Shown here piece after piece: positions 1-62,575 of a DNA stretch of 62,575 nucleotides. The first letter of the stretch is position 1. Each line of letters starts with the position of its first letter. The notes under the pieces are model-generated. The model searched no databases. It worked only from the letters and a program-made list of their open reading frames with translations, and was not told the DNA's origin. Source of the DNA: a virus; IMG/VR virus record IMGVR_UViG_3300006751_000011, positions 1-62,575 of that record; one strand, given 5' to 3'. A program made the position numbers and the translations under genes.

Positions 1-161
1 AATTATATTTTGACAAGTTTGAAGATGAACTAAGTTCTAGCATTCCTGAGCCCACCACCGACGAATATGAAGACGAAGCCGCAGCAGCCGAAGAAGAAAC
101 TGAAGAGGCTGGCGACGACTTGGATTTAGGCGGAGAAGATGAGGAAGAATTGGAGCTTTAA
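1..161 (+). CDS. 3' end of an upstream gene with an acidic C-terminal tail (partial)
   Basis: The third forward frame is open from the window edge to TAA at 159-161. The last 50 or so residues are strongly acidic and end in GEDEEELEL. Only the tail is visible, so no function can be given. Acidic tails of this kind are common on virion and scaffold proteins, and the next two genes look like virion proteins, so a structural role is the likeliest inference. The stop lies 54 bases before the next start, and that gap contains an AT-rich motif (CTATTTATAAC, 174-184) discussed in the findings. Confidence 0.7.
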   Translation, partial: LYFDKFEDELSSSIPEPTTDEYEDEAAAAEEETEEAGDDLDLGGEDEEELEL

Positions 162-215
162 ACAAACAACACACTATTTATAACAGACGATAGCAGTCTT
201 AGGAGGAAAAATGAT

Positions 216-1352
216 ATGCCAAGTCCAAAGAAAAGAAAGATCCGTAAGGCGGTAGGAAATACCCACCCAGGTGGAGTCCTTACAGACGCTCAAAAAACAG
301 ATACATTTGTTGAGGTTCTTTTAAGCGAAAATTCCCACAACTACGCCGCCTCGGATAATGGCGGCAGACCATTTACTAATGGTCAAGTTGTTTTGCTTAG
401 CACCGATGATTCCGACGATGGGCTTTTGACTGCTGGTGAGCACGATGCGACAACAGCAACCCCTGCTTTTGCAACAGTTGTTATTACTGGTAATCAAAAC
501 GCAGATACAGAGATTGGTATAACTGGTTCTGCTGGGCTTGCGAAGCTCTACACCTCAAAGACCAGTGAAACCCTGGGTTCACAACAGTTTAAGGGTAACG
601 GCGGCAACAATACTAATATTGCTACAAGCTTGAAAGATTGTATCTTACACAGTTCAGGTCATAATGGGGCAGTTAAAATTATTCAAAGTGGCGCGACACT
701 GACACTTTATCAAAATGTCGAAGGTTTGGCTGGTAACACTCCAATCGCTAGTGATTTAAATAATGCAACTGTCTCCACAACTTTTATTGGTGGAACGGAC
801 GCTATTAGCGCTACCAACTCCGGTGGTGGAATTCCTCACTACTGGTTTGATACAACAAACTCGGCTGCAACGGTTGTTGCCGCAGCAGTTGAAGGTTTGG
901 CGTTAACATCTTCTTCCGGTATCATATATGATCCATCCGGACCCAATTCAAAATATATTTCTGGTTGTGAAACTGTAAGCAGCGGCTCGGCAAAGTTCGT
1001 GGTTATTAGACCCACGACGTGGGACGCTAATGATGTTATCAATATTGAAATTGTCGGCGATACTAATGCTGGTTCTGGCACTTCTACTGCTGATAAACTG
1101 AGTCTTGCAATGGTTGCGGCTGATGGATCCGCTGGCTCCGCGATCAACGCGATTGGCGATTGGGATCTCGGCGGAACCGAGACTGCCGACGCTTTTACCA
1201 ACGTAACAGGCACAATTGATCATAACGCTCAGGTTTTTTTTGCTGAAGCTCCTGGCGGATTTTCAATTAAATGGGAACGCGACGCCGTAGGTCTCGCCGA
1301 AGCTGATATTAAAAAAGGCTGGTATATCCGTTGGACTGCAACTTCAGTCTAA
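216..1352 (+). CDS. Probable virion structural protein (decoration or fibre type)
   Basis: This is a 378-residue protein with a short basic N-terminus (PSPKKRKIRK) followed by a Gly/Ser/Thr/Ala-rich body of alternating beta-type sequence. The start at 216 is chosen because AGGAGG at 201-206 stands 9 bases upstream; an ATG at 211 is out of frame. The middle (about residues 105-200) has a pattern often seen in marine phage fibre and decoration proteins: an alanine-rich helix, then a short ITL-type strand, then GLAGNT and a GG turn. The next gene has a related look, and the two are probably cotranscribed, with 12 bases between them. No enzymatic motif is visible. The structural role is inferred from composition and setting only. 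Confidence 0.6.
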   Translation: MPSPKKRKIRKAVGNTHPGGVLTDAQKTDTFVEVLLSENSHNYAASDNGGRPFTNGQVVLLSTDDSDDGLLTAGEHDATTATPAFATVVITGNQNADTEIGITGSAGLAKLYTSKTSETLGSQQFKGNGGNNTNIATSLKDCILHSSGHNGAVKIIQSGATLTLYQNVEGLAGNTPIASDLNNATVSTTFIGGTDAISATNSGGGIPHYWFDTTNSAATVVAAAVEGLALTSSSGIIYDPSGPNSKYISGCETVSSGSAKFVVIRPTTWDANDVINIEIVGDTNAGSGTSTADKLSLAMVAADGSAGSAINAIGDWDLGGTETADAFTNVTGTIDHNAQVFFAEAPGGFSIKWERDAVGLAEADIKKGWYIRWTATSV

Positions 1353-1364
1353 TAAGGTAGACTA

Positions 1365-2045
1365 ATGTCACAATTGCCGAATTTTACAAGAGGCACAAGA
1401 GGGGCGGACGAATCAAGATCTTCTGTAAAGGAGGTCTTAACGTCCAAGCCTCGTGCGGTCATTAAGCCCGACCATTCTCTTGGTCATTATGATCTATCTA
1501 GGCTGAAATCAAATTACAACATCGCCCCGCCGTCTAAACGTGGATGGACCGCCGCGAGCATTAGTTTTATTGTAAGCCACACAGCTTTATCGTTTTTCCA
1601 CGAACAATTATTAACTATAGTCGACCCAACCGGCAATAGCTGCGTTTTTGAGTTTGATTCCGGTAGTACATCTCAAACTGGGGTGAAAGTTCCTAGCAAC
1701 AGCAACCGCATAACAATAGGGATTCAAGGTCTCACAAGTCAAGCCGAACTCGCAGGACAGATTTTTACCACCGTCGGCGCATCTATCACACTGGAATTGC
1801 TTGCCAACATTGATATTGCAGCTGCTGCTATAGACGGCTCTTCTAATTATACCATAACTATAACTACATTAGCACCGTATATTGGTGCGTCACTTACACC
1901 ACCTTACACAAACTATGGCTCCTTCGCTGCCTCATACGACGGCGGACGCGGGCTGACCGATCAATCAGGTTCTCTAGGGACTAGTGGCGATGAAATAATC
2001 CAGCCGCCGTTCTCCCTAAATTCAAAAATCCTTCGCGGAGCATAA
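1365..2045 (+). CDS. Probable virion structural protein, related in style to its upstream neighbour
   Basis: This is a 226-residue protein. The first 70 residues are basic and polar and probably disordered. The rest is a beta-rich domain with the run LTIVDPTGNSCVFEFDSG, a form common in phage structural domains that begin with a strand, a D-x-x-G turn and another strand. AAGGTAG upstream of the ATG is a modest ribosome binding site. It follows the 378-residue gene by 12 bases and precedes the HTH gene by 11, so all three are probably one transcript. No transmembrane segment or catalytic motif is seen. It could be a head or tail decoration protein. Confidence 0.55.
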   Translation: MSQLPNFTRGTRGADESRSSVKEVLTSKPRAVIKPDHSLGHYDLSRLKSNYNIAPPSKRGWTAASISFIVSHTALSFFHEQLLTIVDPTGNSCVFEFDSGSTSQTGVKVPSNSNRITIGIQGLTSQAELAGQIFTTVGASITLELLANIDIAAAAIDGSSNYTITITTLAPYIGASLTPPYTNYGSFAASYDGGRGLTDQSGSLGTSGDEIIQPPFSLNSKILRGA

Positions 2046-2056
2046 TGAGGTGATCG

Positions 2057-2437
2057 TTGTCTTGGAACAACAAAAGAAAACTTTACGGAGCTAACAAAGA
2101 CTATAGCGTCATTAGGAAACTTCGCAACGACGGGAAGACCAACGAGAAATTTGAAATTATGGTCGGTTCCTTAAGTCTAGAAGAATTAATCGCGCTTAAA
2201 CTTGAGTTGGCTTCAAAAACAATTGGTGGAAAACTTTACGGACTCCCGCTTTGGTATTCCCTTCCAGATATTGTTAAAGACGCTGTATTAAAATATGCCT
2301 TATCTGCCGCCCGCACCAAAATGGAGGCAGCTCGTTTCTTAGGCGTAAATAAAGAATATTTCTATAAGCTGACAAAAAAGTATGACGTAGATTCATTTTT
2401 TAAAGAAAAAAATGTTGACAGCGAACCCAAACAATAG
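2057..2437 (+). CDS. Small DNA-binding protein with a C-terminal Fis-type helix-turn-helix
   Basis: This is a 126-residue protein. Residues about 80-110 (ALSAARTKMEAARFLGVNKE and the following YFYKLTKKYD) match the pattern of the Fis/HTH_8 family: a helix, the AAxxLGV turn, and a recognition helix ending in a KKY. The N-terminal half is basic and helical and I do not recognise it. The start is a TTG at 2057, preceded by GAGG at 2047-2050; no good ATG lies near. Such proteins in phages serve as transcription regulators or as small terminase subunits, and the sequence does not decide between them. It sits between virion genes and the stable-RNA island, so control of that island is one possibility. 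Confidence 0.6.
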   Translation: MSWNNKRKLYGANKDYSVIRKLRNDGKTNEKFEIMVGSLSLEELIALKLELASKTIGGKLYGLPLWYSLPDIVKDAVLKYALSAARTKMEAARFLGVNKEYFYKLTKKYDVDSFFKEKNVDSEPKQ

Positions 2438-2483
2438 TATAGTTGAATACAACTTAAAACTGAACATCTTGTATATGATAAAC

Positions 2484-2489
2484 TATAAT
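2484..2489 (+). promoter_or_regulatory. Candidate promoter -10 box before the stable-RNA island
   Basis: TATAAT at 2484-2489 matches the bacterial -10 consensus perfectly, in an AT-rich stretch after the HTH gene. The hexamer 17 bases upstream is TGAACA (2461-2466), a weak -35. Transcription from here would begin near 2495, just before the 5' strand of the closing stem of the candidate RNA, and could run on through tmRNA and tRNAs. Confidence 0.45.
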
Positions 2490-2648
2490 AGGAAAGTAAG
2501 ACCTAAGTGCGTGGAGGTGCCAAACTTGGGCAGAGAATCGAGACTAGAATTTTTCATATAACGTTAGAACCTTCAATGGCTCTCTTGAAGTAATTAAAAG
2601 GAGCCTAGCTGCACTGGAGTGAAGATTCAGTGCCCTCCGCGCTTTTTA
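2490..2648 (+). ncRNA. Candidate structured non-coding RNA upstream of tmRNA
   Basis: This 160-base stretch has no gene but folds well by eye. A 9-bp closing stem pairs 2509-2517 (GCGTGGAGG) with 2634-2642 (CCTCCGCGC), with one G-U pair. Inside are a GGCTC/GAGCC hairpin (2578-2582 with 2601-2605) and a 6-bp GCACTG/CAGTGC hairpin (2611-2616 with 2628-2633) that abuts the closing strand. Five T follow at 2643-2647, so the closing stem could also act as a terminator. A -10 box stands 20 bases before the stem. I cannot match it to 6S, SRP, RNase P or any phage RNA family I know. It could instead be a leader that is cut off the tmRNA precursor. Confidence 0.5.
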
Positions 2649-2664
2649 AGATCTTTTACATTAT

Positions 2665-2976
2665 GGGGACGAACAGGTATCGACGAGGTGTCGAGGAATG
2701 CTTGTGCAAGGCTGTGTGAGTGTGGCACAGTAAAAAACACTCAACCTTTTAAACGCCAACGATAACGTTAGCTTTGATTACGCCCTAGCGGCATAATCAC
2801 GGGGTGGCAGCAACCTTGTTAACAAAAGCTGCAAAAGCAAGTTTCCAGTTTCTTTAAAGAACTGGTGGTGCGCCCAGCAGTATAAGTTTGTCAGAGTTCT
2901 TAAACTGACTAACCTTGTGAATGACAAACATTTCAAAACATTTTGGACGTGGGTTCGACTCCCACCGTCTCCACCA
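2665..2976 (+). ncRNA. ssrA: Transfer-messenger RNA (one-piece tmRNA)
   Basis: tmRNA rescues stalled ribosomes by acting first as alanyl-tRNA and then as a short mRNA that adds a degradation tag. The ends pair as a tRNA acceptor stem (GGGGACG 2665-2671 with CGTCTCC 2966-2972), followed by A and an encoded CCA (2974-2976). The T-arm is GTGGG-TTCGACT-CCCAC, and GGTATCGACG near the 5' end matches the family hallmark. Pseudoknot PK1 is visible: CTGTG 2712-2716 with CACAG 2726-2730, and GAGTG 2718-2722 with CACTC 2738-2742. The tag reading frame opens 12 bases later. At 312 bases it is shorter than the 363 bases of E. coli. It heads a run of tRNA genes and precedes a ClpP gene. Confidence 0.96.
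2755..2796 (+). other. tmRNA tag-peptide reading frame, ANDNVSFDYALAA
   Basis: Thirteen codons from the GCC resume codon at 2755 to TAA at 2794-2796 read ANDNVSFDYALAA. The tag starts with the common A-N-D and ends in ALAA, the type of C-terminus recognised by ClpXP and ClpAP in bacteria. It is longer than the ten-residue part encoded by E. coli ssrA (ANDENYALAA) through the insert VSFD. The 12-base distance from PK1 fits known tmRNAs. Confidence 0.92.
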
Positions 2977-2980
2977 ACAC

Positions 2981-3056
2981 GCCATCTTAGCTCAGCTGGT
3001 AGAGCAGCTGATTTGTAATCAGCAGGTCGTCAGTTCAAGTCTGACAGATGGCTCCA
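2981..3056 (+). tRNA. tRNA-Thr (anticodon TGT)
   Basis: This is a full cloverleaf: acceptor GCCATCT/AGATGGC, D-arm GCTC/GAGC, anticodon stem GCTGA/TCAGC with loop TTTGTAA (anticodon TGT at 3014-3016), T-arm GTCAG-TTCAAGT-CTGAC, discriminator T and an encoded CCA (3054-3056). It starts 4 bases after the tmRNA CCA, so both are surely cut from one precursor. It reads ACA codons. Confidence 0.97.
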
Positions 3057-3062
3057 ATTTAA

Positions 3063-3135
3063 TGCGTGATAGCTCAGTTGGTAGAGCAGATGGCTGTTAA
3101 CCATCGGGTCGCAGGTTCGAGCCCTGCTCACGCAG
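3063..3135 (+). tRNA. tRNA-Asn (anticodon GTT)
   Basis: The cloverleaf has acceptor TGCGTGA/TCACGCA, anticodon stem GATGG/CCATC with loop CTGTTAA (anticodon GTT), T-arm GCAGG-TTCGAGC-CCTGC and discriminator G. Unlike the other two tRNAs here, CCA is not encoded (the next bases are CAT), so it needs a CCA-adding enzyme. It lies 6 bases after tRNA-Thr. Confidence 0.95.
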
Positions 3136-3158
3136 CATTCACAAAAGGAAATTTTATT

Positions 3159-3542
3159 ATGAACCCAAGAAAGAGAAAAGCCCGCGTTTTAGCTGCCCTT
3201 GAGGAAGCGGCAAAGAGCGCTGCAAAAACTGAAACTTTGATAGATGATATTTTACTTAAACGAACTGCCGAAATGGCGGTTGAAACTGGTATGATTACAG
3301 AGAGTGAAGCGGCTATAGCGCTTAAATCACTTGAGAGAATTACACCACCTCCACTTGAAAAACCATTAACAAAGGAAACAACTGATGGCGAAAAGAAACA
3401 AACAACAACAACGCGACCTAAAAAAGCAAAGCCAGCAAAGCCAAAACGAACCGCAAAGCCAGCAAAGCCAAAACGAACCGCAAAGCCAAAACGAACCGCA
3501 AAGCCAGCAAAGCCAAAACGAACCAACAAAACCAAAGAATAA
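3159..3542 (+). CDS. Small protein with a Lys/Pro-rich histone-H1-like tail
   Basis: This is a 127-residue protein. The start is the ATG at 3159 with AAAAGGAA at 3143-3150. An in-frame ATG further upstream at 3066 lies inside tRNA-Asn and is not used. Residues about 1-70 are mixed helical sequence with many Ala and Glu. The C-terminal 55 residues are a tandem KPAKPKRTA repeat, very basic like the tails of histone H1 or AlgP-type proteins, which suggests nucleic acid binding. The last 158 bases also encode the start of the next gene in another frame. The function is unknown; the gene sits between tRNA-Asn and tRNA-Arg. Confidence 0.6.
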   Translation: MNPRKRKARVLAALEEAAKSAAKTETLIDDILLKRTAEMAVETGMITESEAAIALKSLERITPPPLEKPLTKETTDGEKKQTTTTRPKKAKPAKPKRTAKPAKPKRTAKPKRTAKPAKPKRTNKTKE

Positions 3543-3693
3543 AAAATGGAAGCGAGTAGGAACCTTCGCGACCTTTGATGCTGCGTCTAAAATTAAAACA
3601 GAATTATTGTCTAACTCAGATAATTTAGATGTTAAAATCCGCCGCTGTGGCGACGGCGGAACACAGTTTCAAGTTAGAACCAGAAACCAGTAA
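3385..3693 (+). CDS. Overlapping small protein, Gln/Ser/Asn-rich N-terminus and conserved-looking C-terminus
   Basis: This is a 102-residue reading frame that begins with ATG at 3385 inside the previous gene and uses another frame. Its first 50 residues read the shared DNA repeat as SQQSQNEPQ. The 50 residues beyond the overlap (WKRVGTFATFDAASKIKTEL and on to RTRNQ) look like a small folded alpha/beta domain with a strand-helix-strand pattern, and similar short domains occur in marine phages. This makes real translation likely. It ends 9 bases before tRNA-Arg. The function is unknown. Confidence 0.55.
   Translation: MAKRNKQQQRDLKKQSQQSQNEPQSQQSQNEPQSQNEPQSQQSQNEPTKPKNKKWKRVGTFATFDAASKIKTELLSNSDNLDVKIRRCGDGGTQFQVRTRNQ
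3428..3524 (+). repeat. 27-base tandem repeat translated in two frames
   Basis: The unit AAAGCCAGCAAAGCCAAAAC followed by GAACCGC (27 bases) occurs at 3428-3454 and 3455-3481, then an 18-base short form at 3482-3499, then a nearly full copy at 3500-3524. All lengths are multiples of three, so copy changes keep both overlapping frames. One frame reads KPAKPKRTA and the other SQQSQNEPQ. Confidence 0.9.
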
Positions 3694-3702
3694 AGCAACA
3701 AT

Positions 3703-3779
3703 GCTCCCATAGCTCAGCCGGATAGAGCAACAGCCTTCTAAGCTGTAGGTCACAGGTTCGAATCCTGTTGGGGGTGCCA
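3703..3779 (+). tRNA. tRNA-Arg (anticodon TCT)
   Basis: The acceptor is GCTCCCA with TGGGGGT (two G-U pairs), the anticodon stem is ACAGC/GCTGT with loop CTTCTAA (anticodon TCT), the T-arm is ACAGG-TTCGAAT-CCTGT, the discriminator is G and CCA is encoded at 3777-3779. It reads AGA, a codon common in this sequence, so it probably supports phage codon use. Confidence 0.96.
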
Positions 3780-3798
3780 AACAACAATGGAGAACAAG

Positions 3799-4410
3799 AT
3801 GAAAGATTTTAAGTGGGCTTCTTTTGATAATAAGACTGAAGACGATGGTGACAGTAATGATTCAAATGATACGAATCAGGTTTTAGCTACAAACAACAAA
3901 ATATATTTTTATTCAGAAGTAAGTCGCCCAAAAGTTCTTACGATGAATAAGAGTCTGTTCAATATTGGCGTTAGTATGCAAAATCGCGCAAATATTTTAG
4001 GAATGACAGATCCAGGCTGCATTTATCTTCATATCAATAGTTATGGTGGCAGTGTGTTTGCTGGAATGGCGGCTACTGACTATATCTTAAGTTCTCCAGT
4101 GCCCGTTGTAACTGTCATTGATGGGTGCGCAGCCAGCGCGGCAACTCTTATGAGTGTAGTTGGTTCACATCGCATGATGCATAAACATTCCTTTATGCTG
4201 ATCCACCAATTATCTTCTTGGACTGCTGGCAAATATGCAGAGATGCAAGATGATATGAAGAACAACGATCTTCTTATGAAGACAATCAAAGACATCTATA
4301 TTGAGCACACAAAGATCCCCAAAACCGAGCTTACTAAGATCCTTAAGCGCGATTTGTGGTGGGACGCCGAAAAGTGCCTGAAGTATGGATTAATTGATGA
4401 AATTATTTAA
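3799..4410 (+). CDS. clpP: ClpP-type ATP-dependent serine protease subunit
   Basis: This is a 203-residue ClpP-fold protease. The motifs are HINSYGGSV (oxyanion loop), GCAASAATLM with the nucleophile Ser113, FMLIHQ with His136 and LKRDLWWDAE with Asp185, so the catalytic triad is complete. The end GLIDEII matches the family terminus. The first 30 residues are an acidic, Asp/Asn-rich extension. Start 3799 is preferred because GGAG at 3789-3792 is 6 bases upstream; ATG 3787 in the same frame lies 7 bases after tRNA-Arg and lacks such a site. In phages ClpP-like proteins may be prohead proteases or may work with host ClpX/ClpA; no ATPase partner is in the window. Its place just after the tmRNA island suggests a protein-turnover role. 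Confidence 0.9.
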   Translation: MKDFKWASFDNKTEDDGDSNDSNDTNQVLATNNKIYFYSEVSRPKVLTMNKSLFNIGVSMQNRANILGMTDPGCIYLHINSYGGSVFAGMAATDYILSSPVPVVTVIDGCAASAATLMSVVGSHRMMHKHSFMLIHQLSSWTAGKYAEMQDDMKNNDLLMKTIKDIYIEHTKIPKTELTKILKRDLWWDAEKCLKYGLIDEII

Positions 4411-4490
4411 GCTTTACCTGAAATAAAACTGCTTTTTCACTTACTTAAGCATACTTATTGACCACGATTTAGAATCAAGGGAAAATCGCT

Positions 4491-4745
4491 ATGAAATTAT
4501 TTATTACAACCATTGTTACAACCATCTTTGCCGTCTCTATGGTAGCATTCGTGCTGTCTTTCAACGCCTGTTTGAGTGCTCACGGAAGTGAGGTTTCCCC
4601 TGTGGATACTAAAGATGACGTTATAGACACAGAGGTATTTAATAACAGCGAAAAGACAGTCACCCCTGTTTACGATAAAGCTGAACTTATTGTCTTTAAT
4701 TCCGAAGGCAAGGTCGTCTTCAACGAGATCATTGACAGCATTTAG
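4491..4745 (+). CDS. Small secreted or membrane-anchored protein
   Basis: This is an 84-residue protein. Residues 1-30 form a clear hydrophobic signal or anchor segment (MKLFITTIVTTIFAVSMVAF and on). The Cys after FNA could be a lipid attachment site but does not fit the lipobox well. The rest is acidic and short. AAGGGA precedes the ATG. It is followed by a strong terminator, so it ends a transcript. I do not recognise it. It may act at the host envelope together with the antisense lipoprotein protease next to it; that link is only positional. Confidence 0.6.
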   Translation: MKLFITTIVTTIFAVSMVAFVLSFNACLSAHGSEVSPVDTKDDVIDTEVFNNSEKTVTPVYDKAELIVFNSEGKVVFNEIIDSI

Positions 4746-4767
4746 TATCTGTTATAATACTACTTTA

Positions 4768-4797
4768 AAGCCGTGTCAGAAATGACACGGCTTTTTT
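4768..4797 (+). terminator. Intrinsic terminator between convergent genes
   Basis: An 11-bp stem (AAGCCGTGTCA 4768-4778 with TGACACGGCTT 4783-4793) with a GAAA tetraloop is followed by more T to 4797. It closes the + transcript that ends at 4745. On the minus strand the tail has few T, so it would stop the antisense gene only weakly. The stop codon of the antisense gene lies in the T tract. Confidence 0.92.
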
Positions 4798-5566
4798 ATA
4801 TGTTTAAGAATGGTCTCAATAGGGAACGAAAATATCTGTTAGACATATCCTCTTCTAGAGAACCATTAATAAATTCTCTCATAGCTTGATAATTTGGAGA
4901 TAGCGCGACATTATTAAAGTGTCTTATAACAGAATGGACCATTCCAATCAATTCGCCTTTCTGGTTGAATATTGGAGACCCAGAACTGCCCCCAAAAGCG
5001 GGCAAAGAATAGACACCCATACCTCGTTCGTTTGTGCCATTATAAAACCCTTGGAAGATCGGAACCATATTCCTAGAAAAGACTCCCAATGGCGCAGCGA
5101 TATTTAAAACTAAATCTCCTGGCACGGGGGCTCTCGGTGCAATTGTTACTTGAGGTTCAAATAAATCTTTCACCCAGACCAAACAAACATCATGGCGATT
5201 ATCAAACTTCACTATCCGCACTGGCTTTCTTTTGAGGTCTAAAGTAACAACAAAAAAATCTATTTTTAGTTCAGAAGACGGATCAGCTTCAACTTCTTTT
5301 TTTGTTTCTCTCTCATCACAGACGTGTGCGGCAGTCAAGACATAAGAGCCCTCTGGTCTATTTTGTATTATGACTCCAGAGGCGACAGCAGAGAAATTTC
5401 TTTCCATACAAGCTTCTTCACTACAACTTCTTATTACTAGTTCTTTTTCTAATTTGACAAAAGACTGTCTAGGCAATATTTTTTTGTAATCTATATTATG
5501 GCGCACAGCGCAGCTAGTCAGACAAAACATCAAAATTAGAAATATTGTCTTTTTTAACCTAACCAC
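4796..5566 (-). CDS. Trypsin-like (HtrA/S1-type) serine protease lipoprotein
   Basis: This is a 256-residue protein on the minus strand, the only antisense gene here. The start is GTG at 5566, with GAGG 8 bases upstream; this gives a lipoprotein signal of the form MVRLKK, a hydrophobic stretch, and the lipobox LTSC with Cys19. The codon after Cys is Ala, which in Gram-negatives favours the outer membrane. The catalytic triad is visible: His81 in VLTAAHVCD, Asp126 in RHDVCLVWV and Ser195 in FGGSSGSP. No PDZ domain follows, so it is a bare protease domain. The 100 bases between it and phoH must hold promoters for both. It could clip surface or periplasmic proteins, or act in exclusion of other phages; neither is shown by the sequence. 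Confidence 0.88.
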   Translation of the reverse strand: MVRLKKTIFLILMFCLTSCAVRHNIDYKKILPRQSFVKLEKELVIRSCSEEACMERNFSAVASGVIIQNRPEGSYVLTAAHVCDERETKKEVEADPSSELKIDFFVVTLDLKRKPVRIVKFDNRHDVCLVWVKDLFEPQVTIAPRAPVPGDLVLNIAAPLGVFSRNMVPIFQGFYNGTNERGMGVYSLPAFGGSSGSPIFNQKGELIGMVHSVIRHFNNVALSPNYQAMREFINGSLEEDMSNRYFRSLLRPFLNI

Positions 5567-5699
5567 ATTATTGACCTCACATCGCGACCATCTCAAATAT
5601 AACTAGAACTTATTAACACTAAAACTCTAATTATTAAAACAAAAGACTGCCACAAACATCTATTTACTTCAGTTGCTAATAAAAAAGAGAGATCTGAAA

Positions 5700-7022
5700 A
5701 TGGCAAAAAAAACGTATCTGCTGGATACAAGTGTTTATCTTACAGACGCCAACGCTTTAAATGCATATGGTAATAACGATATCCTCATCCCTTTGAAGGT
5801 GCTTGAGGAGATTGATAAGCACAAAAAGCGTCAGGATGGTGTTGGCACAAACGCTCGTAAAATTATTCGTACATTTGATAATCTTCGCTCTAGGGGTAAT
5901 CTCAATAAGGGCGTGCGTATACGAAAGGGCAAGGGTATCGCTTTCGCGAAGACTTTTGATCCGGAAGACTTACCGATCAGCTTTGATAAAGAAGATCCCG
6001 ATAATCATATTATCGGAACTGCACTGACTGAAATAAGGAACAATCCGCGAAGGAAAGTCATTGTTGTCTCGCGAGATATTAATATGCGCGTAAAGTGCGA
6101 CGCGGTAGGGATTCCTGGTGAGGATTACAATGCGGCACAGATTGTCAGAGAGGGAAGTGAAATATTCACAGGTCTTGTATCACACCTCGTCGACGATCAG
6201 GTCGTGGACCGCTTTTATGATAATACAGAAGATGTTGTTTTAGAAAAAGAAGATGGAAAATTCTTTCCTAATCAATTTGTAATGCTGGTATCAAGCTCAA
6301 ATGAGAAAAAAACTGCACTATGCCGGTTCGTGGGCTATGGTTCTCCGCTAAAGCCCGTACAGAGCCATAAGTCGGGCGTCTGGGGCGTTACACCGCGCAA
6401 CAAAGAGCAAACCTTCTCGCTTGATCTTTTACTGGATCCAACGGTACAAGTTGTATCACTGATTGGCAAGGCAGGAAGTGGAAAAACCCTCCTCGCCGTC
6501 GCTGCCGGATTACATCAGGTTATGGAAGAAAATAAACAATCAATATATAGAAGATTGGTAATATCTAGACCAGTACAACCAATGGGTAGAGATATAGGAT
6601 TCCTTCCAGGCACATTAGAAGAGAAGATGGCACCCTGGCTCGCTCCGATTCAAGACAATTTACAATTTTTAATGGGAAATGATAAAGTAACACTTGACAT
6701 GTATATGGAAAGTGGTACAATAGAACTGGAAGCGTTGACCTATATTCGCGGTCGTTCCATCGCCAACGCATATATTATTATTGACGAAGCTCAAAATTTA
6801 TCTAGCCACGAAATGAAAACCATGTTAACAAGAGTCGGAGAAGGTACTAAAATAATCTTGACTGGTGACGTTGAGCAAATTGACAACGTTTATGTCGATG
6901 AAACAACAAATGGTCTAACGCATGTTATTGAGAGATTTAAAAACCAGTCAGTAGCAGGACATATCACGTTATTAAAGGGTGAGAGATCCAAAGTCGCGAC
7001 CATAGCAGCAAAGGTATTATAG
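5700..7022 (+). CDS. phoH: PIN domain-PhoH ATPase (PhoH2-like)
   Basis: This is a 440-residue protein. The N-terminus has a PIN nuclease-type domain (YLLDTSVYLTD with Asp9, then LKVLEEIDKHK, and the conserved SRDINMRVK region). From about residue 235 comes a PhoH P-loop ATPase: GKAGSGKT near residue 254, RPVQPMGRDIGFLPG, Walker B IIIDEAQN near 358 and LTGDVEQID. Proteins of this type are linked to RNA unwinding and cleavage in bacteria; the phage role is unsettled although PhoH is frequent in marine phages. The ATG at 5700 is preferred over TTG 5673, since GAGAGA stands just before it. It is followed without a gap by the 94-residue gene. Confidence 0.93.
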   Translation: MAKKTYLLDTSVYLTDANALNAYGNNDILIPLKVLEEIDKHKKRQDGVGTNARKIIRTFDNLRSRGNLNKGVRIRKGKGIAFAKTFDPEDLPISFDKEDPDNHIIGTALTEIRNNPRRKVIVVSRDINMRVKCDAVGIPGEDYNAAQIVREGSEIFTGLVSHLVDDQVVDRFYDNTEDVVLEKEDGKFFPNQFVMLVSSSNEKKTALCRFVGYGSPLKPVQSHKSGVWGVTPRNKEQTFSLDLLLDPTVQVVSLIGKAGSGKTLLAVAAGLHQVMEENKQSIYRRLVISRPVQPMGRDIGFLPGTLEEKMAPWLAPIQDNLQFLMGNDKVTLDMYMESGTIELEALTYIRGRSIANAYIIIDEAQNLSSHEMKTMLTRVGEGTKIILTGDVEQIDNVYVDETTNGLTHVIERFKNQSVAGHITLLKGERSKVATIAAKVL

Positions 7023-7307
7023 ATGAAAACTAAGATAGAATTTTTGAACAAAGATGAAAATGCGGTGACTGGATTATCAGATGTAGTGGAGCCGGATACA
7101 GATTTAAAAAATATGCTTGTGGAATACGTCGGCGAGAAAAAGAGCCCGGACGGAAACGTCACGGTGGAAATGATTGTTGATACCATGGCAGAAGAATTTC
7201 CAGACTTTGTGTTAGCCTTAGCAGAAGAAAACTGGGTCCGAGGGTATCAACAGGCTTTTTATGATCTTCGCGGAGACCTAGAAGATAATGACGACCAACC
7301 GCAATAA
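7023..7307 (+). CDS. Conserved-looking small acidic protein of unknown function
   Basis: This is a 94-residue protein that starts right after the phoH stop (TAG ATG) and overlaps the next start by 20 bases, so it is cotranslated with both. It is acidic, and its C-terminal half is a helix-rich segment (LALAEENWVRGYQQAFYDLR). No motif gives a function. Confidence 0.6.
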   Translation: MKTKIEFLNKDENAVTGLSDVVEPDTDLKNMLVEYVGEKKSPDGNVTVEMIVDTMAEEFPDFVLALAEENWVRGYQQAFYDLRGDLEDNDDQPQ

Positions 7308-7986
7308 GCTTGTTAATTCAATTAAAGAATCACGTAGAAGAGAAATAGCTCAACGTCGAGAGTGGGAAATATTTGGCAGTGTTCAACTTATCATAAAGGA
7401 CCACCCTCCGACAAACGTGAATATTCAAGACATTATTCAAGAATTGGAAGAAAAAATCCCCCGTGGATTTGTAAAGTCTCTGGACGTGATTTATATCGGA
7501 CAGTTCGAACACTTACAAACTCGCGAAGTTGAAGCTATTTATCAGGACGGGGCAATATATGTCTCAAATGACCAGCCCACAGAAGACGAATTTGTGGAAT
7601 CCATTGGTCACGAGATAGCACATTCCCTGGAAGAAACAATACCTATGGAAATATATTCCGATGGAGTCATTGAAGAAGAATTTCTGGGAAAGCGCCGCCG
7701 ACTCTGGTCTATTCTTAAATCTAGAAACTTGGCGAAAGATGACGATCGCGTTTATTTTGATCAGCCGGATTATTCAAAGAATTTTGATGCTTATTTATAT
7801 AAGGTTGTTGGATATCCGGTATTGACTTCTCTGACTATGGGCTTATTCTTATCACCATACGCGGCTACATCACTCAGAGAATATTTCGCGAACGCCTTTG
7901 AGTCTTTTTTCTTAAATGGCGAGGCAAATTATGTTAAACAAATTAGCCCAGCCGTGTATAATAAACTTATTGAGTTATCGAACTGA
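7288..7986 (+). CDS. Putative zinc metalloprotease (zincin, HExxH)
   Basis: This is a 232-residue protein. Residues 107-113, GHEIAHS, carry the HExxH zinc motif (His108, Glu109, His112). About 85 residues later REYFANAFESFFL supplies Glu198 and Glu205, either of which could be the third ligand in the manner of lethal-factor-like zincins. The N-terminal half has alternating strands and helices and reads YIGQFEHL, with an aromatic-rich central part. No signal peptide is present, so it should act in the cytoplasm or be packaged in the virion. It overlaps the previous gene by 20 bases. Target unknown. Confidence 0.7.
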   Translation: MTTNRNKLVNSIKESRRREIAQRREWEIFGSVQLIIKDHPPTNVNIQDIIQELEEKIPRGFVKSLDVIYIGQFEHLQTREVEAIYQDGAIYVSNDQPTEDEFVESIGHEIAHSLEETIPMEIYSDGVIEEEFLGKRRRLWSILKSRNLAKDDDRVYFDQPDYSKNFDAYLYKVVGYPVLTSLTMGLFLSPYAATSLREYFANAFESFFLNGEANYVKQISPAVYNKLIELSN

Positions 7987-8000
7987 AAGGAGACATAATT

Positions 8001-8396
8001 ATGTCGGATAAAAATAAAAAATTTCGTAGCCATTGCGATTTAGACATTCTACTAGATAAGGAAACAAACACTGTTTCTGTGAAAGTTAATTATAAGCCGG
8101 AAATGTTTACGCGCCCTATGGATGCGCTTCGCCATCGCTATTCTTTGATGGACGTTAAAGAAGAGTTATGCAGACAAGGTATTGTCGTTGATGAGGATTC
8201 CGATACCGTTGTTGAACCACACGCTGGCGTGATTGACAACACATCAACTCGGACAGAGAAGCATTCTTTAGCTGCCACCTTCAAGCTGATACCGGATTCT
8301 TCGAAGAAAACAAACAAGCTCGCGACACCACCTAATCCAGCTCGCGCCTCTTCGAAGAAAACATCTAAAAACAAAACGAAAACTACGAATAAGTAG
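8001..8396 (+). CDS. Hypothetical protein with a Lys/Ser/Thr-rich tail
   Basis: This is a 131-residue protein with a strong ribosome binding site (AAAGGAG before ATG 8001). Residues 1-85 look folded with beta and alpha parts (CDLDILLDKE, RHRYSLMDVKEEL). The last 45 residues are a disordered basic tail that ends in repeated KKTSKNKTKT. I do not recognise it. It is 8 bases from the nuclease gene and probably expressed with it. Confidence 0.55.
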   Translation: MSDKNKKFRSHCDLDILLDKETNTVSVKVNYKPEMFTRPMDALRHRYSLMDVKEELCRQGIVVDEDSDTVVEPHAGVIDNTSTRTEKHSLAATFKLIPDSSKKTNKLATPPNPARASSKKTSKNKTKTTNK

Positions 8397-8404
8397 AGGC
8401 AAAT

Positions 8405-9196
8405 ATGCCACATATTTCTTTTTCTGAGTTGAAGAACTGGGACAAGTGCGCGCACTATCACAAGTTGGTTCACCTAGACAAACTAAAAGGCTTTGAAGGT
8501 AACGTACATACAGCTATTGGTAATGCCGTTCACGATGTCTGTGAGCATATTCTAATTAAGAATAGCGTACAGAATACGCAAGACTTATTTGAGGTCAGAT
8601 TTCTTAAAGCTCTCCAACGACTTCCGGAACACATTAAAGATGATCTGGACAAAAAACTCGTCACTGATATGAGGCAGCAGGGTAAAGATATTGTTGTCCT
8701 TGTGCTTGATTCAGTTAAAGAATACTTCGGAGATTATGAAACGATCTCAACTGAAGAAAGACTTATGTACCCAATTGAAGAATTTGATGATGCAGAATAT
8801 TCTTTCAAAGGTTTCATTGACTTAGTATTAAAAACAGACGATGGAAAATATCACATAATTGATTGGAAGACCTGCTCCTGGGGCTGGGACGCCCGCCGTA
8901 AAACTGAGCCAATGACAACATATCAGTTAACATTTTACAAGCATTACTTCGCTAAAAAACACAATATTGACCCGTCTGATATTGAGACACATTTTGCCCT
9001 TCTTAAACGAACGGCTAAAAAAGACCGTGTAGAATTTTTTAGAGTGACCAGCGGTCCTAAAAAAACCAGCAATGCTGTTAAATTCCTAACGAGAGCATTG
9101 TATAATATTAACAATAAGAAATTTGTCAAGAACAAACTTTCGTGTCACGGAAATTTTGGTCAATGCGAATTTTATAAGACAAAACACTGTAGGTAA
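8405..9196 (+). CDS. PD-(D/E)XK nuclease, Cas4/RecB-like, with a likely Fe-S cluster
   Basis: This is a 263-residue protein with the motifs of the PDDEXK_1 (Cas4, AddB, RecB nuclease) group: AVHDV (His43), GFIDL (Asp139), IIDWKT (Asp153, Lys155) and a following helix with QLTFYKHYF. Four Cys are placed as in the iron-sulfur members: Cys15 at the N-terminus and Cys247, Cys254 and Cys262 at the C-terminus, although the spacing of the last three is wider than usual. It probably cuts or trims DNA ends in phage recombination or in breakdown of host DNA. No CRISPR array or cas1 is near, so it is not part of a CRISPR system here. Confidence 0.85.
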   Translation: MPHISFSELKNWDKCAHYHKLVHLDKLKGFEGNVHTAIGNAVHDVCEHILIKNSVQNTQDLFEVRFLKALQRLPEHIKDDLDKKLVTDMRQQGKDIVVLVLDSVKEYFGDYETISTEERLMYPIEEFDDAEYSFKGFIDLVLKTDDGKYHIIDWKTCSWGWDARRKTEPMTTYQLTFYKHYFAKKHNIDPSDIETHFALLKRTAKKDRVEFFRVTSGPKKTSNAVKFLTRALYNINNKKFVKNKLSCHGNFGQCEFYKTKHCR

Positions 9197-9202
9197 ATTA
9201 TC

Positions 9203-10462
9203 GTGAGCAAGATTAAAGTATTAACTATTTCTGATCATCCTTTATCTCCGTCAGGAGTGGGCACCCAAACTAGGTATGTGATTGAAGCGCTCCTAAAATC
9301 TGGCAAGTTTCAGTTTAATTCTCTTGCTGGAGCAATGCGCCACGATAATTATAACCCTGTTAAAACTGAAGAATGGGGTGACGATTGGGCAATCTACCCG
9401 GTTGATAGCTATGGAGATCCAGATACTATAAGATCTCTGCTGCGAACCTATAAGCCAGACATTGTGTGGTTTATGACAGACCCTAGGTTTTATATCTGGC
9501 TGTGGGAGATGGAAGATGAAATTCGTTCTATGGTCCCGCTGGTGTATTACCACGTGTGGGACAATTACCCTTATCCGACTTTTAACAAACATTATTACGA
9601 TTCTTGCGATGTCATCGCGACCATCTCAAAGGTTACCGACGATATTGTAAAAACGGTCTCTCCAGACACAGAAAGTATCTACATTCCTCACGCCGTTGAT
9701 TCGGAATGTTTTAAACCTCTAGAAAAAGATGTTATTCAAAAGGCTCGTGACGACTCCGGCATCAAACCAGAACAAACTTTGTTTTTCTGGAACAACCGAA
9801 ACGCTCGCCGCAAGCAGAGTGGGAGTCTCATCTTTTGGTTCAATGATTTCCTCGAAAAGGTTGGTAAAGATTCAGCGAGGCTTATAATGCATACGAGTAC
9901 GAAGGATGAGGCGGGACAGGATCTTGAAGCAATCCTTTATCAAACAGGTCTTACAAATGGCGAGGTTAAATTCTCCACTGCCAAGATCCCCCCACAACAG
10001 TTAGCTATGATGTATAATATGGCTGACTGCACTGTTAATATTGCCGACGCCGAAGGCTTTGGATTATCTTCACTTGAGAGTCTTTCTTGTGGAACACCAG
10101 TCATTAATACGATGACCGGAGGTCTCCAAGAACAGGTAACAGACGGAGAGAATTGGTTTGGTATTGGCATTGAACCAGCTTCAAAAGCTATTATTGGTTC
10201 TCAGCAAATTCCTTGGATTTATGAGGATCGTGTCAGCGGAAAAGACGTTGTTGATGCTTTCATTAAAATCCACGAGATGTCTGATGAGCAGTTAACAGAA
10301 TTGGGATCCGCAGGTCGCGACCACACACTTAAGAACTATAATTTTGAAAAGTTCAATAAACAATGGATTGACCTTATGACAGAGACCTATGAGAAACGAG
10401 GCTCTTGGGAAAACAGAAAGATGTATAATCGTTGGGAACTTATTAAGATGGGGGGCAAATAA
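9203..10462 (+). CDS. Glycosyltransferase family 4 (GT-B fold), first gene of the glycan cluster
   Basis: This is a 419-residue protein. The N-terminal Rossmann-like half starts with ISDHPLSPSGVG, a typical acceptor-side glycine loop. The C-terminal half has the donor motif DAEGFGLSSLESLSCGTPVI near residue 280, matching the E-x7-E signature of GT4. The start is GTG at 9203, just after the nuclease gene, with a weak ribosome binding site. It overlaps the next gene by one base (TAATG). The donor and acceptor sugars cannot be told. Confidence 0.9.
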   Translation: MSKIKVLTISDHPLSPSGVGTQTRYVIEALLKSGKFQFNSLAGAMRHDNYNPVKTEEWGDDWAIYPVDSYGDPDTIRSLLRTYKPDIVWFMTDPRFYIWLWEMEDEIRSMVPLVYYHVWDNYPYPTFNKHYYDSCDVIATISKVTDDIVKTVSPDTESIYIPHAVDSECFKPLEKDVIQKARDDSGIKPEQTLFFWNNRNARRKQSGSLIFWFNDFLEKVGKDSARLIMHTSTKDEAGQDLEAILYQTGLTNGEVKFSTAKIPPQQLAMMYNMADCTVNIADAEGFGLSSLESLSCGTPVINTMTGGLQEQVTDGENWFGIGIEPASKAIIGSQQIPWIYEDRVSGKDVVDAFIKIHEMSDEQLTELGSAGRDHTLKNYNFEKFNKQWIDLMTETYEKRGSWENRKMYNRWELIKMGGK

Positions 10463-11703
10463 TGAAAAAGATTTTAGTAAGAGGTCCAGCCCTCAGCAGA
10501 AGCGGTTATGGCGAACAAGCTCGCTTTGCACTCCGTGCCCTCAACGCTCACCAAGCTGAATATGATATATATTTGATTAATACCGGCTGGGGAGCCACAA
10601 GTTGGTTAACAGAAGATGACGAAGAGCGCGCCTGGATTGATTCCCTATTACAAAAAACAATTGCCTATTCTCAGACCGGCGGCACGTTTGATATTTCAGT
10701 TCAAGTTACCATCCCGGCTGAATTTGAGCGCCTAGCTCCATATAATGTTGGCTATACAGCGGGTATTGAAACCACGTTGATGTCGGCGCCGTGGCTTGAG
10801 AAAACTTACGTTGTTGATAAGCTTATTGTCCCTTCTCAACATTCAAAAGGTGTTATTGAAACCTCCAGTTGGGATGGTCAGGACCAGCGAACAAACCAAG
10901 CCTTTAAACTAACTTGCATAAAACCTGTGGATGCCGTTGCATTTCCTGTAAAACAAATTGAACCAGAAGACATTAATTTAGGTCTGGATACCGATTTCAA
11001 TTTTCTGACAGTGGCTCAATGGGGTCCAAGAAAAAATCTAGAAGCGACCATTGATTGGTTTGTTGAAGAATTCCAGGGTAATCCAGAAGTAGGATTAATC
11101 GTTAAAACCCAGCTCGCAAAAAATTGTCTTATTGATAGAAGACATACCGAAACTCGTCTTAAAAGATTACTGGCTAAATATCCTGACCACAAGTGCAAAG
11201 TATATCTATTACACGGAGCCTTAACCGAGGGTGAAATGACTTCACTTTATCAGGATGATAGAATAAAAGCAATCGTGAGTACCACACACGGCGAGGGATT
11301 TGGCTTGCCACTGTTTGAAGCTGCGTATAACGGTCTTCCTGTAATAGCAACAAACTGGAGCGCTCACAGAGACTTTTTATATGCACCAGTCAAGGATAAG
11401 AAGAGTAAGAAAACAAAGATAAAAGCCCTGTTTTCAAAGATTGATTATACACTGGAAAACATCCCGCCCCATGCTGTCTGGGAAAACGTTATTGTCGCAG
11501 AGGCGAAGTGGGCTGTTCCCAAAAAGGGCAGCTATAAAACTTGCCTAGGAAAAGTATATGCCAACTATGGCACCTATAAATCATCTGCTAAGAAACTTCA
11601 GACTTATTTGAAAGATGAGTTTTCAGCAGAGAATCAGTACAAAAGATTCGTCGATGCTCTAGGTCTCCCTGAACAGGCTGAAGAAGTACAAGTTTTTACG
11701 TGA
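10462..11703 (+). CDS. Glycosyltransferase family 4
   Basis: This is a 413-residue protein. It opens with RGPALSRSGYGEQARFA, the same kind of glycine loop as its neighbour, and has the donor motif HGEGFGLPLFEAAYNGLPVI near residue 275. A Lys-rich insert (KDKKSKKTKIK) follows near residue 313. It overlaps the upstream stop and probably works in sequence with the first GT4 enzyme. The two are of the same family but differ enough that they likely add different sugars. Confidence 0.9.
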   Translation: MKKILVRGPALSRSGYGEQARFALRALNAHQAEYDIYLINTGWGATSWLTEDDEERAWIDSLLQKTIAYSQTGGTFDISVQVTIPAEFERLAPYNVGYTAGIETTLMSAPWLEKTYVVDKLIVPSQHSKGVIETSSWDGQDQRTNQAFKLTCIKPVDAVAFPVKQIEPEDINLGLDTDFNFLTVAQWGPRKNLEATIDWFVEEFQGNPEVGLIVKTQLAKNCLIDRRHTETRLKRLLAKYPDHKCKVYLLHGALTEGEMTSLYQDDRIKAIVSTTHGEGFGLPLFEAAYNGLPVIATNWSAHRDFLYAPVKDKKSKKTKIKALFSKIDYTLENIPPHAVWENVIVAEAKWAVPKKGSYKTCLGKVYANYGTYKSSAKKLQTYLKDEFSAENQYKRFVDALGLPEQAEEVQVFT

Positions 11704-11711
11704 GAAGATAG

Positions 11712-13340
11712 ATGAACTTTGTTTTTGTAGCCGACTTCTTTGCCAATGAGATCTTAGGGGGCGGTGAAATAAATAATGATGTCCTCGCTGATTGCTTACG
11801 CCAGCGGGGACACTCTGTATCTGAGAGAAAGTGTGTATCCCTTACGACAGAAGAAATAACTTCTAATCTGGGCGCTTGTTACGTTATAAGCAACTTTATA
11901 CAACTATCAGAAGATGTGAAGTCCGCTCTCAAAAATACCCGATACGTTATTTATGAGCACGACCATAAATATCTCCGACATCGTAACCCGGCGATGTTCT
12001 CCAATTATAAAGCACCTAGATCCGAATTAGTCAATAGAGATTTTTATGCGGGCGCCCTCGGTGTCTTCTGCCAGAGTAAATTTCATTGCGAGATCTTGCA
12101 GAAGAATCTTTTCCTAGATAATGTTAAGAACCTCGGCGGCAACTTGTGGTCAGACGAGTCCTTAGAGGTGATGACAATACTGCTTCAGAATGAGAAGCAA
12201 AACAAATTCTCTGTAATGCAATCAAGCATCGCACATAAGAATACTGCTGGCGCCGTGAAATACTGCGAGAGAAACAACTCTCCGTATGATTTGATCTCTT
12301 CCAGCGATTATCACGATTTCTTATCGCAGCTTTCTAGGAATAACAAATTTGTGTTTCTGCCGCAGACCCCAGAGACACTATCTAGAGTGGTTGTTGAAGC
12401 GAGGATGCTTGGCGTCGAGGTTCACACTAACAGTCGTGTAGGCGCAGCTTCAGAATCTTGGTTCCCTTTAAAGGGATTTGAATTAATAGAGAAGATGAGA
12501 CAACGACGCGAAGAAATAACATCAGCGGTAGAACATACTTTCAATTCTGGTAAATGTTCTTTTTTTACCCCCTCTCTAGACACACCGAAGATTTCAATAT
12601 TAACATCCTTATATAAAGGCGATGAACATATTGAAGGGTTCTTGGCTAATATGACTTCTCAATCTGTCTTTGACGATTGTGAACTTATTATCATTGATGC
12701 AAATTCCCCAGGCAATGAAAAAGAAGTAATTGATAGATATCGCGAGCAGTATCCAAACATTATTTATAAGCGCCTTGATAAAGACCCTGGCATATACGGT
12801 TGTTGGAATCAAGCCCTTGATATGGCTTCTGGCGAATTCGTAACAAACGCAAATTTAGATGACCGCCGCTCAAGGCAACAGTTAGAGATCTTTGCCAACG
12901 AGTTAACAAATGATTCAGAAGTTGACCTGATCTATTCCCAATGTTTCATAACCGGCAAGGCGGGAGAAACTTATCTTCACAATTCTAGCTTGGAAACTGT
13001 ATATCCTATCGCCCCGTTTTCTCGCGAGGCTATGGTTAAGTGCTTACCAGGATGTATGCCGATGTGGAGAAGGAGTATGCACGAGGGCATTGGAAACTTT
13101 GAGGCGAAATATAAGTCAGCAGGAGACTGGGAGATGTGGCTCCGCGCAGTAGAGAACGGCTCTGTATTTAAGATGGCTGATGGGGTCCACGGTCTTTATT
13201 ATCATAACCCGACTGGGTTATCAACTGACAAGTCTCGCGAGAAAGAGAAGAAGGCAGAGGAGGCTGAGGTCTTTTTTAAATATGCCGAGATCTTTGGGCA
13301 GAGAAACTTTGATATGTTTAAAGGATACTTCTCACAGTGA
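11712..13340 (+). CDS. Bifunctional glycosyltransferase, GT-B-like N-terminus fused to GT2
   Basis: This is a 542-residue protein with two parts. Residues 1-285 look like a degenerate GT4-type GT-B module: FVADFFANEILGGGEIN at the start and FLPQTPETLSRVVVEARMLG with a conserved Glu where the donor site should be. From residue 291 a GT2 (GT-A) domain begins with PKISILTSLYKGDEHIEGFL, followed by IIIDANSPG, then NANLDDR near 380 with the metal-binding Asp pair, and AGDWEMWLRA as the acceptor-side acid motif. Two transferase domains on one chain suggest that two sugars are added in turn. It overlaps the next gene by 4 bases. Confidence 0.85.
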   Translation: MNFVFVADFFANEILGGGEINNDVLADCLRQRGHSVSERKCVSLTTEEITSNLGACYVISNFIQLSEDVKSALKNTRYVIYEHDHKYLRHRNPAMFSNYKAPRSELVNRDFYAGALGVFCQSKFHCEILQKNLFLDNVKNLGGNLWSDESLEVMTILLQNEKQNKFSVMQSSIAHKNTAGAVKYCERNNSPYDLISSSDYHDFLSQLSRNNKFVFLPQTPETLSRVVVEARMLGVEVHTNSRVGAASESWFPLKGFELIEKMRQRREEITSAVEHTFNSGKCSFFTPSLDTPKISILTSLYKGDEHIEGFLANMTSQSVFDDCELIIIDANSPGNEKEVIDRYREQYPNIIYKRLDKDPGIYGCWNQALDMASGEFVTNANLDDRRSRQQLEIFANELTNDSEVDLIYSQCFITGKAGETYLHNSSLETVYPIAPFSREAMVKCLPGCMPMWRRSMHEGIGNFEAKYKSAGDWEMWLRAVENGSVFKMADGVHGLYYHNPTGLSTDKSREKEKKAEEAEVFFKYAEIFGQRNFDMFKGYFSQ

Positions 13341-13984
13341 AGAAAATAATCTCATTTAGCCTCTGGGGAAACAACCCAACCTATACAGTGGGTGCAATTA
13401 AGAATGCAGATCTAGCTTTGGAAATATACCCAGGCTGGATTTGTCGTTATTATGTAGGCAAGTCAGTTCCGGCAGACATCATAGACGCATTGATACAGAG
13501 AGAGAACACTGAAGTGTTCGTGATGAACGAAGAAGGTGATTGGACTGGAATGTTCTGGCGCTTTTATCCAGCTTCAGAACCTGACGTTGAGGTTATGTTA
13601 TCTAGGGATACAGACAGTCGTTTGGATATAAGAGAACGCGCCGCAGTTGATGACTGGCTTGCAGGCGATAAAGATTTCCATATTATGAGAGATCACCCAT
13701 ATCACGCAACTCAAATTCTCGGTGGAATGTGGGGGGTACGGAACGGGCTTCTGCTCGGGATGAGGCAGGCTATATTAGATTATACTAAGGGTGATTTTTG
13801 GCAAGTAGACCAAAACTTCTTAAAAGAAATCATATATCCTTATATAATGAATAATACTTGCACGCACGATGAATACTTTGCGAAAGAGCCGTTTCCAACA
13901 AAACGAGAACCAAAGCAGTTTGTCGGTCAGGCATATGACGCCAACGATAATCAATTGCACCCTGAACACGGAGAATTAGTATGA
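13337..13984 (+). CDS. Glycosyltransferase-like protein with a DxD motif
   Basis: This is a 215-residue protein. The start KKIISFSLWGNNPTYTVGA and the segment VMLSRDTDSRLDIRE carry the fold pattern and DxD metal site of GT-A type sugar transferases. The middle (GGMWGVRNG) fits a substrate loop of such enzymes. It overlaps its neighbours by 4 bases on each side (ATGA), so it is expressed as part of the cluster. The exact family is not recognised. Confidence 0.65.
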   Translation: MKKIISFSLWGNNPTYTVGAIKNADLALEIYPGWICRYYVGKSVPADIIDALIQRENTEVFVMNEEGDWTGMFWRFYPASEPDVEVMLSRDTDSRLDIRERAAVDDWLAGDKDFHIMRDHPYHATQILGGMWGVRNGLLLGMRQAILDYTKGDFWQVDQNFLKEIIYPYIMNNTCTHDEYFAKEPFPTKREPKQFVGQAYDANDNQLHPEHGELV

Positions 13985-14655
13985 AGAATTTAAGCAACGT
14001 TGATATCCACGAATTCCTTTCTCGATGCAAGCCAGAGCGTGTTGAGGGTAGAAAGATTAACTACGAAGACACAGAATATGCCATGCCATATTCTACTGTA
14101 AAAATACAAGATGTTATCTTGGGGGGTCTTAGAGAAAATCAAGAGAGAATTTCTTTGTTCGAAAAGATTATAGAAGATAATTCCCAATCTCGCGATTCAT
14201 ACCTAGATATCGGGAGTAATTTAGGCGTGTTTGTCAGATCTTTTGATCATATCTTTGAAAAGGTTAGTGGAATAGACGCTGATCGCTATTATATTGATAT
14301 GTGTGAGTTCTTATACGAGGAAGAAAATTGTGATTTTATTTTGGCTGATCTTAATATTAAAAGAATTACAGATTTCTTTGATTCCCCGCGCGACGTAATC
14401 ACTGCACTGTCTATGATCGAGTACATAAATAATAAAGAACAATTTGTGCAAGATTTATATGATCTAACAAATGAACTTTGTATTATCGAAGGTCACAGCG
14501 AAGATATTATCAAGGGCTACGATAAGAAATACGAAGACCTGCTAAAGTCTAAAAACTGGAAAGTGCAGAGAGCAGACTTTACTACTGACGCTGGGGTGAA
14601 CGCTCCTGTGCCGACACAGGAGACGGGGAGACCATTATGGATCTGCAAGAAATGA
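13981..14655 (+). CDS. SAM-dependent methyltransferase (class I)
   Basis: This is a 224-residue protein. Motif I is YLDIGSNLGVF (residues 74-84), followed by VSGIDADRYYID with the acidic residue for the SAM ribose, and a later ITALSMIEYI strand. Within this cluster it most likely methylates a sugar hydroxyl or carboxyl group. It overlaps the kinase-like gene by 19 bases. Confidence 0.8.
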   Translation: MKNLSNVDIHEFLSRCKPERVEGRKINYEDTEYAMPYSTVKIQDVILGGLRENQERISLFEKIIEDNSQSRDSYLDIGSNLGVFVRSFDHIFEKVSGIDADRYYIDMCEFLYEEENCDFILADLNIKRITDFFDSPRDVITALSMIEYINNKEQFVQDLYDLTNELCIIEGHSEDIIKGYDKKYEDLLKSKNWKVQRADFTTDAGVNAPVPTQETGRPLWICKK

Positions 14656-15194
14656 AAGCCTTTTACCCAAAAACATCAAATGGCGCCAATAGTGATAGAA
14701 AATATTTTGTATCTGGATCCGCTTTTATAAAGGTTGACGATTTTGCTGAGAGAGGTCAGAGCGAGGCTCGTATCTTATCCTCTTTATCTCACCCTCTCGT
14801 GCAGAAATATATTGATTCTTATATTTCTGACGATAATAAGCATATATTAATCACCGAATATTTTGAAGGAGATACTTTAGAAAATCTTCTCTCTCAAGAG
14901 TCTTTGTCCCATATCCAGAGAATAACGATAGAAAGTCAATTGTTTCTAATTCTATCGTACCTTATCCAGCGCCGCGTTCATCACGGCGATATAAATGTTA
15001 GTAATATTCTGTTTAATGGTGAACGAATACTTTTGATAGACTTTGAGATGTCACGGTACGACGATGGGATGAAGGATTTATTAGGACCATTAACCGAAAC
15101 AAATCATTGTGGCATATTTAACGTTATTAACATCATTAGAGGACGAGACAAGCCCAAGCCTGAGCCGCCTGAAGAAGTCGCCGAGGAACTATAG
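14637..15194 (+). CDS. Small kinase-fold protein (LPS-kinase or aminoglycoside-kinase-like)
   Basis: This 185-residue protein has the key residues of the protein-kinase-like fold: AFIKVDD with Lys32, QSEARIL with Glu43, HHGDINVSNIL with catalytic Asp118 and Asn123, and LLIDFE with Asp135 in the place of DFG. It is shorter than usual for the family and lacks most of the C-lobe, which is seen in bacterial Kdo/heptose kinases and RIO-like proteins. It probably phosphorylates a sugar in this pathway; a protein substrate is also possible. The start at 14637 has GGGGAGA upstream; an ATG at 14652 is the alternative. Confidence 0.8.
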   Translation: MDLQEMKAFYPKTSNGANSDRKYFVSGSAFIKVDDFAERGQSEARILSSLSHPLVQKYIDSYISDDNKHILITEYFEGDTLENLLSQESLSHIQRITIESQLFLILSYLIQRRVHHGDINVSNILFNGERILLIDFEMSRYDDGMKDLLGPLTETNHCGIFNVINIIRGRDKPKPEPPEEVAEEL

Positions 15195-15832
15195 TGTACG
15201 ACCAAACATTAGAATATTTTAGGAATAGGATTCTTAAAGATAACGAGAAGCTCTTAAGCGAGTATAATAAGACATATGACTACCTAAGCCTGATTCACCC
15301 AATTTACAATCGTAATTGGAGAGTAAAATTTTTAGATAATCATCGGTTTATGAATTGGATTTTATATTCGTATCTAATGGATATAAAAGAAAATCGTGCT
15401 GAACATTTGTTGCCCAACAACATCCTTTCTGGTGATATCACAGTTATGGATATTGGGTGTTACGATTCTTTTCTTGTTGCAGCATTAAATAAAAATGGAA
15501 TTGATGCTTATGGATATGACGATAACGATTGGGCTGATATGTTCGGCGTCTTGGGAACAACACATAAGACTAATTTTAGTCCGAACTGGAATCGTAGAGA
15601 AAAAAACATTGACGTTGCCATAGTGTTGAATTATGCTCATATGTTTAAACCAGATGACTTATTGTCCTATGTCGAAGAGAAGTGCGGAAATATGCCGTCA
15701 GCAATATTTTTTGATTTTGATGCAAGTGTTCAACATGTACATCATCATTTGTATGAGGCGTCGCGAGCAAATTACAAGACACTGACATTCCCTGCCTCCT
15801 CGGAGAGAGAATTATATATATGGCACGCATAA
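15194..15832 (+). CDS. SAM-dependent methyltransferase-like protein
   Basis: This is a 212-residue protein with VMDIGCYDSFLVAAL (motif I) and a following YGYDDND segment with an acidic residue. The rest (VLNYAHMFKPDDLLSYVEEK) fits the second half of a class I methyltransferase. The start is GTG at 15194, sharing bases with the upstream TAG. It overlaps the next gene by 13 bases. Its substrate is unknown, and motif I is less regular than in the other methyltransferase of the cluster. Confidence 0.65.
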   Translation: MYDQTLEYFRNRILKDNEKLLSEYNKTYDYLSLIHPIYNRNWRVKFLDNHRFMNWILYSYLMDIKENRAEHLLPNNILSGDITVMDIGCYDSFLVAALNKNGIDAYGYDDNDWADMFGVLGTTHKTNFSPNWNRREKNIDVAIVLNYAHMFKPDDLLSYVEEKCGNMPSAIFFDFDASVQHVHHHLYEASRANYKTLTFPASSERELYIWHA

Positions 15833-16497
15833 TAAGGATAGATGATTTCCCACACGGCGATCTGGCGATGTTTTCTCGCGGAGATTATATGTATTATCGC
15901 CAAAAAGTCGCCGCTGGCTTAGAAGTGTTTGAGAAAAACGATATACCCTACATACTCGGCGCCAGCGCTCTACTTTTTCAGCCTGGAGATGTTGAGTTTT
16001 TGAACTCCACTATTAAGAAGGGCAAAGTTGTTCTCCACGGTTTTAATCACGGTTGGAATTTACCGTGGGATAAAATAACGTCTTTCTGGAGAGGTGGTGG
16101 TGAATTTTTCAACCTCTCAACTGAGGATATCTCTGAGAGGTATCAACGTTCTGTTGAGATTTTAAAAAATGTCAAATCTTTTTCCGAAGAGGATTTTATT
16201 GCACCATTTAATTGTTATACACAAGAACTGTTAGATTTTCTCAAAGACACACCAGTAAAAAGAATTCACACTTCAGATGAATTTTGGGAATCGTATGGTT
16301 TGGATAAAATGGAATATCACTCTATGACTCCAGTGGTTTCTAAATTTAAAGTCACTTATGATGATGCCCATAAGGTTGTAAACCATCTTGATGATCCATC
16401 GCAAATAACTTTACATTGGTGTTATGACGCGCAAAGACCGAATTGGCTTTCGGATTATCAAACGTTATGCACAGAGATAGAGAAGAGAAATGTATAA
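15820..16497 (+). CDS. Polysaccharide deacetylase-like (NodB/CE4 family) protein
   Basis: This is a 225-residue protein that opens with IIRIDDFPHG (Asp8, Asp9) and has LHGFNHGW with His73 and His77, giving the Asp plus HxxxH metal site of CE4 deacetylases. Such enzymes remove acetyl groups from N-acetyl sugars. The later FIAPFNCYTQELLDFL resembles the family motif with Pro-x-Gly replaced by PFN. It is somewhat short. It overlaps both neighbours. Confidence 0.75.
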   Translation: MARIIRIDDFPHGDLAMFSRGDYMYYRQKVAAGLEVFEKNDIPYILGASALLFQPGDVEFLNSTIKKGKVVLHGFNHGWNLPWDKITSFWRGGGEFFNLSTEDISERYQRSVEILKNVKSFSEEDFIAPFNCYTQELLDFLKDTPVKRIHTSDEFWESYGLDKMEYHSMTPVVSKFKVTYDDAHKVVNHLDDPSQITLHWCYDAQRPNWLSDYQTLCTEIEKRNV

Positions 16498-17224
16498 AAT
16501 AATGATTCCCTATAGAGATCGCGATTCTCATCTAAAGACATTTGTTAAGAATGCGATACCTTTCTTTGAAGAGTCTGGCAGGGACTATAAAATAATCATA
16601 ATTGAGCAACCTGATGGTAAGCCATTTAATCTTGGTAAATTAACCAACGTTGGGTTTGATATTTTTAAAAAAGAGTATGGTGGGTATAAACCAGAAGACT
16701 CATTTATATTTCAACCTGTTGATTGTATTCCTTATGATGCTCACTATGACGCGCCGCGAGGCGGCATTGCGAAACTAACTAGTCACTATAGTACGCCAAG
16801 ACAGTCCGACGAAATAACTGTTGATTTTAGTCGCGCGACGTGGACACCGCGTAGATCTCAGGTGCCGCAAGGCGAACCTCGCGTACACGGAGTTCCGTTT
16901 CATTATAAAGCTTTCTCTATCGATCCGGCTGCTTATGAGAAGGTGAACGGCTTTAATAATGATTGCTGGGGTTGGGGAGGCGAAGATGATGAATTTTTTG
17001 TGCGCCTTTCCTTGTTTGGGATTAAGAACGTGCATCGTCTTTGCCTGTACGACATGCTAGATCACGAACTAGCGTCTTTAGAACACCACCAACATAATAT
17101 CCTCAAGGCTCATATTATGGCATCTCAAGAAGACGCCTACAAAAGCGGTCTAAGTAACTTGGAATATAAAGTTATTGAAAAGACTGAAAGGCTTGGAATT
17201 GAGACATATGTTTGTGAGATTTAA
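16490..17224 (+). CDS. GT7 family (beta-1,4-galactosyltransferase-like) glycosyltransferase
   Basis: This 244-residue protein has the full set of motifs of animal-type beta-1,4-galactosyltransferases: IPYRDRDSHLKTFV at the start, FNLGKLTNVGF, FQPVDCIP in place of the usual DVD metal site, AFSIDPAAYEKVNGFNNDCW and GWGGEDDEF near residue 161. The last motif forms the acceptor and catalytic site in that family. GT7 members also occur in bacteria and viruses. No transmembrane anchor is present, so it is a soluble cytoplasmic form. It joins the next gene with a 1-base overlap. Confidence 0.9.
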   Translation: MYKIMIPYRDRDSHLKTFVKNAIPFFEESGRDYKIIIIEQPDGKPFNLGKLTNVGFDIFKKEYGGYKPEDSFIFQPVDCIPYDAHYDAPRGGIAKLTSHYSTPRQSDEITVDFSRATWTPRRSQVPQGEPRVHGVPFHYKAFSIDPAAYEKVNGFNNDCWGWGGEDDEFFVRLSLFGIKNVHRLCLYDMLDHELASLEHHQHNILKAHIMASQEDAYKSGLSNLEYKVIEKTERLGIETYVCEI

Positions 17225-18096
17225 TGGACACCAAAGACAAAAATAAACTGCTCTTTGCGGAACAACTAAAATTAATAGAAATAGAGATTTTTTCCTATTG
17301 CAATAGAAAATGCTGGTTTTGTCCTAATTCTTTTATTGATCGTCTTTCTCAAAATCATATAATGGACGAGAAAGTTTATCTCGATCTCTTGAATCAACTA
17401 AAAGAAATTGACTTTTCTGGAGAATTGACGTACAGTAGATACAATGAACCAACATCCAACCGGGAATTGTTTTTAAAGAGAGTGAATCAAGCACGTCAAA
17501 TACTCCCAAAAGCAATACTGAGAACAAACACGAATGGTGACTACATCACCAGAGAATATGTGGAAGAGTTGTGTGACGTTGGTTTTAATCAACTTTGGAT
17601 TCAGCAGTACCTCGGTAATAATGAAAGATATGACCACGAAAAGATGCGCCAGCGCTCCGAGGCTAAGATAAAGAAGCTTGGATTATCATCACAAGTTTTG
17701 ACAGATATTCCAGGCTATAAATTAGAATATGATATATCATACAATGGTATGACTATACATATAAGATCTAGGAATTTTGAGATAGACGGCTCCAGCAGAG
17801 GCGATTCTATAGAACTGGCATCGGAATATACTAGAACACAAAGATGTTTACAAGTTAGTCAAAATATGTACATTGATTACAACGGAGCGGTTATGGTGTG
17901 CTGCGCGTTGAGATCAGATGTACCAGGGCAGGAATCTGGAGTGATGGGGCACATTGGGGAGGACAAACTGTGGAATATATATGCTAGTGAAAAATATGAA
18001 CCCTGGAGAAAACATCACAGCGGTGATGGACCCAAGGAAGGGTTTTGTAAATCCTGTAAGGACAGTGTAAAGATTGAACCAGAGGTATCAGAGTGA
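17224..18096 (+). CDS. Radical SAM/SPASM enzyme
   Basis: This 290-residue protein has YCNRKCWFCPN, the CxxxCxxC iron-sulfur motif of radical SAM enzymes (Cys26, Cys30, Cys33). About residues 205-280 contain further Cys in the pattern of a SPASM domain (RCLQVSQNMYIDYNGAVMVC and then FCKSCK), which binds extra clusters. SPASM enzymes modify peptides or sugars. Since it lies inside a glycan cluster, a sugar modification such as epimerisation or deoxygenation is inferred. It overlaps the next gene by 4 bases. Confidence 0.87.
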   Translation: MDTKDKNKLLFAEQLKLIEIEIFSYCNRKCWFCPNSFIDRLSQNHIMDEKVYLDLLNQLKEIDFSGELTYSRYNEPTSNRELFLKRVNQARQILPKAILRTNTNGDYITREYVEELCDVGFNQLWIQQYLGNNERYDHEKMRQRSEAKIKKLGLSSQVLTDIPGYKLEYDISYNGMTIHIRSRNFEIDGSSRGDSIELASEYTRTQRCLQVSQNMYIDYNGAVMVCCALRSDVPGQESGVMGHIGEDKLWNIYASEKYEPWRKHHSGDGPKEGFCKSCKDSVKIEPEVSE

Positions 18097-18932
18097 AAAT
18101 TTTAATTATTCAAGAGAACGGTAGGCACGAGGCAAACAAACATTTTAGAGAATGCTTTTGTATGCAGAGATCTCTACAAGCACTGGGTCACCAAGCAGAT
18201 GTGTGGGGGTTTGGTCATGACAACTTTTCACAAACTCCGGATTGGGACGCATATGATCTCATCTTAAACTTTGAAAACTATGATACGACGGGCTGGTCAC
18301 CGAATCTATCACATACACAGAGCCCGAAGAAATTCTTATGGAGCATTGATGCACACTGTGTTGGGCTCCAACCATTCCTGAATACTTATCACAACGGTAA
18401 TTATGATTTGATATTACAATCAACTGAGGATTTTGTTGAGGAGAACAGCGTATGGTTTCCAAACTGCTATGACCACACTCTGATTAAACCCTCGGCGCCC
18501 AAGAGCACATTCTTGGGCTTTTGTGGTTCTATGCTAAACAGAAAACCGCTCCTTGATTACTTGTCCAACAATTATGATCTGAGACAGGACATATGGAAGC
18601 TTGGAGATGAGATGGTGAGAACAGTTTCATCATATAAGATTCATTTCAATATTAATCTCGCGAATGATATTAATTACCGAAGCTTTGAAACAATTGGCTG
18701 TGAGACACTGTTGTTGACTAACTATAATCCTCAATATGAGAAGCTAGGGTTTATCCACGGAGAAAACTGTCTTATGTACACAGACCAGCAATCTTTATTT
18801 CGTAGTATTGAAGCTTGCCAGATTGATCCGGACTTGGTTACATCAATCTCACGAAATGGTTATATTCTGTCAAAACAGCACACCTACGACGAACGCGCCA
18901 AAAAACTTTTATCCATTTATCAGGAGTGTTAA
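18093..18932 (+). CDS. CgeB-like glycosyltransferase
   Basis: This is a 279-residue protein whose N-terminal half starts with MKILIIQENGRHEANKHF and whose C-terminal half contains NYRSFETIGCETLLLTNYNP, the donor-site signature of the CgeB/YkvP-type transferases (family GT1-like, DUF3880 and Glyco_trans_1_2). In this family an Asn-x-Arg-x-Phe-Glu segment marks the sugar-nucleotide site. It ends 1 base before the epimerase start. Confidence 0.75.
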   Translation: MKILIIQENGRHEANKHFRECFCMQRSLQALGHQADVWGFGHDNFSQTPDWDAYDLILNFENYDTTGWSPNLSHTQSPKKFLWSIDAHCVGLQPFLNTYHNGNYDLILQSTEDFVEENSVWFPNCYDHTLIKPSAPKSTFLGFCGSMLNRKPLLDYLSNNYDLRQDIWKLGDEMVRTVSSYKIHFNINLANDINYRSFETIGCETLLLTNYNPQYEKLGFIHGENCLMYTDQQSLFRSIEACQIDPDLVTSISRNGYILSKQHTYDERAKKLLSIYQEC

Positions 18933-18933
18933 G

Positions 18934-19839
18934 ATGAAGCGAGCGATTGTTACCGGAGGTGCGGGGTTCATTGGAAGTCATATAGTTGACAGGCTGTTGG
19001 ATACGGGAGTTGAAGTCGTGGTAATCGATAATGAATCGTCTGATTGTCACGAGGCTTTTTATTGGAACGACCGTGCTGAAAATCATAAGTTAGACATTTG
19101 TGATTACGCTAGTGTCTCTCCACTTTTTGAGGGCGCCGATGCAGTCTTTCACCTTGCAGCCGAAGCTAGAATTCAGCCTGCGATAAAAAATCCTCTTCTT
19201 GCGGTAAGGGTAAACGTCCTAGGGACTTGTAATGTCCTTCAGGCGGCTTATACTTGGGGTGTGAAGCGACTCATTTACTCCTCCACTAGTTCAGCCTACG
19301 GTCGCAAAAACCCCCCACCTCAGCGCGAGGATATGGCGAAGGATTGCCTCAATCCATATTCTGTTTCAAAGACTTGCGGAGAAGAGTTGTGCAAAATGTA
19401 CAACAATCTATACGGGCTTGAAACAGTTAGTTTTCGTTATTTTAATGTTTATGGCGAACGTCAGCCGACCAAGGGACAATATGCTCCGGTCATTGGTTTA
19501 TTTGCCAAGCAAAAAGATCAGGGGAATCCTTGCACAATCGTTGGGGATGGTCTTCAGCGCAGAGACTACACTCACGTTTCAGATGTCGTCCGAGCAAATA
19601 TATTAGCTGCGACAACAGAGGACCAGTCAGCGTTGGGGGAACTGTTTAATATTGGGACAGGAAAAAACTATAATATTTTTGATTTAGTTGATATGATAGA
19701 TAATCAACACACGTTCATCCCATCCCGCCCAGGGGAGTCTAGAGAGACGTTAGCTGATATTACAAAGGTGACATCAGTCCTTGGCTGGCAACCCGAAGTA
19801 ACTTTACAAGAATGGATAAAAAAGTCAAGAAACATTTAA
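18934..19839 (+). CDS. NAD-dependent nucleotide-sugar epimerase (UDP-glucose 4-epimerase-like)
   Basis: This is a 301-residue extended SDR enzyme. The start at 18934 is set by AGGAG at 18922-18926; an earlier in-frame start would overlap the upstream gene by 125 bases. The NAD motif VTGGAGFIGSH, the YSVSKTCGEE catalytic Tyr-xxx-Lys and RYFNVYGERQ are all present. It likely interconverts UDP-glucose and UDP-galactose or a related pair, which would supply donor sugar for the GT7 enzyme of the cluster. The exact sugar cannot be told from sequence. It ends the cluster. Confidence 0.9.
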   Translation: MKRAIVTGGAGFIGSHIVDRLLDTGVEVVVIDNESSDCHEAFYWNDRAENHKLDICDYASVSPLFEGADAVFHLAAEARIQPAIKNPLLAVRVNVLGTCNVLQAAYTWGVKRLIYSSTSSAYGRKNPPPQREDMAKDCLNPYSVSKTCGEELCKMYNNLYGLETVSFRYFNVYGERQPTKGQYAPVIGLFAKQKDQGNPCTIVGDGLQRRDYTHVSDVVRANILAATTEDQSALGELFNIGTGKNYNIFDLVDMIDNQHTFIPSRPGESRETLADITKVTSVLGWQPEVTLQEWIKKSRNI

Positions 19840-19888
19840 ATTTTTTTGCAAAAATGATTACAATATAAGATAAGAAAGGAGAATAAGA

Positions 19889-20083
19889 ATGAAATTATCA
19901 GATCAGGCATTGACTGCCATAATGACAGCTCTACAAAAGTGTATTTTGGAACAGACCGATATTGTTCCGATCCTTAAAGGTTTTGAATTTGATAAAACTT
20001 CAAAACGATGGGGTGGTAACGGTGAGCTTGTTGTTAATAACACTCCGACATTTTCACCAAATGTTGCGTCGGATGACAATTAG
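19889..20083 (+). CDS. Small conserved-looking phage protein
   Basis: This is a 64-residue protein with a strong ribosome binding site (AAAGGAG) after the glycan cluster. The pattern KLSDQALTAIMTALQKCILEQ then VPILKGF is one I associate with short marine T4-like phage proteins near the sigma-factor genes. The function is unknown. It begins the next run of tightly overlapping genes. Confidence 0.6.
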   Translation: MKLSDQALTAIMTALQKCILEQTDIVPILKGFEFDKTSKRWGGNGELVVNNTPTFSPNVASDDN

Positions 20084-20346
20084 TGCCGAAGTATGTCTAT
20101 GAATGTTCTTCCTGCAAAGAAACAATTGAGATCCGCCATTCAATAAAAGAAAGAATGGAAGACTGCTCTCTTTGCGAAGAATCTAAGACATTGACTCGGA
20201 TCCCGTCCGTGCCGCTAATAGTTAAAAGCAAACCTATGAATAATGGCGCGAAAGCTGGCGAAGTCGTTAAAGACTTCATAGAAGATGCGAGAAGAGAAAT
20301 CTCTTCAGAGAAAAGAGATTTACAGAAGAGGGAATACGAAGGATGA
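20083..20346 (+). CDS. FmdB-type zinc-ribbon protein
   Basis: This is an 87-residue protein. Cys8, Cys11, Cys28 and Cys31 form two CxxC knuckles in the order and spacing of the FmdB regulatory zinc-ribbon family, beginning with PKYVYECSSC. The C-terminal part is a charged helix. The start is GTG at 20083, sharing bases with the upstream TAG. The role is unknown; such ribbons often bind RNA polymerase or nucleic acid. Confidence 0.75.
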   Translation: MPKYVYECSSCKETIEIRHSIKERMEDCSLCEESKTLTRIPSVPLIVKSKPMNNGAKAGEVVKDFIEDARREISSEKRDLQKREYEG

Positions 20347-20525
20347 CATTAACAGAGTGGTATTTAGGGGTGAGTGTGTTTGCTAATTGTGCGCTGGGGT
20401 ATAAGATATATACAACTCGTAAAACTATCAAGGAAGTGATCACGTTAACATCTGAATTAGAAAACTTGTCGGAAGCCACATCAATAGATATAAAAAAGCT
20501 AAAAACTACGGCTGGTGAAAAATGA
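20343..20525 (+). CDS. Small protein with one N-terminal membrane segment
   Basis: This 60-residue protein has a hydrophobic stretch at residues about 5-22 (EWYLGVSVFANCALGYKIY) and a short charged helix after it. It overlaps both neighbours by 4 bases (ATGA). No function is known. It could form a pair with the next membrane protein. Confidence 0.5.
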   Translation: MTLTEWYLGVSVFANCALGYKIYTTRKTIKEVITLTSELENLSEATSIDIKKLKTTAGEK

Positions 20526-20857
20526 TGGAAGTATTTTTTGGTTTATTGTTGCTCGCGAGCCTCGCTGTCAATACAATATTAATTTGGTATATTAAGAGGG
20601 TCGTAGCAAGATCGTCGGTCGTCTATGACGCCACAAACGATATACTTGGGGCTCTGGGGGATTTTACAGAGCACCTTGATTCCATAGATGAACTTAGAGC
20701 ATTCTACGGAGATCCAGATTTTAAGAGCATTTTAGAACACTCTAAAGCCATTACAGAAGACGTTGCGAATTACCGTGATGGATTCATTTTTGAAATAAAA
20801 GGGGGAACGCTTGAGCACATCTACGGCACAAAAGAAAACGCGACGGAAGAAGAATAA
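20522..20857 (+). CDS. Membrane-anchored small protein
   Basis: This 111-residue protein has an N-terminal membrane helix (FFGLLLLASLAVNTILIWYI) followed by a positively charged boundary (KRVVARS), so the rest should face the cytoplasm. The soluble part is acidic and helical. Its last 47 bases overlap the sigma-factor gene. The function is unknown; a holin-like or envelope role is possible but not shown. Confidence 0.6.
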   Translation: MMEVFFGLLLLASLAVNTILIWYIKRVVARSSVVYDATNDILGALGDFTEHLDSIDELRAFYGDPDFKSILEHSKAITEDVANYRDGFIFEIKGGTLEHIYGTKENATEEE

Positions 20858-21521
20858 GTATTATTACTTCACCCAGGTCCACGAAGACGCGATTGTTAAA
20901 TATGCCCTGACTACAAACCGAGCAGAAAGAGAAGTTCTATACGGTGAATTTATTGGACCCGTGTTTAATGAGATGGTTGACAAGATCGTCTATACTTATA
21001 AATTCACAAATTTGCCAAACATTGATTTTCTTAAGGAAGAATGTAAGACTTGGCTAACAACGATTTTAGATAAGTATGATCCAAATAAGGGATCAAAAGC
21101 TTTTTCATATTTCAGCGTGATTACAAAGAACTGGTTTATCCACAAGGTTAAGAAGCACGCGACCAAGCTCCGCCGCGAAATCGCTTATGATTCTGTCGTC
21201 AAAGAGATTGAACAACAGGGGATGTCAACAGATGATTCATACGCCAAGACTCGCGAAGACGCAGAGTTCTGGCATTTTCTGTGGAAAGAAATTGATAGTT
21301 GGGATACCGGGACTCTAAAGCCAAATGAGGAAAAGGTTTTGAACGCGGTAAAAGAATTGCTATCAAGTTGCGATGAGATAGAAATTTTTAATAAAAAAGC
21401 TATTTACTTATATCTTAGGGAATTGACTGGTTTAAATACAAAGCAGGTCGTCAACAACCTGAACAAACTGAGATTAAAATATAGGCAGTTTAAAACAAAA
21501 TGGAACGAAGGCGAGATATAA
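20811..21521 (+). CDS. Late sigma factor, T4 gp55-like
   Basis: This 236-residue protein carries a sigma-70 region 2-like core: EECKTWLTTILDKYDPNKGS followed by KAFSYFSVITKNWFIHKVKK, in which an aromatic and basic helix would melt the -10 DNA. This matches the style of T4 gp55 proteins of marine phages. It would redirect host RNA polymerase to phage late promoters, and the large virion block lies right after it. The start is TTG at 20811 after GGGGG, overlapping the membrane-protein gene by 47 bases. There is no region 4 of the standard kind. Confidence 0.75.
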   Translation: MSTSTAQKKTRRKKNKYYYFTQVHEDAIVKYALTTNRAEREVLYGEFIGPVFNEMVDKIVYTYKFTNLPNIDFLKEECKTWLTTILDKYDPNKGSKAFSYFSVITKNWFIHKVKKHATKLRREIAYDSVVKEIEQQGMSTDDSYAKTREDAEFWHFLWKEIDSWDTGTLKPNEEKVLNAVKELLSSCDEIEIFNKKAIYLYLRELTGLNTKQVVNNLNKLRLKYRQFKTKWNEGEI

Positions 21522-21817
21522 AAGATTTAGATTCACACCTGGAAGAAGCAATAAAGAATATCCGCGATGACAGAGCAGTCACTTCTGCCCTGCTCGCGGA
21601 TATTATGGTTTTCCTCAAGAAGAATGAACAAAATCATAAAGAGGTCGGCGCAACAGCTGCGAAGTATGTTGAAACACTTCAGAGATCTAACGAGCAACTT
21701 GTTAAAGTCGCCGCTCTGATCCAGAAAAAAGAAACAGCCCGCCGCGAAGGATTGACGGAGAACGATCGCCAGGATATTTTTGATATTATTGGCTCGGAGG
21801 TCACAACTGATGGCTGA
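21500..21817 (+). CDS. Helical protein of unknown function
   Basis: This 105-residue protein is nearly all helix with heptad-like spacing (AAKYVETLQRSNEQLVKVAA), so a coiled coil is likely. It overlaps the sigma gene by 22 bases and the tail lysin gene by 8. It may be a small structural or packaging protein; nothing decides this. Confidence 0.55.
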   Translation: MERRRDIKDLDSHLEEAIKNIRDDRAVTSALLADIMVFLKKNEQNHKEVGATAAKYVETLQRSNEQLVKVAALIQKKETARREGLTENDRQDIFDIIGSEVTTDG

Positions 21818-24800
21818 AGATCCAAATCCAAATCCGCTTGCTGATATTCGATACGGAGATTTGAATGATATTCGTAAGCCAGTTATTCGCCGCCGCCTCC
21901 CGAACATAAAGGGTAATTCTTTTGCTGCCATGACAGTAGCAGCTGCGGACTCTTATAAACCTAACGCTCTTGCAAGCGTAGGACAATTTAAGGGGGTCGT
22001 TCTTCGCGTCGAAAACGGACCTAGCACAGAAAATCAAAAGAATCAACCAGGCGGCTGGTTTGAAAGCTTCTTTAAGGATAAAACATCCGACGTTGAGATG
22101 CTTATAGAAATTAAAGTCCGTGTGCCGGAAATACATTCTATGCTCCCCACACCATCTGCTCTTGGTTCTGAGACTGACGATGCCAATCGGCTTATAATAG
22201 ATATGTACCCAACATTTGTGGCTCAATCCACAGCGGTACAAGTACCAGAGCCTGGAGATCTCGTCTGGGTTGACTGGGGAAACAGAAAAAATTGGTCAGA
22301 TCCGTATTATGTCCGACCCGTGAAAGAGGTCGGCGCAGACGGTTCAGGCAAAGGCGGCGAGGGCGCAGCTGCTGCGCATGGCGACTGCTCTGGTAACTCA
22401 TATTCGGCGAAACCTCCATCGGGCGACTCCGTGGCAGGCAGTAACGCCCATACATCAGCTCATACTGGATTGCCTAGGTTGAAAAGGAACAGCAAACCGA
22501 AGGGTGATCCGGTGCTCATAACCACTCATGGAATCCCCGCAGCCGAGCTTAAAGCGAATATTAACCCAGCCCGTACTGCCCAGTGGAAAAAAACAATGCT
22601 GAAAAACCTTCCCCCTGGTAGAAGCTGGATTGGACCATGTGTACACCAGGGGAAGAACTACCGTGCGACGGAATCTCGTTCTAATATTATATGGTACAGC
22701 AATAGTACAGATTTCAAACAGCCTTGGGAATTAATATATTTCTTTCACGGATTAGATGAGTTTTCAGCTCACACCTTTGAACAACAAATCGCCCCCCAAG
22801 TCTCTACGATGGTTTCTCAAGGGAGAAATTTTGTTCTTGTTATGCCAGAACTTCCGTGGGCAAAAGCGTATGGAGGCAAGGGTCAAGGCACTGCCTTTAA
22901 AAAAGATAAATTTGCTCTCTATCATAAAGAGGCATTAGAACGCCTCGCCGCCCTCTATGGCGAAGAAGGCTTCAAACCCTCGCCTGCTTACATCGCAGTC
23001 CACGCCCACAGCGCCGGCGGCAGCGCATTAAAAAATATTATAGAAGATCTTAATAAAGAGGTCAAGCCAAATAGGATTTTCTTGTCTGACTGCGATTATT
23101 ATAAAATAACCTCTCGTATTTTGAAGGATATGGCGAATGGCGCTGCTGACAAAAACCGTTGGGTGACTTGTATAACCACTAAAGGAAAGACGAGAAAAAA
23201 CACTAATGATGCATTTAAAGCATGGGGTGATAAACTAAAAGATTCAAATGTATTCAAGATAGAGACAAACAAAAAACACTTCTGGTGCGGCGCGAATTGT
23301 TTGATAACGATATCTGATGAAATGATAGAACGTCAGAAGAAAAAAGATGTTAAGACCGCCGAGAAGGCAGCAGAAGCCAAGCCGAACGATGAACAAGGCG
23401 AAGAAAACAAAACAGTTGTTGACGAAAAAGGAGAAAAGGAAGAAAAGGCAACTGAAACCCCCATTGAAAGTATTCCTAAAAAAGATCCATCTGGCGAGAG
23501 TCCCCCACCACAAACGCCTCCTACCGCCGCATCTAAACAATCAAAAGAATCGGACACTCCTAAAAAGCCTGATTTTAAATCGGTGCCGGCTGTAGAATAT
23601 CAGGAAAATAGAGTTCGCACTAAAGAGTATGGCGGCTCCCTTGTTGGCGCCGCCGCCGATAAATTATTAGAAGAGGTTGAGCCAGGGGTTAAATTACATA
23701 AGCTTGTAGCTGTCAGATATCGGGCATTTAAAAAAGCTGCCATAGAGGCGGGCTTCCCTAATTTTAAAATTTCTTCTGGTTGGCGACGACATCGCTGGAA
23801 AGACCGCGCACATTATGAAGCGACCCTTGAGAAGAAATATGGTTCTATTAGCGCAGGCAAGGGCTGGCTCGCATTCGCATCTCCTCACGAGACTGGGATG
23901 GCACTAGATGTCAAAGCACACGGTGTGTACGCATCATATGGCGGCTCAAAAACAGCAAAAAAACAGAAGAAGACACCGTTGTTTGCCTGGATGAAAGCAA
24001 ACGCACATAGATTTGGTTTGACTCCATATAAAAAAGAACCTTGGCACTGGGAATGTCGTCTCCCATATGATTCATATGCGTCTGGGGTGGAATTCACAGA
24101 AGACTTTGCCATTCGTGTTACCCACACCGGAGGTAAAAACGCTCAGCTACCATCTGGTCCAAGTACGGGAGGCGGAGGCGGTGGAGGTCGCTCTAGCACC
24201 CCAGGCGCAGGAAAAAGGTGCGTTCGCACTGGCGGCGGCGGCGGTCATAATGCGGCACCACCGGGTCCTTATACACCGGGAAAACCGTTTCCCGTATCAG
24301 GCGGAGGCTCTCTTGGAAAGAAGCTGAAATCTGGACCCCCTCCAGGCAACGCAGAACACTGGGGGAATCCAAAAAGAAACATGAAAGAGCTTAGACTATT
24401 TGTGTTACACGAAACAGCCGGCTGGCCAAATGGCACTGCGACGCTAAACAGAAATCTGGGAAAACGAAAATCTCACAAGGCTGTTCACTTCTGGGGCGCG
24501 ATTAATGGTGATGTTGTTCAGACCATACGCCCCGAACAGATTGCTCCGCACGCGAACAATACAAATGCGTACAGTTGCGGAATCGAGGTCTGCAACTTCG
24601 GCAATGCTGGTGGCGACTATGCCGCCAAGTGGGAACGCCGTCTCGCGATGGGAATGCACGTAGTAACTCATTGTGGTAGGGGGGACATCCCGACCGAGCC
24701 CGGTAAAGTTGTACCCTCGTCTTGGAAGCAGGGTAAAGCATACGGTGCGCAAGCCCTGCCATCCCCCCAACAATGTGATTCCGCTTGGAAACTTATAGTT

Positions 24801-25337
24801 TGGCTCTCAAAAAACCCACCAGCCATCAAAGACGGAATAACGTGGAGGAAAGGTGGCAAATCAGGCAAGCCGGTAATTAAAATTCCGATTACATTTCCTT
24901 GCGTCCCCGACAAAGATAAATTTTGGTGGTCTAAATGGAACGGCGGTCCAGCAAGAGTAGCACACGGAGAGTGGTTCGCGAAACACACGCCCGGTGGCAT
25001 TGTGGCACACGCACGCATTCACCAACATCATGACGGTCTTTGTTTGGAATATTATTGTCTCGCAAGAGCACGCGGCATGTCTGCAAATGTGGCTTATTAC
25101 GCAATGGTTGGAGCCCTGTGTTCTGGCGTCGCCGTACCCAGCAAGGGCGCTTGGACACCAACTCCCAACCCTGCCATGGTCGCCATCGGCAAGAAAAAAT
25201 TTAAGAAAGCCTGGTTTAAACAGAAAACTTCGAAATGGGTTGGCAAAAAGAAGTGGAAAGAATTGGCAGCAGCAAATCCTCAATGGTTCGCCGATCCAAA
25301 GCATCATGCTAATGCTGGAAAAAAAGGATACTCATAA
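21810..25337 (+). CDS. Multi-domain tail lysin: hydrolase-like, VanY-type peptidase and amidase-like domains
   Basis: This is a 1175-residue protein. Start 21810 is chosen for GGAGG at 21796-21800. Residues about 1-170 include a segment with beta-strands that ends PEPGDLVWVDWGNR, like the OB-fold of T4 gp5 hub proteins. Near 305-400 is an alpha/beta-hydrolase-like domain (IYFFHGLDEF, then AVHAHSAGGS with the Ser). Near 655-745 is an M15 (VanY-type) peptidase (SSGWRRH, SPHETGMALDVKAHG, EPWHWE). After a Gly-rich linker, from about 860, comes an amidase-2-like domain (LRLFVLHETAG, VHFWGAINGDVVQTI, CGIEVCN) with a possible late metal site in VAHARIHQHHDG. It probably opens peptidoglycan at infection. 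Confidence 0.85.
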   Translation: MAEDPNPNPLADIRYGDLNDIRKPVIRRRLPNIKGNSFAAMTVAAADSYKPNALASVGQFKGVVLRVENGPSTENQKNQPGGWFESFFKDKTSDVEMLIEIKVRVPEIHSMLPTPSALGSETDDANRLIIDMYPTFVAQSTAVQVPEPGDLVWVDWGNRKNWSDPYYVRPVKEVGADGSGKGGEGAAAAHGDCSGNSYSAKPPSGDSVAGSNAHTSAHTGLPRLKRNSKPKGDPVLITTHGIPAAELKANINPARTAQWKKTMLKNLPPGRSWIGPCVHQGKNYRATESRSNIIWYSNSTDFKQPWELIYFFHGLDEFSAHTFEQQIAPQVSTMVSQGRNFVLVMPELPWAKAYGGKGQGTAFKKDKFALYHKEALERLAALYGEEGFKPSPAYIAVHAHSAGGSALKNIIEDLNKEVKPNRIFLSDCDYYKITSRILKDMANGAADKNRWVTCITTKGKTRKNTNDAFKAWGDKLKDSNVFKIETNKKHFWCGANCLITISDEMIERQKKKDVKTAEKAAEAKPNDEQGEENKTVVDEKGEKEEKATETPIESIPKKDPSGESPPPQTPPTAASKQSKESDTPKKPDFKSVPAVEYQENRVRTKEYGGSLVGAAADKLLEEVEPGVKLHKLVAVRYRAFKKAAIEAGFPNFKISSGWRRHRWKDRAHYEATLEKKYGSISAGKGWLAFASPHETGMALDVKAHGVYASYGGSKTAKKQKKTPLFAWMKANAHRFGLTPYKKEPWHWECRLPYDSYASGVEFTEDFAIRVTHTGGKNAQLPSGPSTGGGGGGGRSSTPGAGKRCVRTGGGGGHNAAPPGPYTPGKPFPVSGGGSLGKKLKSGPPPGNAEHWGNPKRNMKELRLFVLHETAGWPNGTATLNRNLGKRKSHKAVHFWGAINGDVVQTIRPEQIAPHANNTNAYSCGIEVCNFGNAGGDYAAKWERRLAMGMHVVTHCGRGDIPTEPGKVVPSSWKQGKAYGAQALPSPQQCDSAWKLIVWLSKNPPAIKDGITWRKGGKSGKPVIKIPITFPCVPDKDKFWWSKWNGGPARVAHGEWFAKHTPGGIVAHARIHQHHDGLCLEYYCLARARGMSANVAYYAMVGALCSGVAVPSKGAWTPTPNPAMVAIGKKKFKKAWFKQKTSKWVGKKKWKELAAANPQWFADPKHHANAGKKGYS

Positions 25338-25340
25338 AAT

Positions 25341-26306
25341 ATGGGCAATAAAAAAATAACCATTAAGAAACCTGCTGTGGTCCTTAAGGGTGCAGATCCC
25401 CGCGCCCGCGCCAACTTAAGGAACTCAAGTGAGAATTCGACTGCGTCATCCAGGGGCATAGATGGTGACAATATTGTTGAGCCGGTGCCAAAATATATTG
25501 AGACACCAAGTGAAAAAATATTAAAAAATGCTAATAACTCCTGGGTTGTCCTAGGTCGCGACCGCCCTGGTCCAAGAAATAGCGGCTATGGCGGCGCCGG
25601 AGACACCCATGCCGCCAGTATCGATCTCGTCACCGGTCGCATGGCGCACAAAGCGCGAACAGTGGACTCCGCTACAGGAGAAACACTAAACGCAGATCCT
25701 GATTTTAAAATTGATGCCGCTAGAATATATATAAGTCAAAAAACAGATGTAGACAAGAATTTTGAATTAATACCGGGAAAGGTCGGCACGTCAAAAGCCC
25801 GCTCGGCAATTGCAGTCAAAGCTGATGGAATCCGGCTCATTGCGAGAGAAGGGATCAAATTAATTACATCTGAGGCTACAAAAAATTCTCAAGGCGGTGA
25901 TTTGCAGAGTTACGTTGGTATTGATATCATTGCGGGCAATGTTGACGATCCGAAGACCGGCACCGACCTACAACCAATGGCTAAGGGTAAGAATCTATCT
26001 GAAGCGCTACAACGATTGACCTTCCATGTTGAAAAACTTAATGGAATCGTTGACGCGCTTTTGATGACTCAGATGGAATTTAATAATGTTCTTATGGATC
26101 ATTGGCATCCGTCCCCGTTTTTTGTTGAACCAACAGCACCATCAATACCGGTTCAGATAACAGGGATACAAACCCAGGTTCATCTGTTGACAAAAGTAAA
26201 ACAATCCCTCGTGGCACATAAAGCTAATTTAGGAAGTTTCAAACGAACCTACTTAAACCAGAGCGGAAAAAAATATATTAATAGTCGTTTTAATAACGTC
26301 AACTGA
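25341..26306 (+). CDS. Spike-like baseplate protein with beta-helix-type repeats
   Basis: This 321-residue protein contains short beta repeats such as SAIAVKADGIRLIAREGIKL, like the rungs of the gp5 and VgrG beta-helix, and then a helical C-terminal region (LQRLTFHVEKLNGIVDALLM) followed by HWHPSPFF. It lies 4 bases after the tail lysin. In T4 the gp5 lysozyme and its spike are one chain; here they may be two genes that work together. The assignment is from repeat pattern and neighbourhood. Confidence 0.6.
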   Translation: MGNKKITIKKPAVVLKGADPRARANLRNSSENSTASSRGIDGDNIVEPVPKYIETPSEKILKNANNSWVVLGRDRPGPRNSGYGGAGDTHAASIDLVTGRMAHKARTVDSATGETLNADPDFKIDAARIYISQKTDVDKNFELIPGKVGTSKARSAIAVKADGIRLIAREGIKLITSEATKNSQGGDLQSYVGIDIIAGNVDDPKTGTDLQPMAKGKNLSEALQRLTFHVEKLNGIVDALLMTQMEFNNVLMDHWHPSPFFVEPTAPSIPVQITGIQTQVHLLTKVKQSLVAHKANLGSFKRTYLNQSGKKYINSRFNNVN

Positions 26307-26316
26307 GGGATACTAA

Positions 26317-29300
26317 ATGGCATCGCCACAGAACTTTAAAGTTACAGGAAAGGGCACTGCGCCCGCCACGGACGAAGAATCGGTTCGATTTAAGAAGATG
26401 ATAGAAGGCGCCCTTGTCCAAGGCATATTAAAAGCTATAACTAGTGATGTGATCACTGCCGGTGGCACTATCAATCAACCCGTCTTAGAAGAAAAGATTG
26501 GTTCTATTGACGTAGATAAGCCTTCTGGTATTTTAGGTGACAGTAAAAAATATATATTCGGACTTAAGGAGATCGATAATGGTTTTGCCACCGGTGGGAA
26601 GGTGTATACTAAATATAAGTTTAGTATCAAAGCCGCCGCGTTACAAAGCCTGCTTATTTCCGAAGGAGTGCTGACTCCCGCCCCAGAGCCAGAGCCAGAA
26701 CCAGAACCCGAGCCAAAGCCAGAACCAAAGCCCGACCCAAAGGAAGAACCCGAGCCGGAACCAGAACCCGAGCCGGAGCCTGAGCCGGAGCCTGAGCCGG
26801 AACCCGAGCCGGAGCCTGAGCCGGAACCCGAGCCGGAGCCTGAGCCGGAACCAGAACCAGAGCCGGAACCAGAACCAGAGCCGGAACCAGAGCCTAAAAC
26901 TCCCCCAAAGAAGGTGCCGTCCGAGGATCCTTCAAAAACTAAATCTGAAGACGTGTTTTTAGGGGAGACACACAGGGTCATGACGAAAAAAGACCCACTG
27001 CGAATCCGTTCCGGTCCTTCTCTGAAAGATAAAATTCTTGGACGATTACCAAAGGGCGCGCATGTAAGAGTTATTAATGAATTTTTGGGGGAAGATTGTT
27101 TATGGCACAAGATAGAAATCTTAGATTCTGATGTTGCAGATCCTCATACCAAAAAGAAACTAGCTGCAAATTTTAAAGACAGAGTAGGTTCTTTATATTG
27201 CCACGGATCTTATCTGAATAAATTAGATGGTGTTGCGCCGTCATTGCCACACGTGTGCTCATTTAAGATAGACCCAGACGCCTCGCCCCTTGATTGGAAA
27301 AAGATTAATCCGGTAGGGCACTCTTGTTTTTATAATGAGAGAGAGGCTGAATACCAGGCGTTGATTGAGCTTCCTTATCAGACCGAAGATGAATTGACTG
27401 CGAAGTATGATTCTTTTGACGGAGCTAGAACTCATATCCTTGAAGCCGGCGTGCGGAAGCTACTTTATTATTATAATAAGATTAGTGACGATGAAGCAAT
27501 AAAAAAGATATTAGGAGCGTTTAAGGGGGCATATATACCGACTGGTGCAAAGGGATTTTATTTGGACAAAAGACCAGGCTCGTTTATGAGATTTCTGGTA
27601 TGTTTTCCGGCAAAGTATTTTGAGGCAATTAATGAAAAAGAAGTCAATCTCGCTCGCGCTTCAGAAGCTAACGATATTGAAAACTTACGCTCATTTCACT
27701 TTGCCGTTAGCCCGTTTAAAAATAAAATAGAAACAGTGGCTAAAAAGATGGAAACATACGCCGAAGAAATTGAGTCTTCTGGCATTGAGGTTCAATATCT
27801 TGATTTAAAGTCAGAAGCCCGACGTTTAAGGGAATTGCCCGCAGCTTTTGATCGCCTATTGACCATAAACGGATATCCAACATCAAATCTTAAGAAAGAA
27901 ATGACTGTTGAAGTTGGGCTAGGGAAAGAATTCAATGTAGAGTGGGTTTATTTGAACGTCGATGACAAAAAGTCTTTCCCCCTGGACATTGGACTTGTTT
28001 CTCCTGATGTTATAAACGCAGATAATGTTTCTTTATATTTACAATTACATCCCAACGGCTTTGGCTTCTCACATATTGAACCTGTTGTCATTAGTAGAAC
28101 AATGGCGTATCTATATTATTTAGATGCCATGGTGCTTGCGATTAAGAAAAATAAGTTGCCGGTAACTCATGAGGAGAAGAAGAAGAAAAATAAAACTCGC
28201 GAGCTAACTTGGTCTGGTTTTGTTCAGGCATTTACTTATCCAATTCCAAGAATTTTACCATCAAGCCAACCTAGTGCAGCAAAGCCATCGTCAAAAGGAA
28301 CAGCACAGAAGGCGGAAAAGAAGAGGGAACAAAAGAGATATAAAAAGCCACCCGGCGAGGCAAAGACCTCTAGCGAGTTAAAGAAGGAATCTAAGGAGCT
28401 AAGAAAACCTGAACGTAAAATAGCAGCCAGTAAAGACCGAGCGAAGACTTCTGAAGCTGTTGGCGATAACCTTTTTGAAGATATTGAACATATTTTAAGC
28501 AAGATTGTAAATCTAGATGATGTCTATGATCAGCTCCTCAACAAGTATAGCATTGAAGCGCTAGCGAAGCTCGTACTTTCTTTGCTAAGTGAAGTTCTCC
28601 CATTCGGTGATTTACAAAACCTTCAATTTGAGGCTGCGCTCGAACTGATTCCTATGGAAAAAATTGATGAGATATTGGCTAAAATCAAATCCATCGACCC
28701 TAAACTATATGAAAAAGCTAAGAAATTGGTACAGGCTGAGATTGATGAGCTTAAAGAAAAAGGGAAGGAAGCTGGTTTAGATATTGGCGATGTTGATATA
28801 ATAACCCAGGAGCAAAAAGATAAGTCTAAAAAGCCCAAGTCTAAATCCGATCCTTTAAAAGCTTTAAAAGTTGAAATGGCGACGGAGCCTGGTCCGTTAG
28901 ATATGGCTAAAACACCAAGCGGAACCAACGCGGTTTATAAGAGCCCCAAGCAACTCGGCGCCGCCAATAAACAGAGTACAATTTCACCAACCAAGGTCGC
29001 GAAAGCTCAACAAAATATGCTGGGCATTGATGTTGATATTGACGGCTCGGTGAAGGGATCCGGCGGCGCATTATTAAAAGAGCTTCCTCCGAAATATAGA
29101 AAACAACTTAAAGGTCCGGTCGGCAAGCTTGAAAAGCAGCTTGACAAATTAATTGAACAGAAAAAGGGCATGATTAAAAAGATGCTCAACGAGGGTATCG
29201 ACGAAGCTACTGATTTTGTAAGAGATACAATTGAGGGCATGGTACCTGATGAAATAAAGGAGACGGCGGGGATTATATCTACGATATCGGATGAGTTAGA

Positions 29301-32300
29301 GTTCTCTGATAAAAAGCCGCGAAAGCCGCCTAAAAATCCCACGTTGGATCTTCCAGATGATTTTTCAACATCTGATCCGATGGCATCTGTTGTTCCCGAA
29401 CTGGAAGCCGCCGTAGAAGAGGCTCTTACATCTGCGCTAATGGGAATGGTAAAACCCATATTAAAAGAATTGAAGTCCATGTTGGACGATCTCATGAAGG
29501 GGAAGATGCCAGACTTTGGGCGCCTCAAAAACCATATTCCGCTAGACGCTATGTTGGACGCTTTTGACAAACTCGGCGCCTCGCTTTCTCCAGGCGCAAT
29601 AGAAAAGTTCATGGAGGAAATTCTTGGGTCTTTAACTGGGCAGGAGGCGGCAGATCTTTTGGAGGGCAAAGCGTCAGAATCAGTCAAGCAACATGTTCAA
29701 TCTGTTGTTTCTCACAAACTTCCAGAGGTCGCAGATGCGTTACAAAATTCCTCCGATGTTGAAAATTTATTTTCCATAGTGGGGGACTTAGTTGGACAGG
29801 ATGTCATTGACCTAGGTCGTAAGCCACTTCTTGGATTTGATCCATCTCTAACTGGTTTACTTTGTGACGATGAATTTTCAATCGGAGAATATGGTGATCG
29901 CCTGTCAGGCGACCGCGCGCGCGACCAAGACCGTGCAGAAAAAGATCGCCTTCGCGACTTAGCTAAAAAGTTAAAAGATCTCATTGACAATGACGGACAA
30001 TTAGCTGATTTTAACCAAACGCTCGGCTGTCCGGATGGACCTCTTCAGAATATCCCGGCACTTACAAAAGCCAATGAAATGGTCATTGATGGGCTCTTTA
30101 CGTCAATCAAGATGGCTTACGGTCGCGACGTTTCTTCGTTTTCAAATCTTATGACGACGAAAGAATCCAGAAAACTTCAGCCAGGAGACCCAGCGTATAT
30201 ACCAGCCAAGGGCGACATTAAAGACAAGAGCCCATATAAAGGTTGGGAGCAACCAAGAATTGATCTTGAAAATGCCAAAAACGCAACGACAGATTATAAG
30301 GTTGCCCCGCTTCTTAAAACGATGCTTCGCAAAAAAGATACATTCTCTCGCAACACAGATTCCATCCCATGGTCCATTGACTTTGAGGCGTCTGCCGTAC
30401 AGGCAACGACCATTCAATCCGCGAAAAATCCAGTTATTACGACATATGAAAAACAATTAAAAGAACAACAAAATAAGCTAAGTTCTATTGAGGAGTCCAT
30501 AGAAGAATTTACTGACGAGGGAATTCCAGTTCCAAGTAAGTTGACAGATTCAAAAGACAAACTTCTTGGCTCGTCGGATTTAGTCGGCTCCATCGCAAAC
30601 ACCAAAAAAATCATACAGGCGATGGCACAAGGAGAGTCTACTCCGAAGTTAAAAACCATTTCAGGTATTAAGAGCTTGACATACAAGATACCCTATGCTG
30701 ATGTTAAAGCAACTGGGTACAATGACAATTTTTCTTTGTCCATTGCAAACTCCTCTCATGAATCAGTAGAATTAGCATCTCGTTTATCATCCTTGTCACC
30801 TGACGTAGAAATATCATCGACTGACGCCTGGGATCCATCAGAAAGAACATCTCCCGCCGATGCATTTGCAAGTTTTGTTCATTCTAAACTCTCTGCGCAC
30901 AATATGCAGCCTTCTGAAGACAGCGGATTTTTAGATGATTTGGCTGACGATGTTTATACAAAGGTTTTCCTTGACTTTGTTAGGAAAACTGCTAAACAGG
31001 TTTCGCACTCCCCCTTATTTAAAATTAGAGAGCTTGAAAGGGTCAACCTACTTCCGGATTCAAGATCATCTGAAACATCAGCGTGCCCACCATCAGAATT
31101 ATCCGAAAGCGATTTGCTTGATCTTTATAACCTCGCCGAAGACCTCAAGGATAGTTATGAGAAAAAATGTGAACCACTGGGCAAGGACGAGGCTACGACA
31201 AGCGTATTTGAGGAAGAAACCCGTGGAAGCGTTGTAAAGACAACAGTTAGGGTGTTTATGTTGGAAACACTACTTAAATCTATTTTTTGTTATTCAGAGT
31301 GGGATGCAGAAACCCTCGCAACCGACAAATTGTTTCTCGATTTTATATCTCATAATATGAGAACCCGCCTAGGCGATTTCAACCCAAACTTTTATAGAGA
31401 CTTATGTTCAGTCGCGAAAGATATGGTCCATGCACAATCGTCGGACAAAGAGCTTGAGGACCCACTCGGCGTTATAGATATGGATGCACTCCTAAATGAA
31501 GACAACCCGCTTTATGAATATGGAGAAGAGGCATTAAAATATTTGGCGATGGAGCAACTGCCGGATTTAATGTATAAATTTGGGCAGAAGTTGGGTAAGA
31601 AGAAAAATTCTATTAACAGAAGATTTACAGATCCCCCTGCTGGAAACTCTGAAACCACCGAACCCGGCATGCCATTGTTTGTAACCGCTGACCCTGGCGG
31701 CTGGATCAGAACGATTGATGTTCCGGAGAATCATACATATGGTGGAAAAGATTTAGAAATTTCCGTCAACGGGATAAAACAAGGCGGAAACCGTTTTCTC
31801 AGACCCGATAAAACTATGGAGACGATTGAACTTAATTATCCAGATCTGATGAAAGAGAGTGGAACGTTCTTTATTGAAAAATATATTCGCATTCAAGATC
31901 TCAACACTCCAGATGCCACAGCCGACCCGACACTATCTGATATTTTAAGAAAGAGGGCGGGGGGTCCAGAGGGGGACGTTGAGAACATCTTAAATTCTCC
32001 ACATACGTCTGGAGTTGTTAACACCACAGCCTGGACCGAACTTCTTAAAGAAATAAAGTCTGTTTTTGAGGCTAATCCGCCTACCTTATCTACATGGGCT
32101 GACGCAAAGATTTCTCAGTTCTTTAAACCATGGAAATACGGCTTGCGATTAATCTGGGTACCGCCCATGAATAAGCTTGGCTTATCAACGGAGGGTACAA
32201 AGATTTGGAATACCACAGGCACGCCACCGTCCAGCGATGGATTTACTATAACCACAGAACAATCTCCGAAGACTAAAGAATTAGTCGCTCTGGAACAATC

Positions 32301-33201
32301 ATTTGAAAAAGCTTTTAAACTGGAACAAAACATTGAAACTGTGCGAAAAGAGAAAGCGTTTCTTCTTCAAGAGAACGTCGTCGTCAGAAACATCCTCAAT
32401 CCAGAGAAGCACAAAATAAAGAAGCTTAGCCGTCCGGTATATACATTTCCATTGTTATCCGTGGAATCGTCCGTTGGAGGCTCTGACTTAATAAAAGATC
32501 ACCTTGGAGGGTTTGACTCAAATTCCGACATATCCAAGAATCCTGACAGTCCATTTGCGAAGCTAAGACAACAATTAATAGAATCAGAAGAGTACAAACT
32601 TTTGTTTGAGTATATATTTCCTTTACCCAGGATTGCAACACTTGTGACTATTTATAGCGCCAATTCAATTGCGCTTTCAAAGCCGGAGACAAACAATATT
32701 TTTAATAGTACCAAGGAAGCGTGTCGCACCTTGTTTTATACCTTGTCGCCAGACACGAAGAACGCTTGGTGGGAACGAAAAGACGAAAATCTTAAGGAGA
32801 TGGGTGGCAATGCTGGTCTCTTGAATACTTATCTCAACAATCAGTCTACGAACCCGAAGAGTGGTCCCAAGGCAGATCTGTTGAGTATGGCTTTGCGAGC
32901 AGTGCCTGTCTTAATCAGAGGAGTGGCAGAACAGACCGATCCACACTACGGGCTTGTGAGTAAATTGGTTGATTCTGGGGTGCCGATTAAAAAAGATTGG
33001 TCATCTGTTCCCCTCTTGTGGCCTGTGACCGTGCCATTCCCCGTCTTTCCTTTCGTCGGCTGGGGACCTCCCCTAACCTCTTGGGGTATGATTGCGTATA
33101 GCTTGCCGCAATTATCGGGGGATAAAAAACAAAATGAAGCTAATGCTAATAAACAAAAAAATATAAATGATTCTTCAGAGGAAGCATGCGAAGATGAATA
33201 G
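26317..33201 (+). CDS. Giant baseplate-region protein with Pro-Glu rod and SH3-like domain
   Basis: This is a 2294-residue protein. Residues 1-120 are a folded N-terminus. Residues about 121-193 are almost only Pro-Glu, with some Lys and Asp. From about 217 comes an SH3b-like domain ([20 protein letters not shown]), then long helical parts, many charged stretches and Ser/Lys-rich linkers. Between residues 700 and 1300 there are several predicted coiled coils and amphipathic helices. The C-terminus has a hydrophobic [20 protein letters not shown] near residue 2255. No catalytic motif is visible. It lies directly before the gp25-like gene, so it could be a baseplate wedge, hub or cell-contact protein, or a tape measure-like protein. 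None of these is proven. Confidence 0.6.
26680..26897 (+). repeat. Low-complexity Pro-Glu coding repeat
   Basis: Repeated GAGCCG and GAACCA hexamers encode about 72 residues of Pro-Glu, with a short Lys-Pro and Asp-Pro section at the start. The reverse strand is open and reads Gly-Ser repeats, which is a mirror effect and not a gene. Such runs are prone to copy-number change. Confidence 0.95.
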
Positions 33202-33214
33202 GAGAGACAAATAG

Positions 33215-33640
33215 ATGGCTGGCATATCACCAAAGTTACCGATTAGTAAAGACGTCAGCGATGGCTACGCGCTGACAAAAACATATTTAGAATCAACGCG
33301 ACAAAATTTAAAAAACCTTCTCCTAACTGTGCCCGGTGAAAGAATGATGATTCCAGAATTTGGCGTTGGCATGAAAAGATTTTTATTTGAAGATCATGGA
33401 CCGTCTACATATGGCGCGATACAATCAAAGATTATGCAACAAGTTAGTATCTATATGCCATATATCATTATCAGCGATATACATTTTTTTGGTCCGGATG
33501 GATTGTGGACAATCAGCGACGGTCACGTATCTGGGCAAGAAAATGAATTTGCGAACTTGAATATGTTACAGATGAGATTGTTTTTCTTTATCGTACCCTT
33601 AGACGAAACTGGAACTTTAGACTTAGAATTCGCAGTTTAA
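33215..33640 (+). CDS. Baseplate wedge protein, gp25/GPW family
   Basis: This 141-residue protein has the GPW/gp25 pattern: LKNLLLTVPGERMMIPEFG with the conserved RxxxPxFG-like core and then VGMKRFLFE. In T4 gp25 is part of the inner wedge of the baseplate and joins gp6 and gp53. It is followed 36 bases later by the gp6-like gene, which is the usual order in contractile-tail phages. A GAGAGA site precedes the ATG. Confidence 0.92.
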   Translation: MAGISPKLPISKDVSDGYALTKTYLESTRQNLKNLLLTVPGERMMIPEFGVGMKRFLFEDHGPSTYGAIQSKIMQQVSIYMPYIIISDIHFFGPDGLWTISDGHVSGQENEFANLNMLQMRLFFFIVPLDETGTLDLEFAV

Positions 33641-33676
33641 TGGTGTTGTTCTACTTATTATTAGAGGAAAATAGAG

Positions 33677-35482
33677 ATGCCTAAGAAATATAAAAAAATC
33701 GTTCCCGTAAAATACACCGCCAGAGACTTTAATTCAATTAAAGAGGAACTTATCGAGTACGCAAAAAGGTATTATCCGACTACCTTTCGCGATTTCAATG
33801 AGGCTTCATTTGGCGCATTGATGGTTGATACGGTTTCGTATGTGGGCGATATGCTATCCTTTTATATGGACTATCAGGCAAACGAATCTTTTATTGACAC
33901 ATCAATTGAATATAATAATGTAATCAGTCACGCCCACCGCTTAGGGTACCAGCATCGTGCGAATCCAACTGCATATGGGATTGGTACTTATTATGTTTTA
34001 GTGCCAGCATCTACAGTTGGCACGCCGGATGAAAAATATATGCCGATTCTCAAAAGGGGCAGCACGTTTTCTTCTACTGCTGGAAACGAATATATCTTAA
34101 ATGAAGATGTCGATATTGCACATAAGAACAATGAGATCGTTGTCGCTCGCGCCGATGAGGACACTGGACTGCCAACGTGGTTTGCCGTTAAAGCTCACGG
34201 ACAGTTAATGTCTGGTATAATGGCTGTAACTTCTGTTGATTTAGGCGAATTTAAAAGATTCAGGAGGATTGAACTCAACGCCACCGACGTCGCGGAGATC
34301 ACTAGCGTGATAGACAGTGAAGGACATGCATATTACGAAGTTGATTATCTTTCGCAAAACGTCGTGTATAAAGCTGTTAAAAATCCAGATTACTCTGGCG
34401 CAGATGGGCAGACCCAACACCTCTTAAAGCCATTTATTGTTCCGAGAAGATATGTTGTTGAACAATCTAATGATCGGACATATATACAATTCGGATACGG
34501 CTCAGATTCAGAACTGATTACAGAGAGCGTTGCAGAACCATCCTCTATCGCCCTGCAACAGTGGGGAAAGGAATATACATCTGATGAATCTTTTGATCCA
34601 TCTAAATTATTAGATACTGACAAATTTGGAGTCGCTCCCGCAAACACGACTTTATCAATTACTTACCGGACCAACTCCTCCGGTGATGTTAATGCTGCCG
34701 TAGATACCGTAACTGAGGTCATTAATCCGATCTTACAATTTAAAAATATGGCGCAGCTTAGTAATACGACGGTGGGATATATAATACGAGATATTGAAGT
34801 TACTAACGAAGAGCCGATCATTGGCGATACAGAATCCCGCACCGTGGAGGAGATCAAGCGCCGCGCAAAAGATACATATGCTAGGCAAAACCGCGCCGTC
34901 ACAAAACAGGATTATATCTCTACGGTATACTCAATGCCTGTTAAATTTGGAGCAGTCAAGAGATGTAATATTTTAAGAGATCACAACGCTCTTAAAAGAA
35001 ACCTCAATTTGCACATAATATCAGAAGATCGCGGAGGACAGCTCGTTCGCACTAATGATAGTATCAAAAGTAATCTTAAGGTCTGGCTTGGCAAGAACAA
35101 AATGATCAACGATACAATTGATATATTAGATGCTAGAATATTAAATTTATCTATAGAATTCAGTGTCTTGGGTGCTGTTGATCAGAACCGCTATGAGATA
35201 CTGTCCAAGGCTAAGAATATGTTGGCTTATCATTATGCTTCTATCCCAGATGTATCTGAACCTTTTTATATCACAGATATAAGGGACATTCTTAAATCCG
35301 TTCAAGGGGTGGTTGATGTTATAGACGTTCAGGTGAGACAAGCATCTGGTGGCGCCTATTCTGATTTAAATTTTGATGTTGATCGTAGCACATCTGCGGA
35401 TGGAAGAATGATTAAGCTTCCAGAAGATATGATCTGGGAGATCAAATTTCCGACGATTGACATCAAGGGAGTTGTTAAATAA
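33677..35482 (+). CDS. Baseplate wedge protein, gp6/baseplate J family
   Basis: This 601-residue protein starts with YTARDFNSIKEELIEYAKRY and FNEASFGALMVDTVSYVGDM, the clear N-terminal signature of T4 gp6-like wedge proteins. The centre has the baseplate J pattern with RAKDTYARQNRAVTKQDYIS. gp6 forms the ring that ties the wedges together. GAGG stands 8 bases before the ATG. Its stop overlaps the next start by one base (AATGG). Confidence 0.92.
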   Translation: MPKKYKKIVPVKYTARDFNSIKEELIEYAKRYYPTTFRDFNEASFGALMVDTVSYVGDMLSFYMDYQANESFIDTSIEYNNVISHAHRLGYQHRANPTAYGIGTYYVLVPASTVGTPDEKYMPILKRGSTFSSTAGNEYILNEDVDIAHKNNEIVVARADEDTGLPTWFAVKAHGQLMSGIMAVTSVDLGEFKRFRRIELNATDVAEITSVIDSEGHAYYEVDYLSQNVVYKAVKNPDYSGADGQTQHLLKPFIVPRRYVVEQSNDRTYIQFGYGSDSELITESVAEPSSIALQQWGKEYTSDESFDPSKLLDTDKFGVAPANTTLSITYRTNSSGDVNAAVDTVTEVINPILQFKNMAQLSNTTVGYIIRDIEVTNEEPIIGDTESRTVEEIKRRAKDTYARQNRAVTKQDYISTVYSMPVKFGAVKRCNILRDHNALKRNLNLHIISEDRGGQLVRTNDSIKSNLKVWLGKNKMINDTIDILDARILNLSIEFSVLGAVDQNRYEILSKAKNMLAYHYASIPDVSEPFYITDIRDILKSVQGVVDVIDVQVRQASGGAYSDLNFDVDRSTSADGRMIKLPEDMIWEIKFPTIDIKGVVK

Positions 35483-36951
35483 TGGCTATTAAGAGATATG
35501 TGGCAGATGCAGACAATACTATAACAAACGGATATGAGGCGAATCTAAGTTCTCGCGCCACCGGCGCCAACATGGGAGCGTCCGATTCTATGGAGGTGTT
35601 TACTATATGGGCACAAAGATCAGGTAGTGCCGAGGGTGCGTCTTTGGAAAACTCCCGCGCCTTAATAAAGTTTCCAATTAGCGATATCATCACCGACCGA
35701 GCCGCCGGCGACGTCCCGGCTTCCGGTTCAGTCAATTTTTATATACGACTGTCTAATGCAGTACACCCAAACACACTACCCGTCAATTACACGCTGAGTG
35801 TTTTACCGGTCTCGCAAAGTTGGGATGAGGGTTACGGGCTTGATATGGAGGGTTATCAGGACGCTGGGGTTTCAAACTGGCTCACAGCTAGTTCTATAGA
35901 GTCCTGGGGATCGGGTGGCGGAACGTTTCACTCGGAGAGTGTTGCTTTAGCCGCCGCCGACGCCGCAACAAATACAAGCAACATTAAAACAATGTATGCT
36001 ATGGACATTGGCGACGATGGCACTGAAGACCTTGAGATTGATATATCGGAACTTGTAGAGCAATGGATCGCCGGAACAAAAGCCAACTATGGAGTTGGTG
36101 TAATGATGTCTGGCGCATATGGGACAGACAATCTGAGTGCATCCTTCTACACTAAAAAATTCTATACGAGGACAAGCGAATACTTTTATAAGCGCCCACG
36201 TATTGAGGCTCGCTGGGACGATTCTAAGAAAGACGATCGCTCTAACCTATATGCTAGCAGTAATATGGTGCCTTCGGGGGACAACAATAATACGTTGTTT
36301 CTTTATAATTGGTCCAGAGGACAACTGAAAGACATACCTGGGCTGCACGCTAGTAAGACTATAGCTTTAAAACTTTATCGCGATTCTTTGACCGATAACG
36401 TTCCCCAAGAGGTAACTGGGGGCTTGAGTGACACCACGGGCGTATATACAGCATCCTTCAGTATAGATACTAGCGCGTCAGCGCTTTACGACGTTTGGTC
36501 AACAGGCTCTACCGAGTTCCACACTGGATCTGCAATAACGGTCAAATCTTTTAGGGCGATGGCAGAGAATCCAAATCCAAAATACGTGACGTCTATGGTC
36601 AATTTAAAAGCAGCCTATTCTAATCAAGAGACTGCTCGTTTTAGACTTTTCATTCGTGAACAAAACTGGTCGCCAACTATTTATACAAAGGCGACAAAGA
36701 CACTAGATAGTTCGATTATTGAATCAGCATACTTTAAAATTTTTAGATTATCTGATAACCTAGAGGTAATCCCATATGGAACAGGAAGTACAAACCACAC
36801 TAAAGTCTCATACGACCAAAGTGGGAGTTATTTTGATCTAGATATGGATCTTTTAGAAAGTGATTTTGCTTACGGTTTAAGCTTTGCTTATCACTTGAAT
36901 GGAAAATATGTTGAACAACCGGAAGTTTTCAAGTTCAGAGTAGAAAAGTAA
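35482..36951 (+). CDS. Baseplate or fibre structural protein with beta-sandwich repeats
   Basis: This 489-residue protein begins with RYVADADNTITNGYEANLSS, which resembles the DNRLRE-type beta-sandwich domain found in surface proteins. The sequence is rich in Ser, Thr, Gly and Asp throughout, with a second domain after residue 260. It sits between gp6-like and the 3820-residue LamG gene and starts directly at the end of the former. No enzyme motif is visible. Confidence 0.6.
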   Translation: MAIKRYVADADNTITNGYEANLSSRATGANMGASDSMEVFTIWAQRSGSAEGASLENSRALIKFPISDIITDRAAGDVPASGSVNFYIRLSNAVHPNTLPVNYTLSVLPVSQSWDEGYGLDMEGYQDAGVSNWLTASSIESWGSGGGTFHSESVALAAADAATNTSNIKTMYAMDIGDDGTEDLEIDISELVEQWIAGTKANYGVGVMMSGAYGTDNLSASFYTKKFYTRTSEYFYKRPRIEARWDDSKKDDRSNLYASSNMVPSGDNNNTLFLYNWSRGQLKDIPGLHASKTIALKLYRDSLTDNVPQEVTGGLSDTTGVYTASFSIDTSASALYDVWSTGSTEFHTGSAITVKSFRAMAENPNPKYVTSMVNLKAAYSNQETARFRLFIREQNWSPTIYTKATKTLDSSIIESAYFKIFRLSDNLEVIPYGTGSTNHTKVSYDQSGSYFDLDMDLLESDFAYGLSFAYHLNGKYVEQPEVFKFRVEK

Positions 36952-36952
36952 A

Positions 36953-39900
36953 ATGTCAATAAAAAATCTTTTTTCAGAAAAGCAAAAGGTGATGTCGCAA
37001 AAGAGCATCTCTGATATCACGGGCAGCGCTACGCCCGTGGAGTCATCGGATTATATCGACAATTATCTCGCAAAGAAAGAAAGATTCCTGCCCCCCGTTA
37101 ATTTTGCGACTGCAAGCAATTTTGCAAAATTTGGTTCTGCAAAAGAATATTCAGCCGACGCGATACAGAGGATTTATAACACGTATCCGTATGACGGATC
37201 TCTGAGTGAAAAAATAAGCTGGCTGAACAGTTCAAACTTTTATGATTTATATATATTTAATCATGAATACCCAAGAACTTGTGGCTATGCTGTATTTTCG
37301 CCTTTAGAATGGGGATCTCGCGTAGGCGCTGAAGTCTCCAACTTCGGATATCCTGATTCTGTGGAATATATCCAGGTTAAAGGCGGACCTCACCCAGACC
37401 CATCCAGCGGCTCTTTAAAACTATCGCGACAGTTTCCAGCCCCTTATGATGGCAAGGCTAACCTATATGATGCCACCACAGGAATTAATAGGGAATCAAA
37501 TTTAGCTCTTGATGTAAACAGCGGTGTTACAATCGAATTTTGGTTTAAATATTCAGCCACCGCCCCGGAACAGGTTGAATTAGCTAGCAAAACCTCAAGG
37601 CAGGTTATATTTGATTTGTGGAACGGGCAAAGCGGAACCGGCGCCAGTGATTCATATGGACGTATGCTGGCGTATACAGATGCGTCTGGCATGTACGCCC
37701 GATGGCATAGTGGCTCTTATTATTCGGCTTTTCAGCTTAGTTCAGAGACGACAGCTGCCGTTGCAGATGGCAACTGGCACCACCTCGCTATCACCGCGAA
37801 GGTTGTGCCATATGGCTCCGTGGGTCAGGTCACGATTGAATGGAATGACTTTTTAGACGGGCAATGGAGTTCTAAGGGCACCAGTCTTAGTATATACGGA
37901 GGAGGAGGATTCTTTACTCCTCCGATGTCTCTTGGTTCCGTGACGGGCTCTATGATAGCTAACCTCGGCGCCGCTAGAATTCCAGGCATCGCGCCTTCTG
38001 AGGTTACTACCGCCGTCGCTGCCGAGCACAGCGATGGCTTTGGTAAAATCTCTGGCTCACTGGACGAATTCAGATATTGGAAAACTGCGCGGACACCTCA
38101 AGAAATCAAGCGATTTTGGAACACTCAAATCGGTGGGGGATCTAACACTGATGGTTCAAAGTTCTCAGGCTCAGCCCAGCCGGTTGATTTAGGCGTTTAT
38201 TATAAGTTTAACGAGGGCAATGTAGGAAACGCAATAGTTGACTCGTCTGTGTTAGACTACTCCGGAAGAATTTCTAATGGTATCTGGACTGGTTATATAG
38301 CTGGCTCCTCGCGAGTCGCCGGCGAAACTTCTTCCGCAATAATTGAATCGTCAGCCTCTACTACCGAATTTAAAGATCCAATTATTTATTCCTCTCATCC
38401 AGATGTTTCCTCGCTCTATACAGTGTTGACGGAAAGAGGAGAAGAATGGGATCTTCAAAATAATATGGCGTTATATCATACAATGCCAGAGTGGATTACA
38501 TCTGAAGATCAAGATGAGGGAGGAGAACAACTTAAAAAATTAACTCAGATTATTGCAAGCTACCTTGATACAACTTTCTTACAGATCCAGGCACTTCCTT
38601 CCATCACTAAGAATCAATATCCATACGAAGAACTGACCCTACACAATCCAAACGAATGGACAGAGCATCAGACAGATGTATTGAAATATAGCAACAGCCC
38701 TGTACCATTCGCGAGAAATTTAATAGAAGACCTTGGAATGGGTGCGCCAGAAATATTTGCGATGGCAGATGAGTTGGCTATTCTTGGTAATCGCGACGAT
38801 ATAGAAGAATTTGATCAGAAGCTCTATGATATTAAGAATACGATATATCAGAATATTCACAACAACTTATCATACATTTATAAGTCAAAGGGTACTGAAA
38901 AATCGTTTAGAAACTTAATCCGATGTTATGGCGTTGATGACGAATTAATAAAAATTAATTTGTATATCGATGGTGCAACATACTCTTTTAGTGACTCAGA
39001 TTATCGCTCCACGTCTGTCAAGGACAAATATATTGACTTTAACGATGCTGACCGAAACCGCTCAACGATATATCAGTCCGCGTCATTTTCCACTTCAAAC
39101 TCAATAAGTTATATACCCGGCATGAACCCGACGCTCGCCGACACTGCTGGTGCGACAGGCTCAGCCATGACATTTGAAGCTGATGTTATATTCCCACACA
39201 AGTTTGAAAGGACACATCCGTCTAACCTGTGGTATAGTTATCCGGATCTGACCAGCTCCATATTTGGCTGCCATACTGCACAGCCGACAGTAAGCACACC
39301 AGAAAATTTTGCGTGGGCGACCCGAGATTCAGCGTCTTTTCAGGTTCACGCTCTTAGGGACATTGAGGATTCTAAAGATGTTAGATTTATGCTTACATCG
39401 AGTAACGGGAGTATCCCAACACTTACGTCAGATTTATTTCAAGAAGTATATGAGAATGAACGCTGGCTTTTTGCGGTCAAGGTATATCCAGAATCTCCAC
39501 TAGAGGGTAAGTGGGTCAGTGGCGGGTCGTCTACGGTAAGCGGCAGCTGGATAATGGAATTCCAAGGATATAATCCGCTGCTAGATCAAATGCAGAATTC
39601 GTTTTCTGTGTCAGCATCAATCCCAGCCAGAGATGGCACTTATTTTATGAACGCCAACAAGAGAGTGTATGCTGGCGCGCACCGCGAAAATTTCTCTGGT
39701 AGTTTAGATATAAAAACAGATATTAAAGTTGGCTCAGTCCGTGTCTGGGACGATTATCTAACCGATTTTGATCTATCTACCCACGCCAAGGATCCGACAA
39801 ACTATGGTCGCACCCACGCATATAAAAATTCTTATCTGTTCAGCCAGGACACTACACCGGGCACGGACATTGATGCCATACCTCAATTTGAAACCTTATT

Positions 39901-42900
39901 GTTAAATTGGACTTTTGAGGACGTTACTGGCTCAACGAACGGAGCTTATTTACAAGACCATTATGGCGGCTCTGCCTGGGAAGGTTCATTCGAAGTTCTT
40001 GATTACTCTTCCGGCTCGGATGATAAATGGGAAGTCCCCTCCCGATATAAATATCACTATACAGGTCGCGGCGATTGGTTCTTGCCGGAGGATACTACAA
40101 ACCTTGTTGATTCCAACTATTTGAGTGTAGTAAAGACTAACTTGCCAGAGGTCTCTTCTGGCGAAGATATGATTAGTATTCTTGACACTGATGATAATTA
40201 TTTCACCAGAGACAGTAAGCCAATCAATCACTATTTTGCGATTGAAAAAAGCATGTACCAGACAATCTCGGAAGAGATGCTGAAGATCTTCGCTACAGCG
40301 GTTGAATTTAATAATCTCGTTGGCGAGCCGGTTAACAGATACCGCCAGGAATATAAATCTTTAGGAAAGCTGAGAGAAGCTTTCTTTAGAAAAGTTGGTA
40401 ATACACCTGACTTTAACAGGTTTGTTAACTTTTATAAATGGATTGATGGCTCACTTACTGATATGCTCATGCAATTGGTACCGATGTCTGCTAATTTCTC
40501 AACCGGCGTTAAAACCATGGTTGAGAGTCACATCCTTGAAAGGAATAAATATTGGAACAAATTTCCAACACTTGAGATGAAGGCAAAGCCAATTGTCGGT
40601 CGGCTCAAAGGGATCAATGAACTTAGTTATGACTGGGAACACGGGCATCCATCATATACCGCCTATCCATACGCGACGTCTAAATCTATAGAATTTGTCA
40701 GCGGCTCTTCTCACTATATTGACTTCGGAGATCAGGATCATTGGACGTTCGGAGATGAGTCAGACGATTCGCCATTTTCAATTTCTTGCTGGATTAAGTT
40801 TGATGACTTAGACACAGCTAATATGCCTTCTTTTATTATGGGTAAAAACTCTGAGTATAGAATCGCATGGGGTAGCAGCCCTGCCACCGGTGGCGGTCAA
40901 GGACTATATTTTGTTGTCAGAGACTTCACCGGGACATTCTGGCTTTCTAAATGTATTACAAAGGCAGCATTTAAAACACTGGTGACAGAAGATTCTTGGC
41001 ACCACCTAACGTTTGTATATGATGGCACCGCCGATAGTTCTTCAGATATATCAATTTACATTGATGGGGTGCTTTGGGGCGGTCTTAACCCAGCCGGATC
41101 AACAGACGGTGTTCAGAATGTTCAAGGTGCGTCTCACGGTAGTTATGTTGCGATGCACAACACAACAAACGAGTTTCAAGTTGGGCGCCTTGGCGGATAC
41201 GCAGGCGATTATTTTGATGGGCACATAGATGAACTGGCAATGTTTAATGAGGCGCTCACCGCAGCACAAGCATCACTGCTATATAATAATGGTTATCCTG
41301 TGGACATCGCAGCGGAAGGTATTGGAACACTGGCTGCATATTGGAAGCTGGGCGATGGAGATGACACAGGTGCTAGTGGAATTAAAGATTCTAGTGGAAA
41401 TAATCGTCACGGAACTGTGAGCGGTATTAGTTCGTTTTCTTCAGATGTTTTCTGGGCAGGACCTAAGCCGCCCACACTCATTGAGAACAAGAACTGTCTC
41501 TGGTGGAAAGACCGCTCCGAAGCTTCTGCCTCTTTTACTGCTGGCAATCAGACCGACACAGATAGAAATGTCTTGCGTAGAATCTTAACGTCGGATGTGA
41601 CCACAAACAAAATCCTCGCGACAGGTGAATATACTGATCCGACCAACTACCCCAACAGCGGTTTTCCAAATGCGGCTGAATTTAATCTCGCTCAGGACGG
41701 AGCAAACTTAGCAGCCCGAACTCAATATAAGGGATCAACTTATGCGCTGCGAAGCTTTTCAAAACCTTATAAGTTAGAATCAGAAGAAACAATTCAGATC
41801 CACGGTGGTATTAATTACCACGCGAACAAACGCCGCGAGCTGACTAAACATTGGGCTGTTTTAGCTAGCCCAATGGGCGCTTATATTTCTTTGGCGCCGG
41901 GATACACTGACGATCTACTTGATTGCGACGACGTTATTAATCCGTCTAAAAAAGAATTTCATTCATTCGCGATTGATCCCGGCGGAGGCTTCGGCTCCGG
42001 TCCTGTGCCTGAGAAGGGCGCCCACTTTGCACCATTCAATTTTGTAAGTTCATCGGTAACAACAAACAGTTCTCTAGCTGAGACTGGAATTGATATTGTA
42101 AATCTTCACGATGATAGTTATGGTGACACAAACGAAAGACCGATGCAGGGTCCGTTTACCGAGCGTCACGTTGGAGGCATGGCACACCGCCATCAAGATA
42201 TAAGCGACACGACGCACACCAGTGTGACCAGAACAGAAAACTTTAAGGTCTCGGGGCTCAAGGACGTTGGTTTTTTTGTGATACCAGGAGATTATGCCTC
42301 ACCTGGAACCAAACACTCCGATCAGCCCTTTAATCGATTCTATCGCGACGGAGTTGCAAAACGCCCAGTCAATATTAGAAACATTCTCACAACGACCGAT
42401 TCTGCCCTGTCTCAAAGCGCCCTGGGTAACTATGAGAATGAGATACAAATTCTAAACACTCAAAATGATGGCGGCACGTTCTTGGCGAAAATGCAAGCTG
42501 CCACAGGTTCCGATGGATTTTATACGATAAACTATCCAAGCGCAAGCTTGGTTATTTCTGATATATCGGACACCCCGAAACTATTAGCTGTTGGTAAGGC
42601 TCTTTTAGATTCTAGCACGGCTCTGCTTCCACCATACACGACATCACAATTCAATCCTTATTTGTCAAAGAATAAAATCACAGAGCGATTCTCCGCCCCA
42701 GGTGATCCATCTACAGCAGGCGATGCATTCGGTGGATTTGGCATCGATAAAGCCGCCAATAAATACTCTGTATACAACGCCCTGCCTTGGAGAAACCGCC
42801 AGGTCCGCTTCCCGACCAATGCCCTCCTGACAGCGCACACTGGTAAGTATGGCTCATTCTCGGGTTCTGCCCTTGGCGCGACAGACGTTACCACAGCCGC

Positions 42901-45900
42901 GACTGCATCTTTCCACAAGACACATCGCAATACAGACTATAGGACTAAACATACCGGAGCGACCACGGCTTATCGATCCAATTCAGTTTATTTTGGTGGC
43001 TCCACCGCTGACCAATTTTATCGGGACAATACAAATGTTGACGATCTTAATAAAATGACAGTCAGCATTTGGTTCTACTTGCCATCGGGCGGATCTGCAA
43101 CGGCGCAGCTAATCTCTTTTAATTCCAACGATGGGATCGCCACCGTATCGGATAGTTATATTAGATTTAGAGTCAAACAAGCTTCGTCTTGGACTTGGTT
43201 TAACACTCCTGTTGACTCGATTCAAAATGATCGTTGGCATCATGTTGTCTTTGCCTTGGACCAGGGAGAGACCCAAGAATGGAGGACTACATCGCTTGAT
43301 TATGCTACGATGTCTCCAACAAATAAGTATTTTCCAAAGTTTTGGATCGATGGAGAACAGGTATCTGTTTCTGTTGCACAAGATACGGATTGGTCTGGCG
43401 CGTACCAGACGGATTTCGGGGATATATGCGTCGGGACATACTACAAGGGCAACACCACCAGCCCCTTTGCCGGTTACATTCAAGATATATCCCTGTGGAA
43501 CGACATCCTTACCGATGCACAAGTAAAAGATATTTTTCGCCTTCCAGGTTATGATTCTTCTGGACCCGGCGACTTGACTCGTTTAAGCTATGTATCAGCC
43601 GATGAGGATACAAACAAGCTCCATGCTTGGTGGCAATTCAATCACGCAACCGATATTGACGACGTGGCACCTATAGGCAATTCTCTCCACCTGGATAGTC
43701 ACAACGGGAGCCCGTCCGTTAACACGGATAATTTCTTAGCTGCCAACGATATTGGCACGTATTGCGGACAACGCTTTGACAATTATTATATCCAGCATCC
43801 AATCCCAGCTAATGATTTTGGCTATGCTTGGATTACAGCTTCGGCAGATCATACCGAGGGCTGTGAATTATTAACAACGGCTTCGTTTGTGACTGCGAGC
43901 GCATTCGGATCGTATACTTGGCAGGCAACCGGCAAGAGGTATTGGGGTCACGACGCTTATCATCATAATTCAGACATTAAAGAGTTTTTACCTTTAGATT
44001 TTGCGGGCTTAAACACAAATATTTATGAGCCAGTTTCGTCAAGTAATAATATATTAGGATATCCCTCTCTAACATCTGCCAATATTAGCCTCACTTACGA
44101 TGTAATTCAATCAAATTATCCTAACCAAGCCTTTATTCGTGGTGATGGTTATTCACTGGAACACGGCGATGAAAGCGAAACGACGACAGGGTTCCCCGGT
44201 ATTGCAGCTATTTTAAATGGTATCAACCTCCACCGCAACGGTCCTTATGGATACCCAAGCTGGAAACAGATCCGTGGCGGCAATCACCCGATTATTCGCG
44301 AGCATAAGAAATCAAATATCCATTCAATGTTATTGACCACGGGGGTTCATCAAAAGCCGGGAGTGCTCACAGCACAGCCGACCACTGGTGAGTTGGGCGC
44401 GAAGCATCGTGAATTAATTCGAATTTCAAACCTTGTAGAATCACCTGTTTCTATAAATTATCCGCTCGTTCACCGTGTGGAGACAGTTATGGATGGGATA
44501 GCACAAGAATTAACTGTTCGTCACACATACGCGAATAATCTTGTGACGTTTGCAAACCCAATACTCAGGAGGATGGTTGATCGGCTGTCTCCGAAAGAAC
44601 AGCCACGCCAGACATATGACGACTTTAAGGATACATATTTATCAGGAGACGAAGATCCTTCAGCTAATCCAGTTATCGGATTTAAATCTTTAATTTATAA
44701 ACAAGTCGTCTATCCGAAACTTGAGAACACATACCTTAGCGGAAGCCGCGCCAGACTGGCATATGCGGAGACGGCTGCTCATATTTCGCAATCAAAGAAT
44801 GGAGAATATAGAACGTTCTGGAAAGACAATCTTGATGATCGCAATCGCGGAGAAGGCGCCTTAAACTCAATGGGTTATCCGATCTATAGCGATATTAATC
44901 AGGCGACTGGCTGGGAAAGTAGTTTTATATCAAATTATGTTTTGGGGTCTGGAACGCTTAGTACATGGCCGCTAGATGTTGGATTGGGAACTCAAGATCA
45001 TTTGGTAGGATACTCCGCTGCCCTCTATGGCTTTTTTGTGGGTAGTTCTTCGCTAGGAAACAGCGTCACACTGATTCCACCGTCATCTGATGAATTTGGT
45101 GGCACGTGGGGTGAACTAAATAGAGATCCGAATGCTACACTATTTGGAAGCCTCACAACCGCACAACTGAATACACTAAATGGCTTGGCTGGTACCAACG
45201 GGTATACCCACTTCATGAATGACGATAATATTATATGTCATGCTACAGCTTCGCAGTGTATTGACTTTTATGATCTGAGCGGTATATCATGGCAAGACCC
45301 AGGCGCGGCGCATGCTCCAGGCGCCGGCGGTCCAGTGCTCGGCGGATATCCATTAGTAGCAACTACCTCTGAGACGTCGTGGTTAAAGAAAACTCCCTGC
45401 ACAAGAATGGGTAGCGGGGTTTGGTCAACTGCCCATTGGGCGGGAAGAAGCCCGTGGTATGATTCATATGAAGATTATTCAGACGATATTCGCCCAATGG
45501 CTAAAGATCATACAATTTTACCAGAATTTAAAATTTCAGATCATATAGATTATTATCTCGAACAAGGAGGCTTTAAAGATAAAAGAAATAGAGCTTTCCT
45601 AAATCTTCCAGGCGCATCTATTACAAGCTCTGCAACCGGCGGTCCCGACGAACCCTTATATGAGGTTAGCCCGTATAATGAAAACTTTTTTAAAGAGTAT
45701 TCACATAGTGACTTCATGAAGGACTTTGAGGTTATTCAAGAAGAACACGATAGTCTCGCGAACGCATCAATAATCAGCTTAAAGTGTTCTGCTGTTAAAA
45801 AACTTTTACCTTATGACGGATTCTACCCGGTTCAAAGATGCCTTCAACTCGGCGGCATTATGTCAGCATCCTATGCGCCATATCTTTCCGGATCAGCTTC

Positions 45901-48415
45901 GTCAAGTTATGGACCCGATATTGTTGGTAATGATCCAAATTACAAATACAGGGCAGAGAGGCTTCAGTCTTTTTTACAGCCGTTTTATGCCCCTGGCATC
46001 ATGTATAACTCAATTAAGTCGGGAATCGCGGTTGACTATCCGATACACACTTCGCCCGCCGAGCTTACTCACATATCCACCTGGGAAAACGGTTGGGTCG
46101 AGGAAGTGCCTTCCGCATCTCTTGGTGCGGTGATAGGGGCATCTTCCTCACACCATGTTATTACATCAGATCCGGATTGGAGAGTCCCCTTTGAAGCCTT
46201 AATCGATCCCAATGCCCATATAGCCACATCATACAATCCAGAAACCAACTTTATGGATCGTGCAAAGATGTATCTAACAGCGCCGTACTATGGATCTTCA
46301 TCTTTTTATGCACAGTGGCTGGGGAACAGCAAGCCCCATTATCGCTTCGCGATTAATAATTTTGCTGCCGAAGTTCCAAACTTCTTTCTTAAGAATAAAA
46401 ATCTTTCGTCATTTCGCTCCAAGCCCCAGTCGCAGTTCACAGAATTTACATCTGGGACTGCCTATTATATGGATGTCGTGCTTCAGAAGACGCCTGACTT
46501 TATTATGAATTCTCATTATAATCCAAACTGGAGGTCCTTCGCGCCGGCGCCGCAGACCTATTTTTCTGCTGAGATTCTTACAAATCCGCACTTTAACCCT
46601 GACGGAATTATTAGCCCACCAGGCGGACCCAGCACAGATGATCAACTTGATTGGGGATCTCTTACTGGTTGGGGGTATGGACCTAAATACCACGTGACCG
46701 GAACTATTACTTCTGACGCATCTATTGGAGCTAGCGGCAGCTTGTTGTATTCTGATACAGATGAAAAGTATGTATCTACTTTCTTCAACGCCATAGATCC
46801 GTCATTCGCTGTACACGCCCCACCATATCTCTATGGACGAGCTGTCAGCAGAATGATTTTTAAACCACATGAAGTTCTTGAGATGGCGCCTGGGGAATCT
46901 GCACGATTTTCTCTAGACACAATAATTGCCAGCCTTGAAGGCAATATAGAAGAGCAATTAGAACACGGTGTCGGTCAAGCAAGAATGACTGCCCTCGCCT
47001 CGCGAGCATTAAAGAAGGTTAGCGGCGATCCGAATAATTTTGCAGCGAAAGACAACGTTATGAGCATTAGTGCTTCTATCAATTTATTTGGAACAACTAA
47101 TATTCCTCAAATTGAATATGATGCCATCACGCGACAGCCATTAACCGCGAAAGCGACCGGCGCCGAGTCTGAAAAAACCTGGGTTATCCACACTAAATGG
47201 GAGACACCCGCGCTTAATTTTGCCAACGGCACGGGCGGTACTCATTCTGGGGTGGTTGAAGGCACAATGGTCATGGAAGATGAGTCGGATATCAGAAACG
47301 TCACAGGTTCTTGGTGGGAAGATATTACAATTCCTAGCTCCCTAAAGAGACCCTTGGGAATGTGGAAGGGTTACGGATCCGTCCCGTCAGCAGAGTCTGG
47401 AATTAAACTTTCTTTGAAAGAATCGTTCCCAGCGCGAAACGCGAACGGCACAGACACCGATGGGAATAAAATCTCATCTTTAATAGGAGCGTGCGGCTTC
47501 CAATCAACAGACATGAAAATTGGAGAACTGGCTGAATACAAGATGATTTCTGAAGCCGTAATCGCGATTCCGTTTGTTGATATTGAAGGTAGAAGGAAAT
47601 TTTTTGCTCTGGGCAATACAATCGCCGAGTCTAGAGGTGTATTCAATAAAGCGTTGTCATCCAAAGAGGGACCCGGCTCGTCAGTGATAAGCATGGCTAA
47701 GAAGATGCCGAATTATATTTTTCCACCGCATTTGGATTTCTTGAATGATGAGGCTATCGAGCCATTTGCGATGTACATATTTGAATTCACTCATAAATTA
47801 TCACAGCAAGATTTATCTAATATTTGGCAGAATGTGATGCCGGATATTGCAGTTACCGCCGAGAAGGCTCATGCGTCCGTAACTCATAAAACAGGAGAAA
47901 ATGAATTCTTCCGAGGCAACAAAATTCCAGACAACACAAGATGGATGGTTTTTAAAACAAAAAGAAGATCGGCGTCAAATTACTTTAAAATGACAGCTGA
48001 TGCAAAAGATGACAATAAATTCAATTTCTTAAGTTATGTTTCAGATCAGGAAATGGAAAGATACAATTATAATTGGCCTTATGATTTCTTTAGTCTTGTA
48101 GAATTGGCTAAAATTGATACTAAAATCGGAATTGGCGACGATGCATTTCCGATGCCGCCTGTACTCCCCCGCATACTCGGCAGCATGACAATGGCAAATA
48201 CGACAATACAAGGTGTCCCCTCACTAGTCGCGAATCCAACTACTATAAATGCCAACAATTTGGGCTCGTCGCTACCAGCCGTTACTTATCATTTTGATAC
48301 AGGATTACAGGCAGCACAAACAGCTGCAACGCAAACAGCTATGGAAAGCCCGCTCATTAACGCGCCTCTGCTAAACGCGATCAGAAATCTTGGACCAACC
48401 GGGGGAAATAACTAA
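36953..48415 (+). CDS. Giant virion protein with three LamG domains (probable wedge or fibre protein)
   Basis: This is a 3820-residue protein, the longest in the window. Three laminin-G/concanavalin-type domains are visible: about 160-400 (GVTIEFWFKY, DGNWHHLAITAK, LDEFRYWKTA), about 1240-1450 (FSISCWIKFD, DSWHHLTFVYDG, HIDELAMFNE) and about 2010-2200 (MTVSIWFYLP, DRWHHVVFALD, IQDISLWNDI). The segment near residue 640 (NNLSYIYKSKGTEKSFRNLI) has the phage-tail pattern of a KGT turn with helices, found in baseplate and fibre proteins. LamG folds bind sugars, so it may contact host surface glycans. It lies where T4 has gp7 and gp8. Confidence 0.75.
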   Translation: MSIKNLFSEKQKVMSQKSISDITGSATPVESSDYIDNYLAKKERFLPPVNFATASNFAKFGSAKEYSADAIQRIYNTYPYDGSLSEKISWLNSSNFYDLYIFNHEYPRTCGYAVFSPLEWGSRVGAEVSNFGYPDSVEYIQVKGGPHPDPSSGSLKLSRQFPAPYDGKANLYDATTGINRESNLALDVNSGVTIEFWFKYSATAPEQVELASKTSRQVIFDLWNGQSGTGASDSYGRMLAYTDASGMYARWHSGSYYSAFQLSSETTAAVADGNWHHLAITAKVVPYGSVGQVTIEWNDFLDGQWSSKGTSLSIYGGGGFFTPPMSLGSVTGSMIANLGAARIPGIAPSEVTTAVAAEHSDGFGKISGSLDEFRYWKTARTPQEIKRFWNTQIGGGSNTDGSKFSGSAQPVDLGVYYKFNEGNVGNAIVDSSVLDYSGRISNGIWTGYIAGSSRVAGETSSAIIESSASTTEFKDPIIYSSHPDVSSLYTVLTERGEEWDLQNNMALYHTMPEWITSEDQDEGGEQLKKLTQIIASYLDTTFLQIQALPSITKNQYPYEELTLHNPNEWTEHQTDVLKYSNSPVPFARNLIEDLGMGAPEIFAMADELAILGNRDDIEEFDQKLYDIKNTIYQNIHNNLSYIYKSKGTEKSFRNLIRCYGVDDELIKINLYIDGATYSFSDSDYRSTSVKDKYIDFNDADRNRSTIYQSASFSTSNSISYIPGMNPTLADTAGATGSAMTFEADVIFPHKFERTHPSNLWYSYPDLTSSIFGCHTAQPTVSTPENFAWATRDSASFQVHALRDIEDSKDVRFMLTSSNGSIPTLTSDLFQEVYENERWLFAVKVYPESPLEGKWVSGGSSTVSGSWIMEFQGYNPLLDQMQNSFSVSASIPARDGTYFMNANKRVYAGAHRENFSGSLDIKTDIKVGSVRVWDDYLTDFDLSTHAKDPTNYGRTHAYKNSYLFSQDTTPGTDIDAIPQFETLLLNWTFEDVTGSTNGAYLQDHYGGSAWEGSFEVLDYSSGSDDKWEVPSRYKYHYTGRGDWFLPEDTTNLVDSNYLSVVKTNLPEVSSGEDMISILDTDDNYFTRDSKPINHYFAIEKSMYQTISEEMLKIFATAVEFNNLVGEPVNRYRQEYKSLGKLREAFFRKVGNTPDFNRFVNFYKWIDGSLTDMLMQLVPMSANFSTGVKTMVESHILERNKYWNKFPTLEMKAKPIVGRLKGINELSYDWEHGHPSYTAYPYATSKSIEFVSGSSHYIDFGDQDHWTFGDESDDSPFSISCWIKFDDLDTANMPSFIMGKNSEYRIAWGSSPATGGGQGLYFVVRDFTGTFWLSKCITKAAFKTLVTEDSWHHLTFVYDGTADSSSDISIYIDGVLWGGLNPAGSTDGVQNVQGASHGSYVAMHNTTNEFQVGRLGGYAGDYFDGHIDELAMFNEALTAAQASLLYNNGYPVDIAAEGIGTLAAYWKLGDGDDTGASGIKDSSGNNRHGTVSGISSFSSDVFWAGPKPPTLIENKNCLWWKDRSEASASFTAGNQTDTDRNVLRRILTSDVTTNKILATGEYTDPTNYPNSGFPNAAEFNLAQDGANLAARTQYKGSTYALRSFSKPYKLESEETIQIHGGINYHANKRRELTKHWAVLASPMGAYISLAPGYTDDLLDCDDVINPSKKEFHSFAIDPGGGFGSGPVPEKGAHFAPFNFVSSSVTTNSSLAETGIDIVNLHDDSYGDTNERPMQGPFTERHVGGMAHRHQDISDTTHTSVTRTENFKVSGLKDVGFFVIPGDYASPGTKHSDQPFNRFYRDGVAKRPVNIRNILTTTDSALSQSALGNYENEIQILNTQNDGGTFLAKMQAATGSDGFYTINYPSASLVISDISDTPKLLAVGKALLDSSTALLPPYTTSQFNPYLSKNKITERFSAPGDPSTAGDAFGGFGIDKAANKYSVYNALPWRNRQVRFPTNALLTAHTGKYGSFSGSALGATDVTTAATASFHKTHRNTDYRTKHTGATTAYRSNSVYFGGSTADQFYRDNTNVDDLNKMTVSIWFYLPSGGSATAQLISFNSNDGIATVSDSYIRFRVKQASSWTWFNTPVDSIQNDRWHHVVFALDQGETQEWRTTSLDYATMSPTNKYFPKFWIDGEQVSVSVAQDTDWSGAYQTDFGDICVGTYYKGNTTSPFAGYIQDISLWNDILTDAQVKDIFRLPGYDSSGPGDLTRLSYVSADEDTNKLHAWWQFNHATDIDDVAPIGNSLHLDSHNGSPSVNTDNFLAANDIGTYCGQRFDNYYIQHPIPANDFGYAWITASADHTEGCELLTTASFVTASAFGSYTWQATGKRYWGHDAYHHNSDIKEFLPLDFAGLNTNIYEPVSSSNNILGYPSLTSANISLTYDVIQSNYPNQAFIRGDGYSLEHGDESETTTGFPGIAAILNGINLHRNGPYGYPSWKQIRGGNHPIIREHKKSNIHSMLLTTGVHQKPGVLTAQPTTGELGAKHRELIRISNLVESPVSINYPLVHRVETVMDGIAQELTVRHTYANNLVTFANPILRRMVDRLSPKEQPRQTYDDFKDTYLSGDEDPSANPVIGFKSLIYKQVVYPKLENTYLSGSRARLAYAETAAHISQSKNGEYRTFWKDNLDDRNRGEGALNSMGYPIYSDINQATGWESSFISNYVLGSGTLSTWPLDVGLGTQDHLVGYSAALYGFFVGSSSLGNSVTLIPPSSDEFGGTWGELNRDPNATLFGSLTTAQLNTLNGLAGTNGYTHFMNDDNIICHATASQCIDFYDLSGISWQDPGAAHAPGAGGPVLGGYPLVATTSETSWLKKTPCTRMGSGVWSTAHWAGRSPWYDSYEDYSDDIRPMAKDHTILPEFKISDHIDYYLEQGGFKDKRNRAFLNLPGASITSSATGGPDEPLYEVSPYNENFFKEYSHSDFMKDFEVIQEEHDSLANASIISLKCSAVKKLLPYDGFYPVQRCLQLGGIMSASYAPYLSGSASSSYGPDIVGNDPNYKYRAERLQSFLQPFYAPGIMYNSIKSGIAVDYPIHTSPAELTHISTWENGWVEEVPSASLGAVIGASSSHHVITSDPDWRVPFEALIDPNAHIATSYNPETNFMDRAKMYLTAPYYGSSSFYAQWLGNSKPHYRFAINNFAAEVPNFFLKNKNLSSFRSKPQSQFTEFTSGTAYYMDVVLQKTPDFIMNSHYNPNWRSFAPAPQTYFSAEILTNPHFNPDGIISPPGGPSTDDQLDWGSLTGWGYGPKYHVTGTITSDASIGASGSLLYSDTDEKYVSTFFNAIDPSFAVHAPPYLYGRAVSRMIFKPHEVLEMAPGESARFSLDTIIASLEGNIEEQLEHGVGQARMTALASRALKKVSGDPNNFAAKDNVMSISASINLFGTTNIPQIEYDAITRQPLTAKATGAESEKTWVIHTKWETPALNFANGTGGTHSGVVEGTMVMEDESDIRNVTGSWWEDITIPSSLKRPLGMWKGYGSVPSAESGIKLSLKESFPARNANGTDTDGNKISSLIGACGFQSTDMKIGELAEYKMISEAVIAIPFVDIEGRRKFFALGNTIAESRGVFNKALSSKEGPGSSVISMAKKMPNYIFPPHLDFLNDEAIEPFAMYIFEFTHKLSQQDLSNIWQNVMPDIAVTAEKAHASVTHKTGENEFFRGNKIPDNTRWMVFKTKRRSASNYFKMTADAKDDNKFNFLSYVSDQEMERYNYNWPYDFFSLVELAKIDTKIGIGDDAFPMPPVLPRILGSMTMANTTIQGVPSLVANPTTINANNLGSSLPAVTYHFDTGLQAAQTAATQTAMESPLINAPLLNAIRNLGPTGGNN

Positions 48416-49527
48416 TGAACTTCTTTGATCCGAAAGAAGACGTCATAGACCTTAAACTAACGCAGTATGGCAAGCATCTTCTGTCTAAGGGCAGACTCTC
48501 TCCGAAATATTATGCGTTCTTTGATGACGATATCATCTATGATATAAAATGGGTCACTGGTTCATTGGCTGAGAGACAATCAGACACCGCAGACCGCATC
48601 CAAGACGAGACCCCGCGCCCTCGCATTCAAACTTGTTATTATGGTGTCGAGACTGAAATAAAGAAAATAAATGAACTGGTCCGACAGAAAAAAGCTGAGC
48701 TTGGAGACGACAGGCTACAGCCCTCCGCAGCCCGCCATCATGTAATGTCTCAACCTCTCGGTAACGCGAGCCTTAGCACTAACAAAATGCCAGCTTGGGA
48801 AGCTTATTTCTTATTAAATTCCCTCAATAGCTCGGTTGATTACATGACGGGCTCTTCTCCAAACATTAAAATTCCGCAGCTCAATTGTGAAATAAAATTT
48901 AAAGCATACGCATATGCCGATGGCGAGGACCCAGACAAGGGGCAGAGAAAAGATAATTCTACTGATGACTTGACCGGCGCAGATTCCGATCACGTTGGCA
49001 TGTGGGGAGGCGAGTTAGACTTTGATGACGGCTCAAAGTTGATCGTGGAGCAAGACTCTATCCTGCTGGAAATAGATGAATCTAACACAGACTATCTTGA
49101 TAACAATTTTGATATTGAGGTCTATGAGATAAAAACCGTCGCAGCATCCGGAAGTCAACAACCTGGACAAAATAAAGGCGAGCATGACGAACTCCTGCCG
49201 CTTTATTTTTCTAGACTACAATCCGATTTGGGAATTAATTACTTGGCTTCAAGTCCGCAAGGTTCATCCCAGAACATATCAACCGCGTTTCCCGATGTTG
49301 ATCCTAATTACGTTGAATACTTTTTTGAGATTAATGTGGATAGGGAGATTGATCAACACACGTTATGTAATAATTTACCAGCCGACAAAGCACGTCGCGG
49401 AAGAATTCAAAGTGAATTCAAGTGTCCCGATATATCAGACGAGAGAAAGAACACATTGGCTGGGATTAGTGACGGCTTATACGATTCGGAAATGGCGGAT
49501 CTTGACGACTTTGAGGATTGTGATTGA
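48415..49527 (+). CDS. Structural protein with a conserved N-terminal virion domain
   Basis: This is a 370-residue acidic protein. The start FFDPKEDVIDLKLTQYGKHL and LSKGRLSPKYYAFFDDDIIY form a domain that recurs in marine phage structural proteins and also at the N-terminus of the 307-residue protein at 55809. The rest is acidic and linker-rich. It overlaps its upstream neighbour by 1 base and the next gene by 4. A tail-completion or adaptor role is likely but not shown. Confidence 0.65.
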   Translation: MNFFDPKEDVIDLKLTQYGKHLLSKGRLSPKYYAFFDDDIIYDIKWVTGSLAERQSDTADRIQDETPRPRIQTCYYGVETEIKKINELVRQKKAELGDDRLQPSAARHHVMSQPLGNASLSTNKMPAWEAYFLLNSLNSSVDYMTGSSPNIKIPQLNCEIKFKAYAYADGEDPDKGQRKDNSTDDLTGADSDHVGMWGGELDFDDGSKLIVEQDSILLEIDESNTDYLDNNFDIEVYEIKTVAASGSQQPGQNKGEHDELLPLYFSRLQSDLGINYLASSPQGSSQNISTAFPDVDPNYVEYFFEINVDREIDQHTLCNNLPADKARRGRIQSEFKCPDISDERKNTLAGISDGLYDSEMADLDDFEDCD

Positions 49528-52500
49528 TGACAGTATTGGCAAACGAAGAAGAGTTAATTGGTTCCCTGATTCCAGATGTGTACATTAAAACAATCACCCT
49601 GGAAACAGCCGGAACAGTCATTCGCGAAACTAATCCACATATCGAGCACGCTAGGGAGACAATATCAGCATCTCCACCGACAAACAATAATTTGTCGGCA
49701 ACGTTGGATCTTTTACTAAAGGAAGAGTTCAGTAACGATCTCATTGGTTCTTGGTTTAGCGACCAGGACTTTCAAAAGTATTTGCGGTTTACTGTTATCC
49801 AGTCTTCTCACCCGTTGGTTACAAAAATATTATCAGCAGCGAATAATGCAATTCAAATTGTGAACATGAATTCTGCCGATGAAACTGCCGTCTTCGCGGC
49901 GGAGCTTATGGCTGAACTGAAAGATTTGCCAGAATTCAGTACGTTCGCCGGTGTTACAGCCGCATATTCAGAAGAAGACATTCCAGAAATAATGGAGCTT
50001 ATTGAACAGAACACAAAAACTAAATATGTCTCGGTTAAAGAGTTTATGCTCAATAACAATTCAATGCTCAACCAGAAAACTCAGTCTGTTACCGATTCGG
50101 GGCACCGTATATTTGATTTTACTTTTCGGCTCAAATTTGATATTCCAACATCCAAGCCACAACATTTAAGTTATTTTGCGGTTTCTTCCATCGATATCGA
50201 TCAGATTATTTCTGATTACAATCTTGATAAAACAGATACCCATCTCTTAGAACTTATGAATGGCAAAACCGTTTTGGATAACGTCATAGCCAATGGTAGT
50301 TTGGTATCCAAGTCTTTTGTTTTTAGAGACCAAGACGGTCTTATATGGTCTGGACCCGTACACAAAGAGTCTGGTATGTGGCTCACGGGAAGCCCAGAGA
50401 GCTTAAGCAAAAGCCCGTTAACGAGGGCTGAAATTGAAAATGGAAAAATTCAAGATTTTAGAAATTATGACGATCTTGAAAGACTGCAATTAAATTTTTC
50501 AGTTGTAGAAAATACGTCATTTAATAGTAATCTTCCATTCCAAAGACTTACTAATGACAACATGGATGTTCCACGCGCAAAAAGTTATTTTTCTGATGTC
50601 GCTCTTTCTAGAGATAGCCAAGGGGCTTGCCGTTTTATTTTCGGACTTGACTATGGAAAGATGGTTAAAGAAAACACAAAATATGGCGCATTATATAATA
50701 AAAATAACTTGCAGCGGATGTTCGATAACGTTAGAATTAGAAACTTTTCTGTACTACGCCGCCGCGTGACACGCGCAGCAACGACACTTAATCAGCTTGG
50801 CAGTCCTGTGGAGAAAACAGAGATCTTTAATCAAGATGAGGCTGTTGATATTATTTGTCACTCTGGAGAATCCACACCTGGCAAAATGAAGTTAGGTACT
50901 GAAATAAATGGTGTAGTGAGGGAGGTTTCTCTCGCGTCACATTCCGACATTTCCGAAGTAAGGCACTTCACAGGTATTGATCATTCAATGCCACTTGTTA
51001 CAGATGGATATTACCAATATGGCGTTGAGATTGAGATAGAAGACCGCACTGATAAATTGATTCTGGACAAGATAAACGATCTTGCTAAAGCAAAGTATTG
51101 GCTGGACCATTATTATAATTTAAGTATATTACCAGCACACTTCGATCTATTGGGAAATAAATTCACAGAAGAATTTATTGATCAAATGTACAGCCAGTAT
51201 GGCTGGAAGGCAGGGGGAAAGCCGCTCATCACAAGTCCGTGGATTGCGCCAGTAACGTCCTATTTGGAAACTCTATCGTTCTTCCGGAAGAAGCCTGTTA
51301 ATATGAAGCTAGCGACCTCCTTATGGAAATATACAGATCCGAAAACCGGAAACCCTCGCGGCATCGCGATGATTCAGAAATTAATAGAAAATCTGGCACA
51401 AAGATTAGCTTCTGTCATTGGCGTAAATATCTCAGAAAAACGACCGCCCAATCTTTCTCCAGATGGTGATGGCAATTATGTCATGCCAGCGGCTATCTTA
51501 TCACCTGGAAAGCCACCTCTTAAAACATTTAAGCTGGAATATTATTTCCATCAAGTTTTTGACAGTAACTTGCCAAAGGCGGTTGGTTATGATTATCTTT
51601 CAAAGGGTCCTTTGGAAAAAGAGCCCAGCAGGCACGGTTTGAGAACAATTAGCAGCGCAGATTATAGACAGCGCACGGAGTTGGAATCTTTAAAATTTTT
51701 CAACGACTTAAACAGCGATATTAGTATGAGAGCATCAAATTCAGTTTCGTATACCGAAGGGGATACGCTGTCCAGCACATCACTGACATATCTTAGCCCT
51801 TCAAATGTTAATCTAGCAGTGCGGGGTAACTATTCTATGCTGGATAATCCGTTTGATCCGGAGAAGGCATTGAAGATACAATCGGCTATAACCGCGATCA
51901 ACCTTGCTAAAAAATCTCCGTTCATGCCGGTCTTATCGCCGTCACAACAAAACCCGAATGCCTCTTCTCAAATGGATCAGGGGCAGTTGGATATCAAGTC
52001 TAATATGACTAGCGTGATGTCTATTTTCGGCTGTACAACGGCAGCCCCGGTGTCTTCTCCCTTTCAAAATTTTCCACAATTATTAGATTTGGATTATGAC
52101 CCATATGCCGATGCTGAAGAATTGATGGGTCTGGCGTATAGCAATGTCGACCAATCAAAACGCCCCGCGACAGACGAGATAAAAAATAATGAACTGGAGA
52201 CTAAAACAAACCCGGTGTCTTTATTTGTTAATCTTGCTTTTCCGATGTTTATGTCTGGGAAGGGAATGTCAAATCTTTTTACCAATTATAATCTTGCAGA
52301 CTCTATGTCTAAACCAGCCAAGAGGCTGTTATTAAACAGTTTTAATATTAATTTTTATAAGTTGACGAACACATCTGGCTCGCCGTCTGCGATAGAGACC
52401 GCCACATCTGCTCTTGCGACAGCTACGGAGTTGCCCACTACAACCGTGGGTAATAACGCGGTGAACGCGAGTATGATGTCACAAATGTTAAACCTTCCGA

Positions 52501-53060
52501 ATCAAGTGAAATCTCTGTTCTTATCAGATACAGCCGGTGCTACTGTCAAATATAACTGGTTGGCTAATGATGGTCTTCCGACCTTGACCAAGGCTGCGTT
52601 TATCTTAAATTATAAAACGCTGCGCAGAACAGAAGTGTTTGTTGGGTACGGTCGCGACAGTGAAGGGCAACCCATGCTTAAAAACCCCATATGGGAACCA
52701 CTCACAGAGAAGCTGCTTGATAAAGCATCGGATAATAACTTACTTTGTCGCACCGTAAAATATGAAAATAAAACCTTCGGATGTGTTGAAGCGATCGGGA
52801 TGCGATTGCCAGTGTATAACAAATATTTTGTTATCGGAGGGGATTCTTCAGTTACCAAGCCAGCCCCAAAACCGTATCTCAATAAATTGAAAGTCTCGTT
52901 CAACAGGGTTTTAAAACAACACCAACACCTCCGACCAGAATTTTTATCTACCGGAATAATTCCTTCAAAGCTGGTCACCCCGACTGCCTCGACCAAACTT
53001 AAGGTTGCGGAAAAGGTTGACTTAACAAAAAATATTAAGTTGGACACTAAGGTAAAATAA
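49524..53060 (+). CDS. Large virion protein of unknown function (1178 residues)
   Basis: This protein has a strong alternation of helical and beta segments with no recognised enzyme motif. A middle section (YQYGVEIEIEDRTDKLILDK, then INDLAKAKYWLDHYYNL) looks like a wedge or tail sheath linker. It is placed between two structural genes and overlaps both or abuts them. Its size and setting suggest a baseplate or fibre-attachment protein. Confidence 0.55.
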   Translation: MMTVLANEEELIGSLIPDVYIKTITLETAGTVIRETNPHIEHARETISASPPTNNNLSATLDLLLKEEFSNDLIGSWFSDQDFQKYLRFTVIQSSHPLVTKILSAANNAIQIVNMNSADETAVFAAELMAELKDLPEFSTFAGVTAAYSEEDIPEIMELIEQNTKTKYVSVKEFMLNNNSMLNQKTQSVTDSGHRIFDFTFRLKFDIPTSKPQHLSYFAVSSIDIDQIISDYNLDKTDTHLLELMNGKTVLDNVIANGSLVSKSFVFRDQDGLIWSGPVHKESGMWLTGSPESLSKSPLTRAEIENGKIQDFRNYDDLERLQLNFSVVENTSFNSNLPFQRLTNDNMDVPRAKSYFSDVALSRDSQGACRFIFGLDYGKMVKENTKYGALYNKNNLQRMFDNVRIRNFSVLRRRVTRAATTLNQLGSPVEKTEIFNQDEAVDIICHSGESTPGKMKLGTEINGVVREVSLASHSDISEVRHFTGIDHSMPLVTDGYYQYGVEIEIEDRTDKLILDKINDLAKAKYWLDHYYNLSILPAHFDLLGNKFTEEFIDQMYSQYGWKAGGKPLITSPWIAPVTSYLETLSFFRKKPVNMKLATSLWKYTDPKTGNPRGIAMIQKLIENLAQRLASVIGVNISEKRPPNLSPDGDGNYVMPAAILSPGKPPLKTFKLEYYFHQVFDSNLPKAVGYDYLSKGPLEKEPSRHGLRTISSADYRQRTELESLKFFNDLNSDISMRASNSVSYTEGDTLSSTSLTYLSPSNVNLAVRGNYSMLDNPFDPEKALKIQSAITAINLAKKSPFMPVLSPSQQNPNASSQMDQGQLDIKSNMTSVMSIFGCTTAAPVSSPFQNFPQLLDLDYDPYADAEELMGLAYSNVDQSKRPATDEIKNNELETKTNPVSLFVNLAFPMFMSGKGMSNLFTNYNLADSMSKPAKRLLLNSFNINFYKLTNTSGSPSAIETATSALATATELPTTTVGNNAVNASMMSQMLNLPNQVKSLFLSDTAGATVKYNWLANDGLPTLTKAAFILNYKTLRRTEVFVGYGRDSEGQPMLKNPIWEPLTEKLLDKASDNNLLCRTVKYENKTFGCVEAIGMRLPVYNKYFVIGGDSSVTKPAPKPYLNKLKVSFNRVLKQHQHLRPEFLSTGIIPSKLVTPTASTKLKVAEKVDLTKNIKLDTKVK

Positions 53061-55733
53061 ATGACAATTGCAGCAAATATAGCAGAAATTCTTAGTATGT
53101 ATGGCGCAGCCCTCGCGCTACCAGACCCCGAACAGGTACAACAGGTTGTTGATAGTCTCCAAAAGGAGGCGTCTGCTCAGCAGAAAAAAAATAATCAGAC
53201 ATCCACATACACCGGCGCAGCCAAGAGAAGGTTTGTTGTTGAGAATACCAGTTGGGGACCATCACTGGAAGAACGGCTTGATCCAGACTTTGAATTGGGA
53301 GCAGCCCATGGAGAGAAAGTAGATAAGCTCCGTGAAGCTTCTGGCAAATATTGGTCTTATAATAAAGAAAATTCTGACACTGGCACACCCCAGGGGGTAA
53401 AATTTATTGCCAAAGGGGGCGAACATGACACAAACGCGAACGTGCCTTTTAGGACTATAGTCTCTGCACCTGAATTTATTTCTTCGGCTGAGAGCTTTGG
53501 AGGTGAGAGAGACCCGTTTTTCCAGGTTCAACAGGGCGTATTAATCGCCCCGAATCAGGATATATTCAAAGATGAACAGGGGAATTATAGATCTGATAAT
53601 TGGCATACGCTAATTACAGGATTAGAAGGTGAGAACGCGACAGGAAATAGTGGTATTATTGACGAATATGTTGAGTATAACTATTTGGCGTTTGACATGC
53701 CACTGCCCTTTAACTACAATGAACTGGATAAATTAAATGTAGCGGGACCACAATACGTTAGATCGGCTGCTGAGTATAATTTTTATATCAAGTCCTACGA
53801 AGAACAATTCAGATTCGGTATGGCTGCGAATCAGCCAGAACCTTTATTGCCAAATTTGTATGCAATGATGATGGAGAAACATAATGAAACGAGCAATAAA
53901 CACTTCGCTGATCACATTTCTCTAAACGGTGCTTTGACAGACAGTGAAACTACCACTGGTGCAACCACTAAAAAATTTGAAATTAAAAAACACTCAGGTC
54001 AATATTTTGATATCTTTGGGCGCAGGGTGGAAGACGCCTTGACTAAGGGCGAATCCAGCGTTCCGGAATTGAATGGCACTCTTAAGGAAGTTGTTGACAA
54101 ATATACGAACTTAGTAGTACCAGAATCATCTGTACCAAATCTCAGAGAAATGTCAAGAAAAAAAGAACTTTTTCCGATGTTTGTCGATATGGAATTTTCA
54201 ACGGATCAGATGACAGAGTTTGCCCAGATGCTTAGTGACACCAAGCTCCTTGATGAGTTCATGTGGTCATTTATAAAAGACATTGTGACCATCGGCGGTC
54301 ACACCAATATGGACTTTACCGAGGTTGAGGAAGTTTCAAATATAGAAGTAATGGAAGATGGAACATCGGTTGTAAAAAAATATTCCCAGACCCGAAAGAA
54401 AACAAGAAAAACTTGGAATATTTTAGATTCATGGCTTAAGAAAAGCTCACTGGTAGACTTTTCAACAGGCGCTTTAGACTCCACTGTTAAGATGATGAGA
54501 GCCTATCAGCAGTCGATAGCAATGCAGAAAGCACTTTTCTTAGATAACGGCGGTACCGAGAAAGAACTCCAGTCAGACCCTTCTAAGAAATTTTTTAAAA
54601 GTCTTCTGGGAATTATTTTTGTTGGTAAACTTAAAACGTTTCTCAAGAATCGCTTTGTCACTTACGATAAGATGTTAGAGGGGCACACATGCCATTCTGA
54701 AGATGTGATGTATAGGATTGAAAAGAGCTTGGCAGATGCCTCCGGAAGCCCCACGGGAAATGTATTACAGAATTTTTGGTTTCCGAACACAAACGAGATT
54801 GACACGCTTAATTTTGTTGACACCCAAATAAAATATGGTAAACGTTACGCTTATAAGCTTTATGTATATAAAATTGCAGTTAACACCAAATATTCTTATA
54901 GCGAGTTGGGTGTGTGGAATTCGGGCGCAGCCTTCGTTGTAACACAAAAGCCGGAAGCGCTATTAATTGAGGAGGAGATCTTCCTAGATAATCACATTGT
55001 CTTGGACGACCCACCAATCCCACCAGAAGTTGAGGTGGTGCCATATTTCGCAGATGGCAATAAAATATTATTCAATATGAAGAGCGCCGTTGGAGAGTAT
55101 GTGCTGGACCCGATTCTTTTGAATCTGGAGGATATAGGACAACACGATGATATTAGAAGATCCCAGAAGCTTGAAGGAACTGATAAAATTAGATTCAAAG
55201 GTGACGATAAAGGGGGTTCTTTTGAAATTTACAAAATTGAGGATAGACCTCAGAGTTGGGACGACTTTGACAACCGGATGCTGACCGCTGTATCTAATAG
55301 AAACGCCTCAACTGGTGAATTTGTCGATTATATATCTTCTAATAAGAAATATTATTATACTTTTCGGATGGTGGACGTGCATGGACATGTGTCAAACCCG
55401 ACTGAAATATACGAGATTGAGCTTGTCAACGATGAGGGTTCTGTATATCTGAACAAGCGCATTGTTGAGCTAGCCCCTCGCGAACCAAAAAATCCATCCA
55501 AGCCAATGAGAAGACTATTACAGATTAAAGTTGCTCCGGAGCAGAGATTTTTAGATCTTTCCGGAGAAGAAGAGTCCGCTCTTGACGTCAAGAACCTTAA
55601 GCTTGGTCAGTTGCAGGAATCCCCATGGGGGAGAAAATTCAAGTTTAGGATCGTTTCTAAGAAGACTGGTAAAAAAATGGATTTTAATGTTGACTTTAAG
55701 GCAGAAATGGATAAAGGTTCTACACTTAAGTAA
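53061..55733 (+). CDS. Large virion protein with a fibronectin-III-like region (890 residues)
   Basis: The 890-residue protein starts 1 base after the previous stop. The N-terminal 60 residues are a Gln-rich helix. The part near residues 595-640 (IKYGKRYAYKLYVYKIAVNT) and the one near 755-800 (KYYYTFRMVDVHGHVSNPTE) have the strand pattern of fibronectin type III modules. Such modules often space out domains on phage tails. No catalytic motif is seen. Confidence 0.55.
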   Translation: MTIAANIAEILSMYGAALALPDPEQVQQVVDSLQKEASAQQKKNNQTSTYTGAAKRRFVVENTSWGPSLEERLDPDFELGAAHGEKVDKLREASGKYWSYNKENSDTGTPQGVKFIAKGGEHDTNANVPFRTIVSAPEFISSAESFGGERDPFFQVQQGVLIAPNQDIFKDEQGNYRSDNWHTLITGLEGENATGNSGIIDEYVEYNYLAFDMPLPFNYNELDKLNVAGPQYVRSAAEYNFYIKSYEEQFRFGMAANQPEPLLPNLYAMMMEKHNETSNKHFADHISLNGALTDSETTTGATTKKFEIKKHSGQYFDIFGRRVEDALTKGESSVPELNGTLKEVVDKYTNLVVPESSVPNLREMSRKKELFPMFVDMEFSTDQMTEFAQMLSDTKLLDEFMWSFIKDIVTIGGHTNMDFTEVEEVSNIEVMEDGTSVVKKYSQTRKKTRKTWNILDSWLKKSSLVDFSTGALDSTVKMMRAYQQSIAMQKALFLDNGGTEKELQSDPSKKFFKSLLGIIFVGKLKTFLKNRFVTYDKMLEGHTCHSEDVMYRIEKSLADASGSPTGNVLQNFWFPNTNEIDTLNFVDTQIKYGKRYAYKLYVYKIAVNTKYSYSELGVWNSGAAFVVTQKPEALLIEEEIFLDNHIVLDDPPIPPEVEVVPYFADGNKILFNMKSAVGEYVLDPILLNLEDIGQHDDIRRSQKLEGTDKIRFKGDDKGGSFEIYKIEDRPQSWDDFDNRMLTAVSNRNASTGEFVDYISSNKKYYYTFRMVDVHGHVSNPTEIYEIELVNDEGSVYLNKRIVELAPREPKNPSKPMRRLLQIKVAPEQRFLDLSGEEESALDVKNLKLGQLQESPWGRKFKFRIVSKKTGKKMDFNVDFKAEMDKGSTLK

Positions 55734-55808
55734 TGTTTTTTTAGAAGAAAAGGACTATTTATAGCAAACGCCTATTTACTTTGTGGGATTTATGAGGGAG
55801 AATAACTA

Positions 55809-56732
55809 ATGGCATTTCTTGATAACTCAGGCGACATCATCCTTGATGCTGTCTTGACCGACACCGGAAGATTTCGACTCGCCAAGGGCGACGGCAGTTT
55901 TAGAATTGCCAAGTTTGCTATTGGCGACGACGAGATCAATTATGAGCTTTATAATAAGGACCACGCAAGTGGTAGCGCATATTTTGATTTGGAGATCCTT
56001 CAGACTCCATGTTTAGAAGCTTTTACAAATAATTCTTCTATGCTTAAGAACAGACTACTCTCGCTCCCACGAACTAACTTACTTTATCTTCCCGTTGTGA
56101 AGGTTAACGATAAGGAAGCTGCCCCGCGTAGTGATACTGGGGCACATATAGTCTGTGTTGACAAAGAAACATTTGATGATACAGCCTTTGTCAATAATAC
56201 GACAAACCCTGGTACTTTGGCTGGCGAAAATCCGAAAACAGGATATTTTATTCGCCTTGATCAAGGACTGGATACGACAGAGATCCCTCCCAGCTTTTCG
56301 CTTGATTCGGATCTCATCGAGACACAATACATTATTCAGATCGACAATAGGTTTGGTAGTATCGCCAGCAAGGCAGGCAACAGAGCAAAGGTTTCATTTA
56401 TTGATGACGACAATGTTGCTTCATATTATATGTCTCTGGGGACAGACCAAGAGTATGTTTCAGAGAATACCGAGAGGGAAACCGCAACCGGTTCCCAGGT
56501 CATCACAGGTCCACGTGGAACCACTCTAGAATTCAAAATTCAGTCGTCAATTGAGCTGAACAGCAGCACATATCTTTTCGAGAAGTTAGGCGACCTGTCT
56601 CCCGCTGTATCAACAGCACCGGCTCTTTCAAGCGGCGGTCAGGTATATTTCATCGATAGTATTATTCGCGTCACAGGCGCGACCACTGGATTTAGTGTTG
56701 ATATCCCCGTTAGATTTGTCAAGAAGAAATAA
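55809..56732 (+). CDS. Structural protein sharing the N-terminal domain of the 370-residue protein
   Basis: This is a 307-residue protein. The start FLDNSGDIILDAVLTDTGRF and then LAKGDGSFRIAKFAIGDDEI follows the same pattern as the 48415-49527 product, with a D-I-I-D core, an LT..G step, a KG turn and a DD[DE]I end, so both probably dock at similar sites. Most of the rest is beta-sheet. GAGGGAG stands before the ATG. The upstream 75-base gap contains two CTATTTA motifs. Confidence 0.65.
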   Translation: MAFLDNSGDIILDAVLTDTGRFRLAKGDGSFRIAKFAIGDDEINYELYNKDHASGSAYFDLEILQTPCLEAFTNNSSMLKNRLLSLPRTNLLYLPVVKVNDKEAAPRSDTGAHIVCVDKETFDDTAFVNNTTNPGTLAGENPKTGYFIRLDQGLDTTEIPPSFSLDSDLIETQYIIQIDNRFGSIASKAGNRAKVSFIDDDNVASYYMSLGTDQEYVSENTERETATGSQVITGPRGTTLEFKIQSSIELNSSTYLFEKLGDLSPAVSTAPALSSGGQVYFIDSIIRVTGATTGFSVDIPVRFVKKK

Positions 56733-56751
56733 TTTTTAGAAGGTAATAAAA

Positions 56752-57903
56752 ATGGCAACCACATTTAAAACGTTTTTGAACAACGACATCGCTGCAACCA
56801 GAACTATGCTGCACGAGGCAATCCCGATTACTGGATCATTGGTTTCTGGAACATATGGTGGCAATACTGTTGCCCTAGGTTCGGAACCTCACGTTAAAAG
56901 CTACTCGCACGGTATGTTCCAGTCTGTATATGATTATCCTTATTTGAGTTCTTCTGCAAATCATATTTTTGATATCGCGATCGGAATCTCCCCGAAGAGC
57001 GAACTGTACAGTCAAACGACATCTCAGCAGTCTAAGAAAGCTAATATTTATAATCAGATGGCTCAAATTTTAATGGGTCACGATGTCACTGGTTCAATTC
57101 AAGAATTTGACGAAGATGGAAACATCCTGGCTGGCGGGACGAAGTTACAAGAGGTCTTTTTCTTGAACTTCGCTCGTCTTCTTGCAAAGGACGAGATTAA
57201 GAAAGGTTCTTTTGAACTGGAGTTGGGGGTCAAGGACGACCTCCTAGACGTGACATCCCCCGAGGCTCCTATGGGGAATAGAATCAAAATTACAGACGCT
57301 AGCGGATCAAACGGATTTTTTGTTAATTCACCTGCCGGTGAATATGGTGTTCTTTATGCCCAGACGACTGATGGTTCGACCCCGAGGATTGAAGACGAGA
57401 CCGTTGGAACATCCACAACACATCCCGCTTGTGGTTTAATTTTTTACCAAGCAGGTATCGCTGTTGTTTCAGGTTCTGTATTTAACGATAACGCTATGGC
57501 AGGGATTCTTGCTGATTCCGCGCAGGGAACACCTGAATTTGAATCGACCACAGTGGGATACACTGGGTTTAACTATGTTACTGCATCAACGATTGATGCC
57601 ACCTGTAACGCGATCCGACGCAGGATCTACAATATACAGTTCAATAATACAACAGAATTAAATTCTTCAATCTACTTCTGCCGTATCAATCACAACGATT
57701 TCAATTACAGTTCAAACCCGACATATCTTACTGGTAGCAAAATTCGTGTGAAGAACAGCACAGTTGATAACCCTGTGACTTATCTAACTACTGTGGGTCT
57801 ATACTCAGCAGATAACGAGCTGTTGGCTGTTGCCAAGTTAAGCGAGCCCCTTAAGAAAGATCCTTCCACGGAGATGACTCTGCGCGTAAGACTAGACTAC
57901 TAG
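56752..57903 (+). CDS. Tail-fibre-like structural protein (383 residues)
   Basis: This protein shares its plan with the next one: an IKKGSF or IKKGSV step, a strand with G-x-I/L-x-Y and then VVSGS or AITGS, and a C-terminal domain with NPTY, TxVGLY and LLAVAKLSEPLKK. The repeated plan suggests that the pair arose by duplication. AGGTAATAAAAATG gives a reasonable ribosome site. A role in a fibre or baseplate arm is likely. Confidence 0.6.
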   Translation: MATTFKTFLNNDIAATRTMLHEAIPITGSLVSGTYGGNTVALGSEPHVKSYSHGMFQSVYDYPYLSSSANHIFDIAIGISPKSELYSQTTSQQSKKANIYNQMAQILMGHDVTGSIQEFDEDGNILAGGTKLQEVFFLNFARLLAKDEIKKGSFELELGVKDDLLDVTSPEAPMGNRIKITDASGSNGFFVNSPAGEYGVLYAQTTDGSTPRIEDETVGTSTTHPACGLIFYQAGIAVVSGSVFNDNAMAGILADSAQGTPEFESTTVGYTGFNYVTASTIDATCNAIRRRIYNIQFNNTTELNSSIYFCRINHNDFNYSSNPTYLTGSKIRVKNSTVDNPVTYLTTVGLYSADNELLAVAKLSEPLKKDPSTEMTLRVRLDY

Positions 57904-57915
57904 GGGCAAGAAGCC

Positions 57916-59211
57916 ATGCCGCTATATCCATTTAGCCCCAATGATATATTTTGTAACCGAGTAAAAACAAATCCAAAAGTGGATTTTTGGATCTATGCTC
58001 TGAAAATGTATTACAATAATATGGGCGTCGACGCCGGAGCAATACATTCGCAGTCTTTGCACATTGAACCAGGGCACTTATCTCTTTATGAATTGAATGT
58101 TGACCGCGATCAGAATTCCGCCGGTCAAATGATATACCCGTTCATAACGAAAGAAAGCGGCATTTCTGCTTTTAAAACAGTGTCAACGAGTGACTTTAAC
58201 TCAGGCTACCTCTACGGCGAAGAGATCGCTGGGCAGTATCCACTATCTTCAAGCATCTCTATAGAAGCGTGGGAAAGCGATCCTACGTTTTATGATATTA
58301 AAAGTGACTTGTCGGTTGGACGCAGACACCTGTTGGCACTTCAGAATCCTATGGATTCTTATAAGTATCTCAGCCCACATTATGCATATTCGTCGTCGCT
58401 TGGACATAAAGGACAACAGCACGCAACGCTCCTAAGTATCCCATCCATTTTCTTTGGATCTTCAATTAAAAAGGGGTCTGTTAGTTTAAAATTTTATATT
58501 ACAGGTACCCTGGCTGGAGAGCTTCAAGATGTTAACAAGAACGGCGAATTGATACAAGTTTCAGGATCAGCTAACGCTTTGGGATCTACATATGGCTCGG
58601 GCTCAGTCGCGGGCGTCGTCCTCTACAATGAGGGGTTCGTCGCCATCACAGGAAGTTGGAGCCTGGATCCGTCTCATAAGGACGATTATAGTGCGAACAA
58701 CGCATACGACCAGAGCCCCAAGTGGATTTGGTTTGGAGCATCGGCGAATGTCACACCTAACGGTTGGGGCAATACGCGAGACCCCGCAGTCGCTAGACAC
58801 TCAGTTACGAGTTCTGCTTGGCATCTATCTTTTGAGGGCACTAACTATGTTCCTGCCTTGACGATGTTAGCTCACGCTCCGGCTGGAATGTTGAACCATT
58901 CTAACAACCCGACCTATAAACAATTCGGTCAGAGTACACATACAGACCTAGCCTTCTCAAGTTCGTTTCAGTATATTGAACCGGACAACGTAACAGTTAA
59001 AAATACAGTTAGTTCCAGTTGGGAAGTCTTGACTTCAAGCGCTAACCCAATATACCAGCAGAACTCAGCTAGTTTTAAAAAGCAAACGTTCATCAGTAAG
59101 ATTGGAATCTATGATGAAGAGAAAAATCTTATTGCAATTGCTAAGTTAGCTCGTCCAATTAAAAAAACCGAAGAAGACGATTTTACTTTTAAATTAAAGC
59201 TTGACATCTGA
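57916..59211 (+). CDS. Tail-fibre-like structural protein (431 residues), paralogue of its neighbour
   Basis: This protein has the same three sections as the 383-residue protein upstream: IKKGSVSLKF, GVVLYNEGFVAITGSW and a C-terminus with NPTYKQF, ISKIGIYDEEKNLIAIAKLA and RPIKK. It is longer by a Ser- and Tyr-rich middle part. It is the last gene of the virion block. Since the C-termini are the best conserved part, they may form a common attachment or trimer end. Confidence 0.6.
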   Translation: MPLYPFSPNDIFCNRVKTNPKVDFWIYALKMYYNNMGVDAGAIHSQSLHIEPGHLSLYELNVDRDQNSAGQMIYPFITKESGISAFKTVSTSDFNSGYLYGEEIAGQYPLSSSISIEAWESDPTFYDIKSDLSVGRRHLLALQNPMDSYKYLSPHYAYSSSLGHKGQQHATLLSIPSIFFGSSIKKGSVSLKFYITGTLAGELQDVNKNGELIQVSGSANALGSTYGSGSVAGVVLYNEGFVAITGSWSLDPSHKDDYSANNAYDQSPKWIWFGASANVTPNGWGNTRDPAVARHSVTSSAWHLSFEGTNYVPALTMLAHAPAGMLNHSNNPTYKQFGQSTHTDLAFSSSFQYIEPDNVTVKNTVSSSWEVLTSSANPIYQQNSASFKKQTFISKIGIYDEEKNLIAIAKLARPIKKTEEDDFTFKLKLDI

Positions 59212-59229
59212 TATCATATAAAGTATGAT
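59201..59229 (+). promoter_or_regulatory. Candidate sigma-70 promoter over the ruvC start
   Basis: TTGACA at 59201-59206, a 17-base spacer, and TATGAT at 59224-59229 match the host-type promoter nearly perfectly. It lies at the border between the virion block and the DNA-metabolism block. The predicted start near 59236 is past both possible ruvC start codons (59225 and 59231), so such a transcript would carry primase and the nuclease but not intact ruvC. Part of it also encodes the C-terminus of the upstream gene, so chance cannot be ruled out. Confidence 0.4.
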
Positions 59230-59755
59230 AATGGGTCTGGACATTTCTACGAGTATAACAGGAGCTACCATACTAGATAATACTGGTAAGGTGGTAATCT
59301 GCAATGCTTGGGATCTTAGAAAATATAAAGGCTTCTTTCTCAAGGTGGAGAAGACGAAGATACTACTTGAAGAGATTGCGAAGAATCAAATGGTTGAAAA
59401 AATCTTCATTGAACAATCGCTCCAGTCTTTTCGGTCAGGTTTTTCATCAGCGCAAACTCTTTCCACCCTCGCAAGATTCAACGGAACGTTGAGTTGGCTT
59501 TGTTATGAAATGTTTTCAGTAGAGCCTGAATTCATTGGTGCTACAACAGCTCGCAAGCTTTGCGGGATAAAAGTCCCGAGAGGTCGGAAGGCAAAAGAGG
59601 TGGTTCTTGAAAAAATACTTGACATTGACCCAGACTTTGTTATAGAATACACAAAGCATGGTAATCCTCGACCCGGTACATATGATCGGGCTGATAGTTT
59701 AGTAATTGCAAGAGCTGGACTTGAACTTTGCAAGCAAGAAAACTTAAACTCTTAA
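59225..59755 (+). CDS. ruvC: RuvC-type Holliday junction resolvase
   Basis: This 176-residue protein has the RuvC fold pattern: MGLDIST with Asp6, KIFIEQ with Glu63, QTLSTLARFNGTL and YDRADSLVIA with Asp154 and Asp157. These are the four acidic residues of the active site. It would cut four-way junctions and branched DNA before packaging. Either ATG, 59225 or 59231, keeps Asp6. It overlaps the primase gene by 28 bases. Confidence 0.85.
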   Translation: MIMGLDISTSITGATILDNTGKVVICNAWDLRKYKGFFLKVEKTKILLEEIAKNQMVEKIFIEQSLQSFRSGFSSAQTLSTLARFNGTLSWLCYEMFSVEPEFIGATTARKLCGIKVPRGRKAKEVVLEKILDIDPDFVIEYTKHGNPRPGTYDRADSLVIARAGLELCKQENLNS

Positions 59756-60675
59756 GAAAAACGCTCGGCTCAAATTATACGTCAGGTAGGGAAACTCTGT
59801 TCTTCTGCCCGAAGTGTAAGCACCATAAACGTAAGCTGTCCGTGAATATAGGCGCAGATAAATTTAAGTGCTGGGTGTGTGACTATTCTGGAAGAGCCAT
59901 TAGACAGTTGGTCCGTAGCTATGGAGACTACCGCGTCCTGTGTGAGTGGGATGAGCTTACCAACCACACCGACATCAACTCCTTTGAGGATTTATTTAAA
60001 GAGAAGGAAGAACAACCTGAGTCGGAAGTTACGCTTCCAGAAGAGTTCAAGACGCTTGCGACCAAAAACTTGCCACTGTGTACGATGCCTGTACGAAAGT
60101 ATTTATCAGACCGTGGCATCACTCGTGGTGACATTTTACAGTGGAAGATGGGATACTGCATCTCAGGAGATTACGCCGGTCGCGCCATTATCCCATCCTT
60201 TTCTGATGACGGTTCTCTTAACTATTTTGTCGCAAGGAGTTATAATGGTAACTGGAAAAAATACATGAACCCCCCCGCATCGCGGAACATTGTGTTTAAC
60301 GACCTAATGATCGACTGGGAAGAAGATATAATTCTGGTTGAGGGCGCATTTGACGCGATCAAGGCTGGCAGTAATGCCATTCCACTCCTGGGATCACAAC
60401 TGAACGAGAATTCTAAACTATTTCAAAAGATTGTCAAGTACAATCCAAAGGTTTTTTTAGCTCTAGACCCCGACGCTGAGAAAAAATCTGCAAGATTAAT
60501 CAAAAAAATGTTGACATATGGTGTTGAATTGTATAAAGTAGAAATAATGCCGTATTCTGATGTCGGCGAGATGTCAAAAGACGAATTTGAGAGCAGGAAG
60601 GCACAGGCTAGTCCTGTGTCATCATCATTTGGAGACTTTTTCCAATACCTACTGGAAAGAACGGTTAAAATATGA
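59728..60675 (+). CDS. DNA primase with zinc ribbon and TOPRIM domain
   Basis: This is a 315-residue protein. Cys27, Cys30, Cys48 and Cys51 form the CHC2-like zinc ribbon (FFCPKCK, FKCWVCDYSG). The TOPRIM domain has ILVEGAFDAIKAG near residue 205 with the catalytic Glu, and FLALDPDAE near 247 with the D-x-D pair. It lacks a helicase domain, so a separate helicase is needed. The start is TTG at 59728 within the end of ruvC. The stop overlaps the next gene as ATGA. Confidence 0.88.
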   Translation: MQARKLKLLRKTLGSNYTSGRETLFFCPKCKHHKRKLSVNIGADKFKCWVCDYSGRAIRQLVRSYGDYRVLCEWDELTNHTDINSFEDLFKEKEEQPESEVTLPEEFKTLATKNLPLCTMPVRKYLSDRGITRGDILQWKMGYCISGDYAGRAIIPSFSDDGSLNYFVARSYNGNWKKYMNPPASRNIVFNDLMIDWEEDIILVEGAFDAIKAGSNAIPLLGSQLNENSKLFQKIVKYNPKVFLALDPDAEKKSARLIKKMLTYGVELYKVEIMPYSDVGEMSKDEFESRKAQASPVSSSFGDFFQYLLERTVKI

Positions 60676-62575
60676 AGTTTGCCCACATCGCGGATACACA
60701 TATTCGTAATTTAAAGTATCACTATGAATATAAAGCAGTTTTTGAACAGCTTTATGAGAAACTCCGAGAGGAAAAGGTAGATTATATTGTCCACTGCGGC
60801 GACATCGCCCATACGAAGACACAGATCTCCCCAGAATTCGTGGAAATGTGTGCTAATTTTCTAGACACGCTGTCGGACATCGCGCCCACATACGTTATAT
60901 TGGGTAACCACGACGGTAATCTACGGAACTCAAGTCGTCAGGACGCTTTGTCGCCGATTGCCGACGCTTTAAATAAGCCCACTCTACATTTGCTTAAAGA
61001 CTCCGGAGAACATCGCGTTAATGATGCTGTGACATTGAATGTTCTATCGGTATTCGATACGGAAAATTGGATCCAGCCCAGCGACTTGGACAAAATTAAT
61101 ATCGCGCTGTATCACGGATCAATTAGCGGCATAAAAACAGATACCGGTTGGGTAATGGAGCACGGCGAAAATGATATTAGTATTTTTGATAATTTTGATT
61201 ATGCTTTCCTCGGCGACATCCACAAAACCAATCAAACCTTAGATGAGGCAGGTCGGATACGTTATCCTGGTTCAACAGTCCAGCAAAACCATGGCGAAAC
61301 AAATGACAAGGGGCTTTTAATATGGGAAATCAAAGACAAAACAAACTATTCCTGCGATCATCACGTATTACCAAACCCAAAACCATTCGTGACAATCGAA
61401 TTGACGGCGAAGGGGCGAATTCCGAAGGGGACATCCCCACCCAAAGGCGCCCGAGTACGCCTAGTGTCAAACAACAACCTCCCGCTCGACAGGATGCGCC
61501 GCGCAGTAGACGTTGCCAAGACTAGATTCAAACCAGAGTCAATAACCTTCTTAAATAGGGCTTCAGGCACCCGTGGTTCTATTGAAGACTTGGCAGACGA
61601 TCTTAAACACGAAGATCTCCGAAGCATTCCGGTACAGGAAGAGTTGATGGACGAGTATTTGAAAGAATATCAGCCAGAAACCGAAGACTTAGAACGTATT
61701 TACGCATTGAATAAGAAATATAACTCGACTGTGCAGGAAAATGACGAGATCGCCAGAAATGTTAATTGGAAACTCAACTCTCTGGAATGGGACGGTCTTT
61801 TTAACTATGGAGACGGCAATCAAATTGATTTCAATAATCTGAATGGGATTGTCGGTATCTTTGGTAAAAACTTCTCTGGAAAGTCAAGTATTATTGACAG
61901 TTTCTTATATACACTCTTCAATTCAACATCAAAAAACGTCAGGAAGAACCTCAATATCATAAACCAGACAAAAGATTCCGGCTCTGGCAGGGTTGAGATC
62001 GAGATCGCAAACAAAAAGTATTTTGTTGAGAGGAACTCCGAAAAATATGTTAAGCGCCTTAAGGGAGAGGAAACAACGGAAGCTAAGACTGATGTTGAGT
62101 TCTACAGTTTTGATGAGGTCACTCAAGAAAAGACTAGTCTGAATGGCACTACCCGTGCAGCGACAGATAAGGCAATCCGGCGAGTCTTTGGAGGACTGGA
62201 TGATTTCTTGTTGACATCTATGTCTTCTCAGCTTGGTTCCCTATCCTTCATTAGCGAGGGTTCTACGCGCCGTAAAGAGATCCTAGCGAAGTTCCTAGAC
62301 CTAGAGGTCTTTGATAAAAAATTTAAACTTGCAAGGGAAGAAGCGCAGGACTTACGCGGCGCAATCAAGCGTCTAGAGGACCGAGACTTTGACGCGGAGA
62401 TAAAGGAAGCTAAACAGACGTTGTTTGAAAACGAGGCGACGAATCTTAAGCATAAGAACTCTTGCACGGCTATTAAAAAGAAGATCAAGCGCCAAGAGAA
62501 CAAACTTAAAAAACTAGAGGAGCAGATCGCCGCAGTCCCCGCTGAACCGATTAATATTGAGGAATGCCTGACCAA
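60672..62575 (+). CDS. Fused SbcD/Mre11-SbcC/Rad50 recombination nuclease (gp47-gp46-like), partial at the window end
   Basis: The ATG at 60672 overlaps the primase stop, and the frame stays open for 634 codons to the window end. Residues 1-320 are a Mre11/SbcD metallophosphatase: ADTHIRN (Asp8, His10), GDIAH (Asp44), GNHDGN (from residue 78), YHGS (His148) and LGDIHK (Asp182, His184), where most relatives have GHIH. Then YPGSTVQQ. From about residue 370 a Rad50/SbcC ATPase starts, with Walker A GKNFSGKSS at residue 398, followed by coiled-coil sequence from about 540. T4 encodes these as two genes, 47 and 46. The C-terminal half of the coiled coil and Walker B lie outside the window. It should process DNA ends in recombination-driven replication. 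Confidence 0.88.
   Translation, partial: MKFAHIADTHIRNLKYHYEYKAVFEQLYEKLREEKVDYIVHCGDIAHTKTQISPEFVEMCANFLDTLSDIAPTYVILGNHDGNLRNSSRQDALSPIADALNKPTLHLLKDSGEHRVNDAVTLNVLSVFDTENWIQPSDLDKINIALYHGSISGIKTDTGWVMEHGENDISIFDNFDYAFLGDIHKTNQTLDEAGRIRYPGSTVQQNHGETNDKGLLIWEIKDKTNYSCDHHVLPNPKPFVTIELTAKGRIPKGTSPPKGARVRLVSNNNLPLDRMRRAVDVAKTRFKPESITFLNRASGTRGSIEDLADDLKHEDLRSIPVQEELMDEYLKEYQPETEDLERIYALNKKYNSTVQENDEIARNVNWKLNSLEWDGLFNYGDGNQIDFNNLNGIVGIFGKNFSGKSSIIDSFLYTLFNSTSKNVRKNLNIINQTKDSGSGRVEIEIANKKYFVERNSEKYVKRLKGEETTEAKTDVEFYSFDEVTQEKTSLNGTTRAATDKAIRRVFGGLDDFLLTSMSSQLGSLSFISEGSTRRKEILAKFLDLEVFDKKFKLAREEAQDLRGAIKRLEDRDFDAEIKEAKQTLFENEATNLKHKNSCTAIKKKIKRQENKLKKLEEQIAAVPAEPINIEECLT

Follow-up and report, generated by a model that had tools for sequence, protein, structure and literature searches.

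The analysed window comprises 62,575 nucleotides (positions 1 to 62,575 of the IMG/VR virus record IMGVR_UViG_3300006751_000011) and harbors, at positions 9203-19839, a locus of twelve open reading frames that are all located on the plus strand. The genes are co-directional, and most of their junctions overlap or abut within 1 nt (10462/10462, 13340/13337, 15194/15194, 17224/17224 and 18096/18093), with an 8-nt gap between the second and the third gene (11703/11712). The continuous, coupled twelve-gene cluster described in the original prediction was thus confirmed. For the last gene, the open reading frame called at 18808 was too long; the start preceding the SDR motif is the ATG at 18934. 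The locus consists of two parts, namely a constant pair of glycosyltransferase (GT) genes, GT4a-GT4b, and a variable cassette. Its genes and conserved flanks are as follows:

8405..9196, plus strand: PD-(D/E)XK exonuclease, conserved left flank (PF12705, 9.4e-15; phrog_69)
9203..10462, plus strand: GT4a, first constant glycosyltransferase, GT-B fold, GT4 type (PF00534, 7.2e-12)
10462..11703, plus strand: GT4b, second constant glycosyltransferase (PF00534, 7.8e-8)
11712..13340, plus strand: fusion of a GT-B-like domain (about 1-280) and a GT2 domain (about 290-457), cassette start (PF00535, 4.3e-13)
13337..13984, plus strand: GT-A fold glycosyltransferase with SRDTDSR (DxD-like) motif, assigned by fold only (model pLDDT 79)
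13981..14655, plus strand: SAM-dependent methyltransferase (PF08241, 6.1e-6, above cut-off)
14637..15194, plus strand: small protein-kinase-fold phosphotransferase, HGDINxxN...DFE (PF00069, 3.8e-14)
15194..15832, plus strand: probable second methyltransferase (PF13489, 0.0023, below cut-off with 18.1 vs 27 bits)
15820..16497, plus strand: DUF2334/polysaccharide-deacetylase-like protein (PF10096, 2.3e-5, 24.5 bits vs cut-off 26)
16490..17224, plus strand: GT7 glycosyltransferase, WGWGGEDDE motif (PF13733, 5.6e-15; PF02709, 3.3e-13)
17224..18096, plus strand: radical SAM/SPASM enzyme, CxxxCxxC (PF13186, 5.6e-11; PF04055, 3.3e-8)
18093..18932, plus strand: GT-B glycosyltransferase (PF13524, 4.3e-17)
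18934..19839, plus strand: NDP-sugar epimerase/4,6-dehydratase (SDR; GxxGxxG, YxxxK), cassette end (PF01370, 2.5e-62; GalE-like, 4.6e-49)
19889..20083, plus strand: small conserved gene at the right-hand cassette border, the next conserved gene after nearly every complete measured cassette
20811..21521, plus strand: late-sigma-like factor, conserved right flank (phrog_234, 3.3e-7)

Based on domain and fold searches, seven GT domains were assigned to six of the twelve genes, accompanied by decorating enzymes. This agrees with the at least five GTs predicted from the sequence, and the domain content supports the proposed multi-step glycan assembly system. The predicted kinase-fold, radical SAM/SPASM and epimerase proteins were likewise recovered by Pfam matches. 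One of the two proposed methyltransferases matches above the cut-off and the other only below it, while the proposed deacetylase corresponds to a DUF2334-like match just below the cut-off.

Among the individual proteins, the N-terminal domain of the fusion was found in 39 related ORFs, either alone or fused. In the AlphaFold model of the fusion, this domain mostly reached pLDDT values >90, the C-terminal 120 residues scored low, and Foldseek matches were GT2 and GT4 enzymes; the match to phrog_841 (GtrB-like; 0.0076) covers the GT2 domain only. The protein encoded at 13337 has no Pfam family above cut-off, and a PDB profile search of its family yielded only chance matches by sequence, so that fold comparison was needed. 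Glycogenin (8e-7) and the PBCV-1 capsid GT 2p6w (9.7e-7) were among its top Foldseek matches, and close homologues are encoded in related cassettes. The GT7 protein resembles animal beta-4-GalT1 (1.6e-18), with no confirmed relative in viral contigs and none in the phage collection. Furthermore, the kinase-fold protein gave weak Bud32/Kdo-kinase-like matches, the search with the radical SAM protein gave one weak match, and no relative of the deacetylase-like protein was found in phages. Promoter and terminator scans were only modestly above shuffles; the T4-type late promoter TATAAATA occurred at eight sites, seven of them on the opposite strand, and was uninformative.

Constant glycosyltransferase pair and exchangeable cassette

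The cluster is far beyond chance, because dozens of related contigs retain its first two genes and its position. GT4a is immediately preceded by the exonuclease gene in 76 of 77 related marine contigs, and GT4b follows GT4a in all contigs inspected (69/69). The sigma-like factor has relatives with 45-73% identity, which are encoded in 39 of 48 related records. GT4a shows a mean pairwise identity of 58% (34 phages). For both enzymes, the best solved relative is the chlorovirus protein B736L (GT4a, 3.9e-17, profile residues 7-399; GT4b, 1.3e-8). The distances of both genes track those of backbone genes (GT4a-sigma, r=0.67; GT4b-sigma, r=0.48; p=0.001). Genes for tape measure and baseplate proteins lie downstream of the locus, on the strand that it occupies.

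Phages that infect Flavobacterium, Microcystis and Rhodothermus also carry the pair. In the Flavobacterium phage immuto and the Microcystis phage Mel-JY01, a PD-(D/E)XK nuclease gene is followed by GT4a, GT4b and then glycan genes, with a GuaB-like gene between nuclease and GT4a in Mel-JY01; identity is only about 30%. RM378 p014 is a GT4b homologue (hhalign, 1.2e-14), and weak GT4b relatives were detected in Streptomyces phages. At the DNA level, the cluster matched none of 50,697 phage records. In the literature, no description of the locus as such was found; immuto and Mel-JY01 are annotated gene by gene.

The space between GT4b and the small gene preceding the sigma-factor gene is taken up by an exchangeable cassette, which ranges from 0 to 24 kb and measures 8.1 kb in the window. 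Its exchange boundaries are sharp, and DNA similarity between relatives stops at the edge formed by the small gene. In total, 37 measured loci contained 553 cassette genes, 548 of them on one strand. Cassettes of different phages overlap little in gene content (mean Jaccard 0.035; 292 of 496 pairs share no gene), and for seven of the ten cassette genes of the window, the set of related loci contains no relative at 40% identity. The original prediction had named a gene order kept in no relative as a refutation; gene order is conserved for the locus and its first two, often three, genes, and not for the cassette part. Minimal loci consist of the GT pair alone (L022, L060, L180, L184 and L200). 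Moreover, one natural phage (L067) lacks both GTs, which are present in its near-identical neighbour L221; the system is therefore dispensable. This natural deletion was indecisive regarding the acceptor, the virion blocks of the two phages being only about 70% identical.

The cassettes share a common theme of SDR sugar enzymes, aminotransferases, GTs, NeuB, cupins and methyltransferases. NeuB (sialic-acid-type synthases) is encoded in 15 of 50 related records and absent from the cassette of the window; PseC/PseI/LegB/LegC families and CMP-sugar synthetases are also present in cassettes of relatives, as are heptose- and LPS-type sugar genes (dTDP-, GDP-sugar, heptose-like). Weak Maf-type matches (PF01973) were obtained in 9 of 50 relatives, two of them above cut-off, and none in the cassette of the window. 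No tail-fibre gene was found among the cassette genes of the window, and the top Pfam families in a sample of 296 cassette proteins included none either. Cassettes and flanks have equal G+C contents (0.367 vs 0.370), and recent host import indicated by a G+C shift was accordingly rejected.

The cassettes contain no membrane parts: none of the 553 cassette proteins has two or more predicted TM helices. The original prediction was right in noting that flippase, polymerase and ligase genes are missing, which is true of the cassette of the window and of all measured cassettes. The flippase Wzx (PF01943) was not detected in any of the 24 large relatives, with 13 of 14 control genomes positive, and the same applies to the initiating phosphoglycosyltransferase (PF02397; 0/24, with 9 of 14 controls positive). 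The WecA family, with its many TM helices, would have surfaced in the TM prediction of the 553 proteins. Assignment to a Wzx/Wzy O-antigen/capsule locus was rejected on these grounds, as was a temperate-phage gtr seroconversion cassette (GtrA, membrane GtrB/Gtr(type)), given that no polytopic membrane protein is encoded in the cassettes.

Candidate acceptors of the glycan

A virion protein is the best guess for the acceptor. In a lineage of T4-like marine phages, the locus is, if only just, probably a serotype-like island for glycan assembly, serving the cytosolic glycosylation of such a protein. For acceptor, order of action, sugar structures and benefit, we infer the following scheme. GT4a and then GT4b, both cytosolic, would transfer the first sugars onto a conserved acceptor, most likely the phage's own virion protein(s). 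Further soluble GTs, nucleotide-sugar and tailoring enzymes of the exchangeable cassette would extend and decorate this root. In the window, extension may be accomplished by the GT-B/GT2 fusion, the GT-A enzyme, the GT7 enzyme and the PF13524 GT, and decoration may involve an epimerised sugar, methylation, phosphorylation, deacetylation and radical-SAM chemistry. This glycosylation would be a cytosolic step that precedes or accompanies the assembly of the virion and involves neither lipid carrier nor flippase. Recombination in the conserved flanking genes may swap the cassette as a block, and such replacement would lead to differing surface glycans among related phages. The benefit is probably masking or mimicry that alters adsorption or recognition.

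A phage-borne acceptor is suggested by the presence of the GT pair in phages of unrelated hosts (Flavobacterium, Microcystis and Rhodothermus). Moreover, cytosolic, carrier-free O-GTs are known to attach nonulosonic-acid-type sugars to flagellins (PMC7591256). Also in favour of a virion acceptor are the constant and variable architecture, the lack of polytopic membrane proteins, the chlorovirus matches of both constant GTs and of the 13337 protein, and the virion genes downstream. The dispensability of the GT pair in L067 is listed on the opposite side. The heptose- and LPS-type sugar genes count against a virion acceptor, fitting lipooligosaccharide as well, and so does the weakness of the Maf-type protein O-GT matches; Ser/Thr-rich or NxS/T segments are common to many virion proteins and not diagnostic.

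Remodelling of the host surface, in which soluble phage GTs extend or cap the nascent lipooligosaccharide core, host MsbA flips the product and superinfection is blocked, appears rather unlikely. The original prediction had set a lipid acceptor aside for want of flippase and ligase. Both are indeed missing, but their absence, like the lack of membrane proteins, is compatible with host lipooligosaccharide as acceptor, because GTs of the core type are soluble and flipping is carried out by the host. The LPS-type sugar genes also agree with it, and modification of the host O-chain, a close reading, was proposed by the pelagimyophage authors (PMC7029224). However, the root pair is retained in phages whose hosts (Flavobacterium, Rhodothermus and Microcystis) should differ in their LPS cores, it varies with the phage backbone, and weak GT4b relatives occur in phages of Streptomyces, hosts without LPS. 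Furthermore, the virion genes downstream on the same strand may indicate late expression, which would be late for exclusion.

Transfer of the glycan to a hydroxymethylated base as protection against restriction is very unlikely, although T4-like and other phages glycosylate 5hmC. Pyle et al. 2024 are said to have found that a variety of glycans can be attached to DNA by phage GTs. The family of thymidylate synthases/dCMP hydroxymethylases (PF00303) was absent from all 22 IMG relatives and from Mel-JY01, counts that cover relatives since the window is a genome fragment and its own lack of the family is uninformative. The family occurred in one of 24 large relatives, as the annotated ThyA of immuto, which moreover possesses a separate DpdA/7-deazaguanine DNA-modification set. 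With PF00303 absent from the other 23, membership in T4-type DNA glucosylation was rejected, and of the two acceptors first proposed, protein or DNA, the latter became the less likely. Similarly improbable is a pile-up of unrelated auxiliary genes without a common product at an insertion hot spot. Little gene sharing between cassettes would fit separate acquisition of each gene, but sugar synthesis and transfer dominate the content, the genes overlap on one strand and always follow the same two GTs, and their G+C content matches the flanks.

Relation to known systems and implications

The glycosylation of chlorovirus capsids (PBCV-1, NY-2A) resembles the virion glycosylation proposed here in its virus-encoded soluble GTs and sugar enzymes (PMC9614988, PMC4691112). 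Chlorovirus GTs without predicted membrane domain build capsid glycans of a conserved core and virus-specific decoration including methylation (PMC9614988, PMC4691112). A constant core with variable decoration is thus common to both, in the phage locus at gene level only, and both members of the constant pair have their best solved relative in NY-2A B736L, the true acceptor of which is itself still unsettled (PMC9614988). In contrast, chloroviruses are algal NCLDV and not phages, and their acceptor is a known N-glycosylated capsid protein, that of the phage locus being proposed from its genes. To our knowledge, chloroviruses do not have their glycosylation genes assembled in a single exchangeable cassette.

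Freeman et al. 2023 reportedly described virion glycosylation in mycobacteriophages, with phage-encoded GTs and with capsid and tail tube as acceptors. Phage-encoded GTs are the feature shared with the present locus. We know of only few GTs per mycobacteriophage and of no large exchangeable sugar-synthesis cassette in these phages. Bacterial O-antigen/capsule loci (Wzx/Wzy) likewise feature constant flanks and an exchangeable middle of nucleotide-sugar and GT genes, but the phage locus lacks initiating transferase, flippase, polymerase and ligase. The host-recognition cluster of pelagimyophages and cyanomyophages is also a variable, GT-containing island of marine T4-like phages; in pelagimyophages it is organised around tail fibres, with VrlC and gp14 as its neighbours (PMC7029224). 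The island of the window lies between the exonuclease and the sigma-factor and tape-measure genes, and it differs in its constant GT pair and its lack of a recognised tail-fibre gene. For the moraphages, which are large aquatic phages as well, the available part of the description lists four core putative GTs and no fixed exchangeable cassette (PMC12619734).

Sugar genes of marine phages are usually filed singly as auxiliary genes for LPS or DNA modification. Here, they make up a single locus that keeps its place in the genome and combines a constant root of two enzymes with an exchangeable payload, and a conserved acceptor is therefore predicted. That true phage glycan serotypes exist in a widespread aquatic T4-like lineage, in the form of a carrier-free, capsule-like virion coat with a constant two-GT root and an outer structure exchanged in blocks that reach 24 kb and include the complete synthesis of sialic-acid-like sugars, is advanced tentatively and falls a little short of probable. 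If the acceptor is the virion, phage surfaces would vary by sugar like bacterial capsules, with consequences for adsorption and for recognition, and soluble rare-sugar enzymes would be available from these loci. The purpose of phage glycan clusters becomes testable in the cultured phages immuto, Mel-JY01 and RM378.

Gene content of the glycan cluster

Based on ORF calls and translations, twelve genes were identified between 9203 and 19839, all located on the plus strand with abutting or overlapping ends, in line with the coupled twelve-gene cluster of the original prediction. The window (62,575 bases, IMG/VR) probably represents a fragment of a virus genome. The relevant features are as follows:

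9203-10462, +, glycosyltransferase (GT) gene GT4a
10462-11703, +, glycosyltransferase gene GT4b
11712-19839, +, cassette of glycan genes (8.1 kb), opened by a fusion gene at 11712
16490-17224, +, GT7 gene within the cassette
19889-20083, small conserved gene
20811-21521, sigma-factor gene

Family scans of the cluster revealed two GT4 enzymes, a GT-B-like/GT2 fusion, a PF13524 GT and a GT7 protein, together with a methyltransferase, a protein-kinase fold, a radical SAM/SPASM protein and an SDR sugar enzyme. Matches for a second methyltransferase and a DUF2334 deacetylase-like protein were below threshold. The 215-aa protein encoded at 13337 matched no family above cut-off in these scans; its predicted model (pLDDT 79) resembles GT-A enzymes in fold comparison (E about 1e-6, TM 0.5–0.6), with glycogenin and a PBCV-1 capsid-glycosylation GT as top matches. 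For the GT7 protein, animal beta-4-galactosyltransferase is the closest PDB entry (1.6e-18), and no relative was found in the phage collection. Accordingly, seven GT domains are distributed across six genes, where at least five glycosyltransferases had been anticipated.

A constant glycosyltransferase pair and an exchangeable cassette

Using the PhoH protein as query, 80 related viral contigs were obtained, onto which the window's genes were mapped; the sigma-factor protein served as query of a further scan, which yielded 80 loci viewed from the right side. Among the PhoH-found contigs the order PhoH, metallopeptidase, PD-(D/E)XK exonuclease, GT4a, GT4b is constant. Across all non-duplicate contigs extending far enough to show the arrangement, the exonuclease is succeeded by GT4a in 76 of 77 cases and GT4a by GT4b in all 69. 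The sigma gene was located in 39 of 48 records. Flavobacterium phage immuto and Microcystis phage Mel-JY01, the latter with a GuaB-like gene between nuclease and GT4a, are cultured relatives sharing this locus start; the baseplate protein likewise indicates these two, along with one uncultured huge phage, as closest annotated relatives. Rhodothermus phage RM378, the reference phage of the 'Far-T4' group (PMC4360716), possesses the bare pair adjoining other genes (p013 corresponding to GT4a, hhalign 6e-44; p014 to GT4b, 1.2e-14). Mean pairwise identity is 58% for GT4a and the sigma factor, 53% for the exonuclease and 46% for GT4b, and divergence of the pair tracks the backbone (GT4a-sigma r=0.67, GT4b-sigma r=0.48).

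Cassettes were measured from GT4b to the 19889-type small gene in 37 loci, including the window and two isolates. Their size ranges from 0 kb (loci L022, L060 and L067, the last also lacking the GT pair) to 24.3 kb, and 548 of the 553 genes called lie on the same strand. G+C is the same in cassettes and flanks (0.367 vs. 0.370). With genes matched at 40% identity, the cassettes overlap by a mean Jaccard index of 0.035, 292 of 496 cassette pairs have no gene in common, and of the ten cassette genes in the window seven are without a relative in the set. DNA similarity among close relatives ends at the cassette's right edge; records L192 and L205, for example, are 87% identical starting at the 19889-type gene, with no similarity upstream of it. 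Hence, the search for the same gene order in other phages, proposed with the original prediction, confirmed the GT pair but not the cassette, which is exchangeable. Such constant flanks enclosing an exchangeable middle characterise serotype loci.

Among sampled cassette proteins (296 compared with Pfam, 148 with NCBIfam), the most frequent families were sugar epimerases/dehydratases, aminotransferases, GT2, GT4, NeuB, cupins, FkbM and other methyltransferases, hexapeptide acyltransferases, CMP-sugar synthetases and TPP enzymes. Named models matched include PseC, PseI, LegB, LegC, RmlB/D and Gmd. NeuB is present in 15 of 50 records and absent from the window's own cassette. The N domain of the 11712 fusion is a frequent third gene (39 related ORFs), occurring as a stand-alone protein (about 278 aa), joined to GT2 as in the window, or fused behind GT4b, as expected for enzymes working in sequence. 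In six records (L165, L056, L061, L015, L225, L230), GT4b is fused to a GT2 domain (about 660 aa) or a GT-B-like N domain (about 695 aa), representing alternative fusions within the same GT set.

Contig L067 (48.6 kb) lacks GT4a and GT4b at the locus, and no GT4a was found elsewhere on it. Contig L221 encodes both, its exonuclease being 98% identical to that of L067. The two share 92–96% identity in their flanks but only about 70% in the virion block in between; the comparison thus demonstrates that clean gain or loss of the GTs is possible, without naming the acceptor.

Several further observations concern the locus. The metallopeptidase-like small protein (7288-7986), adjacent to PhoH in nearly all relatives, features a GHEIAHS motif, with PF07737 and M90 matches below threshold. 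Compared with PhoH, the exonuclease-GT block has the reverse orientation in L019, indicating that it is able to move as a unit. The lineage's PhoH, metallopeptidase, exonuclease and GT4a also occur inside a bacterial chromosome assembly (L248; CP070664.1, WOR-3 bacterium MAG, 2.8 Mb), representing either a prophage or phage sequence joined during assembly. The sigma-factor frame of G037 (L068 record, 28989-29681) contains an in-frame TAA, explicable as pseudogene, error or recoding.

Sugar clusters in phages, variable islands in marine phages and the glycosylation of virions are each already known. A literature search, covering few subscription papers, retrieved no description of a locus in which a constant GT pair and an exchangeable cassette occupy one address throughout a lineage.

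Membrane components and the probable glycan acceptor

In a hydropathy test, no protein of the measured cassettes showed more than one predicted TM helix, so that flippases, polymerases, ligases and polytopic initiating enzymes are lacking; this upholds the predicted absence of the first three. Moreover, PF01943 and PF02397 were detected in none of 24 large relatives, as compared with 13 and 9 of 14 control genomes, respectively.

GT4a and GT4b would act in the cytosol and start a glycan on a conserved acceptor; cassette enzymes would lengthen and decorate this glycan. The data show the constant pair, the exchangeable payload, sugar and tailoring enzymes and the lack of a membrane route, from which we infer acceptor, order of action, product and benefit. 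A virion protein is the most likely acceptor. A phage-borne acceptor is favoured because the pair is kept among phages of very different hosts and because its divergence follows the backbone. Furthermore, the best solved relative of both GTs is the chlorovirus enzyme B736L, originating from viruses that glycosylate their own capsid, with the weight of this match limited by the large size of the GT4 family. Chloroviruses use their own soluble GTs to build a constant core with virus-specific decoration; the acceptor of B736L itself is unresolved, which limits the argument (PMC9614988). Flagellins are known to receive nonulosonic acids by cytosolic, carrier-free O-glycosylation (PMC7591256); Maf-type matches among the cassettes were weak.

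Extension of host lipooligosaccharide by soluble phage GTs is possible but rather unlikely; for the glycosyltransferases of pelagimyophages, an alteration of the host O-chain has been proposed (PMC7029224). That the glycan is built on DNA appears very improbable: of the 24 large relatives, 23 lack the dCMP hydroxymethylase family PF00303, the sole match being an immuto protein annotated ThyA, and immuto possesses a separate DpdA/7-deazaguanine set for DNA. It is similarly unlikely that the genes gathered at a hot spot and share no product, since the cassettes adhere to a single theme, a single strand and a constant root.

Elsewhere in the window, the stretch 2665-3779 comprises a tmRNA gene (tag ANDNVSFDYALAA) and, after it, genes for tRNA-Thr, tRNA-Asn and tRNA-Arg; it adjoins the gene for a head maturation protease of ClpP-like type (3787-4410, phrog_94). 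As deduced from its translation, a trypsin-like protease with a lipoprotein-like start is encoded on the opposite strand (4796-5596, minus). The product of a single gene at 36953-48415 is 3820 aa long and carries three lectin domains of laminin-G/ConA-like type (PF13385, 3e-32); it is probably a giant fibre or adhesin.
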